Origin: Isoetes taiwanensis
Taxonomy: Eukaryota > Streptophyta > Lycopodiopsida > Isoetales > Isoetaceae
Assembly: GCA_021234155.1 (NCBI GenBank)
Contig: JAJEKV010000038.1
Span: 14,143,559-14,207,558, forward strand
Direction: 5' to 3'
Length of the DNA stretch: 64,000 nt
Shown here: piece by piece, positions 1-64,000 of the stretch
Layout of the letters: each line of letters begins with the position of its first letter
Numbering within the stretch: position 1 is the stretch's first letter
Notes under the pieces: model-generated
What the model was told of the DNA's origin: nothing
Databases searched by the model: none
Seen by the model: only the letters and a program-made list of their open reading frames with translations
Translations under genes and position numbers: made by a program

Positions 1-1022
1 CTCTAATCTGCAGATCTCTTAGCATTAGAAAGCCATGAATTTAGATTCTAGAATACAGAGGTTTCGTCCTTAGCACTTGGAAGCCATGATTTTGGTAGAG
101 GATTCTCGAATATAGATAATTTTTCCAGAGGATTTTAGAATACAAGGGTGTTTTTCGTGGGCCATGATTTTGCCAAGATGATTAAATTAAACGATTATTA
201 TTTCATGACAATAAACATGGCAAAGTCTTGTATAAATGGGACCTAAGAAATAGATTTAGGGTAGGTCGATCCTACCAACCATTTCGAAGATCAAGGGTAG
301 ATAGAATATATGTACTTGCATATAATCTAATATGGGAGACACTTTAGAAACAAGGAACAAACAACAACGAAGGAAGAATTTTCTTAGCCTGAACCAAAAA
401 AATGAAATCATATATCCTATAGCTTTTTTACAATCTTTTGTTGCACTTGTAATGCCTTTACTACATGTTGTGGACTCCGGATCCACTTATATTTTATGTG
501 CATATCCTATGGCGGGCCTATGGCCAATTTGGACCAATGTAGTATCCATAGACGTTAAAAACCCTATGTGTCTAACTTATTGCAGCATTGATGAACACCA
601 CTAATATAGTTTGTATATGTACTCATATTCATGCTGTTTAGCCTCTTTGAAACAATTGTTTGACTATTATACGTGAGAAGTTTGACTTGCACACTTTGTA
701 TACAATGACTATCAAACATTGTGCATGCAGCTTTAATGCTAATGCTCTGCAAGCAGATCTTCCGAGAATACTAATATGAAACTAGATTAATACATCAAAT
801 TCATGGCCAACATGGAAGAGCACGAAATGGAGACGATTCTGATTTATAGTACAATGAAAACATATGTTTTTGAAGTAACAACGTATGATTATATGACTAC
901 AGCAACATGGTAATTGCCCTGAGGAGGGTCATTTCGCCCAATAAAGGCTCCAGGCAAATAGGCCCGTGCACCGCCAAGTCTGGAGCCACGAGTGTGCCGT
1001 CGAGTGTGGCGGTATTACCGGT
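1..1022. other. intergenic, degenerate repeats, no gene
   Basis: No convincing coding region is seen. Bases 1-180 hold about three degenerate copies of a unit of roughly 60 bp that contains GCCATGATTTTG and TAGAATACA words. Short ORFs in both directions have no family signature. A relic of a LINE 3' end lies at about 485-560 and is listed separately. The segment ends at the copia insertion site. Confidence 0.5.
485..560 (+). repeat. relic of LINE 3' untranslated end
   Basis: The stretch with CCTATGGC, GGCCAATTTGG, ATCCATAGACGTTAAAAACC matches, with substitutions, the end of the LINE 3' UTR at 35350-35390 (CCCATAGGCCAATTGG, CCGTGGATGCTAAAAACC). In the better copies this sequence runs straight into a TATTC pentanucleotide tail; here the tail is gone. 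Seen by comparison within the window only. Confidence 0.45.
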
Positions 1023-1027
1023 GCCTT

Positions 1028-1395
1028 TATTAGAATTTTGAAGGTTCAGCACATAATGATAGGGCATGAAAGCTTGATTCTGCAATGCAGAGATTGCTAC
1101 AATTCAAGCTGTACATTAGAGTACATAGATGTACATTATATACATTGATGTACATTAGAGTACATTTTAGATACATTGATGTACATTAGACACATTAAAG
1201 TACATCATGTACATCACTGGCCTTTGGCCTTCTGTTTCCGACTATTGGCCCTTCAGTGCCATTTACTCCATGTATTTATAGAATTACACGGAATACACAA
1301 GGGGATTTGCTCCCATTCTATTATGGTTTCTGGTTTGCTTCACTTGATCTTGCAGGTTTGCACCAGTTCATGATAGCTGATACACTTTTCCAACA
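1028..1395 (+). repeat. copia 5' LTR
   Basis: Direct repeat of 5607-5956, ending CCAACA just before the primer site. It starts TATTAGAA where the 3' copy has TGTTAGAA, so the terminal TG is mutated to TA. Both LTRs contain several copies of a GTACATTAGA-like word. Relative to the 3' copy this LTR has small insertions, for example near 1055 and at the 3' end (TCATGATAGC against TCATAGC). Confidence 0.93.
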
Positions 1396-1397
1396 AT

Positions 1398-1409
1398 TGG
1401 TATCAGAGC
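1398..1409 (+). other. primer binding site (initiator tRNA-Met)
   Basis: TGGTATCAGAGC lies two bases after the 5' LTR. This is the standard plant copia/gypsy primer site complementary to the 3' end of initiator methionine tRNA, where minus-strand DNA synthesis starts. Confidence 0.92.
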
Positions 1410-1433
1410 AGGAAGATCATCTTGTCTTGTACA

Positions 1434-2109
1434 ATGACTAGCAGGTTTGGAGCTACTCTATTGAGCACTGTAGAAGTCTACAATGGTGGACCAGGATTTC
1501 AAGTGTGGAAAAATGCTGTAAAGCACATCTTGGAAGTCGAGGACCTCTGGGATCTGGTTGATCCAGACGGCGGTACAAATGTGAACATAAACACATTGAC
1601 AAGGTCAGTATCTGAAGTATCTGTTAACATGAGAATTAATGATGGTACAGGTCAGGCAAAAGCTGAAGGCAGCAATCTGGGAGGAGGAAGATCATTATAC
1701 TCAAAGGTCAAAGAAGCCCAGGGGATAATCTCTTGTAAGGTCAGTCCCACTATCAGGCAAACTAAGAAATTTAAGTCCAAGACAGATGTGGTCTTTTTTG
1801 CTGAAACATTTTGAAGAAAAGACATCATCACAAATTGATTTGCTCGAAAATGAATTAAGGGGACTAAAATTAAAAGAGGATGGGGATGTAGCAGAATTTT
1901 TCAATAAATTTGATAACATTATAGCTGACCTATCTGGAGCTGGTGTGAATGTGTCAGAACGAAGTCAAGTGTTACAGATCTCTAGGGTTGTTAATGAAAA
2001 TGAAAATCTTGCTCTATTTATTAGAAATATGAGTAAGACTAGGGAAGAAGCTGAAAACATTCTTAGAACAGAATTTGAACAAAAAAAAAATAATGAGAGA
2101 AGGAGATGA
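1434..2109 (+). pseudogene. copia gag, frameshifted
   Basis: ATG at 1434 follows the primer site and opens a Gag-like reading frame (VWKNAVKHILEVEDLWDLV) that runs to 1814. The Gag helical region then continues in another frame from about 1786 (LKHFEEKTSS, LENELRGLKL, RNMSKTREEAENILRTEF) to 2109. A further shift at an A-run near 2085-2095 leads into the zinc-knuckle frame. Gag would form the particle around the RNA. The middle of the first frame (about 1580-1780) matches no copia Gag that I recognise and may be rearranged. Confidence 0.8.
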
Positions 2110-5100
2110 GCCCGCTGAAATTTTGTTTGCTGGAAAAAGAGACAAAATCACATGCTATAACTGTCATCAGATTGGACACTTTAAAAATGAGTGCCCTAAG
2201 CTCCAAAAGAAGTTTAACTGCTATACTTGTGGAGGAAAAGGGCATGTGGCAGCAAAATGCCCCACTCCAAAAGATTATGGACGTGCCAAAAATCAAGGGT
2301 CTGCAATCAGAGGGGGAAGAGTAAACTCAAGCAGGGGACGAGGCAGAAAACCAGTTGGAGCTTATGTTGCTAAGGAAAAGGAGGAGAAAGATTCATCCGG
2401 GAATGAAGATGATGATGAGGTAATGGATGCTTTTGCTGTTATTGACAAAAACATAGATGCTAACAAATGTGATCCTCTAGTAGTTGATAGTGGAGCTGAA
2501 AGATCAGTAGTCCAATCAACTGATCTGCTCAAGAACTTAGCAACCACAAGTTCTAGAAGAATTCAAGTGGGAAATGGAAATCTTCAAGAAATCGAAGGGA
2601 AGGGGTTGCTGCAATTAGTAGATCTTGATGGAAATATTGTTGACATTGAGAATGTTCTATGTGTTCCTACAATCATAAAAAATCTGATTTCAGTCAGCCA
2701 GTTGGTAGATTTGGGTTATAGAGTTAACTTTGACTCAAAAGCTTGTTACATTTATCTTGGAAATGAATTGAAGTTTCTTGCAAAACGTTGTGGAAATTTG
2801 TTCCAAATGAATGACTCAATTTGCAACAGCTTGAATCTTTTAAATTCAGCTGAATTTGAGCTCTGGCATAACAGGTTGGCACATACACACTGTAATAATG
2901 TAAAATATCTTGCAAAGAAGGGATGGATCAAGTGCAATGATGTAAAGGCTGATAAATTCATGTGTGAAGGATGCATCCTAGGAAAATTAAATAGATTACC
3001 ATTCAAGCATTCAAAAACAAGATCTAAAGAAATTCTGGAACTAGTGCACACCGATCTGTGTGGTCCCTTGAATGTAAGGGGGAGAACAAATAAAAGATAT
3101 TTTATCTCCTTCATTGATGATCATAGCAAAAAAACCAAATGTTACCGTCTGGAAAGAAAATCCCAAGCATTGGCAGCATTCAAACAATATGTTACAGAAA
3201 TGGAAAGAGAAACAAGGAAAAAGCTAAGATGTATCCGATCTGATCGAGGAGGAGAGTACCTATCTGCCAAATTTAAGCATTTTTGTATTACTAATGGCAT
3301 CAAAAGGCAATTAACTTGCAGGTACAGCCCTCAACAAAACGGAGTAGCAGAAAGAAAGAACAGGACCATTATGGATGCAGTAAGATCAATGATCAAACAC
3401 AGTGGGCTGCCAAACTACTTATGGGAGGAGGCCTTGAAAACTGCAATCCTTGTACAAAACAGACTTCCATCTTCAAGCTTGAAAGGTAATGTACCAGATC
3501 TGATATGGTCAAAGGGAAATGAACAGATAAATTATAACATGTTTAAGACATATGGATGTCTGGTATATGCTCATGTTCCAAATGAATTGAGAAAGAAACT
3601 TGACAATAAAGCTGAGATAGGTTTTCTTGTTGGATATGATGAGGAAGCAAAGGGGTATAGAATCTATATCCCAGAAAGCAAGAAAGTAATAATAAGTAGA
3701 GATGTTTTATTTGATGAAGACACTCTGTACAAGGACAGATTTGGAAAAGGCAAAAAGGAAAAAGCTAGTACAGTGGACAAAGTTAAGCCAAATGTAGACA
3801 TTAACTCTGACCATGAAGCAGATGATGAATTAAACAGCAATAACCACAACACTGTGGCAGCAAATGATGAATCAGATGTGGAAAGTGATGGTATGCAAAA
3901 CAAAATACAAGAAGTGCCTATCAAAAGAAAGACACAAGCAGAGAAGCTGCTGGAAGAAGCTGGAATACAAACTGAAATGTATGGCAGAAATACATTTGGT
4001 AAAAGCAGACGAATTGAAAAACAAAATATGGAGCCAGATCAAATCATGGCAATTCTAGAGGATGTGATGATTCCCAAATCCTTTGAGGAAGCAATGGAAA
4101 GTAATGATAAGGAAAGATGGCTGAAAGCCATGCATGATGAACTGGACTCCTTTAAAGAAACCGAGACCTATGAATTGACAAAATATCCAGCAGAACACAA
4201 TGTAATAGGAAGTAAGTGGCTTTATAAAGTAAAAAAAGTAAACTCTGATGGAAGCAGAAGATACAAGGCACGCCTTGTAGCACAAGGGTATACTCAGGAA
4301 AAAGGAAGAGATTATGATGAAACATATTCTCCAATTGTTAAACTAACAAGCATAAGAATTTTATTGGCACTTGCAAATGCCTCAGATCTTGAACTGCACC
4401 ATATGGATGTAAAAACAGCATTTCTCAATGCAAAACTAGAAGAGAAGGTTTTTATGAATCAGGCCCCAGGCTTTGAACAAGGAAAAGACATGGTATGGAA
4501 ACTTAACAGGGCAGTATATGGGTTGAAACAATCTCCTCGAGAATGGTATCTTTGTATGGACAAATTAATCAAGGAGCAAGGTCTTGAGAAGCTCAAAAAT
4601 GATGGAAATCTTTATAGGTACAATTCTGGAAAGGATTTTTGCATCATAGCCTTGTATGTTGATAATTGTATTATGGCAGCAAACACTCTTCATGTGTTGA
4701 ATAAATGCAAAGAACTTCTGAAATCTAGATTTCAAATGTTGGATCTCGGAGAGCTAAGACAGTTTTTAGGAATAGAAGTGATCAGAAACAGGGAAAGAAA
4801 AATCCTGCAACTGAAACAGAGTATACACATTGAGAACATGCTCAAAAGGTTTAACCTGACTGAGGCATATCCTGCTAAAACTCCAATAGTACCAGGGCAC
4901 AGATTAACAGCAGAAACACATATTTCAGAAAAGGTTATTAGCCTTAATTGGGTGTCTACTATTTTTAGCTAATAATACAAGGCCAGACATCTCATATGTG
5001 GTTAATGTTTTGAGCAGAAGATGCCACAATCCAACAAAAGAGCATTGGATGGCAGGGAAGCGTGTTTTAAAATATTTAAAAGGCACTAAACATCATGGAA

Positions 5101-5620
5101 TTACTTATGACTCAAAAGATCTGACATTATAGCTTACAGTGATGCTGATTGGGGAGGAGACTTGTCTTGCAGAAAATCCACATCAGGCTATGCAATATTC
5201 CTAGATGGTGGTGTAATTGCTTGGAGAAGCAAGAAACAAAGTGCAATAGCTATGAGCTCAGCAGAAGCTGAATATGCAGCGTCATCCTTGGTGGCAAAAG
5301 AAATATCATGGTTGAGAAGACTACTTGATGAACTAAACTGCCAGCAAACAGGGCCAACTCAAATATTAACAGACAGTCAGAGCTGCATTGCCATTGTAAA
5401 AAATCCTATAGATCATGAACGCACCAAACACATTGAATTAAATATTCATTTCATCAGGGATCTGGCAGCGAAGAAGTATGTACAGATGCAATATGTCAAT
5501 ACAGCCCAGCAGATTGCAGACTTATTCACAAAAGCCTTACAAGAAAGCAAATTTCAGCAATTCAAGGCTGGCTTGAAAGTAGCAGAATTATGTGCTGTAG
5601 GAGGAGTGTTAGAATTTTGA
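2075..5620 (+). pseudogene. copia pol (PR-IN-RT-RH), active site altered
   Basis: One frame is open from 2075 to 4972 (965 codons). In order: two CCHC zinc knuckles (CYNCHQIGHFKNEC and CYTCGGKGHVAAKC, residues 27-62), aspartic protease (VVDSGA, D138), HHCC zinc site and integrase core (HTDLCGP, SPQQNGVAERKNR), then reverse transcriptase (MDVKTAFLNA, VYGLKQSPREWY). The RT catalytic box reads YVDN at 4655-4666 where copia enzymes have YVDD, so the second aspartate is lost. A shift near 4945 moves RT into another frame (LANNTRPDISYV), and another near 5127 returns to the first frame for RNase H (DADWGGDLSCRKSTSGY, SSAEAEYAA). Remains of an active polyprotein; now inactive. Confidence 0.93.
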
Positions 5621-5956
5621 AGGTTCAGCACATAAGGGCATGAAAGCTTGATTCTGCAATGCAGAGATTGCTACAATTCAAGCTGTACATTAGAGTACAT
5701 TATATACATTGATGTACATTAGAGTACATTTTAGATACATTGATGTACATTAGACACATTAAAGTACATCATGTACATCACTGGCATTTGGCCTTCTGTT
5801 TCCGACTATTGGCCCTTCAGTGCCATTTACTCCATGTATTTATAGAATTACATGGAATACACAAGGGGATTTGCTCCCATTCTATTATGGTTTCTGGTTT
5901 GCTTCACTTGATCTTGCAGGTTTGCACCAGTTCATAGCTGATACACTTTTCCAACA
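5607..5956 (+). repeat. copia 3' LTR with preceding polypurine tract
   Basis: Starts TGTTAGAATTTTG directly after the purine run at about 5599-5606 and ends TTTTCCAACA at 5956, followed by the target duplication GCCTT. Retains the normal TG...CA ends. A few nucleotides shorter than the 5' LTR because of indels. Confidence 0.93.
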
Positions 5957-5961
5957 GCCTT

Positions 5962-6479
5962 TACTGGAAAAATGCCCGATTCAACGCAATTACATGATGT
6001 AATGAGCATAGGGTTCATATTACAAACAAAAGTGTCGAGTCCAAATAGACAATGAGTACCTTCTTGAGCTAAGAAAATGACAACCTGCGTTCATATCATT
6101 TACACGACTCCACACAAAACAAACAAGATCTAAGAAACATGAAAACACACTTTTGGGCCACCGGAGGGCAACCCCACGTGTACAGCACCTTGTTTTTTGT
6201 AGTTGGATATATCTGAATTATCAAGCAATGAAAGCTCAAGCGATGGATCCAACACCGGAAGTGAAAATAGTATATCCAATACTAAAAATAAGGATGTTGA
6301 AATCGAAAGTGTTTGACCAAACTTTTCAATATTTCTTAGGTCATAGACTAAATAGTAAACAATTTATGTCCAGTGTTCTTATTGGACGTCAAAAACCAAT
6401 AATGATGTTGAAAATGCTTTTATATTTCGTAAACATTCCATGTTCAATGTTCTTTTTAGAAATTGTGAATTAATTATGA
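5962..6479. other. AT-rich intergenic, no gene
   Basis: Flank of the copia element. One open frame (6153-6473, plus) has no recognisable motif and composition like the surroundings, so I do not call it a gene. Confidence 0.4.
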
Positions 6480-7260
6480 TCAATTGTAGTTGCTTTTATC
6501 TTTTGACAATAATGTGACAAAAACAAAAAAACAATGCATGACACCAAAGTGATGAAAATATGACAATAAAATGAGAAAGTATTGACTATGATGGTGTCAG
6601 AAAAGAATAACAAACAAATGATATAAAGTTGACAAAAAAATGACAAAAAGGGGTCAATATATAAAAAATGACAAAACATATGGCAAATAGATGACAACAT
6701 TGTGTCAAAAAAATGAGTTAAAATACGACAAAAAGGTGACTAAAAATTGACAAAAAATGTGACAAAAACCTATCTAAATATGCTAATAGATGACAATAGC
6801 AATGCTTAAAATATGATCAAAAGATGACACAGAATTGTCAAATAAGTGACAAACATGAACTAAAATATGTCAAAATACATGATAAAAGTGCCAAAAGCAA
6901 CTTAAAATATGACAATAGGTTCCAAAAAATTGCCAAAAAAGTGATAAGAAATGATCTATAATATGACAAAATAAGTGCCAAAGAATTGCTAAACAAATGA
7001 TAAGACATCGTCTAAAATATGACACAATATATGATAATAAATTGCCAAAAATTAACCTAAAACAAAATAGGTGTCAAAATTTTTCCCAGAAAAGTGACAA
7101 AAGAATGTTATAAAATATGACAAAATAAGTGTAAAAAATTTGACAAAAAGGCGACAAAAACTGACGATGTATCGTTACTATTTTTTGACATCTTTATGGT
7201 CACATTTTTGTCATTTCTCTGGAATTTGCAGTAGTCTACAAAGTGACAATAACGCTGACA
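6480..7260. repeat. degenerate TGACAAAA-type array
   Basis: For about 780 bp the sequence repeats short words of the form (A)TGACAAAA(A/T), ATATGACAATA, GTGACAAAAA, at irregular spacing of roughly 9-14 bases, with many substitutions. Both exact and decayed units are mixed, so this is an old expanded short-period satellite. No coding is seen. Confidence 0.75.
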
Positions 7261-8119
7261 ATAAACGCATGTTCTCTTGTCTATCTTGGAATGGTCAAGT
7301 GGATGAGTAGAGGGAGGTGTTGTCTTGTTCCATCCTCTAGGGCACCTATATACAATGAAGCAGTAATATCACTATCAAGATATAACATAACAGTATAATG
7401 TGATCTAATAAGGTGGCACTATCCATCCATCACATATCATGGAACAACAACATGCTAACTAGCATACATTGGGCTCCTACCTAAACTTCCTCAATGAGAA
7501 GACTGATCAACGGCTAGGGCCTCCAAACATCAACAAATAGAGTTATGGCACTGGCGTTGGCTGGCGTAGAACATTGGCTAGGATTGACCACTCCATCCAC
7601 CCCCATGCATACGTTGTCGTTCAATGACGCAGGATGGGATCATTTATCCCATCTGGTAGGCATCATGCCAATGGCAGATGACTAGAGGGCGACGATTTCC
7701 GTACTCGACTTATCCGCTGAGATGAGGCATCATCTAGGAGGTGTCGAATTTATATTCTACCCACACGCAGTGTAGACTATTGAACCATCATCCAATTAAA
7801 TTGGGATTATGTCAACTCCAAAATCACGCCAACCTGCTATTGTCTTCTAGGGGGTTTTTGTTTTTTTTAACCTTTTTTTTTGGACTTCAAAAATAACATA
7901 AGGTTGCGATTCACGTGTGACTTTTCATATTCGAATTGAAATATGCAGAAATGAAGAGCAAGTTGCTAACATAGATGAGACCAAAATTGCTTGCTCGATA
8001 GATGATAATATTAGGTTTGATAACAACAGATTGCATTATTTGCGAGGCAATTCCAGACTCGAAATTATCGATACGTGGCACAAATATCATACAAAAATAT
8101 CATATATTCCAATAAAACA
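7261..8119. other. intergenic, no gene recognised
   Basis: Mixed-composition sequence with no family signature in any frame. It lies downstream of the minus-strand methyltransferase/phosphatase relic, whose last recognisable stop is at 8120. Confidence 0.4.
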
Positions 8120-8758
8120 TTAAGGGATCAATCCATGTTTTTCCACGTGTTTAACAAGGTGTGGTTCCATGTCAGCCGTTCTATCCAGTTGTGGGTACGA
8201 ATCTAACACTTCACCCACCGTCTTCCCCATAGCCAAATTATGCATAATAGACACAAACTTCACCAGAAAATCATCTGTCACAAAGTTTTTTGGATCGTAA
8301 GATGGTGGATTCAGGGCCTGCGTTTGATTGTAGAAGCATTTGAGAGCATCATCATCCACTATGATTATATCATCCTTATTCTCGATACCAAGTTCGTCCA
8401 TCATGTTACTCAAGTGTTTGATGAAGATAGGCTTGCTGTTGGATCCTTGGGATTAGTGAACTTCACACATTTGTTTACGATCCCAAAGGGTCAACCAATG
8501 TCTACGCATTTCCCCCAATGCCTCCAAAGTATCCTTGATGTTCCTTAGTTCCATGGATGACCAAATACCAACTCGAAATAACCTGAATGCCTCGTCTAGC
8601 ATCTCCTTCAAGTGCGGCCGCGGATAGATCCACTTGGTGTTTGATTCTCTTGGTGTCTACGATGAAACCGTACTCTAGCCACTTTATTTTTCGGAAAAGT
8701 CTTGCAAAGGACTCCGTTTAGGTCGAACACCACAACCTTCTTAGAAATGCAATGGAAG
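8120..8758 (-). pseudogene. last exon: FCP1/NIF-like HAD phosphatase domain
   Basis: Read on the minus strand, the exon opens after an inferred acceptor (TTTCAG) with KKVVVFDLNGVLC, the position of the HAD nucleophile motif. It continues with WIYPRPHLKEML, RVGIWSS, TLWDRKQMC, KFTNPKDP, KPIFIKHL and IIVDDDALKC, ending at a stop at 8120. This series matches FCP1/NLI-interacting-factor type phosphatases, which remove phosphate from proteins such as the RNA polymerase II tail. The usual DxDxT signature reads DLNGV (8710-8724), so the second acidic residue is absent and catalysis is doubtful. At least three frameshifts or stops (for example near 8695, 8640 and 8455) break it. The last part is open from 8413. 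Confidence 0.68.
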
Positions 8759-8813
8759 CTGAAACATCAAACATGTATCCGGTCAGCAAGATACGATAAC
8801 ACAAACAATACAA

Positions 8814-8947
8814 ACGCGCCAAGCGTGATTTGAAATAGTCATAACCAAATCGCGCTCGGCGTGATTTAGTTTGACAACGAAAAATAATCAAAGCACGCTT
8901 GGCGCGATTTAATTCAAAGGTAATACAAATTAAATTACGCGTGGTGC
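8814..8947. repeat. intronic palindrome array A (4 motifs)
   Basis: Four near-palindromes with ACGC(C/T)NNGGCGTG-like cores lie at about 8814, 8850, 8893 and 8937, inside an inferred intron at 8759-8969 (minus-strand donor GTATGG, acceptor TTTCAG). The motifs are embedded in AT-rich sequence and spaced about 36-44 bp. Same motif as the arrays at 11022-11296 and 12530-12580. Confidence 0.7.
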
Positions 8948-8969
8948 TATTTCGTGGGCAAGGCCATAC

Positions 8970-10979
8970 CTATCATCTTCAGTTTCGCTGCCGTCATCGG
9001 CGTCATTCTCCCCTTCGCCACCCTTAATCTTCGTCTTCTTCTGACTGTTAGAATTGTTATTTTCTATTAGTTCATTGCGTCCTCCTTCTGGCCCGACATT
9101 ATTTTACTATTGATTTGGCAAACTTTGTGAATCACTAGAGCCGCCTTCGTTGCCTTCATTTTCGGTTTTCCCTGTCAATTACTTCATTGTTAACTGTGAA
9201 TCTACTGTTGTTGCATCATCACCCATAATGTGGGCAAAAATATTCCCTAAGTTCGCCGCCATCACAGTACTTTGAGCAGCCAGTTTAGCAGCTATTTGTT
9301 CATTACTGCTTTCCTTATCAGGCTGCAGATTACTAGGTCCCTCACCAGAAGCAACGTCCACTTTCGAATTGGACAAGTCTACGAGACTTTTGATTGCTGA
9401 TGATTTCAGGTTGCCATAAGGGCCTTTAGGAGACTTGGCAAGCACATGCATGAGGAATGGTTCAAGAAAGTCTTTGGCCTGCTCATCACTCACAAAGCAG
9501 TGACATCTTCTTGCACCCATAAGAGCCTCTCGGGCAATATAACCTCCAACATGAAGCTCCAAGCGAGGTTGTATCAATTGGAGCAAATGCCTCGGACGAG
9601 GTAAGCAGCCATAGGCGGGGAAATCCATTTTTATTTAAGGGGCCCTTCTCCTTAGTTTGTAGCTCGTGCTTGATTTCCCCACTTAGGAGGGGTCCGATCC
9701 TCATCCTCTTGACTCATCATCATTTCGGACCGATCCCGATCCGTATGAAAGAATATAGTTCTTAAGTCTGGATCATCTAGAAGAAAACATTCCCATGCAC
9801 TGCTATTGTCACCCTTGGCCTTAGCAATATCATATTCGTCGTCTGATAGCATGGCTATCATAATGAAGATCACATGTGCCATCTTTCGTGCTGTTCGCAG
9901 CTCATTATCCTTAACATCATATACTAGGCATCCCTCCCTAATAACATTGAGGCACTCTAGATCATGAGCAGCGGATAGTGCATGCAGATGTGACTCACCT
10001 GAAGGACAAACGATGACAATAGTGAAGGACCTCTCAGTTGTCAATCCTATACAGCTGGTAAAGAAGCTGCTGTAGTCCTTCTGGTTCATGCCCATATCTC
10101 CTCCCACCCCTGCTGTCCAACACAAAGAGTGATATATTTTTAAGGCCAGAAGTTGATTCTGGCAAGAGACCTTTGTACCCAATGGAGACTGAATACTGGA
10201 CAGCGTCGTCTTCTCCAGTAATCTTCTTCACAAAGGCCACTTTTCTTCTCAACTCAGCCAGTACCTTAGGGGGTAGAGTCTCCTTATGTTTTGTATTTTT
10301 AGCCTTCCAATTCTTTAGGAAGTCCTTTGACCAGAATACAAACTTCTTGATGTCATCATTACTGACCTTGTATTTGTCCAGCAATCCAATTTCAGATAAT
10401 GCCACATCCCCCGATAGCCTTTGTAACTCAGCTCCTACAGCTGACTTCATTGTACGTACATCCTTTACATGGCTGCAGCACTCAACGAAGGACATCCTAT
10501 CCTTGGTGAAAGCACCCTTCTTGTATAAGACTTCCTTCTTTAAGCATTGGTCTAAAACCCAAATGGTCTCAGCGTCGTCTAGCCCCTGAGTCTTTCTCAT
10601 CTCTGTCACATTCAAGTCAAATATGCTTACATCAACAGGAGGCACCCTACCTATAGTGTCTGGCAGCTTCCCTTGTGCATAAGCGTCCCAGAATTCATTC
10701 CACTTGAGCCATCTTTGCCTCCTTACAAAACACAATCTTATACGAGTCTGTTGGTCGACTCTTTGGATGAGCTTTCGGAAAAGGATCTGCAATGTCATCA
10801 CCACCTTTTTTTCTTTGATCTTCTTGCGGTCTTCTTCTTCTCTGTATAATTATGCGGCGACAGAGTCCGCTCCGGCGCAGCTTGAATGCCTCGGACTTTG
10901 ACCCATACATGCGGTGGGCAATGGGCAGCCATATTCCACCCATTGTTGGTGGCGTGGGCGCAGTTGTTCAACGTATGGA
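8970..10979 (-). pseudogene. DNA methyltransferase-like exon (N4/N6 class beta), decayed
   Basis: Minus-strand coding is spread over several frames. Open parts are 10943-10695, 10804-10034, 10182-9652 and 9628-9179. The order is an N-terminal region with DSYKIVFCKEAKMA and NEFWDAYAQGKLP; then GLKNISLFVLDSRGG at about 10117, where a DPPY motif would be expected; MGMNQKDYSSFF; SFTIVIVCPSG; NDNSS/WECF; FAPIDTT; and ELHVGGYIAREALMGARRCH near 9550, resembling the AdoMet-binding motif. Catalytic box before the AdoMet motif is the beta-class order of N6-adenine/N4-cytosine methyltransferases. An acidic tail (GGEGENDADDGSETEDD) leads to the donor at 8969. Frameshifts, stops at about 9090-9095, and DSRG for DPPY argue it is dead. 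The family call rests on motif order and remembered similarity, not a search. Confidence 0.5.
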
Positions 10980-11021
10980 CTGCAATAGTACAGACATTGA
11001 ATCAGTATCATAGAATAGAAA

Positions 11022-11296
11022 CACGCCGGGCGCGATTTGAATAGAATTGATCAAGAGAAAAATCACGCCTGGCGTGAAATGAATAAAGTTACTAATGCAA
11101 TCCACGCCAGGCATGCTTTAAAATCAAATCAATTCCACGCCCGGTGTTTTCAAATCAACAATTCACGCTGGCGTGTTTGGTTGATTTTGAAAACACGCTG
11201 GCGTGAATTGAATTTTGGAATTGGTTTGATTTGAAAACACGCCTGGCGTGAATACAATTTATGAAACCAGGTAGATTTGAAAACACGCCTGGCGTG
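11022..11296. repeat. intronic palindrome array B (8 motifs)
   Basis: Eight motifs, CACGCCGGGCGCG, CACGCCTGGCGTG (three exact copies), CACGCCAGGCATG, CACGCCCGGTGTT and CACGCTGGCGTG (twice), sit at about 11022, 11064, 11103, 11136, 11164, 11194, 11238 and 11284, spaced 28-46 bp. Flanks are also shared (TTGAAAACACGCCTGGCGTGAAT). The array fills an inferred minus-strand intron, 10980-11333 (donor GTAACT, acceptor TTGCAG), between coding blocks. Confidence 0.8.
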
Positions 11297-11333
11297 AATA
11301 TTAAAATGCATTGGAATAGATGCAGTTAGTTAC

Positions 11334-12527
11334 CTTTTGTATAGAAATGTCTTCCCCATTTCATTCAAAGTTGCGCTAATCTCAAACCAAATCTGCGGTG
11401 AAGTATTGGCATCCAAGATCGACACCTCCTATACGCATAGTGATTGTAGAACGCGTTTTGGCCACATTTTGTTACTTTTGCCGATGAGGGCCTTACATTG
11501 CCTCAACGAGAATCTTTTGCCCCGTCGATGAATTTAATTTAATATTTTCATTTAACATTAACTCACGGAAGTTCGTCCCACACGGCGGGCTTGTTTGAGA
11601 TCATATCCCAAGGTAACACATCCATTTGGCATAGGCATTTGACTGGATTACTAATCATGCTCGAACAATCTCCATGGCATGTCTTTGGATCATATCTTCT
11701 CGCTAACATAAATGGAGCTTGGTGAGCGGATGAGGGACTTCACATGGATCGCATAAAAGTTTCCTTAAGACCCAATGGATAATGGTCGAGTATTTATTCG
11801 ACTTATTCATCGCCTCTCTAGCTGCGCCACTCTGTCTGTTCATTCTCAAAAGCGAAGCCTCCATGCCAGCCGACAAGCTGCCGGGGTTGAACATCCTTCC
11901 CTAGATCTAGGACCCTCTTAGAAGCTTTCAAGTCGGCTAATTCCCCTTGCTGCGCAAATAGTGACTTGGTGTCGGTTTAGTGAACATGCCTCTATGCATT
12001 TGTAACCCCTTGGCAAATAGATATTGGCGTAAGCGCTACATTGGTTGGCCAACCATACTTAAAACATGTCTCACCATTCACATCTGTCTTCATGAGCGTA
12101 TCCTTGTATGCGGTAGCTCTACGGTGAGTAAGTCCGAAAGCGGATCTTTTCTTACCATACGTGTAATCTCCAAGAGCAATTTGCGGTTGGTGTCATCCTC
12201 TTCCTCACAAGAGATTAGGATCCCTTGTTTGGCCATCTTATGCGCTTCCTTTTTTCCTCGAGAAGAGAGTTAAGTCGAGCTTGCCATTTGTCTTGGCAAG
12301 GTCAGCGTACCCTTTCGGCACCCCTCGTCCATTTCCTCTTCTGTGGGGGTCGGTGGTTGCTATAAGAATCGGCCCTTCATCATCTAAGGTGAGATCATAT
12401 GGTGCGCATCCGGGTTAAATGCCCTTGCTTTCTTGGCGGGATTAGAACCCGAATTATTAGGGGTTTTCTTCCTCTTGAGCCTTTGCAAAAGAAGATGAGC
12501 ACTTTTAGAGTACTTTTCGAACAAGAG
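11334..12527 (-). pseudogene. upstream exons of the same decayed gene
   Basis: Short stretches of coding-like sequence in changing frames continue upstream of the methyltransferase part. At 11334-11420 the frame reads SPQIWFEISATLNEMGKTF and ends at a donor. At about 11567-11700 it reads PVKCLCQMDVLPWDMISNK. At 11703-12300 there are KDVQPRQLVGWHGGFAF and KLLLEITRMVRKDPLSDLL. At 12300-12527 there are LLLQRLKRKKTPNNSG, with a possible nuclear localisation signal, and YDLTLDDEGPILIATTD. I recognise no family here. Joining these blocks into one gene is inference from strand, order and splice signals. Confidence 0.4.
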
Positions 12528-12529
12528 AT

Positions 12530-12580
12530 CACGCTTGGCGTGCATTTAAACCTAAATTAGTACAAATCACGCTTGGCGTG
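12530..12580. repeat. intronic palindrome pair C
   Basis: Two exact copies of CACGCTTGGCGTG at 12530-12542 and 12568-12580. They lie in an inferred minus-strand intron whose donor (GTATGTAG) is at about 12658 and whose acceptor is near 12527. A third, broken motif may be present at 12600-12612 (CCATGCTATCGTG). Confidence 0.7.
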
Positions 12581-12658
12581 TTGGTAGCTCCTATTATTGA
12601 CCATGCTATCGTGAATTTGAAACTAAATTATTTTGCATCCACATTTTAAGCTACATAC

Positions 12659-13245
12659 CCTTCATGAATCCATATTTCACACTATTTATCCTCATTGAAC
12701 ATTGCTATCTCCAAGCTGTCTAACACCGCTATATTCTATATATAAAAGCAGAGCAAAATTATGTTTCTATCGATGTTAATACTTAAAATTCATGCAAAGC
12801 ATAATAACTCAAACTCATGCAAAGCATATTAAGTGAAAGGAAATATCTCAAATTCATGCAAGCATAATACTCTCCCCGCGACGGTGTGTATACGTGGCAA
12901 ATTAAATACCTTGAATAGGGTTACGTATTCTGTGGTATTACGATCAACGTCCCTCGAAGCTTGAGAAGTCTTGGGGTTTTAGGATTCCTCTTCCACGCTT
13001 CCTTCCCGCCCGTCGCCTCGACCTCGATTCGTTTTAGAAGCATCTCGGAGTCGCCTAGTAAGCAGTCGGAAGGTCGCTCGGATCTGGCCTTTCGAGCTGC
13101 TTTCGAGAAATAGGCGGCAAGAAATAGCTTTTTCTACATGCGAGAAAAGAGAAATTTGAATTTCAAGAAAACACAAAATCTGGTTTGAAATATTCTTGAC
13201 ACATACAAATAATAATGGCGAAGACCCGATCATGACTTCTTTCAT
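12659..13245 (-). pseudogene. further 5' exons, unrecognised
   Basis: A small exon at about 12659-12735 reads VLDSLEIAMFNEDK followed by a stop, then CEIWIHE and a donor. Upstream, 12910-13245 is coding-like: an 88-codon frame from 13245 (with FRLLTRRLRDASKTNRGRG), then SQASRDVDRNTTEYVTLFK ending at a GTATTT donor at 12909. I do not recognise the product. Between 12780 and 12870 the intron has three copies of a TCAAATTCATGCAAAGCATA-like word. Confidence 0.35.
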
Positions 13246-13821
13246 TAAGTTTTTAAAACCAATCTATCCAAAAAGTATCATAAATTTATCCCGCCTAAGC
13301 GTAGTTAACCTAATCTTTCTTCTAATTGAATTTTTCCGACCGCCGGAGTTTCCATAAGCGCCCGACTTCTCAAATCGACGGAGACTCAAATCAGCTTCTC
13401 AAGAATGGCTCTGAATTCGGTACTCATCTCATTCCAATAGCTTGAACATTAATTTCCAATAGTAGGTGTCACGAATAGCAATTTTCTAGGTGTCGAAGAT
13501 GAATGTTTCATGTCAACTACAAATCGGAAAAGGAAAGTAGGATTATGCAAGATCGACTCCATCGATCCATTGTAATCATCATGGAATTCCGCTCGGGGAT
13601 AAGTATGTCCGAGGAGTTACGGTGATTAATCGCTACGCTATGGATGAAGCTTTACCTCGCATGAGACACCGGTGGGGGATACGGTTGGAGAAAGTGTTGG
13701 AACATTTGTTGCATGGCCAAGAAACCGCTTAAAAAGGTATGTAACATGTATTACATTGTAGAAATATAGAAGTAGACAAAATTTGTTGTATTCATTGGAA
13801 AAAGATTACAATTGTATATAA

Positions 13822-14224
13822 TCACGGATAAACTGGATAAACCGGACAAAATTCGGACCTCTTTGTTTCAAGCCCGGTCTCTTGAGTAGCTGGGCTATCG
13901 ATCTCCATTTCCATTGCGCGGGGCATAGTGAATTCTTCCGGTAAAACCCGGCCAAAAACACCGGGCTCTAGCTCCACCCCCCCCCTTTGCTCCACCTCCA
14001 CCTCCTGCTCCCGCTCTGCTCCTTTGCTCCATTGGTTGAACCTCCAATGCATCATTATAGCGCTGCGGTAGTGGTTCCATTGGTTGAGCCATCTCCATTG
14101 CATCATTATCACTGTTGTGGTAGTGGTTCGTGTTGGGGCATCGGGCATAGAGGCTAACCACTAAAGAAACTTGACTCCTCATTTTGAATCTCGAGCCGAC
14201 GGATCGAGATTCACTCTCGATCAA
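13822..14224 (-). pseudogene. unrecognised minus-strand coding relic
   Basis: Two overlapping frames look coding in different parts: 14224-13895 (PNTNHYHNSDNDAMEMAQPM) and then 14148-13822 (EQEVEVEQRGGVELEPGVFG, ending PVYPVYP at a stop). The switch falls near the G-rich run around 13980, so one frameshift would join them. A GATGCAATGGAG / CAACCAATGGA unit is partly duplicated inside. No domain is recognised. It has the same strand as the methyltransferase-like gene and could be part of it. Confidence 0.3.
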
Positions 14225-14689
14225 TGCATGTCTTGCATTCGAAGTGATTAGATAAGAGGGCCAGCCTCCGATGCGATTGCAAGGGCCCCGAGCCCGGATC
14301 TATCATTGCTCAAGGCTCTGCTTGCCATCATCATTACTTGATCCAAGTACTCCGGGGGTTGCAAGGCGGTGCTCCGGCGGGGCGGTGCTTTCGGTGCCGG
14401 TTCAACCGGATTTGGAGATTGGAACCAAACTGGAGCGGGAACGTGTGTGATTGCTGGCCCAAATGTAATTCCAATGCATCTTCGTCACCAACGAGGGTGA
14501 TTAATGTAACTTGGTATCTATCAATAGGAAGTGAGCGAAGTATCGGTATTCACTTTGGCGTGTTATATTTATTTATTTATAAACTTAGAAACTAAGAGAC
14601 ACCGGGCGTGTTTAAGCGTAAAAGTTGAAAGTAGGGATACAATTGTTTGCACGCTCGGCGTGTAAACCGCTATATAGGAAAAACTATAC

Positions 14690-14845
14690 GCGCGTGCATT
14701 CGTGAGAGGAAAAAAAAAGCATCTGAGATAGATAAGTATAGATAAAGGCCAGGCAATTATTAAGCGTGTAAATAATTGCCTGGCCTTTATCTATTTACTT
14801 ATCTATCTGTCTTTTTTTCTCCCCTAACTGAAAGTGCACGCCGGC
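14690..14845. repeat. long hairpin / foldback element
   Basis: Arms AGATAGATAAG(T..)ATAGATAAAGG CCAGGCAATTATT at about 14726-14761 and their reverse complement at 14771-14808 flank a 9-base loop. Symmetry continues outward, with mismatches, through the A-run/T-run and GCGCGTGC / GCACGCCGGCGC to about 14690 and 14845. Copies of the CACGC..GGCGTG motif lie at the outer ends (14650, 14836, 14882). It could be a MITE-like foldback or the source of a structured RNA. Confidence 0.75.
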
Positions 14846-15429
14846 GCAGTATTCATGTTGAAGGCTAAGGTTAGCATAAAACACGCTTAGCGTATTTCAA
14901 ATATTATCTTTCAGATTTTTCTTTTGCTTTCTACTACACTTATTCATAATAGAAACTTGCATGCAATAGCATGATTAATTCAGGAAGAGAAACTCAAGAA
15001 TTTACTCGAAACAAAAAGAAGCAGATGAAGTTTATAAAAAACTATTCTGGTTTTCATAAACATCAATCGCTTCCCTCGCCTCGAGCAAATGCAAAAGCTT
15101 GTCTTCTTGGATTAAACCTGCCATTGAGATGCAACTTAAAACTAAATGAAAACTAACCTTGAGTCCTGAGGCTGGAAGGATTCGAAGAACGGAGGACTAT
15201 GCTTGTCGTTTTAATTCTGAGGCTTTTCGATTCGCAGACCTTAGTCCTCTGCTACAGATGCTACAGAACTAAAAGGCGGAGTCTTTTAGTAAGTTAGGAA
15301 TTGCCGAAACCAAACATCTAACATTCTTTGAATATAAACCTGCTCACCAAGATTTCAGGAGGGCGGATCCAAACAATGTGGTAGCATAACCGCAAATCAT
15401 TATGAAGGAAGGAAGAAAATGTAGGAACT

Positions 15430-15520
15430 TTGAGAGCGTAAAATGGATTTATATAGGCATAATTAGAAATAAGTTGGCGTGAATAATTGATTGCTTGAAT
15501 TAACACGCTTTGGCGTCACG
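15430..15520. repeat. dispersed module with TATA-like box and palindrome, copy 1
   Basis: Shares with 16678-16765 the series GAGAGCGT, TTTATATAGG, TAATTAG, AGCGTG/GGCGTGAATAATT, ATTGC, TAACACGC. The two halves GGCGTGAATAATT and GAATTAACACGC are inverted repeats of each other. On the minus strand it reads as palindrome, about 50 bp, then CCTATATAAA, which has the form of a TATA box. Confidence 0.55.
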
Positions 15521-16219
15521 GTCTTCCCTTGGACATGACATGTATATGGTATATATGGAGAATATTGCATTTCATGCAATAAATTCTCACGGCATTTTAT
15601 TCCATTTATTGCATTCGAAAAAATAGAATTTAGAAATTTTATATAGGCTAACTTAAAAATGATTTTAAAGGCAAAGTTATCAAGGCTAAAAAATGACTTG
15701 TAAGGTTGGGGAATTGTTTTAGGTCGTATAGGAAAATTTCCTATGGTTACTGTGATGCATCAGAGATTTCTAATGTGGTTGATTTATAGTGTTCCGAGAG
15801 ACTTTGTTGAGACAAAGTTTGCGCAGATACAAAATTTTAGAGAGACAAAATTTTAGACAAAATTTTAGAAAAACGACTTGGAGCCAAAATAATTGGAGAA
15901 TACAGTTTGATTTTATTCAAAAAATTTTATGTCTGTAAAAAAACTGTTTGAAGAAAACCGTTTGAAGACAAAGTTTATGAAGAAAACCTGTTTGATTTCA
16001 TTAAAAACAGGTTGTATGTACAGATGCCCAAAGGCTTGGAAAGGTTGCTTCAAGGCTTTTCACACAATTTAAAAAGGGCGTGTGCGGGAGGCGTGTCCAA
16101 AACTTCGTAAGAATGGAAACAAAAAATGGGCGCCCGGGATACGCATCACTCTTCTTCCACACTTTGCAACAAAGAAGAAAGAAAGGTGTTAGAAAAGAAA
16201 GAGTGCAAAAAAAAAAAAA

Positions 16220-16646
16220 AAAAAAGAAATCACATGCAAACCCGGGTTCATCTCTCAACCACTCCAAAAACCGGTCGAATTGTCGACCTTCTTCCCAATC
16301 CTCCTCCTCCTCCTCCTCCTCCTCCTCCTCCTCCTCCTCAGAAATTCATTCTCTTTTCGTGGTCAAGCCAACCCCAGGCAGGCGGTCATGTGCTCTTGGG
16401 AGGACATCTCCTCCTCTTCCTCCAACTCCTCCTCTTCCTCCTCTTGAGTCGAGGAGGAATCGGAGGAGCTCAACTCCTCCTCTTCCATTTCGAAATCAGA
16501 ATCATCCTCCTCGAATCGGAATCGAGAGGAGAATTGGGCAAGAAAATCTAGGGAGGGGAGGGGGGGGAAGAGGGGCTCTTCAACCCGATGTCTCTTTGAC
16601 GAGACCTCGGGTTCTTCATGAAGTTCGAAAGGCTGAGGCGCTTCAT
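16220..16646 (-). pseudogene. acidic low-complexity protein, frameshifted at C-run
   Basis: The ATG at 16646 (minus) opens MKRLSLSNFMKNPRSRQRDI and stops after 34 codons just past a run of eight C. In the next frame, coding-like sequence continues: RFRFEEDDSDFEMEEEELSS, then an acidic glutamate/serine tract, then past the (GGA)n run EEGRQFDRFLEWLRDEPGFA. One extra C would join the first two blocks, so this is either a decayed gene or a homopolymer sequencing error. Function unknown. The plus-strand frame at 16080-16718 is its low-complexity mirror. Confidence 0.4.
16303..16338. repeat. (CCT)n microsatellite
   Basis: Twelve or so CCT units. On the minus strand they encode part of a glutamate tract. 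An 18-19 base A-run lies just upstream at about 16208-16226. Confidence 0.9.
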
Positions 16647-16677
16647 GGCGGCGTAAAAAAAAAATTGGGACAGAATG

Positions 16678-16765
16678 GTCTTGAGAGCGTGAACCGGTTT
16701 TTATATAGGGTTAATTAGCTCTTAGCGTGAATAATTTATTGCCTCAAATAACACGCCAGCGCATT
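16678..16765. promoter_or_regulatory. dispersed module copy 2, possible minus-strand promoter
   Basis: Homologous to 15430-15520. On the minus strand a GCGCTGGCGTG palindrome is followed by CCTATATAAAAACC and, about 60 bp on, by an ATG in a good context (GCCGCCATGAAG, ATG at 16646). This fits a core promoter for the acidic ORF below. No direct evidence of transcription exists here. Confidence 0.35.
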
Positions 16766-17339
16766 TGAAATTCCATGACTGACTATATTATCTAGGGTAT
16801 ATTATTATGGATAATAAATTCTCCGCCTATTAGTTATATGTCTTTTTCAGTAATCATATATCCAAATTTTCGATAATTAAAATTTGGATATATTTATATA
16901 AATGTCATTTCCTTGTTGTTGCCATGAAAATTCTTGTTTTAAATGATTTCGTTTACGCCCATTGTTATTATTATATTAAACCTATTTCCAAGGAATTTCT
17001 TGCTTTTAAAAAAATTTGATTTACCTCTACATATTCCATAAATGTACGTACTTTTTTTATCTTATGGTGTAATAATTTTTTCTTACTCATTGACTAAAAA
17101 GGGTGCAATTTGCCTAGGTCAATGGTGCCTCTCCAACTCAAGATGGTGTGCAACATATTGAAAAGAGCAATATCAATGAAAAACCAACTCCTAGAAAGAA
17201 TGTTGAAGAAAAACAATGAGTCCTCTATAGTAGGGTGCAATGGAGGAACAAGAAGGTGAGAATCATGCACAAGTGCAACAAGGAAATAGTAGGCCAAGGA
17301 GTCATTGTGCTAGCAGATCCCGGTCAAGCCATTTGTTAA

Positions 17340-20027
17340 TGATGAAAGGCTAGGGGAAGACAATATTGGTATTGCAATTTCGATGTTGGAAGACAACTGG
17401 AAAGGTAAAGGTTTGGGTGACAAGGAATGTTTTGGTTGTGTCAAGCAATTGGAGGTTCCTTGCATCATGGCATGGCCTATAAGTAGTGTTCAATTTGTGG
17501 AGGATTATATTTTTCCAGAGCCTGAGGTTGTTGGGGACAATGATTGTCTTGATATTGATCCATTGGCAGTTGGAACTCTAAACCTAGGCAAAAGGGGAGA
17601 AGTATCAGTTGCCAGACATTATCCTAGCAAAAGAGCCAAGTTGATTAGTGACACCAAACGTGAGACAATGGTGAAGGTTAGGGGCTCAGATTGTTGTTGG
17701 AGTGATTGTATGCAATTCTTCACAATAGAACAATTGGTGGAAGCAAGAGCCACTTTTCAAGAGTACATTGTTGATGAGAGGAGGACCTACATGTACACAA
17801 TCTTCGAGCATGCACTTCAAGATGAAAGAAACCCAAACAGAGAAAAAAGATACCCTTTGCTAGGCAAATGGATATGTGCAAAAAGCATGGCGAGTATCCA
17901 TGCAATTCCAACTTCTTCATGGCATAATTGGCAAAAAAAAAGCAGCAGAGGGGAACAGGATTGCTTTTACATGGAAATAATGGTTTGTTGAGACCAACAG
18001 CTAGGACCTTGGTGCTGAGGGAGATATTTGAAAAATATATTGATTTCAATGCGAGTCTATGCCACACAAAAGCGAAGGGATGAAAAGGGAAGAGCAGGTT
18101 GTTGAGAAAAGGTTGTCATCACATTGTACTCAAAAGAGTATTTTGGAAGAAGTGAATTCCCTACTCGAGAATTGGGAATTCTTCCAATATCCCAACCTAG
18201 CTTTAGTAGGTTATGGAAGAAGCATTTCAATCATGTCACCATAGCAACTTCAAACAACTTTGCAAAGTGCAATTTATGTGCTAAGTTGAAGGAGACTCTT
18301 GATAAGACCTGTGCAACCTAGTCAAAGGGCTAGGATAAGGGAGCATATGAAGGACCATATGGTGACCAACTATCATGTAGATCATGTTATTGGATGTGGA
18401 GGACTTTATCCGCATTGGAACCCAATAACTATTTATGTATTATACATGACAAGATGGACCAGCAAAAGACTTGTCTTCCACAATTCAAGTACATACCAAA
18501 GTCATGTGGAAGATCATACCCTTCTGAGATCTCCATGATTGGGGCAATCTTGCATGGGCGTAATCAAACCTACTATGGCCATTTTAGTTTGAAGTTGTGG
18601 AGTGATGGTCCGCATTTTCATATTGGGAGTATCATGAGGTGTTTGAGAAACTATGAAAATGGATACAATGGTCACCTCAGGGACATTACAGCCTAGCCGG
18701 GCACTACATAGAGCATTGTTAGATGGAAACCCTAACAATATTGAAAAGTTCAGCAAGGCAAGGTTTAGGAAGCATGGGTCTAATGAACATGTTGGAGCTT
18801 CAACTTCATCGTGCTAAACCTCAAGATCTACCCAAAAGGTTTCTCTTGCAACTTGATAATTGTCTTTGGCCAAAATAAGAACAGTGGATGTTTTCTTTCC
18901 TATCCTACTTAATTGGTTGTGGGGATATTTGAAAGAGTTAATTTAGGGTTTCTTATGCCGGGCATACCCATGAGGATGTGGATGCATTATTTGGCAAATA
19001 TAGTTGTATCTTGAAGCAAAGAAACAAGGACCAACTTTCCTAGGCTAATGGAAATCTTGCATGAATGCACTACTCCAAACCCTATAGCTTCTCTCATAGA
19101 AGAAGTGCCCGATTGGAAGAGCTTTGTGGATGGTTATACATTGGATCTTGAAGGTCATTTCGGGCCTCTGCAGTTCACTTTTTGGGTGAGAGATGGGATT
19201 CCAATCTTCCAATGGAAGATGAGACCTTCGTGAGGATGAGTGGAGAGGAGGGGAGGAAATATGGCGTAGAGATGAGAATGGCAAGCCTATGATACCTCTA
19301 GGTCAACCAAAAGCTTTAAAACCCTCAAGAAGTGAAGCAATTGGGATTGACTAAGGAAGGAATCCAAGACTATATAAAGCATTGGCAAACCAATCCGGAT
19401 GACACCAACCGTGCCTTGGTGGCTTCTTTGGAAGAAGGTGATTAACTTTGTTGGGGAGATAGACACATCCTCGGATGAATTGAAAGAAGGGTGGTTGCCT
19501 AAAACTAGGTGGAAGACCTTAGCAGTCTTTGAGGATTTTGATGACACTGTAAGTAGCATTCGCAAGCAATATGCTCCTCCTCCTTCTGACAAACACTATG
19601 TTGGTCCTAAGAACAATAGGCCAAAGTTTCTAGGCATGGATGCTTATGAACCTTCCACTGACTTGGAATGCCACCAATTTGTGGTAGTAAAGCCATCAGA
19701 TTTAGATACATATCCGGTGTGGTTGGGGTTCACTATCTCGATATTTGCAAAGAAGAAGGTAATATTAACTTCAACCATGTAATGGGGTGGAATGGTGGTG
19801 TCCAAGGCATCGGGTTGACCAACGTATTGGATAAAGAAAGGTACTCGATTGTTGGACAAAGAAATGGAGGAGAAACCGAAAGTGATCCCGATCTTTGGCT
19901 AGACTATGAAAGTGTTTTGTACTCATGGACTCCAAACACTATTCCAGCTAGAAATGCGAGAATTACAATACCTCAGGATGTCAGGAAGAAGGCTATGATA
20001 TCATTGGGGGTGCTTGAAGAAAGTTGA
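17340..20027 (+). pseudogene. DUF7869-type gene, transposase-like, decayed
   Basis: Plus-strand coding in several frames over 2.7 kb. Blocks: 17383-17991 (202 codons); SFSRLWKKHFNHVTIATSNN with CNLCAKL; RIREHMKDHMV; LCIIHDKMDQQKT; LLQLDNCLWPK; AGHTHEDVDALFGKYS at about 18958-19008; 19399-19782 (127 codons); and a C-terminal block to 20027 with GWNGGVQGIGL, WLDYESVLYSW and ITIPQDVRKKAM. LQLDNC followed by GHTHEDIDALF is the hallmark of DUF7869-type proteins, a multicopy family that resembles transposases. Multiple frameshifts and stops mean no full protein can be made. Family identity is from the motif; activity as a transposase is inference. Confidence 0.6.
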
Positions 20028-21090
20028 ATAACTATGTAAATTTTTGTTATCACGTTTTTATGATATGGTGCTATATTGTGAAATATTGACTATTTTGTAA
20101 ATAACATGATATTACGTTTTCATAATTTTGAGGTGAAATGTGTGAATTTGAATATGCTACTAAAAACATGCAATATGAAATTTGTCCCAAAATTAAGACA
20201 TAAACCCAATTTAATTGAATGATGGTTATTGGGTCTAGCTTGCCAAGGTCCTGCAATAGGCTCTATAAACCAAGGGTCAACTGTTGGCATACAAGTCCCA
20301 TCTTGTACACCCACGTTGAACCTCATTGCCCACGACCAAACGGGCTCCTAAACAGACTGCATATAATTAAGAATTATTGGACCTAAGATAGAAGCATCAT
20401 CTACAATGGCTATCGGCTCACCCTCTTTTCTTTGTACACAAGAGATGCAAACAATGATCAACCATCATATAACATCCACAAGTCGAAGGATAACATAAGC
20501 AGTTGCAACTAACTTACAATTAGTGTTCATTGGTTATAGTTCTTGAACTAGAACTGAGGGTTCTTAGGTTTTGGAATAGCTCTATTAAAAGTACAACATG
20601 TTAACCTATCTAGAATGCTAACTTCTAAATCAGCTACGTACTTATCTACACCAAATACCTGCTCCTTGGCTACTGCCGCCAAATGTTGGTGTCTCCATGG
20701 CTTGCAAGGTGCTTGGTGTGATAAGCTCCTCTCTAAGGCACGTGTGCTGGCTGCGAGGCTCGAGGCTATACAATCGAAGATGATCCTTCATTTCGAGCTC
20801 TGGGATGCAGTCGGGATTGGCTGACAAAGAGGTGCAAAAATGGACCCAGACTAGAGTTTAGGTCTAGTTATATGCTATGGTTCCATGCTACTAGTTCACG
20901 TGGCAAATGATATGACTCCACGTGGCACCAATGCGATGACTCACCACAACAAGGTGCCAATGGGGCGAGTTCACGTGGCCAACGGAGACTTCCTTGCCCA
21001 AAAGTGGATGCCTTATTCTACCATACCATCGACAACCTTAAACATAATCTAATATTACCAAGTTCAACAAACGATATTCATAAAGAGGTT
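20028..21090. other. intergenic, triple CACGTGG motif
   Basis: No gene recognised. Three CACGTGG (G-box) words occur at about 20897, 20919 and 20971 in partly repeated context (GTTCACGTGGCAAATG, CTCCACGTGGCACCAATG, GTTCACGTGGCCAACG), suggesting a small tandem unit. G-boxes bind bZIP and bHLH factors, but no gene start is evident beside them. Confidence 0.4.
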
Positions 21091-23479
21091 CAATTATTAC
21101 ACCCATATCCGTGGACGATTAAAACCATTCTATTCTATATTATTTATTCTATTCTATTCTATTCTATTCTATTCTATTCTATTCCAGTGATAAGCCTAGG
21201 ACCTAAAGGTATGCTCCCTCTCCCTTGCCCCATGGTGTGCCCCAGATTCAATTTTCCGGGTATCATACTTGAATTAAAAACATATTTTATAATGTCTTAC
21301 AATATTTTATGTACCTACATTTGAAGCTATTTTGACTTAACTATGGTGTATTTTGCCATTTGGTTTAGGTTTCCATGGTTCTGGGAGCTCATGACCAGGA
21401 TCTTATAATGTTGAACATATCCAGATTGTGTTATTTTTGTGTTATTTTGGGACCATAACAGATATTTTAGGAGCTGACACCAGCTTTTCTTTAATGCTGG
21501 ACAACAATGGACATTTAGATCATTGCTTATAGGATGCTCAAGGAGGAAATGTAGATTCATATTAATTAGGATGTTCCTTCATATTCTCCAACCACGTACT
21601 CTATACCCCAACAACTAACTACTTGCCAAGGACTACATCGAGAAAATTTTCGACAATGGTATATGGATATCAACAAGATCATCATTTAAGTCTGTATTTA
21701 ATTCATCATTTGGCATCTGAGGACAATGTGCACCTTTGTATTTAAAAGACTGATCAAGAGGATCTAAATTGGGAGTTCCATCTCAATATGAGAATCTTTA
21801 TTAGGGGGAGGGGAGGGGTAGGGGATAATGATTTGAACCATCAATGGGATTTGTCTCATGTAAAGGAATGGGTGCCCTTTGAGAGTACATTCCTTTCAAA
21901 CAAGTATCTATTTCTTTATAATATATGTAGGCTTGTGGTATGTGGCATCACAGTGACATATGAATCATATCGTTAGGTTACATGCAACTATTCTGGTGAT
22001 AATTTATTGAGTCCAAAGTCATTAAAACTGCTAGCCTGGCGTGCAACCCCTAAATTTTTTATCTAGATGTTGGTTGGAGATTTTTTTCTGAATAAGTATA
22101 AGAGGACACTAATTAATAAATTGAACTCTTTCCAACTTTGCTACTGGTGCAGACCTCAGAGCTCCCTTATGGTGTTGAATTTTTTGGCATAGCTCAAAGG
22201 ATATTGGCATGCAACATAAGCCTAGCTTTTGGTTTCTAGTGACTTAAGATTCAAAAAAGTCCAATTATTACACCCATGTCCATGGACAATAAAAGCCATT
22301 CTATTCTATTATAATCTAGCCTAGGGCCTAAAGGTATGCTTCCTCTCTCTTGCCCCATGGTGTGACGTGAATTTAGTTCAATTCTCTGGGCATCATACTT
22401 GAATTTCTACCTATATTTGAAGCTATTTTGACTCAACTATGGTGTATTTTGCCATTTGGTTTAGGTTTCCATGGTCCTGGGAGCTCATGGTCATGATCTT
22501 ATATTGTTGAACATATCCAGATTGTGTTATTTTTGTATGGTCAAGATTTTGCTATTAAGTAACTTTGGGACCGTAACAGATATTTTAGGAACTGACATCA
22601 GCTTGTATTTAATGCCAGACAACAATGGACAGTTAGATCATTGCTTATAGGAGGCTCAAGGAGGAAATGTAGATTCATATTAATTAGGATGTTCCTTCAT
22701 ATTCTCCAACCACATACTCTATACCCCAACAACTAACTACTGGCCAAGAACTACATCGAGAAAAATTTCGACAATGGTATATGGATATCAACAAGAACAT
22801 CATTTAAGTCTGTATTTAGTTCAATGGTTAAAGCATCCAACAAGTAGCAAATGATTTTGTCAAAATAGATGGCTCCTCAATTTTCCAATATTCCTTCTAT
22901 AACATCATTTGGCATTTGAGGACAATGTGCACCTTTGTATTTAATAGACTGATCAAGCGGATCTAAATTGGGAGTTCCATCTCAATATGAGAATCTTTAT
23001 TGGGGGGAAGAGGGGTAGGGGATAATGGATTGAACCATCGCTGGAATTTGTCTCTTGTAAAGGAATGGGTGTCCTTTGAGAGTACGTTCCTTTCAAACAA
23101 GTATCTATTTCTTTATAATGTAATGTATATATTGTGGTCTGTGGCATGACAATATCATATGAATCATATCGTTAGGTTACATGCAACTATTCTGGTGCCT
23201 TTCTTTAATAGTGATAATTTATTGAGTCCAAAGTCATTAAAACTGCTAGGCTGGCGTGCAAACCCCTAAATTTTTGATCTAGATGTTGGTTGGAGATTTT
23301 TTTCTTGAATAAGTATCAGAGGACACTAATTAATAAATTGAACTCTCTCCAACTTTGCTACTGGTGCAGACCTCAGAGCTCCCTTATGGTGTTGAATTTT
23401 TTGGCATAGCTCAAAGGATATTGGCATGCAACATAAGCCTAGCTTTTGGTTTCTAGTGACTTAAGGTTCAGAAAAGTCT
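21091..23479. repeat. 1.2-kb direct tandem duplication
   Basis: Unit 1 (21091-22261) and unit 2 (22262-23479) both start CAATTATTACACCCAT and end near GGTTTCTAGTGACTTAAG. They agree along their length, with scattered substitutions and indels. Unit 1 has a longer ATTCT run and an extra A-rich segment; unit 2 has about 80 bp near 22820-22900 that unit 1 lacks. The start of each unit resembles the LINE 3' end (CCGTGGACGATTAAAACCATTCTATTC), so a LINE tail is part of the duplicated block. No coding is recognised. Confidence 0.88.
21127..21184. repeat. (TATTC)n microsatellite, LINE tail
   Basis: About ten TATTC units preceded by CCGTGGACGATTAAAACC, the same arrangement as the LINE 3' end at 35371-35411. 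The pentanucleotide is therefore probably a LINE 3' tail that expanded. Confidence 0.85.
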
Positions 23480-24088
23480 CATAGGTTGAGCTATCCACGA
23501 GATAAAATACGATGTATGCAGCATATCCAATAAAACGATAGATACTTTTTGTGGATAAAGGAACTGAGGTGATAATTTTATACTGCAACGCGATGATGTG
23601 GTTGGAACGATCAATTCCCAAATGTAGATATATCATACATGGTCCCTAGGATATTTCAGCAATCCCTGCCATACCAAGGAAGTAATTTTCAACTGGCATT
23701 TATTCTGTGATGTGGATAAATTGCAGTACATCTTACTGTGTAGGGATGACTATGAGTACTGGTTAATGGATAACATTTCCTTGTCTGATCCTTGACTTCC
23801 CGGAGCTGGAGTTTCCGAATCTGGTCTATTCACGGAAGATCTGGTTATTGTCATGGAAAGATCTCAAGTCCCGAGGACTCCCTGTTTGCGTGGAAATTTG
23901 AAAGGTAGCCAGGCATATAGTAAACCATTATGTTACGCTTTCTTCGAAAAAGCACCGCACCCCCACAATGCAACGTGAAAGCGTACAAGATGATCCTTTG
24001 CTTGGATATGATCCAGACTTTATCTGCATGGCCATGCAAAAGGCATCTACTTATTCATTGATTTGGGGCCTTTAGGAATCTTGCAGCT
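23480..24088. other. NRAMP upstream region
   Basis: No coding recognised. It should hold the promoter and 5' UTR of the transporter gene. A possible 5' UTR acceptor (AATCTTGCAG) ends three bases before the ATG at 24089, so an untranslated first exon is possible. No clear TATA box was picked out. Confidence 0.3.
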
Positions 24089-27000
24089 ATGGCTCCCAAT
24101 GAGTTGCAGCGGCCTCAACCTGGTAGTCATCCTAAAGATGGTGACCCACAACCAGAATTGGGCTCTTTCGATAACCCTTTGCGAGATCTACAATCTCCTG
24201 CTCGTTTGTCCAGCCCTCAAACTAATGGTGATGCTGTTGATATGGATGAGCCCACCAAGTATCAGGTCTTCGTGCCTGAGGTGAATGAATTACGCGCCCA
24301 AATCAGGAATGTTTGAAGTAACGAGGATAGCATTAATTGCTTTATGTAGTAGAGTTAATTCTGGTAGATCTTATGGTTGATTATATTGCAGAAGAGAGGG
24401 TGGAAGAAATTTCTTGCTTTTATGGGTCCTGGGTTCTTGGTCTGCATTGCCTACATAGATCCAGGCAACTGTAAGTCGTTTTTCACATTATTTGAACGTT
24501 GAGTGAATGTTTTAAGATTCGGGTTTTGGTATATGGACAGTTGAGAGTGACCTGCAATCTGGTGCAGAACATCGATATGAGGTGAGCTAAAGGTTTTTTT
24601 GGCTAGAACGCGATTTCAATTTGAAAGGTTTTGGAAAAAACTGAAGGTTTTCTTTCATTTGTGCGCCCTTGTGGCAATGCAGTTATTGTGGATTATTCTT
24701 ATCGCATCCATTGCAGCCCTATTTATGCAATCTCTTGCAGCGAATTTGGGGGTTGTGACGGGTGAGTCCTTAAAGTTTGTATATTTGTACCCCTATAATT
24801 TGAATGCAGTCTATTGGTGAGAAAGCAAATCTTTCTTATAACACACATGAGTTGACAATGCATAGGGAAACACCTAGCAGAGCATTGCAGGACAGAATAT
24901 CCAAGCAGGATTAACGTTATACTTTGGGTTTTTGCGGAGTTTGCAGTTATTGCTGCTGATATTCCAGAAGGTATGTAACATGCAATGTAAAAGGTTCTGT
25001 TTTTGAGAATTTTATTTTATAGTCAGTTTAGCAGAATAAGTGTGCAATGGTTTCTTTCAGTGATCGGGACTGCATTTGCTCTCAATATTCTGTTTAGGAT
25101 TCCAGTGTGGGCTGGTGTTTTAATCACAGCATGTAGCACCTTTGTCCTCCTTGCGGTGCAGCAATATGGGGTAATGCTAAGTAAGATGTGATAAGTATCT
25201 CTTGAATGGCATTCTGACCAGTTTATAATGGCAGGTTCGAAAGCTAGAATTTATTGTAGGAGGTCTTGTGTTCACCATGGCCGCTTGCTTCCTTGTTGAG
25301 TTAGGATATGCCAAGCCAGATCCTGTGGAAGTTATGAAGGGCCTGTTTATTCCTAGATTAAATGGAAGTGGTTCAACTGCATTGGCCATCTCTTTGCTTG
25401 GTGCAATGGTTATGCCGTACGGATTTAACCCTTCTATAATTTGGAGTATAGGGTCAAACTCCAAATAAAGAATACTCAATTCTTGGATAATGGCTCGGAT
25501 GCAGGCACAACCTATTCCTTCACTCAGCACTAGTTTTAACAAGAAACATATCACGGTCTAACAGTGGAATAAAGGTATATATTTCGACCAAGGTATATAT
25601 GTTTGGACACTTTTGTATCAATGATACTTTTGTCCTTGCAAGATGTATGGACAGAAGCTGGCCTCTATGCTGTTGACCTCTATTGCCTTCATACATTGCT
25701 CAACTAGTTAGTAGCAGTGATGGTCTGACTCTAAGCTTGCAGTGTTATTTTTAAGTAGGGTAAACTTTATAAATTCAGCATGGCCTGCAAGTTGTCATGA
25801 TTTGTTGCCAATGTTTTCTCTACTGCTACTGCAATTGTTGATCAAACTTTGGCTTTGGCATATGTGGAACAGGATGGTTGCAGATACTACTTTCTGGAGA
25901 GTGCAACGTCATTGTTCGTGGCTTTTCTGATCAATGTGTCTGTTATTTCTGTGAGCGGAGCAGTTTGTAGCAATGGGAACCTATCTGATGAAGACAGAAA
26001 AGCGTGTGAAGACTTAGACTTGAATCACGCTTCATTTTTATTGCGGGTAAGTTCTTTGTAGTCTTTCTACTGGAAAATAGCCTATCCATATGAAGGGAAG
26101 ATATACAGATGGGAAAAGAACCTCTTTAGTAAAAGGAAAATGGACATATGGGGATACAGTAAAGCATAATGACAGAAAGTCCCATTTTTCATTATTTTCC
26201 AGTTGTTTAAGTGTGTGCCTGCCATATGGGTACATTTCATATTGTTATGGTGAAGAGTAAAGTACCTCTCTAACAGTAGCAGTCCAGGAAGAGGGGCGCA
26301 CCAGCTTGTATGGCTGTGCTAGGGTATGTAGTATACTCATCTGGCTTGAACAAAGATGCCCTATGAGTGCTAGATTTATAGGGTCTATTCCTTTGCCAGA
26401 CTTAGGAGTCTCAGTGGATTTGGGGCCCTGCTTATTTGGAAGGGTGGAGGTGAATGATGCTAATCTGGACAGCCTCATTCTGCAGGTCTTCTCATTTCAT
26501 TAGCATTTTGGGTGCAGAGTTGTCTTTTTTGTCAGTTAAAACTATTGACCATTCTCATCTTACTTTTTGTGATACATATTCTTTTGAAGAAGCAGACTTT
26601 CCAGCATGACTTAAACGAATCCATCAAGTCAATGTCTCCGCACCTAATATGTCTCCTGACCTGTTATATGTTCACATTCATTTGGTATATGCGGAAACAA
26701 ATAAACATCATAATTGGATACTTAGGAAATTGGAAGTAATATTTTCGTTCATTATATTCCCTGATTTAATAGCCACCACTTCTTACTCCCTTTCTTCTTT
26801 ATAACCCTCATAATAGTTCATAAGACAAAATCCGCTTGCTGGCATTTCATAAAAGATGGGAAAGAAGACCCTTTTTGGTAGATAGATTTTAGATGTTAGA
26901 AATCAATAATATCACTGGCAGTAGAGAAAGACAAGATGGACATTATGAACCTTTTGAGGGTAGTCCTTGGATATAGTGTACATAGATGATAGTAATCATC

Positions 27001-29280
27001 TTGGTTGCAAGTATTTGGAGCTAAGGTTCTTTGACGACATTAATCATAATAGACTATCAAATAATAGTTTATAGAGCTGTTCTGTCAAATCCTCCAATTA
27101 TGTCAAGGTTGATTTCGTGATTGAGTTTTATGATTGTGTGATTTGTTTGTATTTCCCGTGCAAACATCAGTCATGTCTAAACAAATACTTTTACAATTGC
27201 AGGTATACATAGCATACAAATGAGTGTCTTTAATACCATCCTAGGGTCTTTAATACCCATCTTATTACCAGCCCAAACGAGTATGTTAAATCAATTAAAT
27301 GAAAACTTAGGGAGTAGCGATGAGTGCAAGACTAACTTTTAAGTTTTAAGACTTACAGCATTGTGATAATATCAGAATGTACTAGGAAACTGGAGCAAAA
27401 TTGTGTTTGGAATCGCTCTTCTCGCTTCGGGTCAGAGTTCTACAATAACAGGCACATATGCTGGGCAGTATGTGATGCAGGTAATGCCTTCAAGGGCAAC
27501 AAATTTTCAGAATTGATATTTCCGAATTGATATTAATTGAACATTTCATTTATTAATGATGTCTATACAGGGCTTCTTAAATCTAAGGTTTAAGCCTTGG
27601 TTGCGCAATCTTCTTACAAGATGTGTTGCCATTACACCAAGCCTAATTGTGTCCATTATTCAAGGCTCTGCTGGTGCAGGAAAGCTGATTATTATATCCT
27701 CAGTATGTTCTTTGTGGTAGAATGTATTTATGAAACATGTAAGTTATAACTTTGGTTTACTCTATTGTTTTGCAGATGATACTTGCATTTGAATTGCCTT
27801 TCAGCCTTATACCATTGCTGAAGTTTACTACTAGTAAGACAAAAATGGGCCCTCATGCAAATTCATGGCCGGTACAGTTTTTCTCCTTGCTTATATTGGT
27901 AATTAGTTGGACTTCATGCATTATTTTTAAGGGGCTGATTCAGATTTAACCATAGTGGGAGAGGGTGGTAAGATATCAGACAATGTTAAAATGGAAAAGC
28001 AAATAGTGAAAGAATTGAATCTCCAATTGGCAAGCATAGCTACCATGTTCAACAGTACACTTCACTGTGCTGAGTTGCTTCTTCACTTTGGTGATCCTGA
28101 GGCCATGCAAAGTTCCTTTACAATGTGCAGCCTGCTGGTCACAAATCCACAGCAAAACCTTTACTTGAAAAAATATTAGTAGGTCCTAGTGGTGACTGTC
28201 AAGTTCTAATATGCCAGGGTATTTTCTAGTTTCATCTATGCCTGATCCTTTGAAACATCCAGCATTTCCAAAAACCACTGATAGGTACTGTTTCAATGCA
28301 GTGTGAAGCATTCATAACTTCGACCAAAAACATTTGACAAAAACATTTGTGACATATGTTGAATCACTTAACAATCAATAGAGCAACCGCTTCCAAATCC
28401 AACCATATAGTCATAAGAGACTTAGTGCATTCTCGACTTCATCCAAATCCAATCATTATAATTATAGACTTATTGCATTCTCGACTTCATCTACCTCCTT
28501 GTAGCAGATAAATCAGCAAAGAGAAGTTGATGGCATGAGCTACTAAAAAGGCCATTGTATGACCAAAGAATGATAATGTAGTCTTCTAGCAAGGACTTAA
28601 AAAAAAACAATTAAGTATGTTGTTTAGACATTGAGGCCTTTACGCAAGCATTTCAACCATTCGATTTTGGGAGCAAAACTGAAATAATAGTGGCTCTTTT
28701 TTTTTCTTCAATACACATTCAGGCATGGCAAAACTTGTAAAGGATAATATAATAGACTATTGTTTGCAAAAGCTCTTGCATAATTGGACACTTTTTAACA
28801 AGTCACTTTTTTACATGCTTTTATTTCTTAAATGTAGTGATAAATAATATCTTTGTACTATCTTGATTATAATGTGTTTGTAGTATTTCCTTATGCCCAT
28901 ATCGGATGCTATCATGTGGTATGATTGTGGTATGATGTAAAAAACGTAATCTACCTACCTATCTATCTATTAATATTATGTGTTGGCAGGTTATGCTTTT
29001 TACGTGGGGCATCGGTATTGCAATTATTTCAATGAATATTTATTATCTGTCCTTCACTTTTATTGGTTGGCTTCTTAAAAGTAGTTTAGTAGTTCCATTA
29101 CGTGGTGTGGTTGGAGCCATAGTATTTAGTAGCATTTTGGCCTACTTAGTTGGCATTATATATCTCACCTTAAGGCCTGTGAAAGAAGTAACTTATCTTT
29201 TGCCACCAAATGATGAGGAGGATGTTAATGAAGAGTTGGGATTTGGACCCGATGATAGGCCTATGAGTTTGTTTCATTGA
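24089..29280 (+). CDS. NRAMP: NRAMP divalent metal transporter, 13 exons
   Basis: Proton-coupled transporter of Fe, Mn and related divalent metals in a cell membrane. Exons by GT-AG and family frame: 24089-24280, 24392-24470, 24541-24581, 24683-24761, 24866-24970, 25061-25170, 25235-25416, 25505-25574, 25873-26046, 27376-27480, 27571-27702, 27776-27871, 28990-29280. All phases fit, giving about 551 residues, normal for plant NRAMPs. After a hydrophilic N-terminus of about 75 residues come the TM1 metal motif [27 protein letters not shown], the TM6 motif MVMPHNLFLHS (split by an intron), and the transport signature [18 protein letters not shown]. Both metal-ligand motifs are intact, with no stop or frameshift, so it is probably functional. 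Introns 9 (1.3 kb) and 12 (1.1 kb) are long. The many-exon layout recalls one of the two plant NRAMP classes, but I cannot assign which. Confidence 0.93.
27955..28179 (+). other. open frame inside NRAMP intron 12, unrecognised
   Basis: A 74-codon frame with balanced composition ([38 protein letters not shown]) lies in the intron. It reads like a protein fragment, possibly from an old insertion, but I cannot place it in a family. It has no splice links to the transporter. Confidence 0.2.
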
Positions 29281-30534
29281 TTACATAAAAGAAATATCCC
29301 TTTAATTTTCTTATAAGGGTTGAGCTTGGAATGTTCAATGTAGGGGACCATTTCTAGTACAACTATAACATGTAATCACAACCTTATCATTTTTGTTTGG
29401 GATGCACACGGAAATCTAAGTAAGATCAATTGACTTGTTTTTGCATCAAGAAATCTTCTGGGCATTGTCTCCTATTTGTTAAGCATCAAGAAATCTTTTG
29501 GCCATTGTCTCTTCTTTTCTTTGTCACGCAGTATTACAAGTGCTAGAAAAATGATAAGCATTTTTTAAAAAAAGGGTAGATTTTACCCTCCCAAATTTTA
29601 GTAGGAGGAAAATTGCACATTGTTAGAAAGAAATTTTCTAAACATTAAAATCTCTCCTTTCTAGAGTTGCCTTACACGAATCCACTTAATTTGCCATTTT
29701 CTAATGTCCCAGAAGGGTAGCTACAACTCGACAATTTATGCTAAATAAATGTCCTAGTATGCATAGAATGTTTTGAAGAGTATTGGCAGTGGCTACAATC
29801 TTTTGTCTACTAGGGCCTCCAACAAGATGTTAATTTACACAAATAAGATATACAGTTGGGAGAAGGGTTGGGAAGTGGAGCCAAACACTAGAAAGAAGAA
29901 AGGGAGATGCAAGAAGAGTTGATGGGGAAGAAAGGGACGTGAAAGACTCTAAATATGGAGATTGAAGGGAAAAAGACAAATTAACTAACTTCTAACTAGT
30001 TACCTAGTTCTAGAATCTTATTTACTTTAACGAAGGTAAATATCATTTCAATCAAAATTTATTCCTACTATCTCAGTAATATTGTTGCTACTTTTGAGGG
30101 ACTCCACCAGAGGTTACAAAGACGCATTAAAGCTACAACTTATCACAAAAAATACTAATAAAGGACCATAAAACTACCTAAAAAAAGACCTAACATTGGC
30201 TACTAGATGCTTGCATAATGTCTCAATAACTGATAATCATTATATTAGATGCATTTATTTTGGCCTCAATATTGTCTTTATCTTAACCTTGAATATTAAT
30301 AGATTTGGACCTATAATTTGAACTTATAATTTGAACTTTTGAATAAGTTTTAATGAAAAGAACAAGAAACAATAAGTACCTCGTTCATGTACTTTGGCAT
30401 GTTCCAAAAGTGGTAGGGTGTAACATGCTTATGCTCGCTGGTTGCATTCAGGCTTGACCAAGAATTTACATAAATAGTGATGAAGTTGTTGGTCATCTTG
30501 AGCATATGGGTCTTTTTTTTGTGAGACTTCTCCT
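29281..30534. other. NRAMP 3' flank and intergenic
   Basis: The 3' UTR should lie in the first few hundred bases. A GCATCAAGAAATCTT..GGCCATTGTCTC phrase is duplicated at about 29443-29512. No gene is recognised in the AT-rich remainder. Confidence 0.4.
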
Positions 30535-30962
30535 ATTCACACAAACCATTATACAAACCAACACAAAACATTACATCCGATATGTTTCAATTAAAATCCC
30601 TCTAAAACCCCCTTTGGTTTAGGTGCATATTCACAGGGGTAGTCATTGAGAGCTATTGAATATGCATATTTGTCAGTTATTCCTTGATCTAAACTGTAGA
30701 TAGCAATTGTCGTTTATGGGTCATACTTGTACAAGTTTGGTGTACTGTATAACGAGGTTTGTAAAATACTATAAGGTTTGAGGCAATGTACTAAATGGTG
30801 TTGATTTTATACATGTATTATATAATTTTAGGAAGTATAAATGGGGCTCTCGATGCTCTACGTCAACCCCTATGTGAATATGAACCCAAACCAAAAAGAG
30901 TTTTTGGGGGATTTTAATTTAAAAGTGTTGAATGTAATGGTTCGTGATAACTTAAAAATTGT
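30535..30962. repeat. inverted-repeat (MITE-like) element
   Basis: The left arm (about 30535-30646, with CAATTAAAATCCCTCTAAAACC and CCCTTTGGTTTAGGTGCATA) is the inverse of the right arm at about 30863-30962 (CCCAAACCAAA, GGGGGATTTTAATTTAAA, GTAATGGTTCGTGAT), around a centre of some 220 bp. The right-arm sequence recurs at 55163-55262. No coding; probably a non-autonomous element, ends not fixed. Confidence 0.6.
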
Positions 30963-32043
30963 GTAGGGATGTTATATACATCTCTATAGGGGAATTTGAA
31001 AGATGCAGACAAACGTGTGCTTTGAATTGAACATAACCATAATGCATGGACAAGCATATTCTTAAACATAGGAAACATACAAAAAGGAAGTTTAACACTA
31101 GACCTATCCCTGGGACCATTCTTGATCCATGGACCAGAACTGGCCCACATGACCTCTACCACTTAAACCCACGTAACTCATGAAAGAAATTTCAATTTTA
31201 TAATATACCACTGTCATTTGAGTCTTCACTTATTTCTTAATGACCTCTACGAATTTCAAGACCAATGGGGTCACCTATACCTTGTGGTAATTGCTCAAAT
31301 ATTAGAGAAATTGGCAGTTTCTGCACCAATTCAGAACTGCCTTCTTCGATATTTCTAGCATAAAGTGACCTAAACCTTGCTAAAGTTAGAGGTATTTACC
31401 TGTTTACAATAGAATACATTAAGTTTTATGTTCCCATATTTTCTTGCTATCATTTGAAATCGGCGGAAGCCGCCAAACCCTATTTTGGTCAAAAAAAGCT
31501 GCTTGAGGTTTAAGAATTGTTACTCTCTCATTATAACAAGTTTAGATTTAATTCTTGTGATCATGAGTTTTTAACTATACGAGCTATAGTTTCATGATTT
31601 TTTGGAGTTTAAATAAGTCATGTTAACCTTAATATTTACTAAAAGAATCTATTATACAGAATTCTGGACAAAAGTATATGTTAAAATGCTCCAATAACAA
31701 CCATCCATAATGCAATGTGGGCAATAAATGATGCGTTTTATTTATATCTACATATAATATAACTTTTATCAACTTACATATAGTATAATTAGGGTGTAAC
31801 CATGCAATTTTTGTAATTCAAACATGATGTACATTAGAGCATAAAAAGTTGGGTCAACTCCATAATTATAGGTCCAAAACTCCATAATGATTAAGCTAGT
31901 GATGTTTATTGATGAATTCAAGTGGATGTTATGAAGTTTAGCCATGACAATATATAAATAGACCACATAACATTTCATATATGCTTCTTTGGTTCAAAGA
32001 AAGAGACACTACTTTTGCCCAAATATGCCTTTAAAATGGTTCC
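30963..32043. other. AT-rich intergenic, no gene
   Basis: Nothing coding is recognised on either strand. The minus frame at 30914-31162 is partly inside the inverted-repeat element and has no motif. Confidence 0.4.
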
Positions 32044-33515
32044 AAATGTGAGAAATGGGATCACTTGCAAGGTTGTGAAAACTGGCGCACCGCTTGGCGC
32101 ACCGCTTGGCCGCTTAGGGCTTTGCCCTACGGCCGTTCATGCGCATCCGGCCCTGCCTGCCCACATTCGGCCATGCCAGAGGAGATCCAGGTCCTTTTTG
32201 GATGGCAGAGGGATGGGTAAGGGCAGCAACGACTCAATTGGGGCCAGCCGAAGGGATTTCTCCTGCTTTGATTTTGAGCAACAAGGATCGTGGCTTCATC
32301 CAGGTGATCCTTATTTCATCCTAATAATCTGGCAGGAATCTTCCTTCCTTTTCCACATCTTGCTGGCAGAATGTACATAGAATAGGAAGATGGAGGCAAC
32401 AAGTTCTGTTTCTTCATGTAGCTATGGCAGATTGATTAGTCAGATTTCAAGACTTGTTGGCATATTAGGTGTCTTCTCACAGTTTATAATTTACGGCTGG
32501 GCTCTGGAGAGTAGTCTAGTGGGTTGGGCTTATTCTAAGTCTAACCAGCTTCAAGATGATTGTTTGAAGTCTCTTTAATTTTTCCATCAATTTAAGGAAT
32601 TTGGGATGATCAGGAGGTCATTTGGTTATAAAGAATCAGAACTTAAAAGCATGTGGCAGCTTTAAGAATAGTGTGGCAGCCTATTCTAATTTTATTGTTG
32701 CTTCCATCCATATATTCTATGTATATGTGGAGATTTTTATGTATCCTAGCAGCTGTGATCAGTTTACTAGATCCGAAATCTTGAAATTCAAGTGGCGGGA
32801 GACCTTGGATTTCATTTTCTGATGGAGGGTTTGTGGATGGATAGCTACTGAATTCTTACTTGTAAGTGAACATGATGATCTAGAGGCATCTCCAACAATG
32901 CACCATTTTTCGAATCATATTCTTAGGGCGGTATTCATTGGATTCAGATTTATGGCGAGCTAGGAGATTGCACTGCCTTTATAATGGGAATGTTCGTCTT
33001 CAGGCATAAGAGTTGGGTAATTATTTGTCTACATGTCCTTTTTTCTGTTTCCTCCAGATTTTGGTTCATGTTTTACTCCTCCAGTTTGCAAAGGATGCTG
33101 AAAATCTTTCTTGGGCTTAATCTATATGTGGCCATTAAGGGTAACAGAAGCTGCTACAGTTGGGCTAACAAATGGATCAGTTGTTGGAAACCATGGAGAG
33201 ATTCCTATAGTAATTGGTTTTAGCAGAAGAAGGATGGTTTACCACTATAGTATGTTGAAGCAGAAGAAGATGTTGAATGACTCCATTGCTAGTACTTAAT
33301 TTGTCCATTCATTCTACTTTATGTTAGTAGTTTCTTATTTTTCCCTGGATCTTCTGGGTTCCCCCTAGATATTCAGGGTTTTTTATGTGCTGGAATTCTT
33401 CCAATATGATTCTTATGGAATCATGTATGTGCTGTAACTTTATATCATATGAATGAATACAAAATCTACCGTTCCTTCAAAAAAAAAAAAAAAATAAAAA
33501 AAAATGTGAGAAATG
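32044..33515 (+). mobile_element. A-tailed retroposon with 14-bp target duplication
   Basis: The direct repeat AAATGTGAGAAATG at 32044-32057 and 33502-33515 flanks a 1.44-kb body. The body ends in an A-rich tail (about 33478-33501) after ATGAATGAATACAAAATC. This is the mark of LINE-machinery insertion by target-primed reverse transcription. The body starts GC-rich (GGCGCACCGCTTGGCGCACC) and contains only short open frames (32015-32380, 32139-32324), with no RT or known domain. It may be a 5'-truncated LINE, a SINE-like RNA or a copied host transcript. Confidence 0.8.
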
Positions 33516-34874
33516 ACATATGTAGAGATCTCTTATATAGATTGTATGGTCTTATTGAAAAAAATACCATAAAATCTGGTTATTTCTTACTAGCATAAAC
33601 TTTATATCTGTGTTACTGCTATAAAGCATTGTCATCCAAGTAGAATTTATTTTTCATGTATATTATATTTTTTATAGATGCAAACCTTTCTTGGCAATAG
33701 AAATCTCTAGTTGCATATTAAAGTAATATGTTATTTCTAAGATTTTAATTTATACAAGCACGCATCACCATTTATGGTTCACGAGACCAATTGTATAGAG
33801 CATATATCTCAAACTAGCCTTATCCATTTTTCTCTATAGAATGATACTATGGCTTTTTAGCTTCGATCACATGATTTTTGAAAGGTGTAAGCGAAAGTCC
33901 ATGTAGGTGCAATTGGTCATAAATACCCTATAAATTCTCAATTGTTTGTGCTTCAACCTTACCCTTAAATTATACAAGCTAACCTAATCAATTAATTTTG
34001 TCCTATAGAGAATCATACAAGTAGACTATATGTGAAAGTTAAGATCAAAATTGAATAAGGTGGCACCATTAATAATTTTTAAACTTTCAGTCATCTGCAC
34101 CAATGATAGTCTGCAACTGGACTACAGATAGCAGTCTATCTTGATTTTTTATAGTAAAAGTTTTTCATATTTTCCCTTGGTTCTTTTTGCATTGGTTTCT
34201 TGACATGAGATATTTTGAGGATGTGATTTTGTAAAGTCACACCTTAGGGCACAAATCTAGAACAAACATGGAAGATATAATATAACTGATGCTATCTATT
34301 CTAGTACAATCCTTAAGATAATGAACAACAAATATTTTTTGTGAACAAAGTGGTCCAAGAGCTACTCGTGTCCCAAAACTCAACTTGAAATGGACTAACA
34401 TAAGGATATTATCAATTTTTGAATGAACTATGGACCAGTAATGGGCAGGTACAGATATTGTTTTTGATGTTTTTTTACCATGTCTTTTGCTCTTTCCACG
34501 AGCTTGTTTTTGCACTGGTTTCATATCCTTATAAACTTTCATAATGTGATTTTTTGGAGGACAACCTAGAATATATGTAGCAATACTATCCACTTGTATA
34601 AATTCCCTAAAATTGAAAATAGAAGTAAAAGTCAAAACATCAAATTCAAACTCAACAAATATTTTTATAGGATGGAGGACCTCGTGAATTACTTATATGC
34701 CAAATTTGAACTCAAAATTATCTCCTTCTGAAAGTCGTTGTTTTTATATCACAACTGCTTTCTGGGAACCAGTATTGGTTCTCAAAAGGCAGAGGACAGT
34801 TTTGATCCTGTCATGTTTGAATTGCTCTATCTTCCTTCACAACATTCGAATTGAGATGTGGTTTTTTGTGCCTT
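33516..34874. other. AT-rich intergenic, no gene
   Basis: No family signature on either strand. The minus frame at 34237-34635 (132 codons) lacks any motif and has AT-driven composition. Confidence 0.4.
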
Positions 34875-35411
34875 GCTCAATCCTAGGCTCACAAGAGCCC
34901 ATACCAGTACTTGTACACCCAGCTACCCATGAAGAAGCGCAGACTTATAGCTTCCATTCGCACGGGGACACATCGCCTCTGCATTGAAACAGAGCGTTGG
35001 GCTCGGGAAGCACGAGAGCAAAGGCTTTGCCAGTGTTGCCACCAGGGCGAGATTGAGGATGAATGTCATGCCCTCCAGATCTGCCCAGCATTTGCCCATA
35101 TCCGAGAGCGATATGTTCGATTACTAGTGCCTGGCCAGCCGTTGCATCAGTTATTGACTACGGCGTCAGTGGGTTTGTTGGGGTCGTACCTCCAGGAGGT
35201 TATGGATGCATGGGCTCGTTTGTGTCCCACGGGACGGTATTGAACTGTCCTATGCTTATTACTGCTAAGGTTTTTCCCTCGAAAACCCTTCGGGGCGGGG
35301 GTTTTTTAATCCTGTCAGTAATATGCTTGCTGCTCTCTTTTTGTTTGGGTCCCATAGGCCAATTGGTCTCCGTGGATGCTAAAAACCTATTCTATTCTAT
35401 TCTATTCTATA
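34875..35411 (+). mobile_element. LINE 3' end with zinc-knuckle and TATTC tail
   Basis: 5'-truncated non-LTR retrotransposon. The C-terminal ORF2 frame (LPMKKRRLIASIRTGTHRLC, then CQCCHQGEIEDECHALQICP, ending GLLGSYLQEVMDAWARLCP) stops at 35243. The cysteine/histidine cluster is the knuckle found after RT in many LINEs. The 3' UTR contains a hairpin-prone AAAACCCTTCGGGGCGGGGGTTTTT and ends CCGTGGATGCTAAAAACC followed by TATTC repeats at 35387-35411. The same end occurs at 54312-54420 (minus) and at 485-560. Confidence 0.8.
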
Positions 35412-36862
35412 TCTCGTGTAGAAAAATAACATTATAACCAAAAAAATCAAAAAAATCTTTTCATCAAGGCAGTTTTACTTTGTGTGAACATGAAGCTTTT
35501 GGTACTTGACCCCCTTGGGTTTGCTAGAGCATAACTCACAAGAATGGGAGCTGATACATTTTTGTGTTTTTTTCATGTGAAGCATGACTGCCATATATGA
35601 ACTTCTAGAAAGGGTTTGGCTAGTTTTTGTGTTCTTGATTTTATATGATTTTTTTTTGTGAACCTTCAAAATGCCTTTTAATGGTCCATCATGGGACAGG
35701 TCTTGTGTTAAGTAATATCGAACATTAGTAGTCTGTAAGTTACAATTGTAATGAAGAGTATTTTTAATTCTGCAAGCCATGAGAAAAATACCTTGGTCAA
35801 TCCCATTACGTAAATAGAATGAGAACATAGAATAAGACATATGAGGAATTGATGACATGCAAGAAGTGCATAGGGTTCCTGAAGCCTATCTTTGCTTTAT
35901 GTCTCGTGTAGCATGCAAATTGCACAATGTAGCGTATCTTCTTTATCTGTATAACTCTAGCCTTATAACCCTAGCCTGGCATTTGAAGAAGCAATGGCAT
36001 GTTTGAACAAGGATGTGAACTAAATGGCAATATAAATGAAGGCACAGGGGAAATGTTGAAATAAGAATTGTACAATGTATCCTTTAGACGCATGAATACT
36101 GACCGAAACAACACTGTAGAGAAGGGGAAAAATAGTTATCTTAATCCAACAACAAACAACTAAGATGGATGAACAATAAATTACCATCTTAAAAAAATAA
36201 AAAGTGTATCTGGAATGTCGAGGTCTTTCCTGGAAGCTATGGGAAGGGGGATAGACCATAGAAATTACTATCTTGTATAAAACCTGTGCCTTGAAGGAGA
36301 ATGGTACACAAGTCTTTTCCTGTTATGTTTGAATGCAATAACATCTTTGTCGCCTCAATCATTACCTTTCCAGATACTAAATAAGGGTATATATTGTAAC
36401 CAGAAAACCATTTCGAGGTTGTTGTATCAACTATATTTGTCTAACCTCTGAAATACAAAAACTTGAGCAGATGTATTATTTCTGCCTGAACCAGTTCAAA
36501 GGGACCAGCCTGCCATGGTGCCGGATTTAAGCCCTAAGAATTAAAGATATCCTCCACTTTGTAGGACTTAAAGATATCATTAACATACAGGCTGCATGGG
36601 AAGACATAGACTTTTTTTTATTAATAAGCTTGTCCCGCAACAGAGGATTTTGCTTCAATGAACTCCATTATCCAGCAAATATCTGCAACTAGGCACCTGA
36701 ATCTATTTTCTGGTAAGCGCCCGATCCCCAAGGTTCTATGTTCCTAGATTTGGAAGGGACTTTGTTTGTAACCTCTGAGTAAACAAATAAAACATGTTAA
36801 GCTGCCAGCGTAGAAGCACAACATCAAGGGCCCCAAAAGTGAAGAATGGAGAATACATGCAG
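35412..36862. other. intergenic, no gene
   Basis: AT-rich sequence. The minus frames at 35475-35858 and 36020-36259 show no domain. Nothing else supported. Confidence 0.4.
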
Positions 36863-37237
36863 GCAAGAAATTGGTCTTCCCTTAAACATTCCATTCGATT
36901 CTCTCACAGGCCAAGGAATCGGCTAGGGCACATACTATATTCGTAAGTTTGTGGGAATGCAACCACAGATCCACCATCGTCTATTTTTTCCTTTGTGATT
37001 CTTTACCTACAAATACGAATCTGACCAACCATCCACTTTTTCTGCAAGCCAAGAAATTGGTGTTCTCGTAAACATTCCATCCCGCTCTCTCACAAGCTAA
37101 GGAATTGGCTAGAACATATACTATATTTGTAAGTATGTGGGACTGCGACCATAGATCCACCATCATCCATTTTTTCCTTTGCAATTTCTTCTTTACCTAC
37201 AAATACGAATCTAACCAATTGTCCACTTTTTCCTCTG
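36863..37237. repeat. 187-bp tandem duplication
   Basis: Unit 1 (about 36863-37048) and unit 2 (37049-37237) share CAAGAAATTGGT, AAACATTCCAT, TCTCTCACA, GGAAT(C/T)GGCTAG, CATAGATCCACCATC and CTACAAATACGAATCT with about 85-90% agreement by eye. A third partial echo follows at 37245-37290. Non-coding. Confidence 0.8.
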
Positions 37238-37764
37238 TAATTTCTTCATTGCAAATCTGACCAACCCTCCTAATGCAAATCCTGGTTTGCAAATCCGCTA
37301 CTCCATACTCAAGTCGTAGCTGTTATGATACGAGCATCAGATGAAAGCCAAATCTGTGGGCCTCGGAACCCTAAACTGAAGTGCTTTAAAACCTAAACTA
37401 AAAGGCCTCGAGTATTGCATGCTCACATAAATGAAAAAAATAGTTCCATTATCTAAAATACAAAATGAAACAGGAGAAAAGACACACAACCATATGATCT
37501 CTCCCCCTCTTTTTTAAATCAATGGCCAAAAAAGGGTGCACTCTAGAAATACTATTTTGTACAATCAAACGAATGCATCAATCAAATCATAGCAGAACCA
37601 TATTGAAAAGCGTACAAAAAACACAAAGGAAATCCCATGTTATTTTGCTATATATTCTAAACGAAGTGCACCGTGGACTACCACAGTCGTCGGATTCGTC
37701 GATCCTACGACCCAGATCGTATGTTGGGGCCTCTGAGCACCTAGTCATTTATGTTTGGAGGCGC
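37238..37764. other. intergenic with dispersed repeat word
   Basis: No gene. The block at about 37534-37650 (GGGTGCACTCTAGAAATACT, AAAAGCGTACAAAAAACACA, CCCATGTTATT) resembles 57411-57520, so it is an old dispersed repeat. The 82-codon frame at 37522-37770 overlaps it and is not called. Confidence 0.35.
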
Positions 37765-37967
37765 CTATGATTTTGAAATATGAAATACAATTTTGCCTAA
37801 GGTTTTGAGGGAATATCGAACCTCTATACGGCTTTACGTAAGATTTTAGAATATGAAATACGGGGGCTCGAAATATGAAATACGATTTTGCCTAAGGTTT
37901 TGAGGGAATATCGAACCTTTATACGGCTTTACGTAAGATTTTAGAATATGAAACACGGGGGGCTCGA
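37765..37967. repeat. ~100-bp tandem duplication
   Basis: Two near-identical units with AATATGAAATAC, ATTTTGCCTAAGGTTTTGAG, TATACGGCTTTACGTAAG and GGGGCTCGAA, at about 37775-37871 and 37872-37967. Few substitutions, so probably recent. Non-coding. Confidence 0.88.
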
Positions 37968-38174
37968 ACCTCTATCAAAAGAACTCAATGTCCCAATAAG
38001 ACTACTTTAACCAATATATCCGATGAGCTAATGTGATTATTTTTTATCTTGAATCTATATTTTTTTTGTTATAACAACCCAGTCAATTGTTTTAGGGATA
38101 TGTGGTCTATGGTTTCAGGAATTGTTTTTTTTTTTTTTTACATTCATATCAGATCCCCCTGGAACCCCCTGTTA

Positions 38175-39640
38175 TTTTGCTACATATTAATATATGCAAA
38201 GGCATCAGACAAGGTTGCCTGCTTGCACCATTTCTTTTCGACATTGTAATGGAAGGATTATCACAATTACTTCTTTCAACGGTTGAAGGAGTTCTATTCG
38301 AGTTGTAGATGATAGATGGATCTCAGCAAATTTGCAATCAATATGCTGATGATTATCTTTTTTTTATAGCCTCAGAAGATAATCCCTTGAATGCTAAGCA
38401 GTTATTAGATTTTTTTCCGATAGCTTCAGGCTCACTTCAGGTTGTTTTCTCAATTGGAGCAAATGTGCAAAAATTTGACCATTGGATGAGCCTTCTCCTA
38501 CTCACATCACCTTTTTCCATGCATAGTAGTATCGGTTCTTCTAGATTGTTAGGTACTAGTTGGGATACGTACATCATCTTCTAAGATATGGGTTGAGAGC
38601 TTTTTTAATTTGAACAAGCATTTAAGAAGGTGGAAGGTTTGTAAGCTTTCAATAGTTGAAAGAATAGTTGTACTAAAACCAGTTGTAATACCCATATACT
38701 TATGCTGCCTCAGTTTTATTAGTGCTGGAAGCAAAGTTGTCTGAATTGTGCATTCATTTGGGGAAGAAATGAGGAGGGATCAGATGTGAAAGTTGCTTGG
38801 AGTAAGTATACCGGATCCAAATTGTGTGGGGAACTTGGAATGCTTGATATCAAACTTCACGGTAAGATCTTGATGTGTAAGTTCATGTGGGAAATTCTTC
38901 AAGGAATAGAATAGAATAGAATAGAATAGAATAGAATAGAATAGAATAGAATAGGAGAACTACAAACAGAGACCTTACGTGGGAGCCTCCCCAATTTGGA
39001 AAGGGTTGTTGAAAGCATAAGAGTCAGTTAAAGACCTTACTTAGAAACTTAGACATCAGAAATTACACTTCAGTGTCCATGTCTTTATGGTGGTTGCATG
39101 TGGAAATTAGTAAAGGATGTGTCATTATTTTTGGTTGTGGACAGACTGCAACAAGAATTTCTTGCATTGATGATTGATATCACCGAGGAGTACGATGCTC
39201 TTGGCCATCGTTTCAAACTAAGTTCAACTTAAGAGTATTCGATAAGAAAATTTGGAATATGGTCATGGCTTACGTACCCTTGTTTGCTTGTCCACAAGTT
39301 GGTGCTTTTCACTTACTACATGAGAGTCTTAATAAAGAGCATTTTGTTTTGAAGGCATACCAAATATTGCATGTGAATGAGGTTATAAGTCTTCCCTCTC
39401 AGTGGAATGTAGTTTTAGAAGAGGATCAAGTTTGTCAGCATTGGAAATGTGTCTAAAAAGTTCATCTGCCACCAAAAATATCCACATTGTTATGGAAGAT
39501 TCTTCACAGGGTTGTCAGAGATAATGTATTAGTGAGCAAGTTTAAGCATGATGTCTTATCGCACTGTCCAATGTGTGGGCAAATAGAAGAAACAGTTGAG
39601 TACTGCTTCATCCAGTATGGAACAAGTTGAGAGAGGAATC
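38175..39640 (+). pseudogene. LINE ORF2 fragment: RT and zf-RVT, decayed
   Basis: The RT core begins GIRQGCLLAPFLFDIVMEGL, passes one in-frame stop at 38306, and carries an intact YADD catalytic box (CNQYADDYLFFIASEDN, about 38339-38380). Later frames give the C-terminal connection region and the zinc region WKILHRVVRDNVLV..CPMCGQIEETVEYCF near 39495-39625. The remaining coding is split over three frames with many stops, so it is dead. This LINE type (YADD with C-terminal zf-RVT) differs from the TATTC-tailed one at 34.9 and 54-59 kb. Confidence 0.75.
38903..38954. repeat. (GAATA)n microsatellite
   Basis: About ten AATAG units interrupt the decayed LINE ORF2. On the minus strand the preceding GGTCTCTGTTTG..CTCC loosely resembles the end of the TATTC-tailed LINE, so it may be a very short LINE tail inserted in reverse. 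Confidence 0.85.
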
Positions 39641-39682
39641 TGAAGCATCTTTATTAGACAAGCAACTCTTATTAGGTTGTTG

Positions 39683-39683
39683 T

Positions 39684-39747
<64 letters not shown>
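39683..39747. repeat. (GAT)n microsatellite
   Basis: Some 21 uninterrupted GAT units. On the minus strand they give a histidine run in a frame (39608-39934) that I do not regard as a gene. It lies at the 3' end of the decayed LINE. Confidence 0.95.
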
Positions 39748-39748
<1 letters not shown>

Positions 39749-41781
39749 GGTTTTAACGTTCACGGGAAGCCGGAGCTTAGAAAGAAATTGCAATGAATTT
39801 GTGTAGGGGATGGTTGTTATGGCTAATATGGAAGAGGAGGAAGAAAATGGTTTCCTCAAGGTTATTGCCATTAGTTTATGGCAATTGTATAACATCTGCA
39901 GAGGAAAAGTGGACGTCTCAAGCCCATGAAACATTTTTATTTTGATTATAAAGGTTTAATTTGAATACTTAACGCTCAAGTTATGTAAGTGTGTGATTAT
40001 TAAGTGGCATTAAATTAGGATTTTGTACTCCCTATCTTGTTTATAAATTGCCAAATTCATATGATTCGAATGAGTCTTTGTTTAGCTTAATTCGAGACCT
40101 CTGTTATATTTAAGTGTTTTGCTCCCTAATCTTGGACAACGTTTACAAACTTTTGAAATTAGGATTCTCTATTCCCTCTGTCATCATTCTTTATTCCTTA
40201 ACCAGTATCCTATTTGCATCTTGTGAAGGATGATTAAAGCAAACTTGCAAGTTGTAAAGAATGTCACTACTAAAACTAGTATATTTTTTTTGGCATGATG
40301 GATCTAATGAACTTATTGCAACCCCTTGTACAAGAAGTTAAGTGACATTATAATAAAAACTAAAAACTTGACATGAGATGAAAGATGCATTAAATTTTAT
40401 AGCAGTTTGATGCGCCAGGGCACGCTAATTCGATAATATTGATATTTCACCTAATGCAACACGAGGCTTAGATTTTGGCTGGTAGTGGGAGTTTTCTAAG
40501 GGATGCAAAACATTGTTTACATCATTCACACCAACTAGCCTATGAGTCACACACCCCAGCAAAGTTGATTTGAAACAAATATCAAAGAATGGACTAGTAT
40601 TTGCCTTTTGCACTGCCGAAGGATACATACTATATAGAGCTAATAAAGAAGTTACATTTGACAGGTGTTAGCAGAACCATTGCCATATTATATATCAGGC
40701 ATATAAATAATCTAGGAGTATGCTTTACGTCTTTAGCCACAATGACGTCCCAGTGATACTTTGATGGAGACTGTACTGCACCTTTGCCAGCAAATGCAGT
40801 GCCACATCAGTGCCTGTTATTGAGATTCATACACTATTTTATTTCATCCTGGCCTGATTCTTAACAGAGATACAAAAGAAAAATATGGTCAATGCTAGAA
40901 ATCATGGACGCTTTCAATATTCAATGCCTGAAATCAGAGATTAAAAAACCAAAGACTGAAGAGAACAGTTCAGGGCAGCAGAAGAATACAAACAAATCTT
41001 TTCCTTACAGTAACTACTCTCCAGCCCCTTTTTCTTACTTGCAATGATGTCAAGATAAATAGCATTTATCATTATTCTATGTTGAAAGCCCTTCTCTGAT
41101 TATCATGATTGATAAACAAGAAGCTATGTACACAAGGCAAGGCCATATTGCCAATCTAAAATAAAACCTGGAACTGTATAGGAAAATGATGATGATCCTC
41201 ATTTTGGTAGTACTATGTTGCACATTGAAATTCTCACATAGCATTTTCAGATTCTTCTTTCATCCCTGAGCTGTAGCCAAATCATCAAAATGGAAAAAGC
41301 AAGCATAGAAAATGCTGTGTGATGAGAGCAACACTTTCCCCATGATGACTGCATGTGTAACTGCAAACTCTGCCATGCTTGAGACAAACAGCAAATTCCA
41401 ATTGCACTAACTTCATAACCAATAATCCAGGCAATAAACTCCAAACCCCAAACCAATCCACACTCTCCCAAATCTGAATTGGAGCGCGCGCTAACTATGG
41501 CACATTCAGATTCACCCCCTCTAGGCAGAATCATTTGCAGATGAATGCCAGTATTGCATTGCACAATTCAAGAACCTTCATGGCTTGCAGTAAACAAAAT
41601 GCATCAACTGCCTCAACAAATCCAGTATTCTCAATATTATATAACACATCTAAAGAATGTTTTCAGCGAGAACTAAAAACACACCTTCAAGTTCTTCTTC
41701 TCTTCTTCTTTTTCTTCTTTCTCAGGTTGAGAAATACACATACAATATAACAATTGCAGATCCAGGGAAGCCATAAGGTGG
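39748..41781. other. intergenic, no gene; 3' flank of PADRE gene
   Basis: Nothing coding is recognised. The last part (41240-41781) probably contains the 3' UTR of the minus-strand PADRE gene. A TTCTTC-rich run lies at about 41692-41722. Confidence 0.4.
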
Positions 41782-42546
41782 CTAAGACTTGTTTTGGACC
41801 TCAGCAATACTTTCCAAAGCAGGTCTCCAAATGCTAGGTCTAGGACCAGAGACAGCAGAAGTGGTTTTAGGAGCCACATTATGTGTTTGTCTTGGAATTT
41901 TCTTGCTATTGCTGCTGCTGCTGCTAGTGCTGCTTCTGCTTCTACTTTCACCCTTACTTTCAGAAGAAGGCTGTTCATTCTGGCCCTGTTTTTGCTGCTG
42001 TGGATGATGATGGTGGCTTCTATGGCTTGCGCCGTCTGCGCGGCTAGAATGCTGATGCTGGAGCTGCTGATCTGATTTAGAGGGTGCCTTCTCAGCCAAG
42101 ATTTGCTGCAAATACTTCTTTGACACAACCAACTTAGTAACACCCCCTTCCTGTTTCACTCTGAAAGGAGGGGCATCCAAAAGCTTTTGCATTTCCTCAC
42201 AATTCTGGCATGTAGCAGGGGTCTTCTTCTGCTGGCAATCCCCAGAAATCTTACTAGCTGCAGCTGCTGCTAAACGTTTATAGTTAATCCAGCTGCTTGT
42301 GTGAGCTCCACGGATTGGCAACAAAAAATACATCTGCCCACTTCGCATTTCGGCCTGCTGAGGTATAGAAAGGCCCCCAAGCTCTGGTCCTTCGGAACCA
42401 CCATTTGTTATTGCCTTTGGCGATGGCTCTGCTAGATCTGAAGACCTTACAGGGCGAATCAGCTTCTCAATCCTTCCATCAGCATGAACTACATGTACCA
42501 CTTCCATCGCCCCGCATATCAACACACAAGACATCAGATTGCCCAT
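41782..42546 (-). CDS. PADRE / DUF4228 domain protein, single exon
   Basis: Uninterrupted frame of 254 residues. I chose the ATG at 42546 because the family begins MGN; an in-frame ATG twelve codons upstream (42582) also exists. The N-terminus reads MGNLMSCVLICGAMEVVHVV, then HADGRIEKL and PVRSSDL, the DUF4228 (PADRE) hallmark. Then come QMYFLLPI and WINYKRLAAAAASKI, a cysteine pair TCQNCEEM, and KLVVSKKYLQQIL. A disordered His/Gln/Ser-rich stretch (residues about 175-225) precedes a basic patch and the conserved end GPRPSIWRPALESIAEV. The family is plant-specific and often responds to pathogens or abiotic stress; its biochemistry is unknown. No splice or frame problems, so probably functional. 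Confidence 0.88.
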   Translation of the reverse strand: MGNLMSCVLICGAMEVVHVVHADGRIEKLIRPVRSSDLAEPSPKAITNGGSEGPELGGLSIPQQAEMRSGQMYFLLPIRGAHTSSWINYKRLAAAAASKISGDCQQKKTPATCQNCEEMQKLLDAPPFRVKQEGGVTKLVVSKKYLQQILAEKAPSKSDQQLQHQHSSRADGASHRSHHHHPQQQKQGQNEQPSSESKGESRSRSSTSSSSSNSKKIPRQTHNVAPKTTSAVSGPRPSIWRPALESIAEVQNKS

Positions 42547-42582
42547 CTCGTCTTTTCCCCTGTTTCTGAGTTTTCGTTTCAC

Positions 42583-43339
42583 AGATTACCCTCTGCGCAT
42601 TATCTTTTGCACATTTTGATACAATACAAGAACCTTTGAAGAAGTTTACGCATCAATCTTATTCAAAGCATGCTCTAAACTGTTAAAAATCCCTTGCAGA
42701 AGCCCACGGGCAAGTAATGGCCCTTATGCAACGACCCACCACAAAGATAAGACCAAGATAGCATTTATGGAGCAAGGCCAATGTGGAAAAGAGGAGGAAA
42801 TGTCTTTATTGCTAGATGGGCTCATCAATGCCGACACTCCGGCAGGCATAGAGGACCACGAAAGGTTACAAAAGAACGAAAATGACCCAGATCTGTTACT
42901 AGTGTAAGAGGACGGAGCAGGAAAAAGGAAGAAGGGAGTAATGGGCGATGATGGGACGAAAGGATTCTTCTTTTGAAAGATTTTAAGACCCAAAAGGGGA
43001 CAAATCCGATCAATCAAGCTAGTCCCCACTGTGCAGAGAGCATCAGAGCCAACATTTATGACGGAGTGGAGAGCCCAAAAGCTGATACCTCTTGTTGGCC
43101 AAGGGGGAAGCTACAGTGCAAAATGGGGTATGGGCGCAGAATAATGGGGCAAAAGCTTGATGTGGGTCGTGATGGAATAGGAAGACGAGGACGAATCCAG
43201 CACAAAAGACAACAAGAACACCGGAGTAGATAGTCGGAAAGAAAAACACCAAGGAAAAGCTGTAGACAAGGTCTTACTCTAAGATTTTGGCTATGGCTTT
43301 CCCTTTCTCAGGCGACCTAATTGCCCTTTATTCTGTCAT
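42583..43339. other. upstream region of PADRE gene, no other gene
   Basis: Should contain the promoter and 5' UTR of the minus-strand gene. Overlapping frames on both strands at 42724-43252 are shadows of one another with no domain. No TATA box was fixed. Confidence 0.35.
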
Positions 43340-43437
43340 AGCTATGGCTAGCTGGACAGAGTGGCCTGGGCTCTCTGTATTTTACAGAGAGAATAGGCCA
43401 TGGCCATGAAAAAAGAAGGCAGCTAGACGCCATAGCT
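43340..43437. repeat. imperfect hairpin, ~98 bp
   Basis: Outer arms AGCTATGGCTAGCTG and CAGCTAGACGCCATAGCT, and inner arms GGCCTGGGCTCTCTGTA and TACAGAGAGAATAGGCC around TTT, pair with small bulges. It could be a MITE-like element or a hairpin RNA precursor; nothing shows transcription. Confidence 0.65.
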
Positions 43438-43760
43438 CAACTTGTATTGGTCTGGTGACTCTGGTCTAGTTCGGCATAAAAAAACATATACATTGTTTTT
43501 CTCTTGCAAATTCTCTCTCTTATCAGTCTTCTATTCTATTCTTTTTGGAACCTGACATGCACATGGGCTTTGGGCTCCCCTTGTATTCGGAAAGTTGAGC
43601 TTGGGACCTTCTAGTTTGTGCATACATTCTATTCTATTACCCACATGCCAATTTTTTCCATACCTTTGGCCAGCTATGAAGACTATATTCCACTCAAGTC
43701 CATCTATTAAGCACTCCCCAATGGCATATTGCCATCTCTTCTTAAAAGGGATGTGCATCC

Positions 43761-43926
43761 TTGCACCCTGGCTTGCCATTTTGTATATGTAATAGGAAAC
43801 AGTCGTGAGCGAGCTGTGGGAGAAATAGACTGGCGAGCCTCATTAATTTGCACCTTGGCTTGCCATTCCATAATAGGAAACCATCGTAAGCGAGCTATTT
43901 CACAGTGACACAGATTGGTGAGCCAT
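43761..43926. repeat. ~87-bp tandem duplication
   Basis: Two diverged copies share TTGCACC(C/T)TGGCTTGCCATT, AATAGGAAAC, CGT(G/A)AGCGAGCT and ATAGACTGG / CAGATTGG, starting at about 43761 and 43848. Non-coding. Confidence 0.7.
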
Positions 43927-44406
43927 GTTAGTGGCTAGCCATCCGTTTGTCATGAAACATTGAGCTCACGTTGTTTCCTTACATAAAGATAAATAGAGGC
44001 TCTATTTTAGCACCTCAATCAAGTGACCAGCAACAAGTTACTAAACGTTTGCTGGAAACATAAGAAATGGCCTCTCTATAAGTTTGGTTTTCTTAATTTC
44101 CAATAGTGTTTAACGTGGAGAAGGTTTAGTTGCAAACGAGGATGCTACTTGGCAAGGCCTTTGAAGAGAGTGCAAGTAAATGGAGTTCCAAGGTTTTAAA
44201 AAATGGCACACCCGTAAGCATGGCACTTGATGTCGGGTTAGAATTGCAACTAACCATTATTTATGCATTTGAGACGCCATATCATTTGAAACACCAACAT
44301 TGCTTATTGGGTCCTACCCGAATCACCTTATATCGAATGCACTGTGGCTTGTACTAGACTAGTTTGAGAATAGAGAGATTGCCCTCACACTAATTGCAAT
44401 AAGATC

Positions 44407-45136
44407 TGATACAAACAGTCTTCTCTATCTGCAAATCTATCTGCAAAACTAACAAACATAGTTAATTCAATCAACCTGGAACTCCAGGTCAAGCTCTTCT
44501 GGCACTACTTATCCACCCAACCGGGCTCTGATTTGCAAACACGGCAAGTCCGGCTCAATCTCTTCCCAACTCTGAGAGTCTGCTAACCAACTGGATAGCC
44601 TCTCTGAGATTTACAGGAATTCTCTAGAGCTAAGGGAACCACTCTATTCAACCACAAATTAAAAGAGGATCTACAACAGTCAGTCTTCTATCTTACACCA
44701 ATCACCTCCGGCTTCCTCAATTCAACAGATCGAAGGCTTTTATGCTCTTCTAAAAGGTATTTGCAAGCTAAATCGGGCTTTCCCTTACCTTTTCGCTGGA
44801 GCCGGAGCCCTTTTTCCTGCAATCCGGCCTGCTACAATGGCCTATGAGCTAATTCGGGGCACTTCCGACCCTTTTTAGCAAAAAGTTAACTAGTTCGGCA
44901 ATTCTATCTGCCGCTGATCGTTACAACTGTAGCGACCGTTTTGTTTGTATTAACACTTAGCTTATTAATTATTTCAACGGTTAAGATTTCAATAGCCCTT
45001 TCCTTAAGTTAAATATAACCTTTAAGACTTCTATCAATCAAACAAGATTACAAGATATCTATCTAAAGCCCTTGCCTCTGTGTTTGTCTCTACAAATCAT
45101 TCCTCTGAGCCACGCCCCCAAGCTAGTGCCGTATCA
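44407..45136 (-). repeat. 3' LTR of the non-autonomous element
   Basis: 730 bp. Differs from the other LTR by an 11-bp duplication (ATCTATCTGCA) near 44436, an extra CAACAGTCAG near 44672 and a few point changes. Confidence 0.93.
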
Positions 45137-45184
45137 ATTCCTTCCCTTCCCAAGGTTGATCGTCCTCGATCATCTGCCTTAGGG

Positions 45185-45375
45185 AAGTAACAATCTTTCC
45201 CAAAGCTAGTCCTCTGACTATCCTGCTTTGCTGGAATAATAATCTTTCCCAAAGCTAGTCTACTGACTATCCGCTTTGCTGGAATAATAATCTTTCCCAA
45301 AGCTAGTCTACTGACTATCTGCTTTGCTGGAATAACTACCTTTCTTTCTAAGCTAGTCACCTGACTATCTGCTTT
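45185..45375 (-). repeat. 48-bp in-frame tandem repeats inside the LTR element
   Basis: About three to four units with AATCTTTCCCAAAGCTAGTC, TGACTATC and GCTTTGCTGGAATAA. On the minus strand they stay in one open frame (45360-45097), giving a repeated SRLALGKIIIPAK peptide. The frame is 87 codons and unlike any Gag I know. A second small duplication (GTAAGGCCCTAACACAAAATT) lies at about 46328-46387 beside the primer site. Confidence 0.75.
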
Positions 45376-46414
45376 GAAAGGATTTCTTCTGGGCTGGTAA
45401 ACTTACCATCTGCCCGACAATTCTAAGGATCGGCCGTCTTTGCGATCCACGGTTGCCCCTTCTAAACTCTAGAGCAACATTCATTTGAAAAAGAAACTCC
45501 TTTCTTAACTCAAATCAAAACTATGCTCAAACCATTCAACAATCACATGTCTATACAGACGTTTAACTTTACTTATCTTTCAGATAATCAGTCTGAATTT
45601 CGTACTCTCTCCCTCAGGCTTCTGCCTTTTCCTTGTCAAACTTAGCGTAGGAACTTTCAGAAACTTCTTCTGCAACACGAACATGGGCAATCTCTGCAAC
45701 AGGTCGTGCTACTTGTTTCTTAGCAGTTTCATTTCCCTTTTGTTCATTTGAATCTCGTGAATACGCAACCAACAACAAATATCAAGTTAGAATGTCTCCA
45801 AGCAAAGGAATTGCAAGTTTTCTGTAAGCCACAAACAAAGCAGCATACTGACCTTGCTATCACATCTTTAAAGAAAACTCAGGTAAAATTAACATGCAGG
45901 TCTTTTCTGTTAACCCTAAACCTATGGAGCTTCAAGCATAACTACCATTTCACTGGCATCATGCAGCGCAAGCATATTCCACAGCTTTAATTTATCTCTT
46001 GTAAGACTACTTCTCTTTCTCCTTTATGCTAGGAGCTTTCATTATTCTCTTTTTACAATAATTTGCTCTCTATTATTAAACAACTGCAATTCACATATGG
46101 TTTCACAACTCATTTCCATAATTTAGTGGAATAATTTACTGTTGTAGGTATCCCAATTAAACTACTAGATTGCTACGACATTCTTTTTAAAGGATTACGG
46201 CTTGCAGCATCTACATTCTACAGCTTTCTTCTGTCATCTAAGTTTTCCTTTTTCTATGAATGAACATCATAAAGATATTATCCAGTAATGCACTCAATCC
46301 TGACAGAACAAAACCTGGAAACGTTGTAAGGCCCTAACACAAAATTATTTTAGCAATGTAAGGCCCTAACACAAAATTATTTTAGCAAAGATCAACTTAC
46401 GCTCTGATACCAAT

Positions 46415-47119
46415 TGATACAAACAGTCTTCTCTATCTGCAAAACTAACAAACATAGTTAATTCAATCAACCTGGAACTCCAGGTCAAGCTCTTCTGGCA
46501 CTACTTATCCACCCAACCGGGCTCTGATTTGCAAACACGGCAAGTCTGGCTCAATCTCTTCCCAACTCTGAGAGTCTGCTAACCAACTGGATAGCCTCTC
46601 TGGGATTTACAGGAATTCTCTAGAGCTAAGGGAACCACTCTATTCAACCACAAATTAAAAGAGGATCTACTTCTATCTTACACCAATCACCTCCGGCTTC
46701 CTCAATTCAACAGATCGAAGGCTTTTATGCTCTTCTAAAAGATATTTGCAAGCTAAATCGGGCTTCCCCTTACCTTCTCGCTGGAGCCGGAGCCCTTTTT
46801 CCTGCAATCCGGCCTGCTACAATGGCCTATGAGCTAATTCAGGGCACTTCCGACCCTTTTTAGCAAAAAATTAACTAGTTCGGCAATTCTATCTGCCGCT
46901 GGTCGTTACAACTGTAGCGACCATTTTGTTTGTATTAACACTTAGCTTATTAATTATTTCAATGGTTAAGATTTCAAGCCCTTTCCTTAAGTTAAATATA
47001 ACCTTTAAGACTTCTATCAATCAAACAAGATTACAAGATATCTATCTAAAGCCCTTGCCTCTGTGTTTGTCTCTGCAAATCATTCCTCTGAGCCACGCCC
47101 CCAAGCTAGTGCCGTATCA
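46415..47119 (-). repeat. 5' LTR of the non-autonomous element
   Basis: 705 bp, adjoining the primer site at about 46400-46413 (minus strand). The transcript would start in this LTR and run toward lower coordinates. Confidence 0.93.
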
Positions 47120-47124
47120 AGATC

Positions 47125-47979
47125 CGAGGATATCCTGCCATACTACATCTAGGCCTTACATTACATGCTAACATGGCTCTGTTTCTTAGGAGCATATACA
47201 GATGTAGTCAATAAAATTTGTAGCAAAACCAGTAGACCTACTGCAATATGAAGCTAAAAAATAATAGGTCTGAGGGTTTGAAGCTCATGTATGAAGCACA
47301 ATTCCGAAATGGCCTGTTATCCTTTGAGGGAAAGGGGATTAGTTCCATGCATATGCAAAATAGAACAATCAATTACATTCCAAACATATTTTTTACATAG
47401 TCTTTTCTACTCATATACCTGCTTCATTTTTATCTTTTCTTTCTACCATACAATGCAAATGAAAAAAGCAGCTAATACAAGAACAAACAATATAGCAACA
47501 ACAACCCAAAGTACACATCAAAATCCTCACATCATCCTAGTTGTATTCATCATAGGATTGTGCCGCATGGCCAATGCATCTGTGTCATAGCTCTTCTGAC
47601 GTCCCCTACTCATATACGATGCCCCGACCATATAGGTATAAGAGATTCCCTCCTATCAACAACTAGCTGTCAACATGAGGTCCTCTATCAGACGTCAGAC
47701 TCTTGATAGTGCACAAGATCCGATGTGGGAGGTATAGATGTGTCATTATCCCGTCTTCCTCGAGGTCGCTCTAGCTGCAGTAGTGCATGAAAACATAAGC
47801 ACATTACAAAAATGTACATAACATAACAACCTCAAAGGGCGGAATCAACATAATCAATATAACCACAGAGACATATCCAATACATAAGAATATTAGAATA
47901 TTCTACCCAGGCCACCTTGGAAATTGACTGATGACTTGATCCTCCAGAAATCAATCAGATAGAAGTATGACACTAGATT
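47125..47979. other. intergenic, no gene
   Basis: Flank of the LTR element. Short frames only, no motif recognised. Confidence 0.4.
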
Positions 47980-48260
47980 GGACTAGCAACAAAACAATGG
48001 TTGTTGGGTAGTGTACTCCATCCACCTCTCATGTGCATACTTTGCAGATAGGCTGATTTGTATTGGGGTTTAACTGTAGGTTGCATGGGGAGATAGTGGA
48101 GAGGAATACTCCAAGCTTGTTTCTCCCCTGGTCTGATGAGGCAGGACTTTTCCATATGGTCATGGTTTCCCACACCCGTACTCAACCTAAACTCACCGGG
48201 AAAATGCATCATCTAAGAGAGTCGAACCCATACCTTGTCCACATACATTGACAAGCTATT
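47980..48260 (-). repeat. tRNA-related short repeat (SINE-like), copy 1
   Basis: On the minus strand GGGTTCGACTC at about 48220 resembles a pol III B box. The body (GTGCATACTTTGCAGATAGGCTGA, GAATACTCCAAG, TCTCCCCTGG, GATGAGGCAGGA) is shared, diverged, with 49340-49600. Ends are not fixed. Confidence 0.4.
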
Positions 48261-48359
48261 AGGCCTAGCATACAACATTCCCCCAGTAGTCATATCATGA
48301 CATATGTTAAATACAAAAAAAGTATGAAACATATGAAACTCCCTCTTTTTTTGCAAAAA

Positions 48360-48880
48360 TACACGTTTTATACATTAAGAAAAAAAAGCGGCTGGTAGAA
48401 GCGTATAAATTGTGCGTCCGCGTTTTTTGTTTCTGCGGATCTATAAAGTTGGCAGGCGCATTTCTGCTTGTTCACGGACGATTGTGGATGTGGTGTCCTT
48501 AGAAACCATAGACATGGTCGCATGACATTGCGACAACAAGTTGTAGGTTGCAGGGAATGTCACCGGCCGCCAGATGCGCGCTTGCGGCCGCAAAGAAATT
48601 CTGCGGCACACTTTGCAGTCAATGCGGACACCATCGAATCCACTTGCTGCACAAATGCAGCCGTGTTTCTGATGGATGCGGCTGCCATGCACACACCCTG
48701 GCCGCAAAAGGACACTATGCCGCCGCAATTGATGTCCCGCGGCTATATGTTGCCAATTTGTGGCCGCGACATCTAATGTCTGCATGTTTAATTGGTTCCT
48801 TGCATTTCTAATTCTATGCTTCCATGCCATGTGGATGACATGGTCGCACCAGAATTTTTTGCTGGCCAAGGTATGAGACT
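48360..48880. other. GC-rich island with GCGGC words
   Basis: Unlike the AT-rich surroundings, this 400-500 bp stretch is rich in GCGGC/GCCGC (TTGCGGCCGCAAAG, GGCCGCCAGATGCGC, CTGGCCGCAAAAGG, GTGGCCGCGACATC). Open frames occur on both strands (48441-48869 minus; 48468-48776 and 48548-48811 plus), as expected from composition, and none shows a domain. Possibly a captured fragment or a CpG-rich repeat. Confidence 0.4.
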
Positions 48881-49339
48881 ACGAAGAATATGTTTTATAC
48901 TTCCAAAATATGTATCTTTGAAAAAATACATAAAGACATTTTGGGAAAAACGTCTGGAACCTATCCCTGATTGTATATATATATTCCACAAAATAATCTA
49001 TACTACAACAAGAAATGATAGTCCCGATGATCATGCAAGTACTTTTGGACTTCTTCAGTCATAAGCCTCCTTCCCACGTTGTGGAGGGTGTTTTGTGTTG
49101 TTCCTCCTCTTATGGTCGTTTCTACTTCTTCTGGTCTCTATCTGTTGTATGAGCAGTTGTCATCACTAGATGCCCCGATCATAAGTAGGGAATGGCTAAG
49201 TCAAAAATTTAGAGCGCAACTGCACGCATCACGAGGGGGGACATGGTTTATGTTGCTGGCTAGTTTGGTGCATCTTCCAAACCCTAAATTCTTGTGAAAT
49301 CAATCAAACGAAAGTATAATACTATATTGGGTTGGCAAA

Positions 49340-49600
49340 GGAATACTAGCTGTGCATAGTCCACTCTATCTACCTCTCCTGTGCATACTTTACAAATAGG
49401 CTGAAAAGTATTGTGACTTGACTGTAGCCTACACGAGACATAGTCGACAGGAGTACTCCAAGGTTGCATCTCCCCTGGCCCGATGAGGAAGGAAGAGACT
49501 TATCTCTTCTAGAAGTACTGCCAACTGCAGGTGGCTAGGTGTCATGGTTTTTCGTACTCAACTAACCCCTTTGGGTGACACATCACCTAGAAGGGTCTAA
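49340..49600 (-). repeat. short repeat, copy 2 of 47980-48260
   Basis: Shares CTCCTGTGCATACTTTACAA, ATAGGCTGA, GAGTACTCCAAGG, TCTCCCCTGGCCCGATGAGG and CGTACTCAAC with copy 1, with about 75% agreement by eye. Confidence 0.5.
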
Positions 49601-49821
49601 GACTAAATGGTAAGACGTTAAACTGCCATACCCAAGGTCACGGGTTCAACGCCTTGTTGTGAAAGTGGCCATGCAATGTAAAGTTGGTGGGGGAAGGACC
49701 CACTTTAGCAATGTAAAGTGGTGGGGGCAAGACCCATCTGGGTGTGTTGTAAAGTGTCACATGTCCGATAGGACGCTGCCTTGTGGCGTGACGTTAAAAT
49801 CTCTTCTAAATCTCTTCTAGA
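49600..49821 (+). mobile_element. probable tRNA-derived SINE
   Basis: GACTAAATGGTAAGACG followed about 30 bases on by CACGGGTTCAACGCC has the spacing and form of pol III A and B boxes. The non-tRNA body repeats GCAATGTAAAG(T)TGGTGGGGG(A/C)A(A)GACCCA twice and ends AAATCTCTTCTAAATCTCTTCTAG. ATCTCTTCTAGA at 49502-49513 and 49810-49821 is an exact 12-bp repeat that could be the target duplication, though the left copy lies 90 bp outside the tRNA-like head. Confidence 0.45.
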
Positions 49822-51818
49822 TACTATTCCAGCCTAAGAATAACCATGAAGTTAGCATTGACTGATAGCTTCTTCTCTCCCGAATTCTTGGTAGCTCCAA
49901 TTCTTTGAGATGCATCCAAAGTGCTGAAATGGGTGAAGAATTTGAAATTGTTTCAAGATGTGAGCTATGCTGCTACGACAAGATTGAAGCTGTCCAATGT
50001 TGTTAAGTACGTCAAAATTCGTACATTTAAAAAATGTTTTTGAAGATTTTTAAAAATTTTGGAAAAAATCTTTAAAAACGTATTTCATATAAAATACATT
50101 AAAAATCTTTAAAATCCTTAAAACTCTTTAAAAATCCTTAAAAATATTTAAAAAACTTTAAAAATCCTTAGACTATGATTTTCTTTATTTAAATATATGA
50201 TATTCTTGAACTTATTTATCCCTGTATATGAAACTCTTATATTTCTTAACCCCTATAATAATGTTTTTCTGAACGTTCTTAAGAGTTGCATGGCAAAACA
50301 ACTATGATATCTTTGTAATTGAACTTAATAGTTTCTAGCAGCAGCAGAAACTTCTGATTTACTTGTTGGCATGCTACGTTTTATAGCAACAATGTGCATT
50401 TTAACTGTAGCAAATATATCCAATAAAGTAGTGCAACCTCTTTTTTTTCTTTTGGCCATACCAAAAACATTAGAATTTTTATAAAGGTACTTATAAAATA
50501 AAAAATGGGTTTTTTAACAACAATGAAGCTGTCAAGCACTGCTCCTAATGCACACAAGAAGGCTAAAACATAAAAAGGTAACTTTTAGGGTTCTTGCTTT
50601 TTCGGGCTTCTATGCTTTAGAGGTAGTGTCAATTGGCCCATTTGGCTCCTTGGAAAATTGCCACGTGGCAATATGAATTATGCTCACATGTTGTATTAAC
50701 ATGTGCAATATAATGGTCTATAATGGTCACATCTCTCTAGGTAAACGAGAGAGCCTGTACCAAGTTCATATATGCCCTCTCAAAGGTTATACTGCCTCTT
50801 TAAGTACAATGAAAAGCCTCCTCAGGTGCATGTGGAAGAGCCTAACAGAGGCAACCAAGGACTCTGTAGGCGTATTAGTGTTCACAATGCTTGACAACAC
50901 ATGTAATGCCACTTGCAGCTGCTCTATAGATGTAGAGAAAACAATAGGAGAGGCATGGGATTGCCAATAAGGTTCTAGCAACAAGCCTCTTCAGAGGTGC
51001 AAAAACCTCATCACTTTCAACATTTACACTGCTTGTCATAAATCTTTAGAAGTAGAAATTAAATGGTAGCTTTCCATTCAATTAACTAGCTTGGAATGGT
51101 AAGTCAAAGGAAATGAAATCGGCAGCAATGTCATCTGCATCAGGTATGGAGCTCTTCTCCTCTACACCCATGAAGTTCTCACCATATACCTTTTTTCATC
51201 CCTTTCCAATCCACTATATGGGTTGCATGCTTGCACGAATCTAATAAAGCACACAATAGACGCCACAGGCGTGCAACACTGGGATTAGTAGTGAGGTGCC
51301 AGATAGCCTTCACTTGATGTTCGAGGCAACCTTCACTCGATATTCAGAAATGAAGGTAGTGTTTGATGGAAGTGTCCATGTGGTAGACATTACAAGCTTC
51401 CATATCCTTAACGCTCTTGTCACATTTTACTAGCAAACAACTGCAACATCTATAGTATTTCATAAGAGGACCACCCATATAGAAGATATAAATCCTTCCC
51501 AATCTATCTATATCTACATATCGTATGTTATACTTTATATTTTACATTAGCATTGATTAACCTTATAACATACTCTCAAGTAGATAAAGCTCATACCTGC
51601 ACGCATTTAAACACAACTAAGGGTCAAACCATTAATGCGTATAGGAAGTAGCGGTGCCATGAAGAAACCCTTGTGTTATAGGTAACTGGAGAACTACATA
51701 ATTAACCAGCTTAAATGTACTTAGATGTCTCTATTCTATAGTACTATCTTTCAGTTACCAAAATACACTATGTTCCTAAGAGACCCGATAATAATACAGT
51801 AGCCCGATAATACAATAT
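49822..51818. other. intergenic; TTTAAAAATCC low-complexity run
   Basis: At about 50030-50172 the sequence is a run of CTTTAAAAATC/CCTTAAAA words. A 96-codon plus frame (50680-50970) and its minus shadow have no domain that I recognise. Nothing else is supported. Confidence 0.4.
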
Positions 51819-51877
51819 CCCTTCAAAACAGTGGAGCCTCGTATTCCTAAGCACCTTACAGACCAGAACCACACCTG
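51819..51877 (-). repeat. 59-bp inverted repeat, copy 1
   Basis: Exact reverse complement of 52805-52863 (starts CAGGTGTGGTTCTGG on the minus strand). Both copies encode the same Rep-like peptide on their own strand. Weaker similarity (CGGGCTACTGTAT) continues a few bases past the repeat. Confidence 0.9.
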
Positions 51878-52354
51878 ATGGCTTACATGGCCAGTTGAAG
51901 TCTCTCTTGATAGCTTCATTGATAGCCTTAGGACATCTAAAGCGTGCTCTCAAAACACTCTGAACATGCAAGCGATCTGTAGAGGAGCCCCTCTCTAAGG
52001 CAATGGCCCCTGCTATGCATCTTCTGTCACAAAAGGATGGTAGAACTTCATAGATACTGAGGGGCACATCCTGGCTAAGAGGCCTAATGCGACAAAGACG
52101 TCAATTGCCCCCCAAGTCATGGACGAATTGGGCATGATAGGAGGCTCTTGGGTCTGTCCAGAGCTAGATGTACCAGGCATGGCAGCACCTGGCCGGATAG
52201 GATGCATCTGCGCACTAGCAGACATGCAGGAGGAATCGCACTGATAGCTGGGATGGGGGCCTGGCCTCCAGCACCCCTCCCCTTTCTTGCTGCCTTCCTT
52301 AAAGACATAATGAAAAACAGGCACAAAAACAAGACATAGGAAGGAGATGTTCAC
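51819..52354 (-). pseudogene. Rep-like (HUH endonuclease) gene, 5' half, inverted
   Basis: The minus-strand frame 52354-52013 carries a Pro/Ser-rich N-terminus and MTWGAIDVFVALGLLARMCP. After a frameshift, 52067-51819 continues YEVLPSFCDRRCIAGAIALE, then RLHVQSVLRARFRCPKAINE. HVQ after a short acidic strand matches the metal-binding HUQ/HUH motif of replication-initiator (Rep) endonucleases, which nick DNA to start rolling-circle copying. Coding runs into the shared 59-bp repeat (GVVLVCKVLRNTRLHCFEG) and soon degenerates. The other half lies on the plus strand from 52805. Candidate sources are Replitron-like transposons or an endogenised CRESS-type replicon; the motif reading is mine and not searched. 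Confidence 0.42.
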
Positions 52355-52804
52355 CTGTTTCAGGAGCCACCGAGCACATCAAATATGACAGAAGGCCCAG
52401 CCCATCCGCTTCATGGCGATGCCAACACCTGCACCAAACGGGTTTAGAAAGGGCTTGGTTGTTCACCACATGCCCAGGACGCATGCGCGATTGTATCTAG
52501 ACCACGACTTTCCTAAGCACAAAATACAGTTTCTTCTCAAAAACAAAATGTTAGCATCAGCTTCATACACTTTGAGATACGAATACGCCAGCAAACCTTT
52601 AGAAATCTAGAGTTCTAAACCTATAGTTTTAGATCGGGACCACATTATTTCTCGAATGGTTTAGAATGATTTTCGAGCAAAGAGCATGGCACAAATACAA
52701 ATAGATCCATGGATCGAGCACATGATGCTATGCATCTTCTAGCCAAATAGGGTTTTTGTGATATAAGCATCATATTGGAATGAAAAATATGATGTTGAAT
52801 TTGG

Positions 52805-52863
52805 CAGGTGTGGTTCTGGTCTGTAAGGTGCTTAGGAATACGAGGCTCCACTGTTTTGAAGGG
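52805..52863 (+). repeat. 59-bp inverted repeat, copy 2
   Basis: Plus-strand partner of 51819-51877. It marks where the 3' half of the Rep-like frame begins; upstream plus-strand sequence is non-coding. Confidence 0.9.
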
Positions 52864-53450
52864 ATGGCGGGCTACTGTATGAAGGATATTGGCAAGGTGC
52901 ATTATTTATGTCATCTGCATAATGTGAGCGAGCCTATGATAGAGAAGGGCAAGGACATGTACTTGCGATGGGGTGCTGGAGATACTAAGGGCCTCTGTGT
53001 TCTTGACAACCATAACATCCTCAATAAGGTAGCACATTTCGTTTCCTATCATGGGGACGTCGTGCCACACCGAACCTCACTTTTACCTTGGCTAGAATGA
53101 TCATGAGGGGCAAGTACACCCTATCTAGCAGCTGGATAATCCCTTCTAACATAGCCCACGTGAATGAACACAGGGTCCGTGCTGCCTGGAGGATCCTTCT
53201 GAACCCTGCTCGTTGTATGCCTTTAGATATCCAAACAATTCTATATGGTCTGCTAGCTGGCCATGTGCCAGTTGAGAGAAACGGACCTGACAGACGTAGG
53301 TATTGGGATAACTCTGTCCCTGCTGATGAGGCTGATGAGAATTTCCATGATATTTGTGATCCCACGTTCAGCCCTGAGCTTGTCATACCTGATCATGATG
53401 TCGATTACATTCCAATGTACACGGGAGATCATACCATGGCTATTGGCTAG
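52805..53450 (+). pseudogene. Rep-like (HUH endonuclease) gene, 3' half
   Basis: Starts in the shared repeat (KVLRNTRLHCFEG) and continues GYCMKDIGK at about 52870. YCxKD is the form of Rep motif III, whose tyrosine attacks DNA. Then come NVSEPMIEKGKDMYLRWGA and, after one frameshift near 53080, MIMRGKYTLSSSWIIPS and RRRYWDNSVPADEADENFHD, ending at a stop at 53450. Complements the 5' half at 51819-52354. Together they would have motif II and motif III, but on opposite strands, so no intact enzyme can be made. Confidence 0.42.
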
Positions 53451-53517
53451 GCCTGTTAGATGTTATGTGATTGTACAGTTTCCTTTATATGTTGCTTTTC
53501 TTGTTGCAAGTTTGAAA

Positions 53518-53927
53518 TGGAGGCAGATGCAAATGCCCAGGATGGCGCAGCTAATCCTGTGGTGCACATAGATCTTTCGTTGATCAGTTCTAGCGTTGAT
53601 GCCTCTCATCCTGATGCTCGGGTTTACCCATCGGAGCTGGAGGAGACATTCTGTGCTGAGGAGTTCGTGAACTAGCTAGTTCAGATTGGCACAAAAATGC
53701 ATAGGATGGCGGCTTCAATGCGCAATCTCAGGCGTCAGCTTCGCAGGTTCTACTTAGCAATTAATACTGCGATGAATAGAGTTGCGTGGGAGCGGCTCAG
53801 AGTTGCCACATCTGAGCTTCATAGTCTTAGATCACACATGAGCCTTGCAAGGGTGCTGTTGTCACAGGAGTTCTGGCAATTGGATAGCGTCATAAGGCAA
53901 GCTCGCTCTGGAGGGCTGCGCAACTGA
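53518..53927 (+). pseudogene. small second ORF after Rep-like gene, one in-frame stop
   Basis: ATG at 53518 (MEADANAQDGAANPVVHIDL) runs in one frame to 53927, broken only by a TAG at 53673. About 136 codons in all. The last 75 residues (MAASMRNLRRQLRRFYLAIN, RVATSELHSLRSHMSLARV) are basic and helical, fit for a coiled coil or nucleic-acid binding. It starts 68 bp after the Rep-like stop, so both probably belonged to one element. Confidence 0.4.
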
Positions 53928-53930
53928 GTT

Positions 53931-54311
53931 TATGCTTATGTTCTTTTTTCTCTGTACTTTGTCATTGCATAAATGTACATATGGCATGTTACGTTTGTGC
54001 TGTAAAGAAATAACAGTTTCATTTAATTTACTTCCTTTATGATACTATATTTACGTGCTCCTCTTTTGTATTTTGCTTCAGGCCATGGTTCTCTGGAAGG
54101 GACGCTCCTATTAAATGGGGTCAATTTGACCCCATGCTGACTCCATAGCGGCGGCTTGGATCTTCCCAGCCAGCATATTCTGTAAAAGGTACCCCATAAC
54201 TGATAATAGGCAAATAACATGGATCAAATAGTTTGCTCAAATAAGCCAAAAGCCATGAACTTGAAAAGAAATAATTGAATTATTTACCTTGCGAATTTTT
54301 TTCAATGCACT
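53931..54311. other. intergenic, no gene
   Basis: AT-rich flank. A small inverted word GGGGTCAATTTGACCCC occurs at about 54117-54133. Nothing coding. Confidence 0.4.
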
Positions 54312-55107
54312 CTTAAGAATAGAATAGGATGTATTTTATCATCCATGGAGACCAATTGGACTATGGGACCCACACAAAGAAAGCAACAAGCATATTACCG
54401 CCGGGATTAAAAAACCCCTGCCCAAAGGGTTTTCGAGGGAAAAAACTTAGCAATAATAAGTATGCTAGTATACAATACAATCATATAGGACAATTCAATA
54501 GGACACAACTGAGTCTGTGTATCCATAACTTCATGAAGGTATGATCCCAACAAGCCCACAGAGAGCATATTCAACAGCACATGCCTCAGTTGGTCAGGCA
54601 TAACTAAGGGCGTCAAAGCATCTGCATCCTAGAGCTTGCCAAGGAAGCAAACATCAAGGTACTACCTTAATACATTGTGATCATTCTTTGTATGTACCTG
54701 CACGCATCTGTGTGCTTGTACATTCCATCATGATAGCCACTGAGTTTGCTTGTCCTTCCAGCAGGCTTTGAGGTGATGTGGACCCATTGCTATGGCTAAA
54801 GCAAGATTGGGCAAACGAGCATCACTAATACCAACTACCTTCTAGAAGTAAATGATATGAAGGAGGGTAGGAAACCCGTCTCCTGGAGCAGGATCTGATA
54901 TAGAACTGTGGACTTCTCCCCAAGTGCTCGTGCTAAGAAGGCCTTCTGTACCTGCTCCAGGTCATTCCAAGTGGCGGGGGATATGACCGGAGTCACCGGA
55001 CCCCACAACTTTGCCCTGTATAGGAGAACTAGCTCAATCAAGGCCCTAAATAGGTGTGATTGATGACCCCAGGTATACAGCTCTGCCTTGTGGTGGTTGT
55101 TCTGCAT
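54312..55107 (-). mobile_element. LINE 3' fragment (TATTC-tailed family)
   Basis: On the minus strand: RT C-terminal region 55107-54835 (LIELVLLYRAKLWGPVTP, SPATWNDLEQVQKAFLARAL), then LLNMLSVGLLGSYLHEVMDT, FFPSKTLW, and a 3' UTR ending CCATGGATGATAAAATACAT and a short CCTATTCTATTC. Same family as 34875-35411. The central part of ORF2 between this fragment and 57560-58990 is absent. Many stops; inactive. Confidence 0.75.
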
Positions 55108-55162
55108 GGCAAATAGTGCTTTTCACCTTGCTGTGACGCGCAACTTGCTGCCCTACAACCCC

Positions 55163-55262
55163 CCGTGTGAATATGCACCCAAACCAAAGGGGGTTTAAGG
55201 GGGATTTTAATTTAAATGTGTTAAATGCAATAGTTTGTGTTAATAATGTTAATGGTAGTTGT
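55163..55262. repeat. second copy of the 30.9-kb inverted-repeat arm
   Basis: GTGTGAATATGCACCCAAAC, AGGGGGATTTTAATTTAAAT and GTGTTAAATGCAATAG match 30869-30950. Only one arm is present here. It adjoins a TTGGGCCCTTCGGGCCCTAA palindrome at about 55290. Confidence 0.7.
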
Positions 55263-55983
55263 GTGTTGATTGTTATATTAAAAAAAAATTTGGGCCCTTC
55301 GGGCCCTAACTAAAGCAAACATAGGTAAACTTTATGGGCAGTTAGCCTGTTTATTGTTTATGTAAGTATGTAAGTGCCAAGAAATATACACTATAGAGGT
55401 TGTTTATGAAACAACTGTAAGAATATGGCGATTTGCTATGCAGAATCTGACCATCAAATAGTAAGAACAAAGAACAAAGGATATGTAGAAAATGCATGGA
55501 TATAAATATCTTATTTCAGCACCACAATCTTATAGAGGCATCTGCACCATTAAATATTGATAACAAAGAACATGTAGCAAATGTATATGATACGTAAAAA
55601 GATTGAACTTGGCGGCAACTGCCCAATGAATTTCAAATTAAAAAACTTCAACTGGTATCAATGCTAATGTATAATGCCGAAGAAACGAGCATACTCCATG
55701 TTGCAAAATGGTTTGAGCCACTCTGAATGATCATTTATTGTCCAGTTAACAGGTTTGTGGAAACAACATCCCATGCATCCCATGCACATACTGTAAGTCT
55801 CTATGCATTGAATACACATTTTATTGCTGCCAGTTATACTAAGCATTACCACTGCATATTTAAAACAAATGCGGAAGACTAAGCTCTTGGATCTCATGCT
55901 TCTTGCCCTAATATGCACTCCAAACATGCATGGAATATTATAAATAATATACATACACAAACGTGCGAGGAAGTTCATCTTAC
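55263..55983. other. AT-rich, no gene recognised
   Basis: Downstream of the COP1-like exons (minus). The next COP1 exon, expected to begin near FNDLQECY, was looked for and not found. Contains the hairpin word GGGCCCTTCGGGCCC. Confidence 0.35.
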
Positions 55984-56567
55984 CTGAGACAGTACTCTTT
56001 TTTATTTTGTTGCTCTTAATCCAGCTGGGGAGGATAAATCTGAATCGAGTGAATTATCCCTGGAAAGGCAAACATTGCTCGGACTTTTAGAAGGTGACAT
56101 GTTGCGGATCTTTCTCTTAAAAATTTTCCTCTGCTCTTGAGCTGGCCCAGTTGTCCCAGACTGACCATTACGGACAAAAGGTACAATAGCACCACCATTT
56201 GATATGTTTGTCAGTGCAGCAGGTCTGTCAAGAGACAACCGCCATTTAGATAAGTACTTCTCCTTTGATTTGAGAAGTTCTAACCTCTGATTTTCTACCC
56301 TTGATATGTCTTCCTTAAGGGATAGCAAGTATCCTTGTATCTGCAACATGATAAGAGAAGTCATGTCAATCATAATTTCAACTGAACCCAATACTAATTT
56401 ATCTAAACATACCTCATTTAATTCTTCCAGTTTCTGGCGTCTCAATCTGCATAGAAACTCTAGGAGAACTTCAGTGTTAACTTCTGCCTCTTCTTGTTCC
56501 ATTTTTCGTTTCTTCTGTGCTAGAATTATAAGAAGAGAATCGATCTCTTTTGGTGACATTTCTGCAC
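55984..56567 (-). pseudogene. COP1: COP1-like E3 ligase fragment (two exons), premature stop
   Basis: COP1 is the nuclear ubiquitin ligase that represses light responses; its coiled coil joins partners such as SPA proteins. Exon at 56413-56567 reads EIDSLLIILAQKKRKMEQEE and LLEFLCRLRRQKLEELNE, then a GTATGT donor. Exon at 55984-56340 continues GYLLSLKEDISRVENQRLEL and KEKYLSKWRLSLDRPA, then a loop with SRDNSLDSDLSSPAGLRATK, closing with KRVLSQ at a GTAAGA donor. These match the COP1 coiled coil and linker. A TAA at 56002-56004 stops the frame six codons before the donor, where COP1 has a lysine/arginine pair. The RING exon upstream and WD40 exons downstream were not found, so this is a fragment or pseudogene. 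Confidence 0.8.
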
Positions 56568-57559
56568 CTTGCATGCATTCAGTAAACAAACATTTATATG
56601 CAATGGAACATTCTCATGCAATGAAGACATCCAACCTGTCTTTTCTGCTTCATTTTGTGCTTGAACTTAGAAATGCCCTGAATAGAATGAGGAATCTGGT
56701 TGAATAGGGCAAGAGATGGTGGGCAATTTGTTCGTGAAAGTCCAGCTCTAGTAAGGGAGAATCTCAGACTTAAGGCACCGAATCATTCCGAGCAGGGACC
56801 ATCCCTGGAGGCTAGACTTGGAAAGGCAGCCAAATCTGCGTTCTTGAAAGAGCTATGGGCTCGGATCTTCAAGGTCTGGTCATTGGATCTTCAAGGCTTG
56901 TTCTCTGGGCAAAAACCACTTGTGCAAAATGGATTTGGAGAAGTCGAGTTTGTAGACAAGGGGGATCTGTGTTCGCACAACTGCAGCTCAATAAAACAGG
57001 TACTTCATTGCTGTCCCAAGGTTGCATCTCGTCTACTCTTACTCCACTTAAGAAAAACATGGTGTCTAGAAATCCACTGGGAACAGGCTTTCGCCCCCTT
57101 TCCTTCTTTGCTTCATGCTTGTGCAATCTCTTCACAACCCTAAAATAAAAAAAGATAACCCGCAGCAGGCTTTCCGCCCCTTTTCTTTTTTGCTTCATCC
57201 TTGTGCAATCTCTTCACAACCCTAAAATAAAAACACAGAACCCTTAGCACCTGCATACCTGAGACAGAAGAATGCTTCAGCTAACCCTAAAATAACCCTA
57301 AAGTGAAACATCTCGATGCTTGCATGTATGGCTTATTAAGAAAAAATAGAGGAATAAAAATAAAAGGGGGTAAACCATTGGGGATATGGAATTTAGACAA
57401 TAAAAATGCGGAGTGCACTCTAGATATACTGATTAGTATGCCTCGTGCAATACGCCCATGAAATAATATGAAAACCATGCCAAAAAGCGTATAAAATCAC
57501 AAAAAAAAACCCATGTTATTGAGTTGCCGAACTATGTGGTGCATAAGTTGAGCACCCGC
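56568..57559. other. no gene; 80-bp tandem duplication
   Basis: Two units with GCAGGCTTTC(C/G)CCCC, TTGCTTCATCCTTGTGCAAT, TCTTCACAACCCTAAAATAA lie at about 57080-57157 and 57163-57233. No RING finger coding for COP1 was recognised on the minus strand. The block at 57411-57520 is a dispersed repeat shared with 37534-37650. Confidence 0.45.
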
Positions 57560-58990
57560 CCCTCTGTACTCAACAAGCCAATCTTCCAGCGATCAATATA
57601 AAGGACAAAGAGCGTCGGGGAGAGGGGGCAACTACGCACCCTAATACTACTGACGACAGATGCCCTGATTGTGTGAGACGAGTTGGGCATGCCTCATATA
57701 ACCTGTATATTACATTTTACAAGTCGGTAGGGGTCCCTACTTGCCTCAATCTGTCTGTCCCAGGGTACTGTGTTAAAACCTTTCCAAAATCCACAAAACA
57801 ATACTATATGTTTTGCCAGCGATTCCTGCTATCCTCAATCAGTGTTCGCAGGGTGAAAATATGGTCAATGGTGGAATGTTTGGGCTGGAAGCCTGCCTGT
57901 GTCAGAGCATGCGCATCTCTGCGTCTTCTACCCATATCGTCAAGCGCTGCTTAAGGATGCCAACCAACAATTTTGGAAAGAGGGAGCTGAACATGATTGT
58001 GCGAGAGTTGGTTGGGCAGTGAGGGACACCTGCTGCCTTATATATGAGAAAAACTCTATTAGTGGTCCATTGCGGGGGGGAAGCCTTCTTGTAATGCTCT
58101 ATTAAATAATGTCATAAGAACAGGCACCATCAGAGGCCTAGCCCACTTAAGAAGGTCTGCCTGCATGCCATCCAAATTTACTGCCTTCCTATTAACGAGG
58201 CATTGTAGACCCATTATAACATCTCCCTCTGTAAGGATCAGTGCTAGGCTCATCTGGAGGGGTGCCACTGCCCCACCCTCCATTGGATCATAAAGCCACT
58301 GTAAGGATGGCACCCATTGCTCTGAAGTGATGTTCCTTGTAGGTTGTGTAGGCTTGCTTAATACCTTTCTCCAGAATGTCTCCAGGTGACGATTGAGGAG
58401 ATCGAATATATGTTGCTGGTTTTCTGCGCGATATCTGGCCTTTTTGGCCCCGAGGAAGGAGCAATATTGGATGATGGCATGTGGGGCCAATGACCTGTCG
58501 GAGCCAGCGTTTGAACTCCCTGCATTCGTCATCAAATCACCAGTTGCGTGGGAAGGTGGTAGCTCCCAATGCTTCCGTGGGCGTTCTCTCCCAAAGCATC
58601 TATCAGCGGCGATTAGAAGCAACTGAGTCAACTGGGCAGTCTGCCACTGCAGTGTGGAAAATTGCAGTATTTCCTCCAGGTCATGCTCAACCATCCGAGC
58701 ATAGGGCTATGCATGGTCGTAGTCCAAGCGTAGTGGGGCACAAGGGATGTTGAGGCAATGGATGAGCGGGCAGTGTGCAAGAAAAGTGGCTGGTGGTCTG
58801 AGTCTAGTTCCTCGTCTCGACTGTGTGTTCCAGCCAAAATGGATAATCAGATGTCGATCCTGTTCCTCTGCCAATACATAATCTACAACACTGGAGCCGC
58901 CCCTTTGGTTCTCCTATCTACAGGTGCAGTGGCTGGAGGACAGACATTGTGCCAGCCCATTGCAAATGATCAAGTCAAAGATGCTGCATA
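57560..58990 (-). pseudogene. LINE ORF2 fragment: endonuclease end and RT start
   Basis: On the minus strand: endonuclease C-terminus (GSSVVDYVLAEEQD near 58870, LDSDHQPLFLHT near 58800, the SDHxPL motif), linker 58694-58059 (211 codons, ending KAVNLDGMQADLLKWARPLM, FNRALQEGFPP). The RT N-terminal part follows in broken frames (AGFQPKHSTIDHIFTLRTLI near 57880, CPLSPTLFVLYIDR near 57600). The YxDD region and everything after are missing here. Same LINE family as 54312-55107. Confidence 0.75.
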
Positions 58991-60873
58991 GCAATAGCAA
59001 TTGCCATCTTGCTTTTTGTATAGTGCTTGATGCAGAGCAGAGTCAGAATCCGGCCAGTCAGAGATCTATTGATGTGGAACATGATCATGATTCGGCCCGC
59101 TTAGAGCACATGAAATATTTTTATACCTACCTACCTACCTATCTATCTGAGCCTAGAAGCTAATCAAAGTGTCAACATCCTCTTGTTTTTAATCTCAACC
59201 ATGAAGTTAGCTTTGTAAACCACAACTTAGGAGACAAAACTATACTCTTTTCCAAGATACAGATTCTTAGCCTCTTCATCAATTCGCTATATGCCACACT
59301 CGCTCTATTAAACAAGGTGCTGCGCACGGAGGGTTGCCCTCCATGGCCGGAGGGTGAAGTGGCTTAAATCATAGTTCAAAGTCATATTTTGACAATCAAC
59401 TCAAAACGATAACCCCGAACATTTAGAATTGAAATCCTCTGTAGCCAAGGAACTACCTTTATCTTCCAAAATGCAGCTAAAGAGTTTAGCAACCTGTGGA
59501 AGAAAGAACCTGTGAGTTTAGATATCAGCCACGCAGGGAGGGGGATTGTATAAGACACTCTACCCATGATTCGTTGTTAATAATATTGAAGACTACGGTG
59601 AGTTTTGATCTGTTTTTTTAGATTTATTTTAAGTAGCTATTTGCAGGACCTGGGTTATAGCTTCTCATACCAGTTGTCGAATATATTTTGTTGCGCATTT
59701 CAATTGATCATCTGGGCCAAGAATTGAGACCAGCATTGACCCTTACTATATTATTATTGTGATATTCGAGTGAGGCTTATGCATTGTGGAATGCCTCTAC
59801 AAGTATTTTGTCTCCTTTTATGATTGAATTTTATCATGTAAAGCCCCAAGCTATGAGTTATTGTTCTTTGGTCGTAAAAGACTATGGAACGGTTAAAGAA
59901 ATCAAGCAAGGAAGAAAAGTTGCATTAACTTTTTTAGGAGACCACCTAGGCCCATGAGACAGCTAGGAGCTTAGCTAGGGACCTGGAGCAATGACAACAA
60001 AGAATGATATTTCCATCTTGCCTTTTATGAAGATTACATAAGTAAATAAAGGCAAAGGAAAATTTTAGAAACAGGTAAGAGGAATAGTCGCAAATTGAAA
60101 ATTAAAACATAATTATCCAAGTGAATAAACAATCAAATTTAAGCGAGCATGCCTTACAATAATACTGGCACCTTGCCTCAACTATGTAAGATCTGCACCA
60201 CAACTTCACAACATGGCTCCCTAATTTTAGGTTGCTTTAAATTCTACCTTACAAAATAGAAAACCCTAACTATTTTTCTTAGCATTGATGTGATTTTAGA
60301 TTTTAGGTGGACCATTTTAGACCCTTTTCATATATCTATAGCTATACATGCCAGTGTATATTTATATCTTCACCAAGGGGCAAAAAACGACTCTAGCCTG
60401 AAGCTCTTGCTCATGCATTAAAAGGGAGGGCTACCACATAAGTGAAAGCAAATGTGAAGCACAATCGATTTTCAAGGGAAGGCCAAAACATGAAGCACAA
60501 CCCTGAAACAAACATGAAGCATAACCCAAACTCATTGACCTCGAGAGTCGAGTTTCGTCAAAATTACCCAAACACTTCGAAGACAGCTGGCATATGACAG
60601 GCATTTTTAAATAGGTATTATTTTCATATTGATGTCAAGTTAAGCGTACGAAAAAAAAGGGGCCTTGAAATTTCGCCCCAAAACACCCTGTTCTTTCAAG
60701 CCAAAAAATCCACTTGATCTCCACCTGATTGCAGCGCCTGATCTGCCGTCTCAGGTTAAGCGGAGGATTCGAGCAGCCGTCCCAGGTTCAGCGGCGCCGC
60801 CAGCAGAGGATGCCTGAAAACAGCCGGAAAGAGAAAATTGGGGGCAAATTTCAAGTCCCCTTTTCTTTTCGTT
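58991..60873. other. intergenic, no gene
   Basis: AT-rich. A short (CTAC/CTAT)n run lies at about 59127-59148. No domain seen in the short frames. Confidence 0.4.
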
Positions 60874-60968
60874 GTAGAATTTTCGTCAGCAAAAAAATTT
60901 CGCTTGAAATTTTCTGGCGGCCGCCAGAAAATTTCTGCGCGAAATTTTTTGCTGACGAAAATTTCTAC
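60874..60968. repeat. near-perfect 95-bp hairpin
   Basis: Arms of about 47 bases (GTAGAATTTTCGTCAGCAAA ... GAAATTTTCTGGC, and its reverse complement) meet at GGCGGCCGCC with almost no loop and about four mismatches. It would form a very stable cruciform or RNA hairpin. A GC-rich stretch with GCGGCGCCGCCAGC precedes it. MITE-like foldback or small-RNA source. Confidence 0.88.
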
Positions 60969-62009
60969 TTCCATAATTTCCCCAAACATATTGAGATATC
61001 TTGTTTTACATCGATGTTAGATTGAGCCTAAATAATTTCTTCTGAACATTTTAGGATAGATCTTGTTTCATATAATTTATCCAAACCACACAGCATGTAT
61101 AGCATGTACAATGACTTAACATAATTTACTTGCAAGGGTAAGACTCTTTGAAAGTCTTGACAAATTGCAGTTCCATGTAGTAAGTTTCATCTGAAGATAA
61201 CCAGCTCATCAAAAATATTAGGGCATTTCAACTCAAAACATTTTACTTTTTATAAGTATGTGAAACCCAATCATCTCAATCAACAAGTTTGAAACTTGCA
61301 AAACCAGTAAGTAACCCTTTACAAGCACATGTTTTAAGCATGAATCTATAGGAACAAACCCACAAACCCACATGGATGAGGGTTTTCCCCTTAGGGGCAA
61401 CCCAAAAAACTGGACTCAAACATATCAGTGGAATGCTATTTGCTAATAACTCACAAATTGAATGTTGCAAATAGGAAAAAGAAACACAATCCATTGGTTC
61501 CATTCAAACCTTGAACATATCAAAAGACGAGAAGCAAGAATGATGATTTCGTTGGTGTTTTAGTTTTATTTATCGGCGCTCAACACATTCACATTGCATG
61601 AGCCGGTTCTCCAAGATTCAAGGAATTCGATTTTTTATTGCTATTTTTGTTTTCTAAATTTGAAATTGCCTCCAAGATTTCCAACCACCTTTATTGATTT
61701 TAGTACTAAATTGGGGGACAAAAGGGACATCGAAAATGAGACACCCCAGTGTGCAGACATTTGTTTGGTTCTAAACTACAAGGTTGAATCCATTATTAAT
61801 GTTCGACATTTTATGGTAGAGTATATCTCTTAATTTTGAATGGCGTGGAAGACGATCTTGAATATGTGGGATTTGAACCCACATTATGCCCAAAATCTAA
61901 GCATACCAAAGTGTAATTATAATGGCTAAGAGATAGCCATGGAGCAACCACCATCCATGAGTATTCATGTTCAAGATCTGAGAAAACTTCCTTATACATT
62001 GCTTTCTAC
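60969..62009. other. intergenic, no gene; one short repeat copy
   Basis: Contains the first, reduced copy of the palindromic repeat (61351-61406). No coding recognised. Confidence 0.4.
61351..61406. repeat. palindromic short repeat, copy 1 (partial)
   Basis: CCACAAACCCACATGGATGA GGGTTTTCCCCTTAGGGGCAACCC: the second part shared with 62681-62770 and 63466-63553. Confidence 0.7.
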
Positions 62010-62585
62010 AGCAACGTGATCTTTGATGAGCCAACACGTTACAAGGAAGCCATGAACAGTTCCAGGAAAAATGAATGGAGCAAAGCCATGCAAGAAGAAA
62101 ATAATCCCCTGCTAAAATATGATACATGGGACAGTGCAAGCTCCCTCCAAGCAGAAAGCTAGTACCCTGCAAGTGAGTTTGTAAAGTAAAGTACAATGAA
62201 GAAGTAAAGATCGACGTGTTCAAAGCTCGACTTGTTGCCAAGGGATACTCATAAGTGCCAGGTATTGATATTCATGAAACATTTTCCCCTTGTTGCAAAG
62301 CTAAGTTGAGTTAAGTTCATTATTGCATAGTAGCTGAACATGGTCTTGGTATCAAGTAGATGGATGTCAAGATTGCTTTTCTTAATTTCAAATTAGAAGA
62401 GGAAGTGTACATGAGGCAGGCACCTAGTTTCATCTCAGCAGGGCAAGAGCAGCTTGTTTACAAACTTCAGAAAGCCATTTAAGGCTTAAAACAGTCTTCT
62501 CGTCAATGGTACAAAACCATCCATATATTTCTCTTCAAAAAACGATTCACAAGGAGCCAATCAGATTGGAATATGTACTAAGTCT
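62010..62585 (+). pseudogene. copia RT relic
   Basis: Plus-strand pieces of Ty1/copia reverse transcriptase in changing frames: RYKEAMNSSRKNEWSKAMQE, KARLVAKGYS, GIDIHETFSPVAKLS, MDVKIAFLNF, LEEEVYMRQAPSF, LVYKLQKAI and GLKQSSRQWYK, with many stops. No LTRs were found around it. It is older than, and not the same sequence as, the 1-6 kb element. Confidence 0.85.
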
Positions 62586-62680
62586 TCTCTCAATTTGTAA
62601 TATTGGTCGAACAACCAAATATATAAAATGAACTATTCTGTTCATATTTGCTAAAGATTTATAAAGCCACAGTGTACCCA

Positions 62681-62770
62681 GCATATGCTAGGCATATGCC
62701 GGCATATACCTGGATATGCCCACAAACCCACATAAATGAGGGTTTGCCCCCCCTAGGGGCAACCCAAGAA
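62681..62770. repeat. palindromic short repeat, copy 2
   Basis: CAGCATATGCTAGGCATATG CCGGCATATACC, then CCACAAACCCACATAAATGA, then GGGTTTGCCCC..GGGGCAACCC, which forms a hairpin. About 90 bp. Confidence 0.85.
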
Positions 62771-63116
62771 AGACTATATTATATATGTTGCGAAAACTGC
62801 CACCAACTATATAAATGAAATATCATGATTTCTAGATCATATTGAATGTTTATTCGACTACAAAAGAGACCAATGTATGCAATGAATAGCGACATCATTT
62901 AGGAACATAAGACAGACAAAAGGAAGATGCAAAAGTAGGTGTATGGTGAAGGAAACGCTTTTTAGAATTTTTTGAACTTTACAAAAGAAATATTTCATCA
63001 TTTGATGAAATGGGAAGAAAAATAAATAGTCCAGTAGTAATCGCAAATTAGCAAATGCTCTCGGCACTTAACAATGATGCCCCTCCATGCAAACATATTG
63101 ATGTTTGCCGTGTAAT

Positions 63117-63442
63117 ACATTAAGTGATATACTCTAGTGTTGAGCTTGGATATTGGCCCTGCTCTTGTTTTCTGATAAGCCACGAACCATTGTTTGGTGC
63201 TTCCTGTCATAGAAAATAAACAAGGATGAGAAAAACAAGACCATCAATCGCCTCTTTATCCTTTACTCTTGCAACTTACATTGTCCTTCATCCTCAAAGC
63301 CAGTTTTCCCTTGAACTTTTTCTTGAGATCATTAAGACTTTTCTCTTCCAGCATGTTTTCCTTATCGACTATGTTGCAATTGTGATGCAGTTCTTCGGTT
63401 AAACTTGCACACTGATAATCTGCATCTTTGATTCCCTGAGAA
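63117..63442 (-). CDS. exons of an unrecognised gene, partial
   Basis: On the minus strand an exon at about 63281-63442 (acceptor TTTGCAG, donor GTAAGT) reads DSQGIKDADYQCASLTEELH and LNDLKKKFKGKLALRMKDN, helical and lysine-rich like a coiled coil. After a 75-base intron an acceptor (TATGACAG) leads to EAPNNGSWLIRKQEQGQYPS and a stop at about 63120. Phases agree. The 5' part would lie beyond 63.5 kb. I do not recognise the protein. The intron upstream contains repeat copy 3. Confidence 0.35.
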
Positions 63443-63465
63443 TCTGCAAACAGGTCCCAGCACCA

Positions 63466-63553
63466 GCATATGCTAGGCATATGCCGGCATATACCTAGAT
63501 ATGCCCACATACCCACATAAACAAGGGTTTGCCCCCCTAGGGGCAACCCAAAA
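63466..63553. repeat. palindromic short repeat, copy 3
   Basis: AGCATATGCTAGGCATATGC CGGCATATACC, CCCACATACCCACATAAACA, GGGTTTGCCCCCCTAGGGGC AACCC. Very close to copy 2, so recently dispersed. Confidence 0.85.
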
Positions 63554-63895
63554 ATAAAGGTTCCACACCAGCCTATGATATTGTCCACACTATAAATTCA
63601 AAAGTTTCTAACGTCATCGAAACATAAGCACTTATATTTAAGTATAGCAAGCTGATAAACATAATTTAAAGTTGTAATATTTTAGTGTTGCTACTAACAA
63701 TGGCTCTTTGCATTAGCTTCGTATATGGGTCAAGTCATATTTGCAAGGGCATATTTGCATCTTCACTTTTCATCCTATTTTGAACAATCCATAACGGAAA
63801 AAAAAAAAAAAAAAAAAAAAAAGCAAAAAATCACAGAGAAAGATTCAAGCAGTGCCTTGCCTTATTTAAAACAGCTGGTGTTGCCAGGTATTTGA

Positions 63896-63967
63896 GAGGA
63901 ACATCTTGACAAACATGCAAAAGAACATACTGAGGAACATCTTGACAAACATGCAAAAGAACATATT
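63896..63967. repeat. 36-bp tandem duplication
   Basis: Two units GAGGAACATCTTGACAAACA TGCAAAAGAACATA(C/T)T, 63896-63931 and 63932-63967, one base different. A 24-base A-run lies upstream at about 63799-63822. Confidence 0.95.
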
Positions 63968-64000
63968 GGTTAATCATCGACAGACCCCTTGGCACACCAT

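What the first reader, a model, noticed from the sequence alone, without database searches (positions are those of the whole stretch)
8120..10979. DNA methyltransferase and FCP1-like phosphatase joined in one gene
Methyltransferase-like coding ends in an acidic tail at a GTATGG donor (8969), and HAD coding begins at a TTTCAG acceptor (8758). The phase fits across the 211-bp intron (the split codon reads through to KKVVVFDLNGV). I know no characterised protein that joins a beta-class N4/N6 DNA methyltransferase to an FCP1/NIF-type phosphatase. Such a protein could link DNA marking to RNA polymerase II tail control. Both catalytic boxes are altered (DSRG, DLNGV), so this copy is dead, but intact relatives may exist.
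Basis: partly seen in the sequence, partly recalled or inferred. Interest (0 to 1): 0.8.

Follow-up and report, generated by a model that had tools for sequence, protein, structure and literature searches.

The report
Transposon gene fusing methyltransferase-like and phosphatase
The odd gene is the broken passenger gene of a jumping DNA element with many relatives in a plant genome, probably a quillwort's, and it joins a methyltransferase-like protein that has lost its active site to a domain related to the phosphatases that act on RNA polymerase II.

Summary
The finding is real but is not a host gene. Window 7783-20227 is a 12.4-kb DNA transposon with inverted terminal repeats and a 4-bp target duplication. 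Exon 1 has a weak ParB-like signal, exon 2 a linker and a methyltransferase-like region, exon 3 an FCP1/NIF domain (6e-15 in an open copy). The first look gave thousands of rough candidate copies. Divergence between subfamilies shows purifying selection on all three exons. None of 7 open exon 2 copies holds either methyltransferase box, so that domain looks like a pseudoenzyme. The same genome holds a sister transposon with intact PF01555 methyltransferase exons and no NIF match in the five stretches read. Each family carries its own palindromes, mostly in introns and upstream. ParB-methyltransferase passengers are already described in algal transposons; I found no report of the NIF fusion or the palindromes in ten paper searches of an open-access library. 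I propose that the protein recognises its own element and brings a phosphatase or phospho-reader to it. Function is untested.

The parts
7783..20227 (.). whole DNA transposon, 12,445 bp
   Evidence: terminal inverted repeats and 4-bp target duplication; relatives stop at the same terminal sequence
7783..7804 (+). left terminal inverted repeat AACCATCATCCAATTAAATTGG
20206..20227 (+). right terminal inverted repeat, 21 of 22 complementary to the left one
7779..7782 (+). target duplication ATTG (CAAT on -), left copy
20228..20231 (+). target duplication ATTG, right copy
17314..20024 (+). remains of the transposase gene, frames broken
   Evidence: ORFs; open relatives carry DUF7869 PF25273 at 3e-37 to 3e-36
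12500..16650 (-). degenerate 5' part of the passenger gene (approximate); relatives have acidic and coiled-coil-like open frames here (my reading)
   Evidence: DNA alignment with C923, C1045, C1097; ORFs
11334..12480 (-). exon 1 (start approximate): ParB/DGQHR-like region, broken frame
   Evidence: 76% DNA identity to L006 over a stretch that spans exons 1 and 2; in open relatives DndB 0.061 and PHROG ParB 0.11 (L006), PHROG ParB 0.0018 (L017)
10980..11333 (-). intron 1, phase 2, six palindromes
8970..10979 (-). exon 2: linker and methyltransferase-like region, frame broken
9415..10198 (-). methyltransferase-like region within exon 2 (approximate)
   Evidence: profile comparison; purifying selection in relatives
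8759..8969 (-). intron 2, phase 2, three palindromes
8120..8758 (-). exon 3: FCP1/NIF-like domain, frame broken
   Evidence: PF03031
8815..8906 (.). palindromes YRCGCY(N)RGCGYR at 8815, 8851, 8894
11022..11296 (.). palindromes at 11022, 11064, 11164, 11194, 11238, 11284
12530..12580 (.). palindromes at 12530 and 12568, upstream of exon 1
14650..16764 (.). further palindromes at 14650, 14837, 14882, 16752

Best explanation
It is a decayed copy of a TIR transposon that carries, divergently from a DUF7869-type transposase, a passenger gene for one protein: N-terminal acidic and coiled-coil-like parts, a ParB/DGQHR-like region, a linker, a methyltransferase-like region without its catalytic boxes, and an FCP1/NIF domain. 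Shown by sequence: the transposon, the divergent layout, conserved splice phase, an excess of silent over replacement change between subfamilies in all three exons, absence of both methyltransferase boxes in the open copies, and a sister transposon in the same genome with an intact methyltransferase in the matching place. Inferred: the line descends from a ParB-methyltransferase passenger gene, lost methylation and gained the NIF domain. Proposed mechanism (inferred): the ParB-like and dead methyltransferase parts recognise the element's own palindromes, which lie in introns and upstream of exon 1, and hold the NIF domain there, where it dephosphorylates or merely binds a phosphoprotein such as the RNA polymerase II tail. 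That would change transcription or silencing of the element.
For: TIRs and 4-bp duplications: of 7 copies tried both ends could be read in 3, and those 3 each have a perfect 4-bp duplication, CAAT, ACTG, ACTA. DUF7869 in 3 open transposase frames, 3e-37 to 3e-36. 17 of 18 exon 1/transposase pairs within 12 kb are divergent (capped lists). NIF 6.2e-15. Exon 3 joins exon 2 in phase 2 in both subfamilies; in 5 of 6 open exon 3 frames no ATG precedes the first NIF motif. Exon 3 follows exon 2 in 9 of 11 stretches compared. dN/dS against the C976 copy is 0.23-0.31 (exon 1, 3 pairs) and 0.23-0.27 (exon 2, 3 pairs); between subfamilies A and B pS is 0.74-0.95 and pN 0.25-0.38 in exons 1-3. Methyltransferase region: hhalign score 27.8 against a null of 14.0 +/- 2.5, 0 of 200 shuffles, aligned at motif I; phage enzymes only 1 of 120. 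Linker against sister linker 4 of 150. Sister family: PF01555 4e-18 and 2e-17, DUF7869 3e-52. Palindromes: 15 of 15 window sites inside the element, 0 in exons 1-3; genome-wide 1841/1946 on the two strands against 13/8 for the reversed pattern; sister palindrome 5772 per strand against 0.
Against: No transcript or protein data. No PF01555 hit in exon 2 (none in NCBIfam either), and the PDB gave only a defensin at 7.7 by profile. Whole-length comparison with the sister family found no significant match; the ParB parts of the two families do not match each other (56 of 150 shuffles as good). Against the sister methyltransferase alone 8 of 120 shuffles did as well, and that alignment starts nine residues past the sister's DLPYGF box, so it does not confirm which stretch is the catalytic slot. 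The best ParB hit is 0.0018 and the others are weaker. Exon 3 within subfamily A has dN/dS 0.55-1.31, other close pairs 0.41-0.96, as in decaying copies. One open exon 3 frame (L016) has an in-frame ATG in the intron sequence. The D-x-N motif may mean no phosphatase activity. Binding of the palindromes is a guess from their position.
Confidence: 0.6

Rival explanations
1. The two exons belong to two adjacent genes that sit side by side by chance or are read separately; no joined protein exists.
For: Exon 2 runs into a stop within about a dozen codons after the donor, so an unspliced product would end there; one of 6 open exon 3 frames has an in-frame ATG upstream; no transcript was available.
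Against: 5 of 6 open exon 3 frames have no ATG before the first NIF motif; GT-AG and phase 2 are kept in subfamilies A and B, whose silent sites are near saturation; exon 3 follows exon 2 in 9 of 11 stretches.
Confidence: 0.1
2. The exon 2 domain is not a methyltransferase relative but another alpha/beta domain whose motif spacing only looks similar.
For: No Pfam or convincing PDB profile hit; signal only over about 60 columns, in a region trimmed after the whole-length test failed; weaker against the sister family alone, 8 of 120, and there not at the catalytic box.
Against: 0 of 200 shuffles reach the score and the alignment falls on motif I; 1 of 120 against phage enzymes alone and 60 of 120 for the transposase control; the sister gene has an intact methyltransferase in that place.
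Confidence: 0.23
3. A transposon that once captured a host NIF gene fragment and carries it as inert cargo (Pack-type), with no function for the element.
For: NIF matches occur at many other places in the genome; exon 3 pairs within subfamily A have dN/dS 0.55-1.31.
Against: Exon 3 has pN 0.25-0.33 with pS 0.79-0.95 between the subfamilies; the exon is shared by two old subfamilies with the same splice phase.
Confidence: 0.12
4. The NIF domain is an active phosphatase that strips RNA polymerase II tail phosphates near the element.
For: PF03031 match over nearly the whole domain; the first Asp of the motif is kept (DLNGVL in 10 of 10 distinct places).
Against: The second Asp of the motif is Asn in 10 of 10; recalled from general knowledge of HAD enzymes, this residue is the general acid/base.
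Confidence: 0.25

Closest known systems
Sola1-1_Ec32 passenger protein of Ectocarpus (PMC12477816, passages seen)
   Same: ParB-like plus N4/N6-type DNA methyltransferase protein, transcribed on the strand opposite to the transposase
   Different: Here the methyltransferase boxes are missing, a NIF domain is added, the host genome matches a lycophyte assembly in size, and palindromes are described; the passages seen mention none of these
Sister transposon of the same genome (L068-L071)
   Same: DUF7869 transposase (tested in L071), divergent gene with ParB-like motif and methyltransferase, palindromes mostly outside coding stretches
   Different: Methyltransferase boxes intact (DLPY or DIPY, FSGSG), no NIF match in the stretches read, different palindrome (AAGTGTATTCCGGAATACACTT)
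ParB-methylase Bce_0392 of Bacillus cereus (described in PMC5512222, passage seen)
   Same: ParB domain fused to an adenine methylase
   Different: bacterial; no NIF domain mentioned
FCP1/SCP-type NIF phosphatases (PF03031)
   Same: domain match 6.2e-15; weak phmmer match to UBLCP1, 0.0056
   Different: DLNGVL in place of the usual D-x-D motif (motif recalled), fused in a transposon protein

Membership tests
TIR DNA transposon with 4-bp target duplication (Sola-like) | terminal inverted repeats | tested here: met
   21 of 22 bp
TIR DNA transposon with 4-bp target duplication (Sola-like) | 4-bp target duplication | tested here: met
   3 of 3 copies with both ends read, of 7 tried; 4-bp duplications of Sola2 stated in PMC3627910 (passages)
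TIR DNA transposon with 4-bp target duplication (Sola-like) | Sola-type transposase | not testable with these tools
   DUF7869 found, but no Sola reference sequence was at hand
ParB-methyltransferase transposon passenger | on the strand opposite to the transposase | tested here: met
   17 of 18 pairs within 12 kb divergent
ParB-methyltransferase transposon passenger | ParB-like domain | tested here: inconclusive
   PHROG ParB 0.0018 in L017, 0.11 in L006, DndB 0.061 in L006; no match to the sister ParB part
N4/N6 DNA methyltransferase (PF01555) | Pfam match | tested here: not met
   no hit in exon 2
N4/N6 DNA methyltransferase (PF01555) | catalytic DPPY-type box and FxGxG box | tested here: not met
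   0 of 7 open exon 2 copies; 5 of 5 sister sequences hold both
N4/N6 DNA methyltransferase (PF01555) | profile similarity at motif I | tested here: met
   0 of 200 shuffles; 1 of 120 against phage enzymes only, but 8 of 120 against the sister only, with another alignment
NIF/FCP1 phosphatase (PF03031) | Pfam match above gathering score | tested here: met
   55.7 bits against 21.8 in L009
NIF/FCP1 phosphatase (PF03031) | D-x-D motif I | tested here: not met
   DLN in 10 of 10 distinct places; motif rule recalled

The most novel reading that the evidence does not exclude
Plant transposons evolved their own parS-like addressing system: each family encodes a ParB-like passenger protein and carries a matching palindrome array in the introns and 5' part of that protein's gene. 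In one family the addressed protein writes methyl marks; in the window's family the writer died and was replaced by a phosphatase or phospho-reader that acts on transcription of the element.
Probability: 0.3. Interest if true: 0.85.

Novelty: new variant of a known kind. Interest (0 to 1): 0.62.

Why it matters
In the passages I saw, transposon passenger proteins that might mark their own DNA are predicted genes in algae. Here one plant genome holds both a family with an intact writer and a family whose writer has lost its boxes and is joined to a phosphatase-type domain, each with its own palindromes. That gives a natural comparison to test how a transposon recognises itself and whether it acts on host transcription directly.

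Tried and rejected
Host gene family: rejected by TIRs, target duplications and copy number. Element end at ATGGGG (taken from C1018): rejected, 23 of 23 fetched copies, and C1034b, share sequence upstream of it. Long profile comparison with the sister family: no signal; only trimmed regions, chosen afterwards, gave one. PDB profiles gave only a defensin at 7.7 and nothing. A viral-contig scan for relatives of the sister methyltransferase gave no confirmed relative. PADLOC gave one weak hit, PD-T4-4_A at 0.025 in L017 exon 1.

Papers: ten searches, 44, 45, 48, 52, 57, 87, 88, 89, 99, 100. Passages seen of PMC12477816, PMC8566536, PMC3627910, PMC5512222; of the rest only listings. Of the two sources that PMC12477816 cites for algal ParB-methyltransferase transposons, one is not held and the other was not looked up.

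Confidence in the main reading was lowered from 0.62 to 0.60 and that of the non-methyltransferase rival raised from 0.20 to 0.23 because the sister-only alignment does not lie on the catalytic box.

Full report
Observation. Intron 2 is 8969-8759, 211 bp. The window copy is broken into several frames.

Copies. The exon 2 piece gave 143 listed matches in the window's own genome, from 4565 candidates of which 142 were scored; the NIF exon 150 from 6638; exon 1 116 from 5842; a transposase piece 150 from 8230. The candidate counts are rough and the lists are capped. The genome has 1,658,258,908 bases in 1110 sequences; the Isoetes taiwanensis assembly has 1658.30 Mb in 204 scaffolds and 909 contigs (PMC8566536, passages). 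I infer that this is the organism; nothing names it.

Element. DNA comparison of eleven stretches showed similarity running far beyond the gene. The 3' end is sharp: 17 fetched ends and three others stop at the same GATGGTT with unrelated DNA beyond (the 17 come from 40 listed matches to that very end, of 683 candidates, so the shared end was selected for but the differing flanks were not). Six subfamily A copies end at the same motif or within a few bases of it. The same 22 bases recur inverted at 20206-20227 (21 of 22). I tried to read both ends in seven copies: the window, C976, C1034b, C908, C1043, C974, C1019. Both ends were found in three, and each of these has a perfect 4-bp duplication: CAAT, ACTG, ACTA. 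Three open frames of the transposase gene carry DUF7869 (PF25273, 3e-37 to 3e-36); the residues around QLDNCAGQNKN and GHTHEDVD look like a transposase core (my reading). Of 114 exon 1 loci and 150 transposase loci on the capped lists, 18 pairs (17 exon 1 loci) lie within 12 kb and 17 of the pairs are divergent; the other 97 exon 1 loci had no listed transposase that near.

Coding evidence. Against the C976 copy dN/dS is 0.23-0.27 (exon 2, three pairs) and 0.23-0.31 (exon 1, three pairs). Between subfamilies A and B pS is 0.74-0.95 and pN 0.25-0.38 in exons 1-3, too saturated for a ratio but with a large excess of silent change. The methyltransferase-like region alone gives 0.19-0.26 for C976, and 0.10-0.11 in the three A-B pairs that are not saturated. 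Exon 3 pairs within A give 0.55-1.31, and other close pairs 0.41-0.96, as for copies in decay; C976 was not in the exon 3 set. So the protein, including the altered methyltransferase-like region, was kept by selection over long times. GT-AG and phase 2 of intron 2 are the same in A and B (with the frames). In 5 of 6 open exon 3 frames no ATG precedes the first NIF motif; in L016 one does, inside the intron sequence. Exon 3 follows exon 2 in 9 of the 11 stretches (not in C1061 and C1097).

Domains. NIF: 6.2e-15 in L009; motif DLNGVL in 10 of 10 distinct places (11 rows with the window twice). A phmmer search of the PDB with L009 gave UBLCP1 at 0.0056 and chloramphenicol acetyltransferases from 0.0088, the latter probably chance. 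Methyltransferase-like: no Pfam hit in exon 2. A profile of seven copies (four after hhalign's filter) against sister plus phage N4/N6 enzymes gives score 27.8, nominal E 0.0028, over 60 columns at motif I; none of 200 column-shuffled profiles reached it (mean 14.0, s.d. 2.5; reversed profile 15.7). This trimmed test was set up after the whole-length test had failed. Against phage enzymes alone 1 of 120 shuffles did as well; against the sister alone 8 of 120, with an alignment that starts nine residues past the sister's DLPYGF box; against the transposase as a control 60 of 120. So motif I is moderately supported, while the reading of LDSRG as the DPPY slot rests on my alignment by eye of LFVLDSRG with LVVADLPYG. 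Whatever the slot, 0 of 7 open exon 2 copies hold a DPPY-type or FxGxG box and 5 of 5 sister sequences hold both. ParB-like: PHROG ParB 0.0018 in L017 and 0.11 in L006, Pfam DndB 0.061 in L006; in L006 the two weak hits cover the same stretch, around DGQHS. The sister's N-terminal exon gives PHROG ParB at 0.018. The two ParB-like parts do not match each other (56 of 150 shuffles as good), while the linkers do weakly (4 of 150).

Sister family. PF01555 gives 150 listed matches in this genome, all over the cut-off, from 1444 candidates. I fetched five loci. Single exons of two of them give PF01555 at 2e-17 and 4e-18, and the transposase beside one gives DUF7869 at 3e-52. The layout is divergent in L068, L069 and L071, and L070 shows transposase-like C-terminal pieces on the opposite strand. 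In L072 the transposase nearby is of the window's kind and convergent, probably another element. A profile of the window family's NIF exon finds nothing in the five sister stretches (best E 2.6), while it finds L018 and L016, and also L079 (1.6e-18) and L080 (1.8e-14) of another NIF family. None of the five stretches was read to a defined element end.

Palindromes. In the window, 15 of 15 matches to YRCGCY(N)RGCGYR lie inside the element (19 percent of the window), none in exons 1-3; nine are in introns 1 and 2 and six upstream. Half-sites are 2.98 per kb inside and 0.25 outside. Genome-wide the extended form has 1841 forward and 1946 reverse matches (mostly the same places read twice, I assume) against 13 and 8 for the pattern read backwards. 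The five sister loci hold 42 copies of another palindrome, 4 of them inside stretches that I had marked as coding (the marks are approximate); the rest lie in introns and upstream. It has 5772 matches per strand in the genome against 0. Two families, two palindromes, similar positions: this is the basis of the self-recognition idea. No binding was tested.

Known work. [quoted passage not shown] So the class is known. I found no paper joining such a protein to NIF/FCP1 or describing such palindromes (search 99), judging from the listings. Most subscription papers are not held there.

Verdict. It is a transposon passenger whose methyltransferase-like domain has lost its boxes as a family and was kept, joined to an NIF domain with an altered motif.

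Noticed in passing
L068-L071: Sister transposon family with an intact ParB-like plus PF01555 methyltransferase gene and its own 22-bp palindrome array.
   Followed up: partly
L079:7437-8483, L080:6539-7807: Another NIF family seen at two places (motif DVNGVL or DINGVL, also D-x-N), each beside a Cys-rich ORF and an opposite-strand ORF that looks transposase-like to me; NIF may have been recruited by mobile elements more than once.
   Followed up: partly
L007 and L009: Tandem arrays of parts of the passenger gene: in L007 units about 99 percent alike, in L009 about 2.5-kb units in which exon 3 abuts exon 2 of the next unit.
   Followed up: no
window 6500-7170: Degenerate array of TGACAAAAA-like units next to the element.
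   Followed up: no
window 44407-45137 and 46415-47120: 731-bp direct repeat, 95 percent identical; possible terminal repeats of another element.
   Followed up: no
window 1030-1395 and 5609-5956: 366-bp direct repeat, 94.5 percent identical.
   Followed up: no
window 25229-25465: ORF that resembles a metal transporter of the NRAMP type (my reading, not searched).
   Followed up: no
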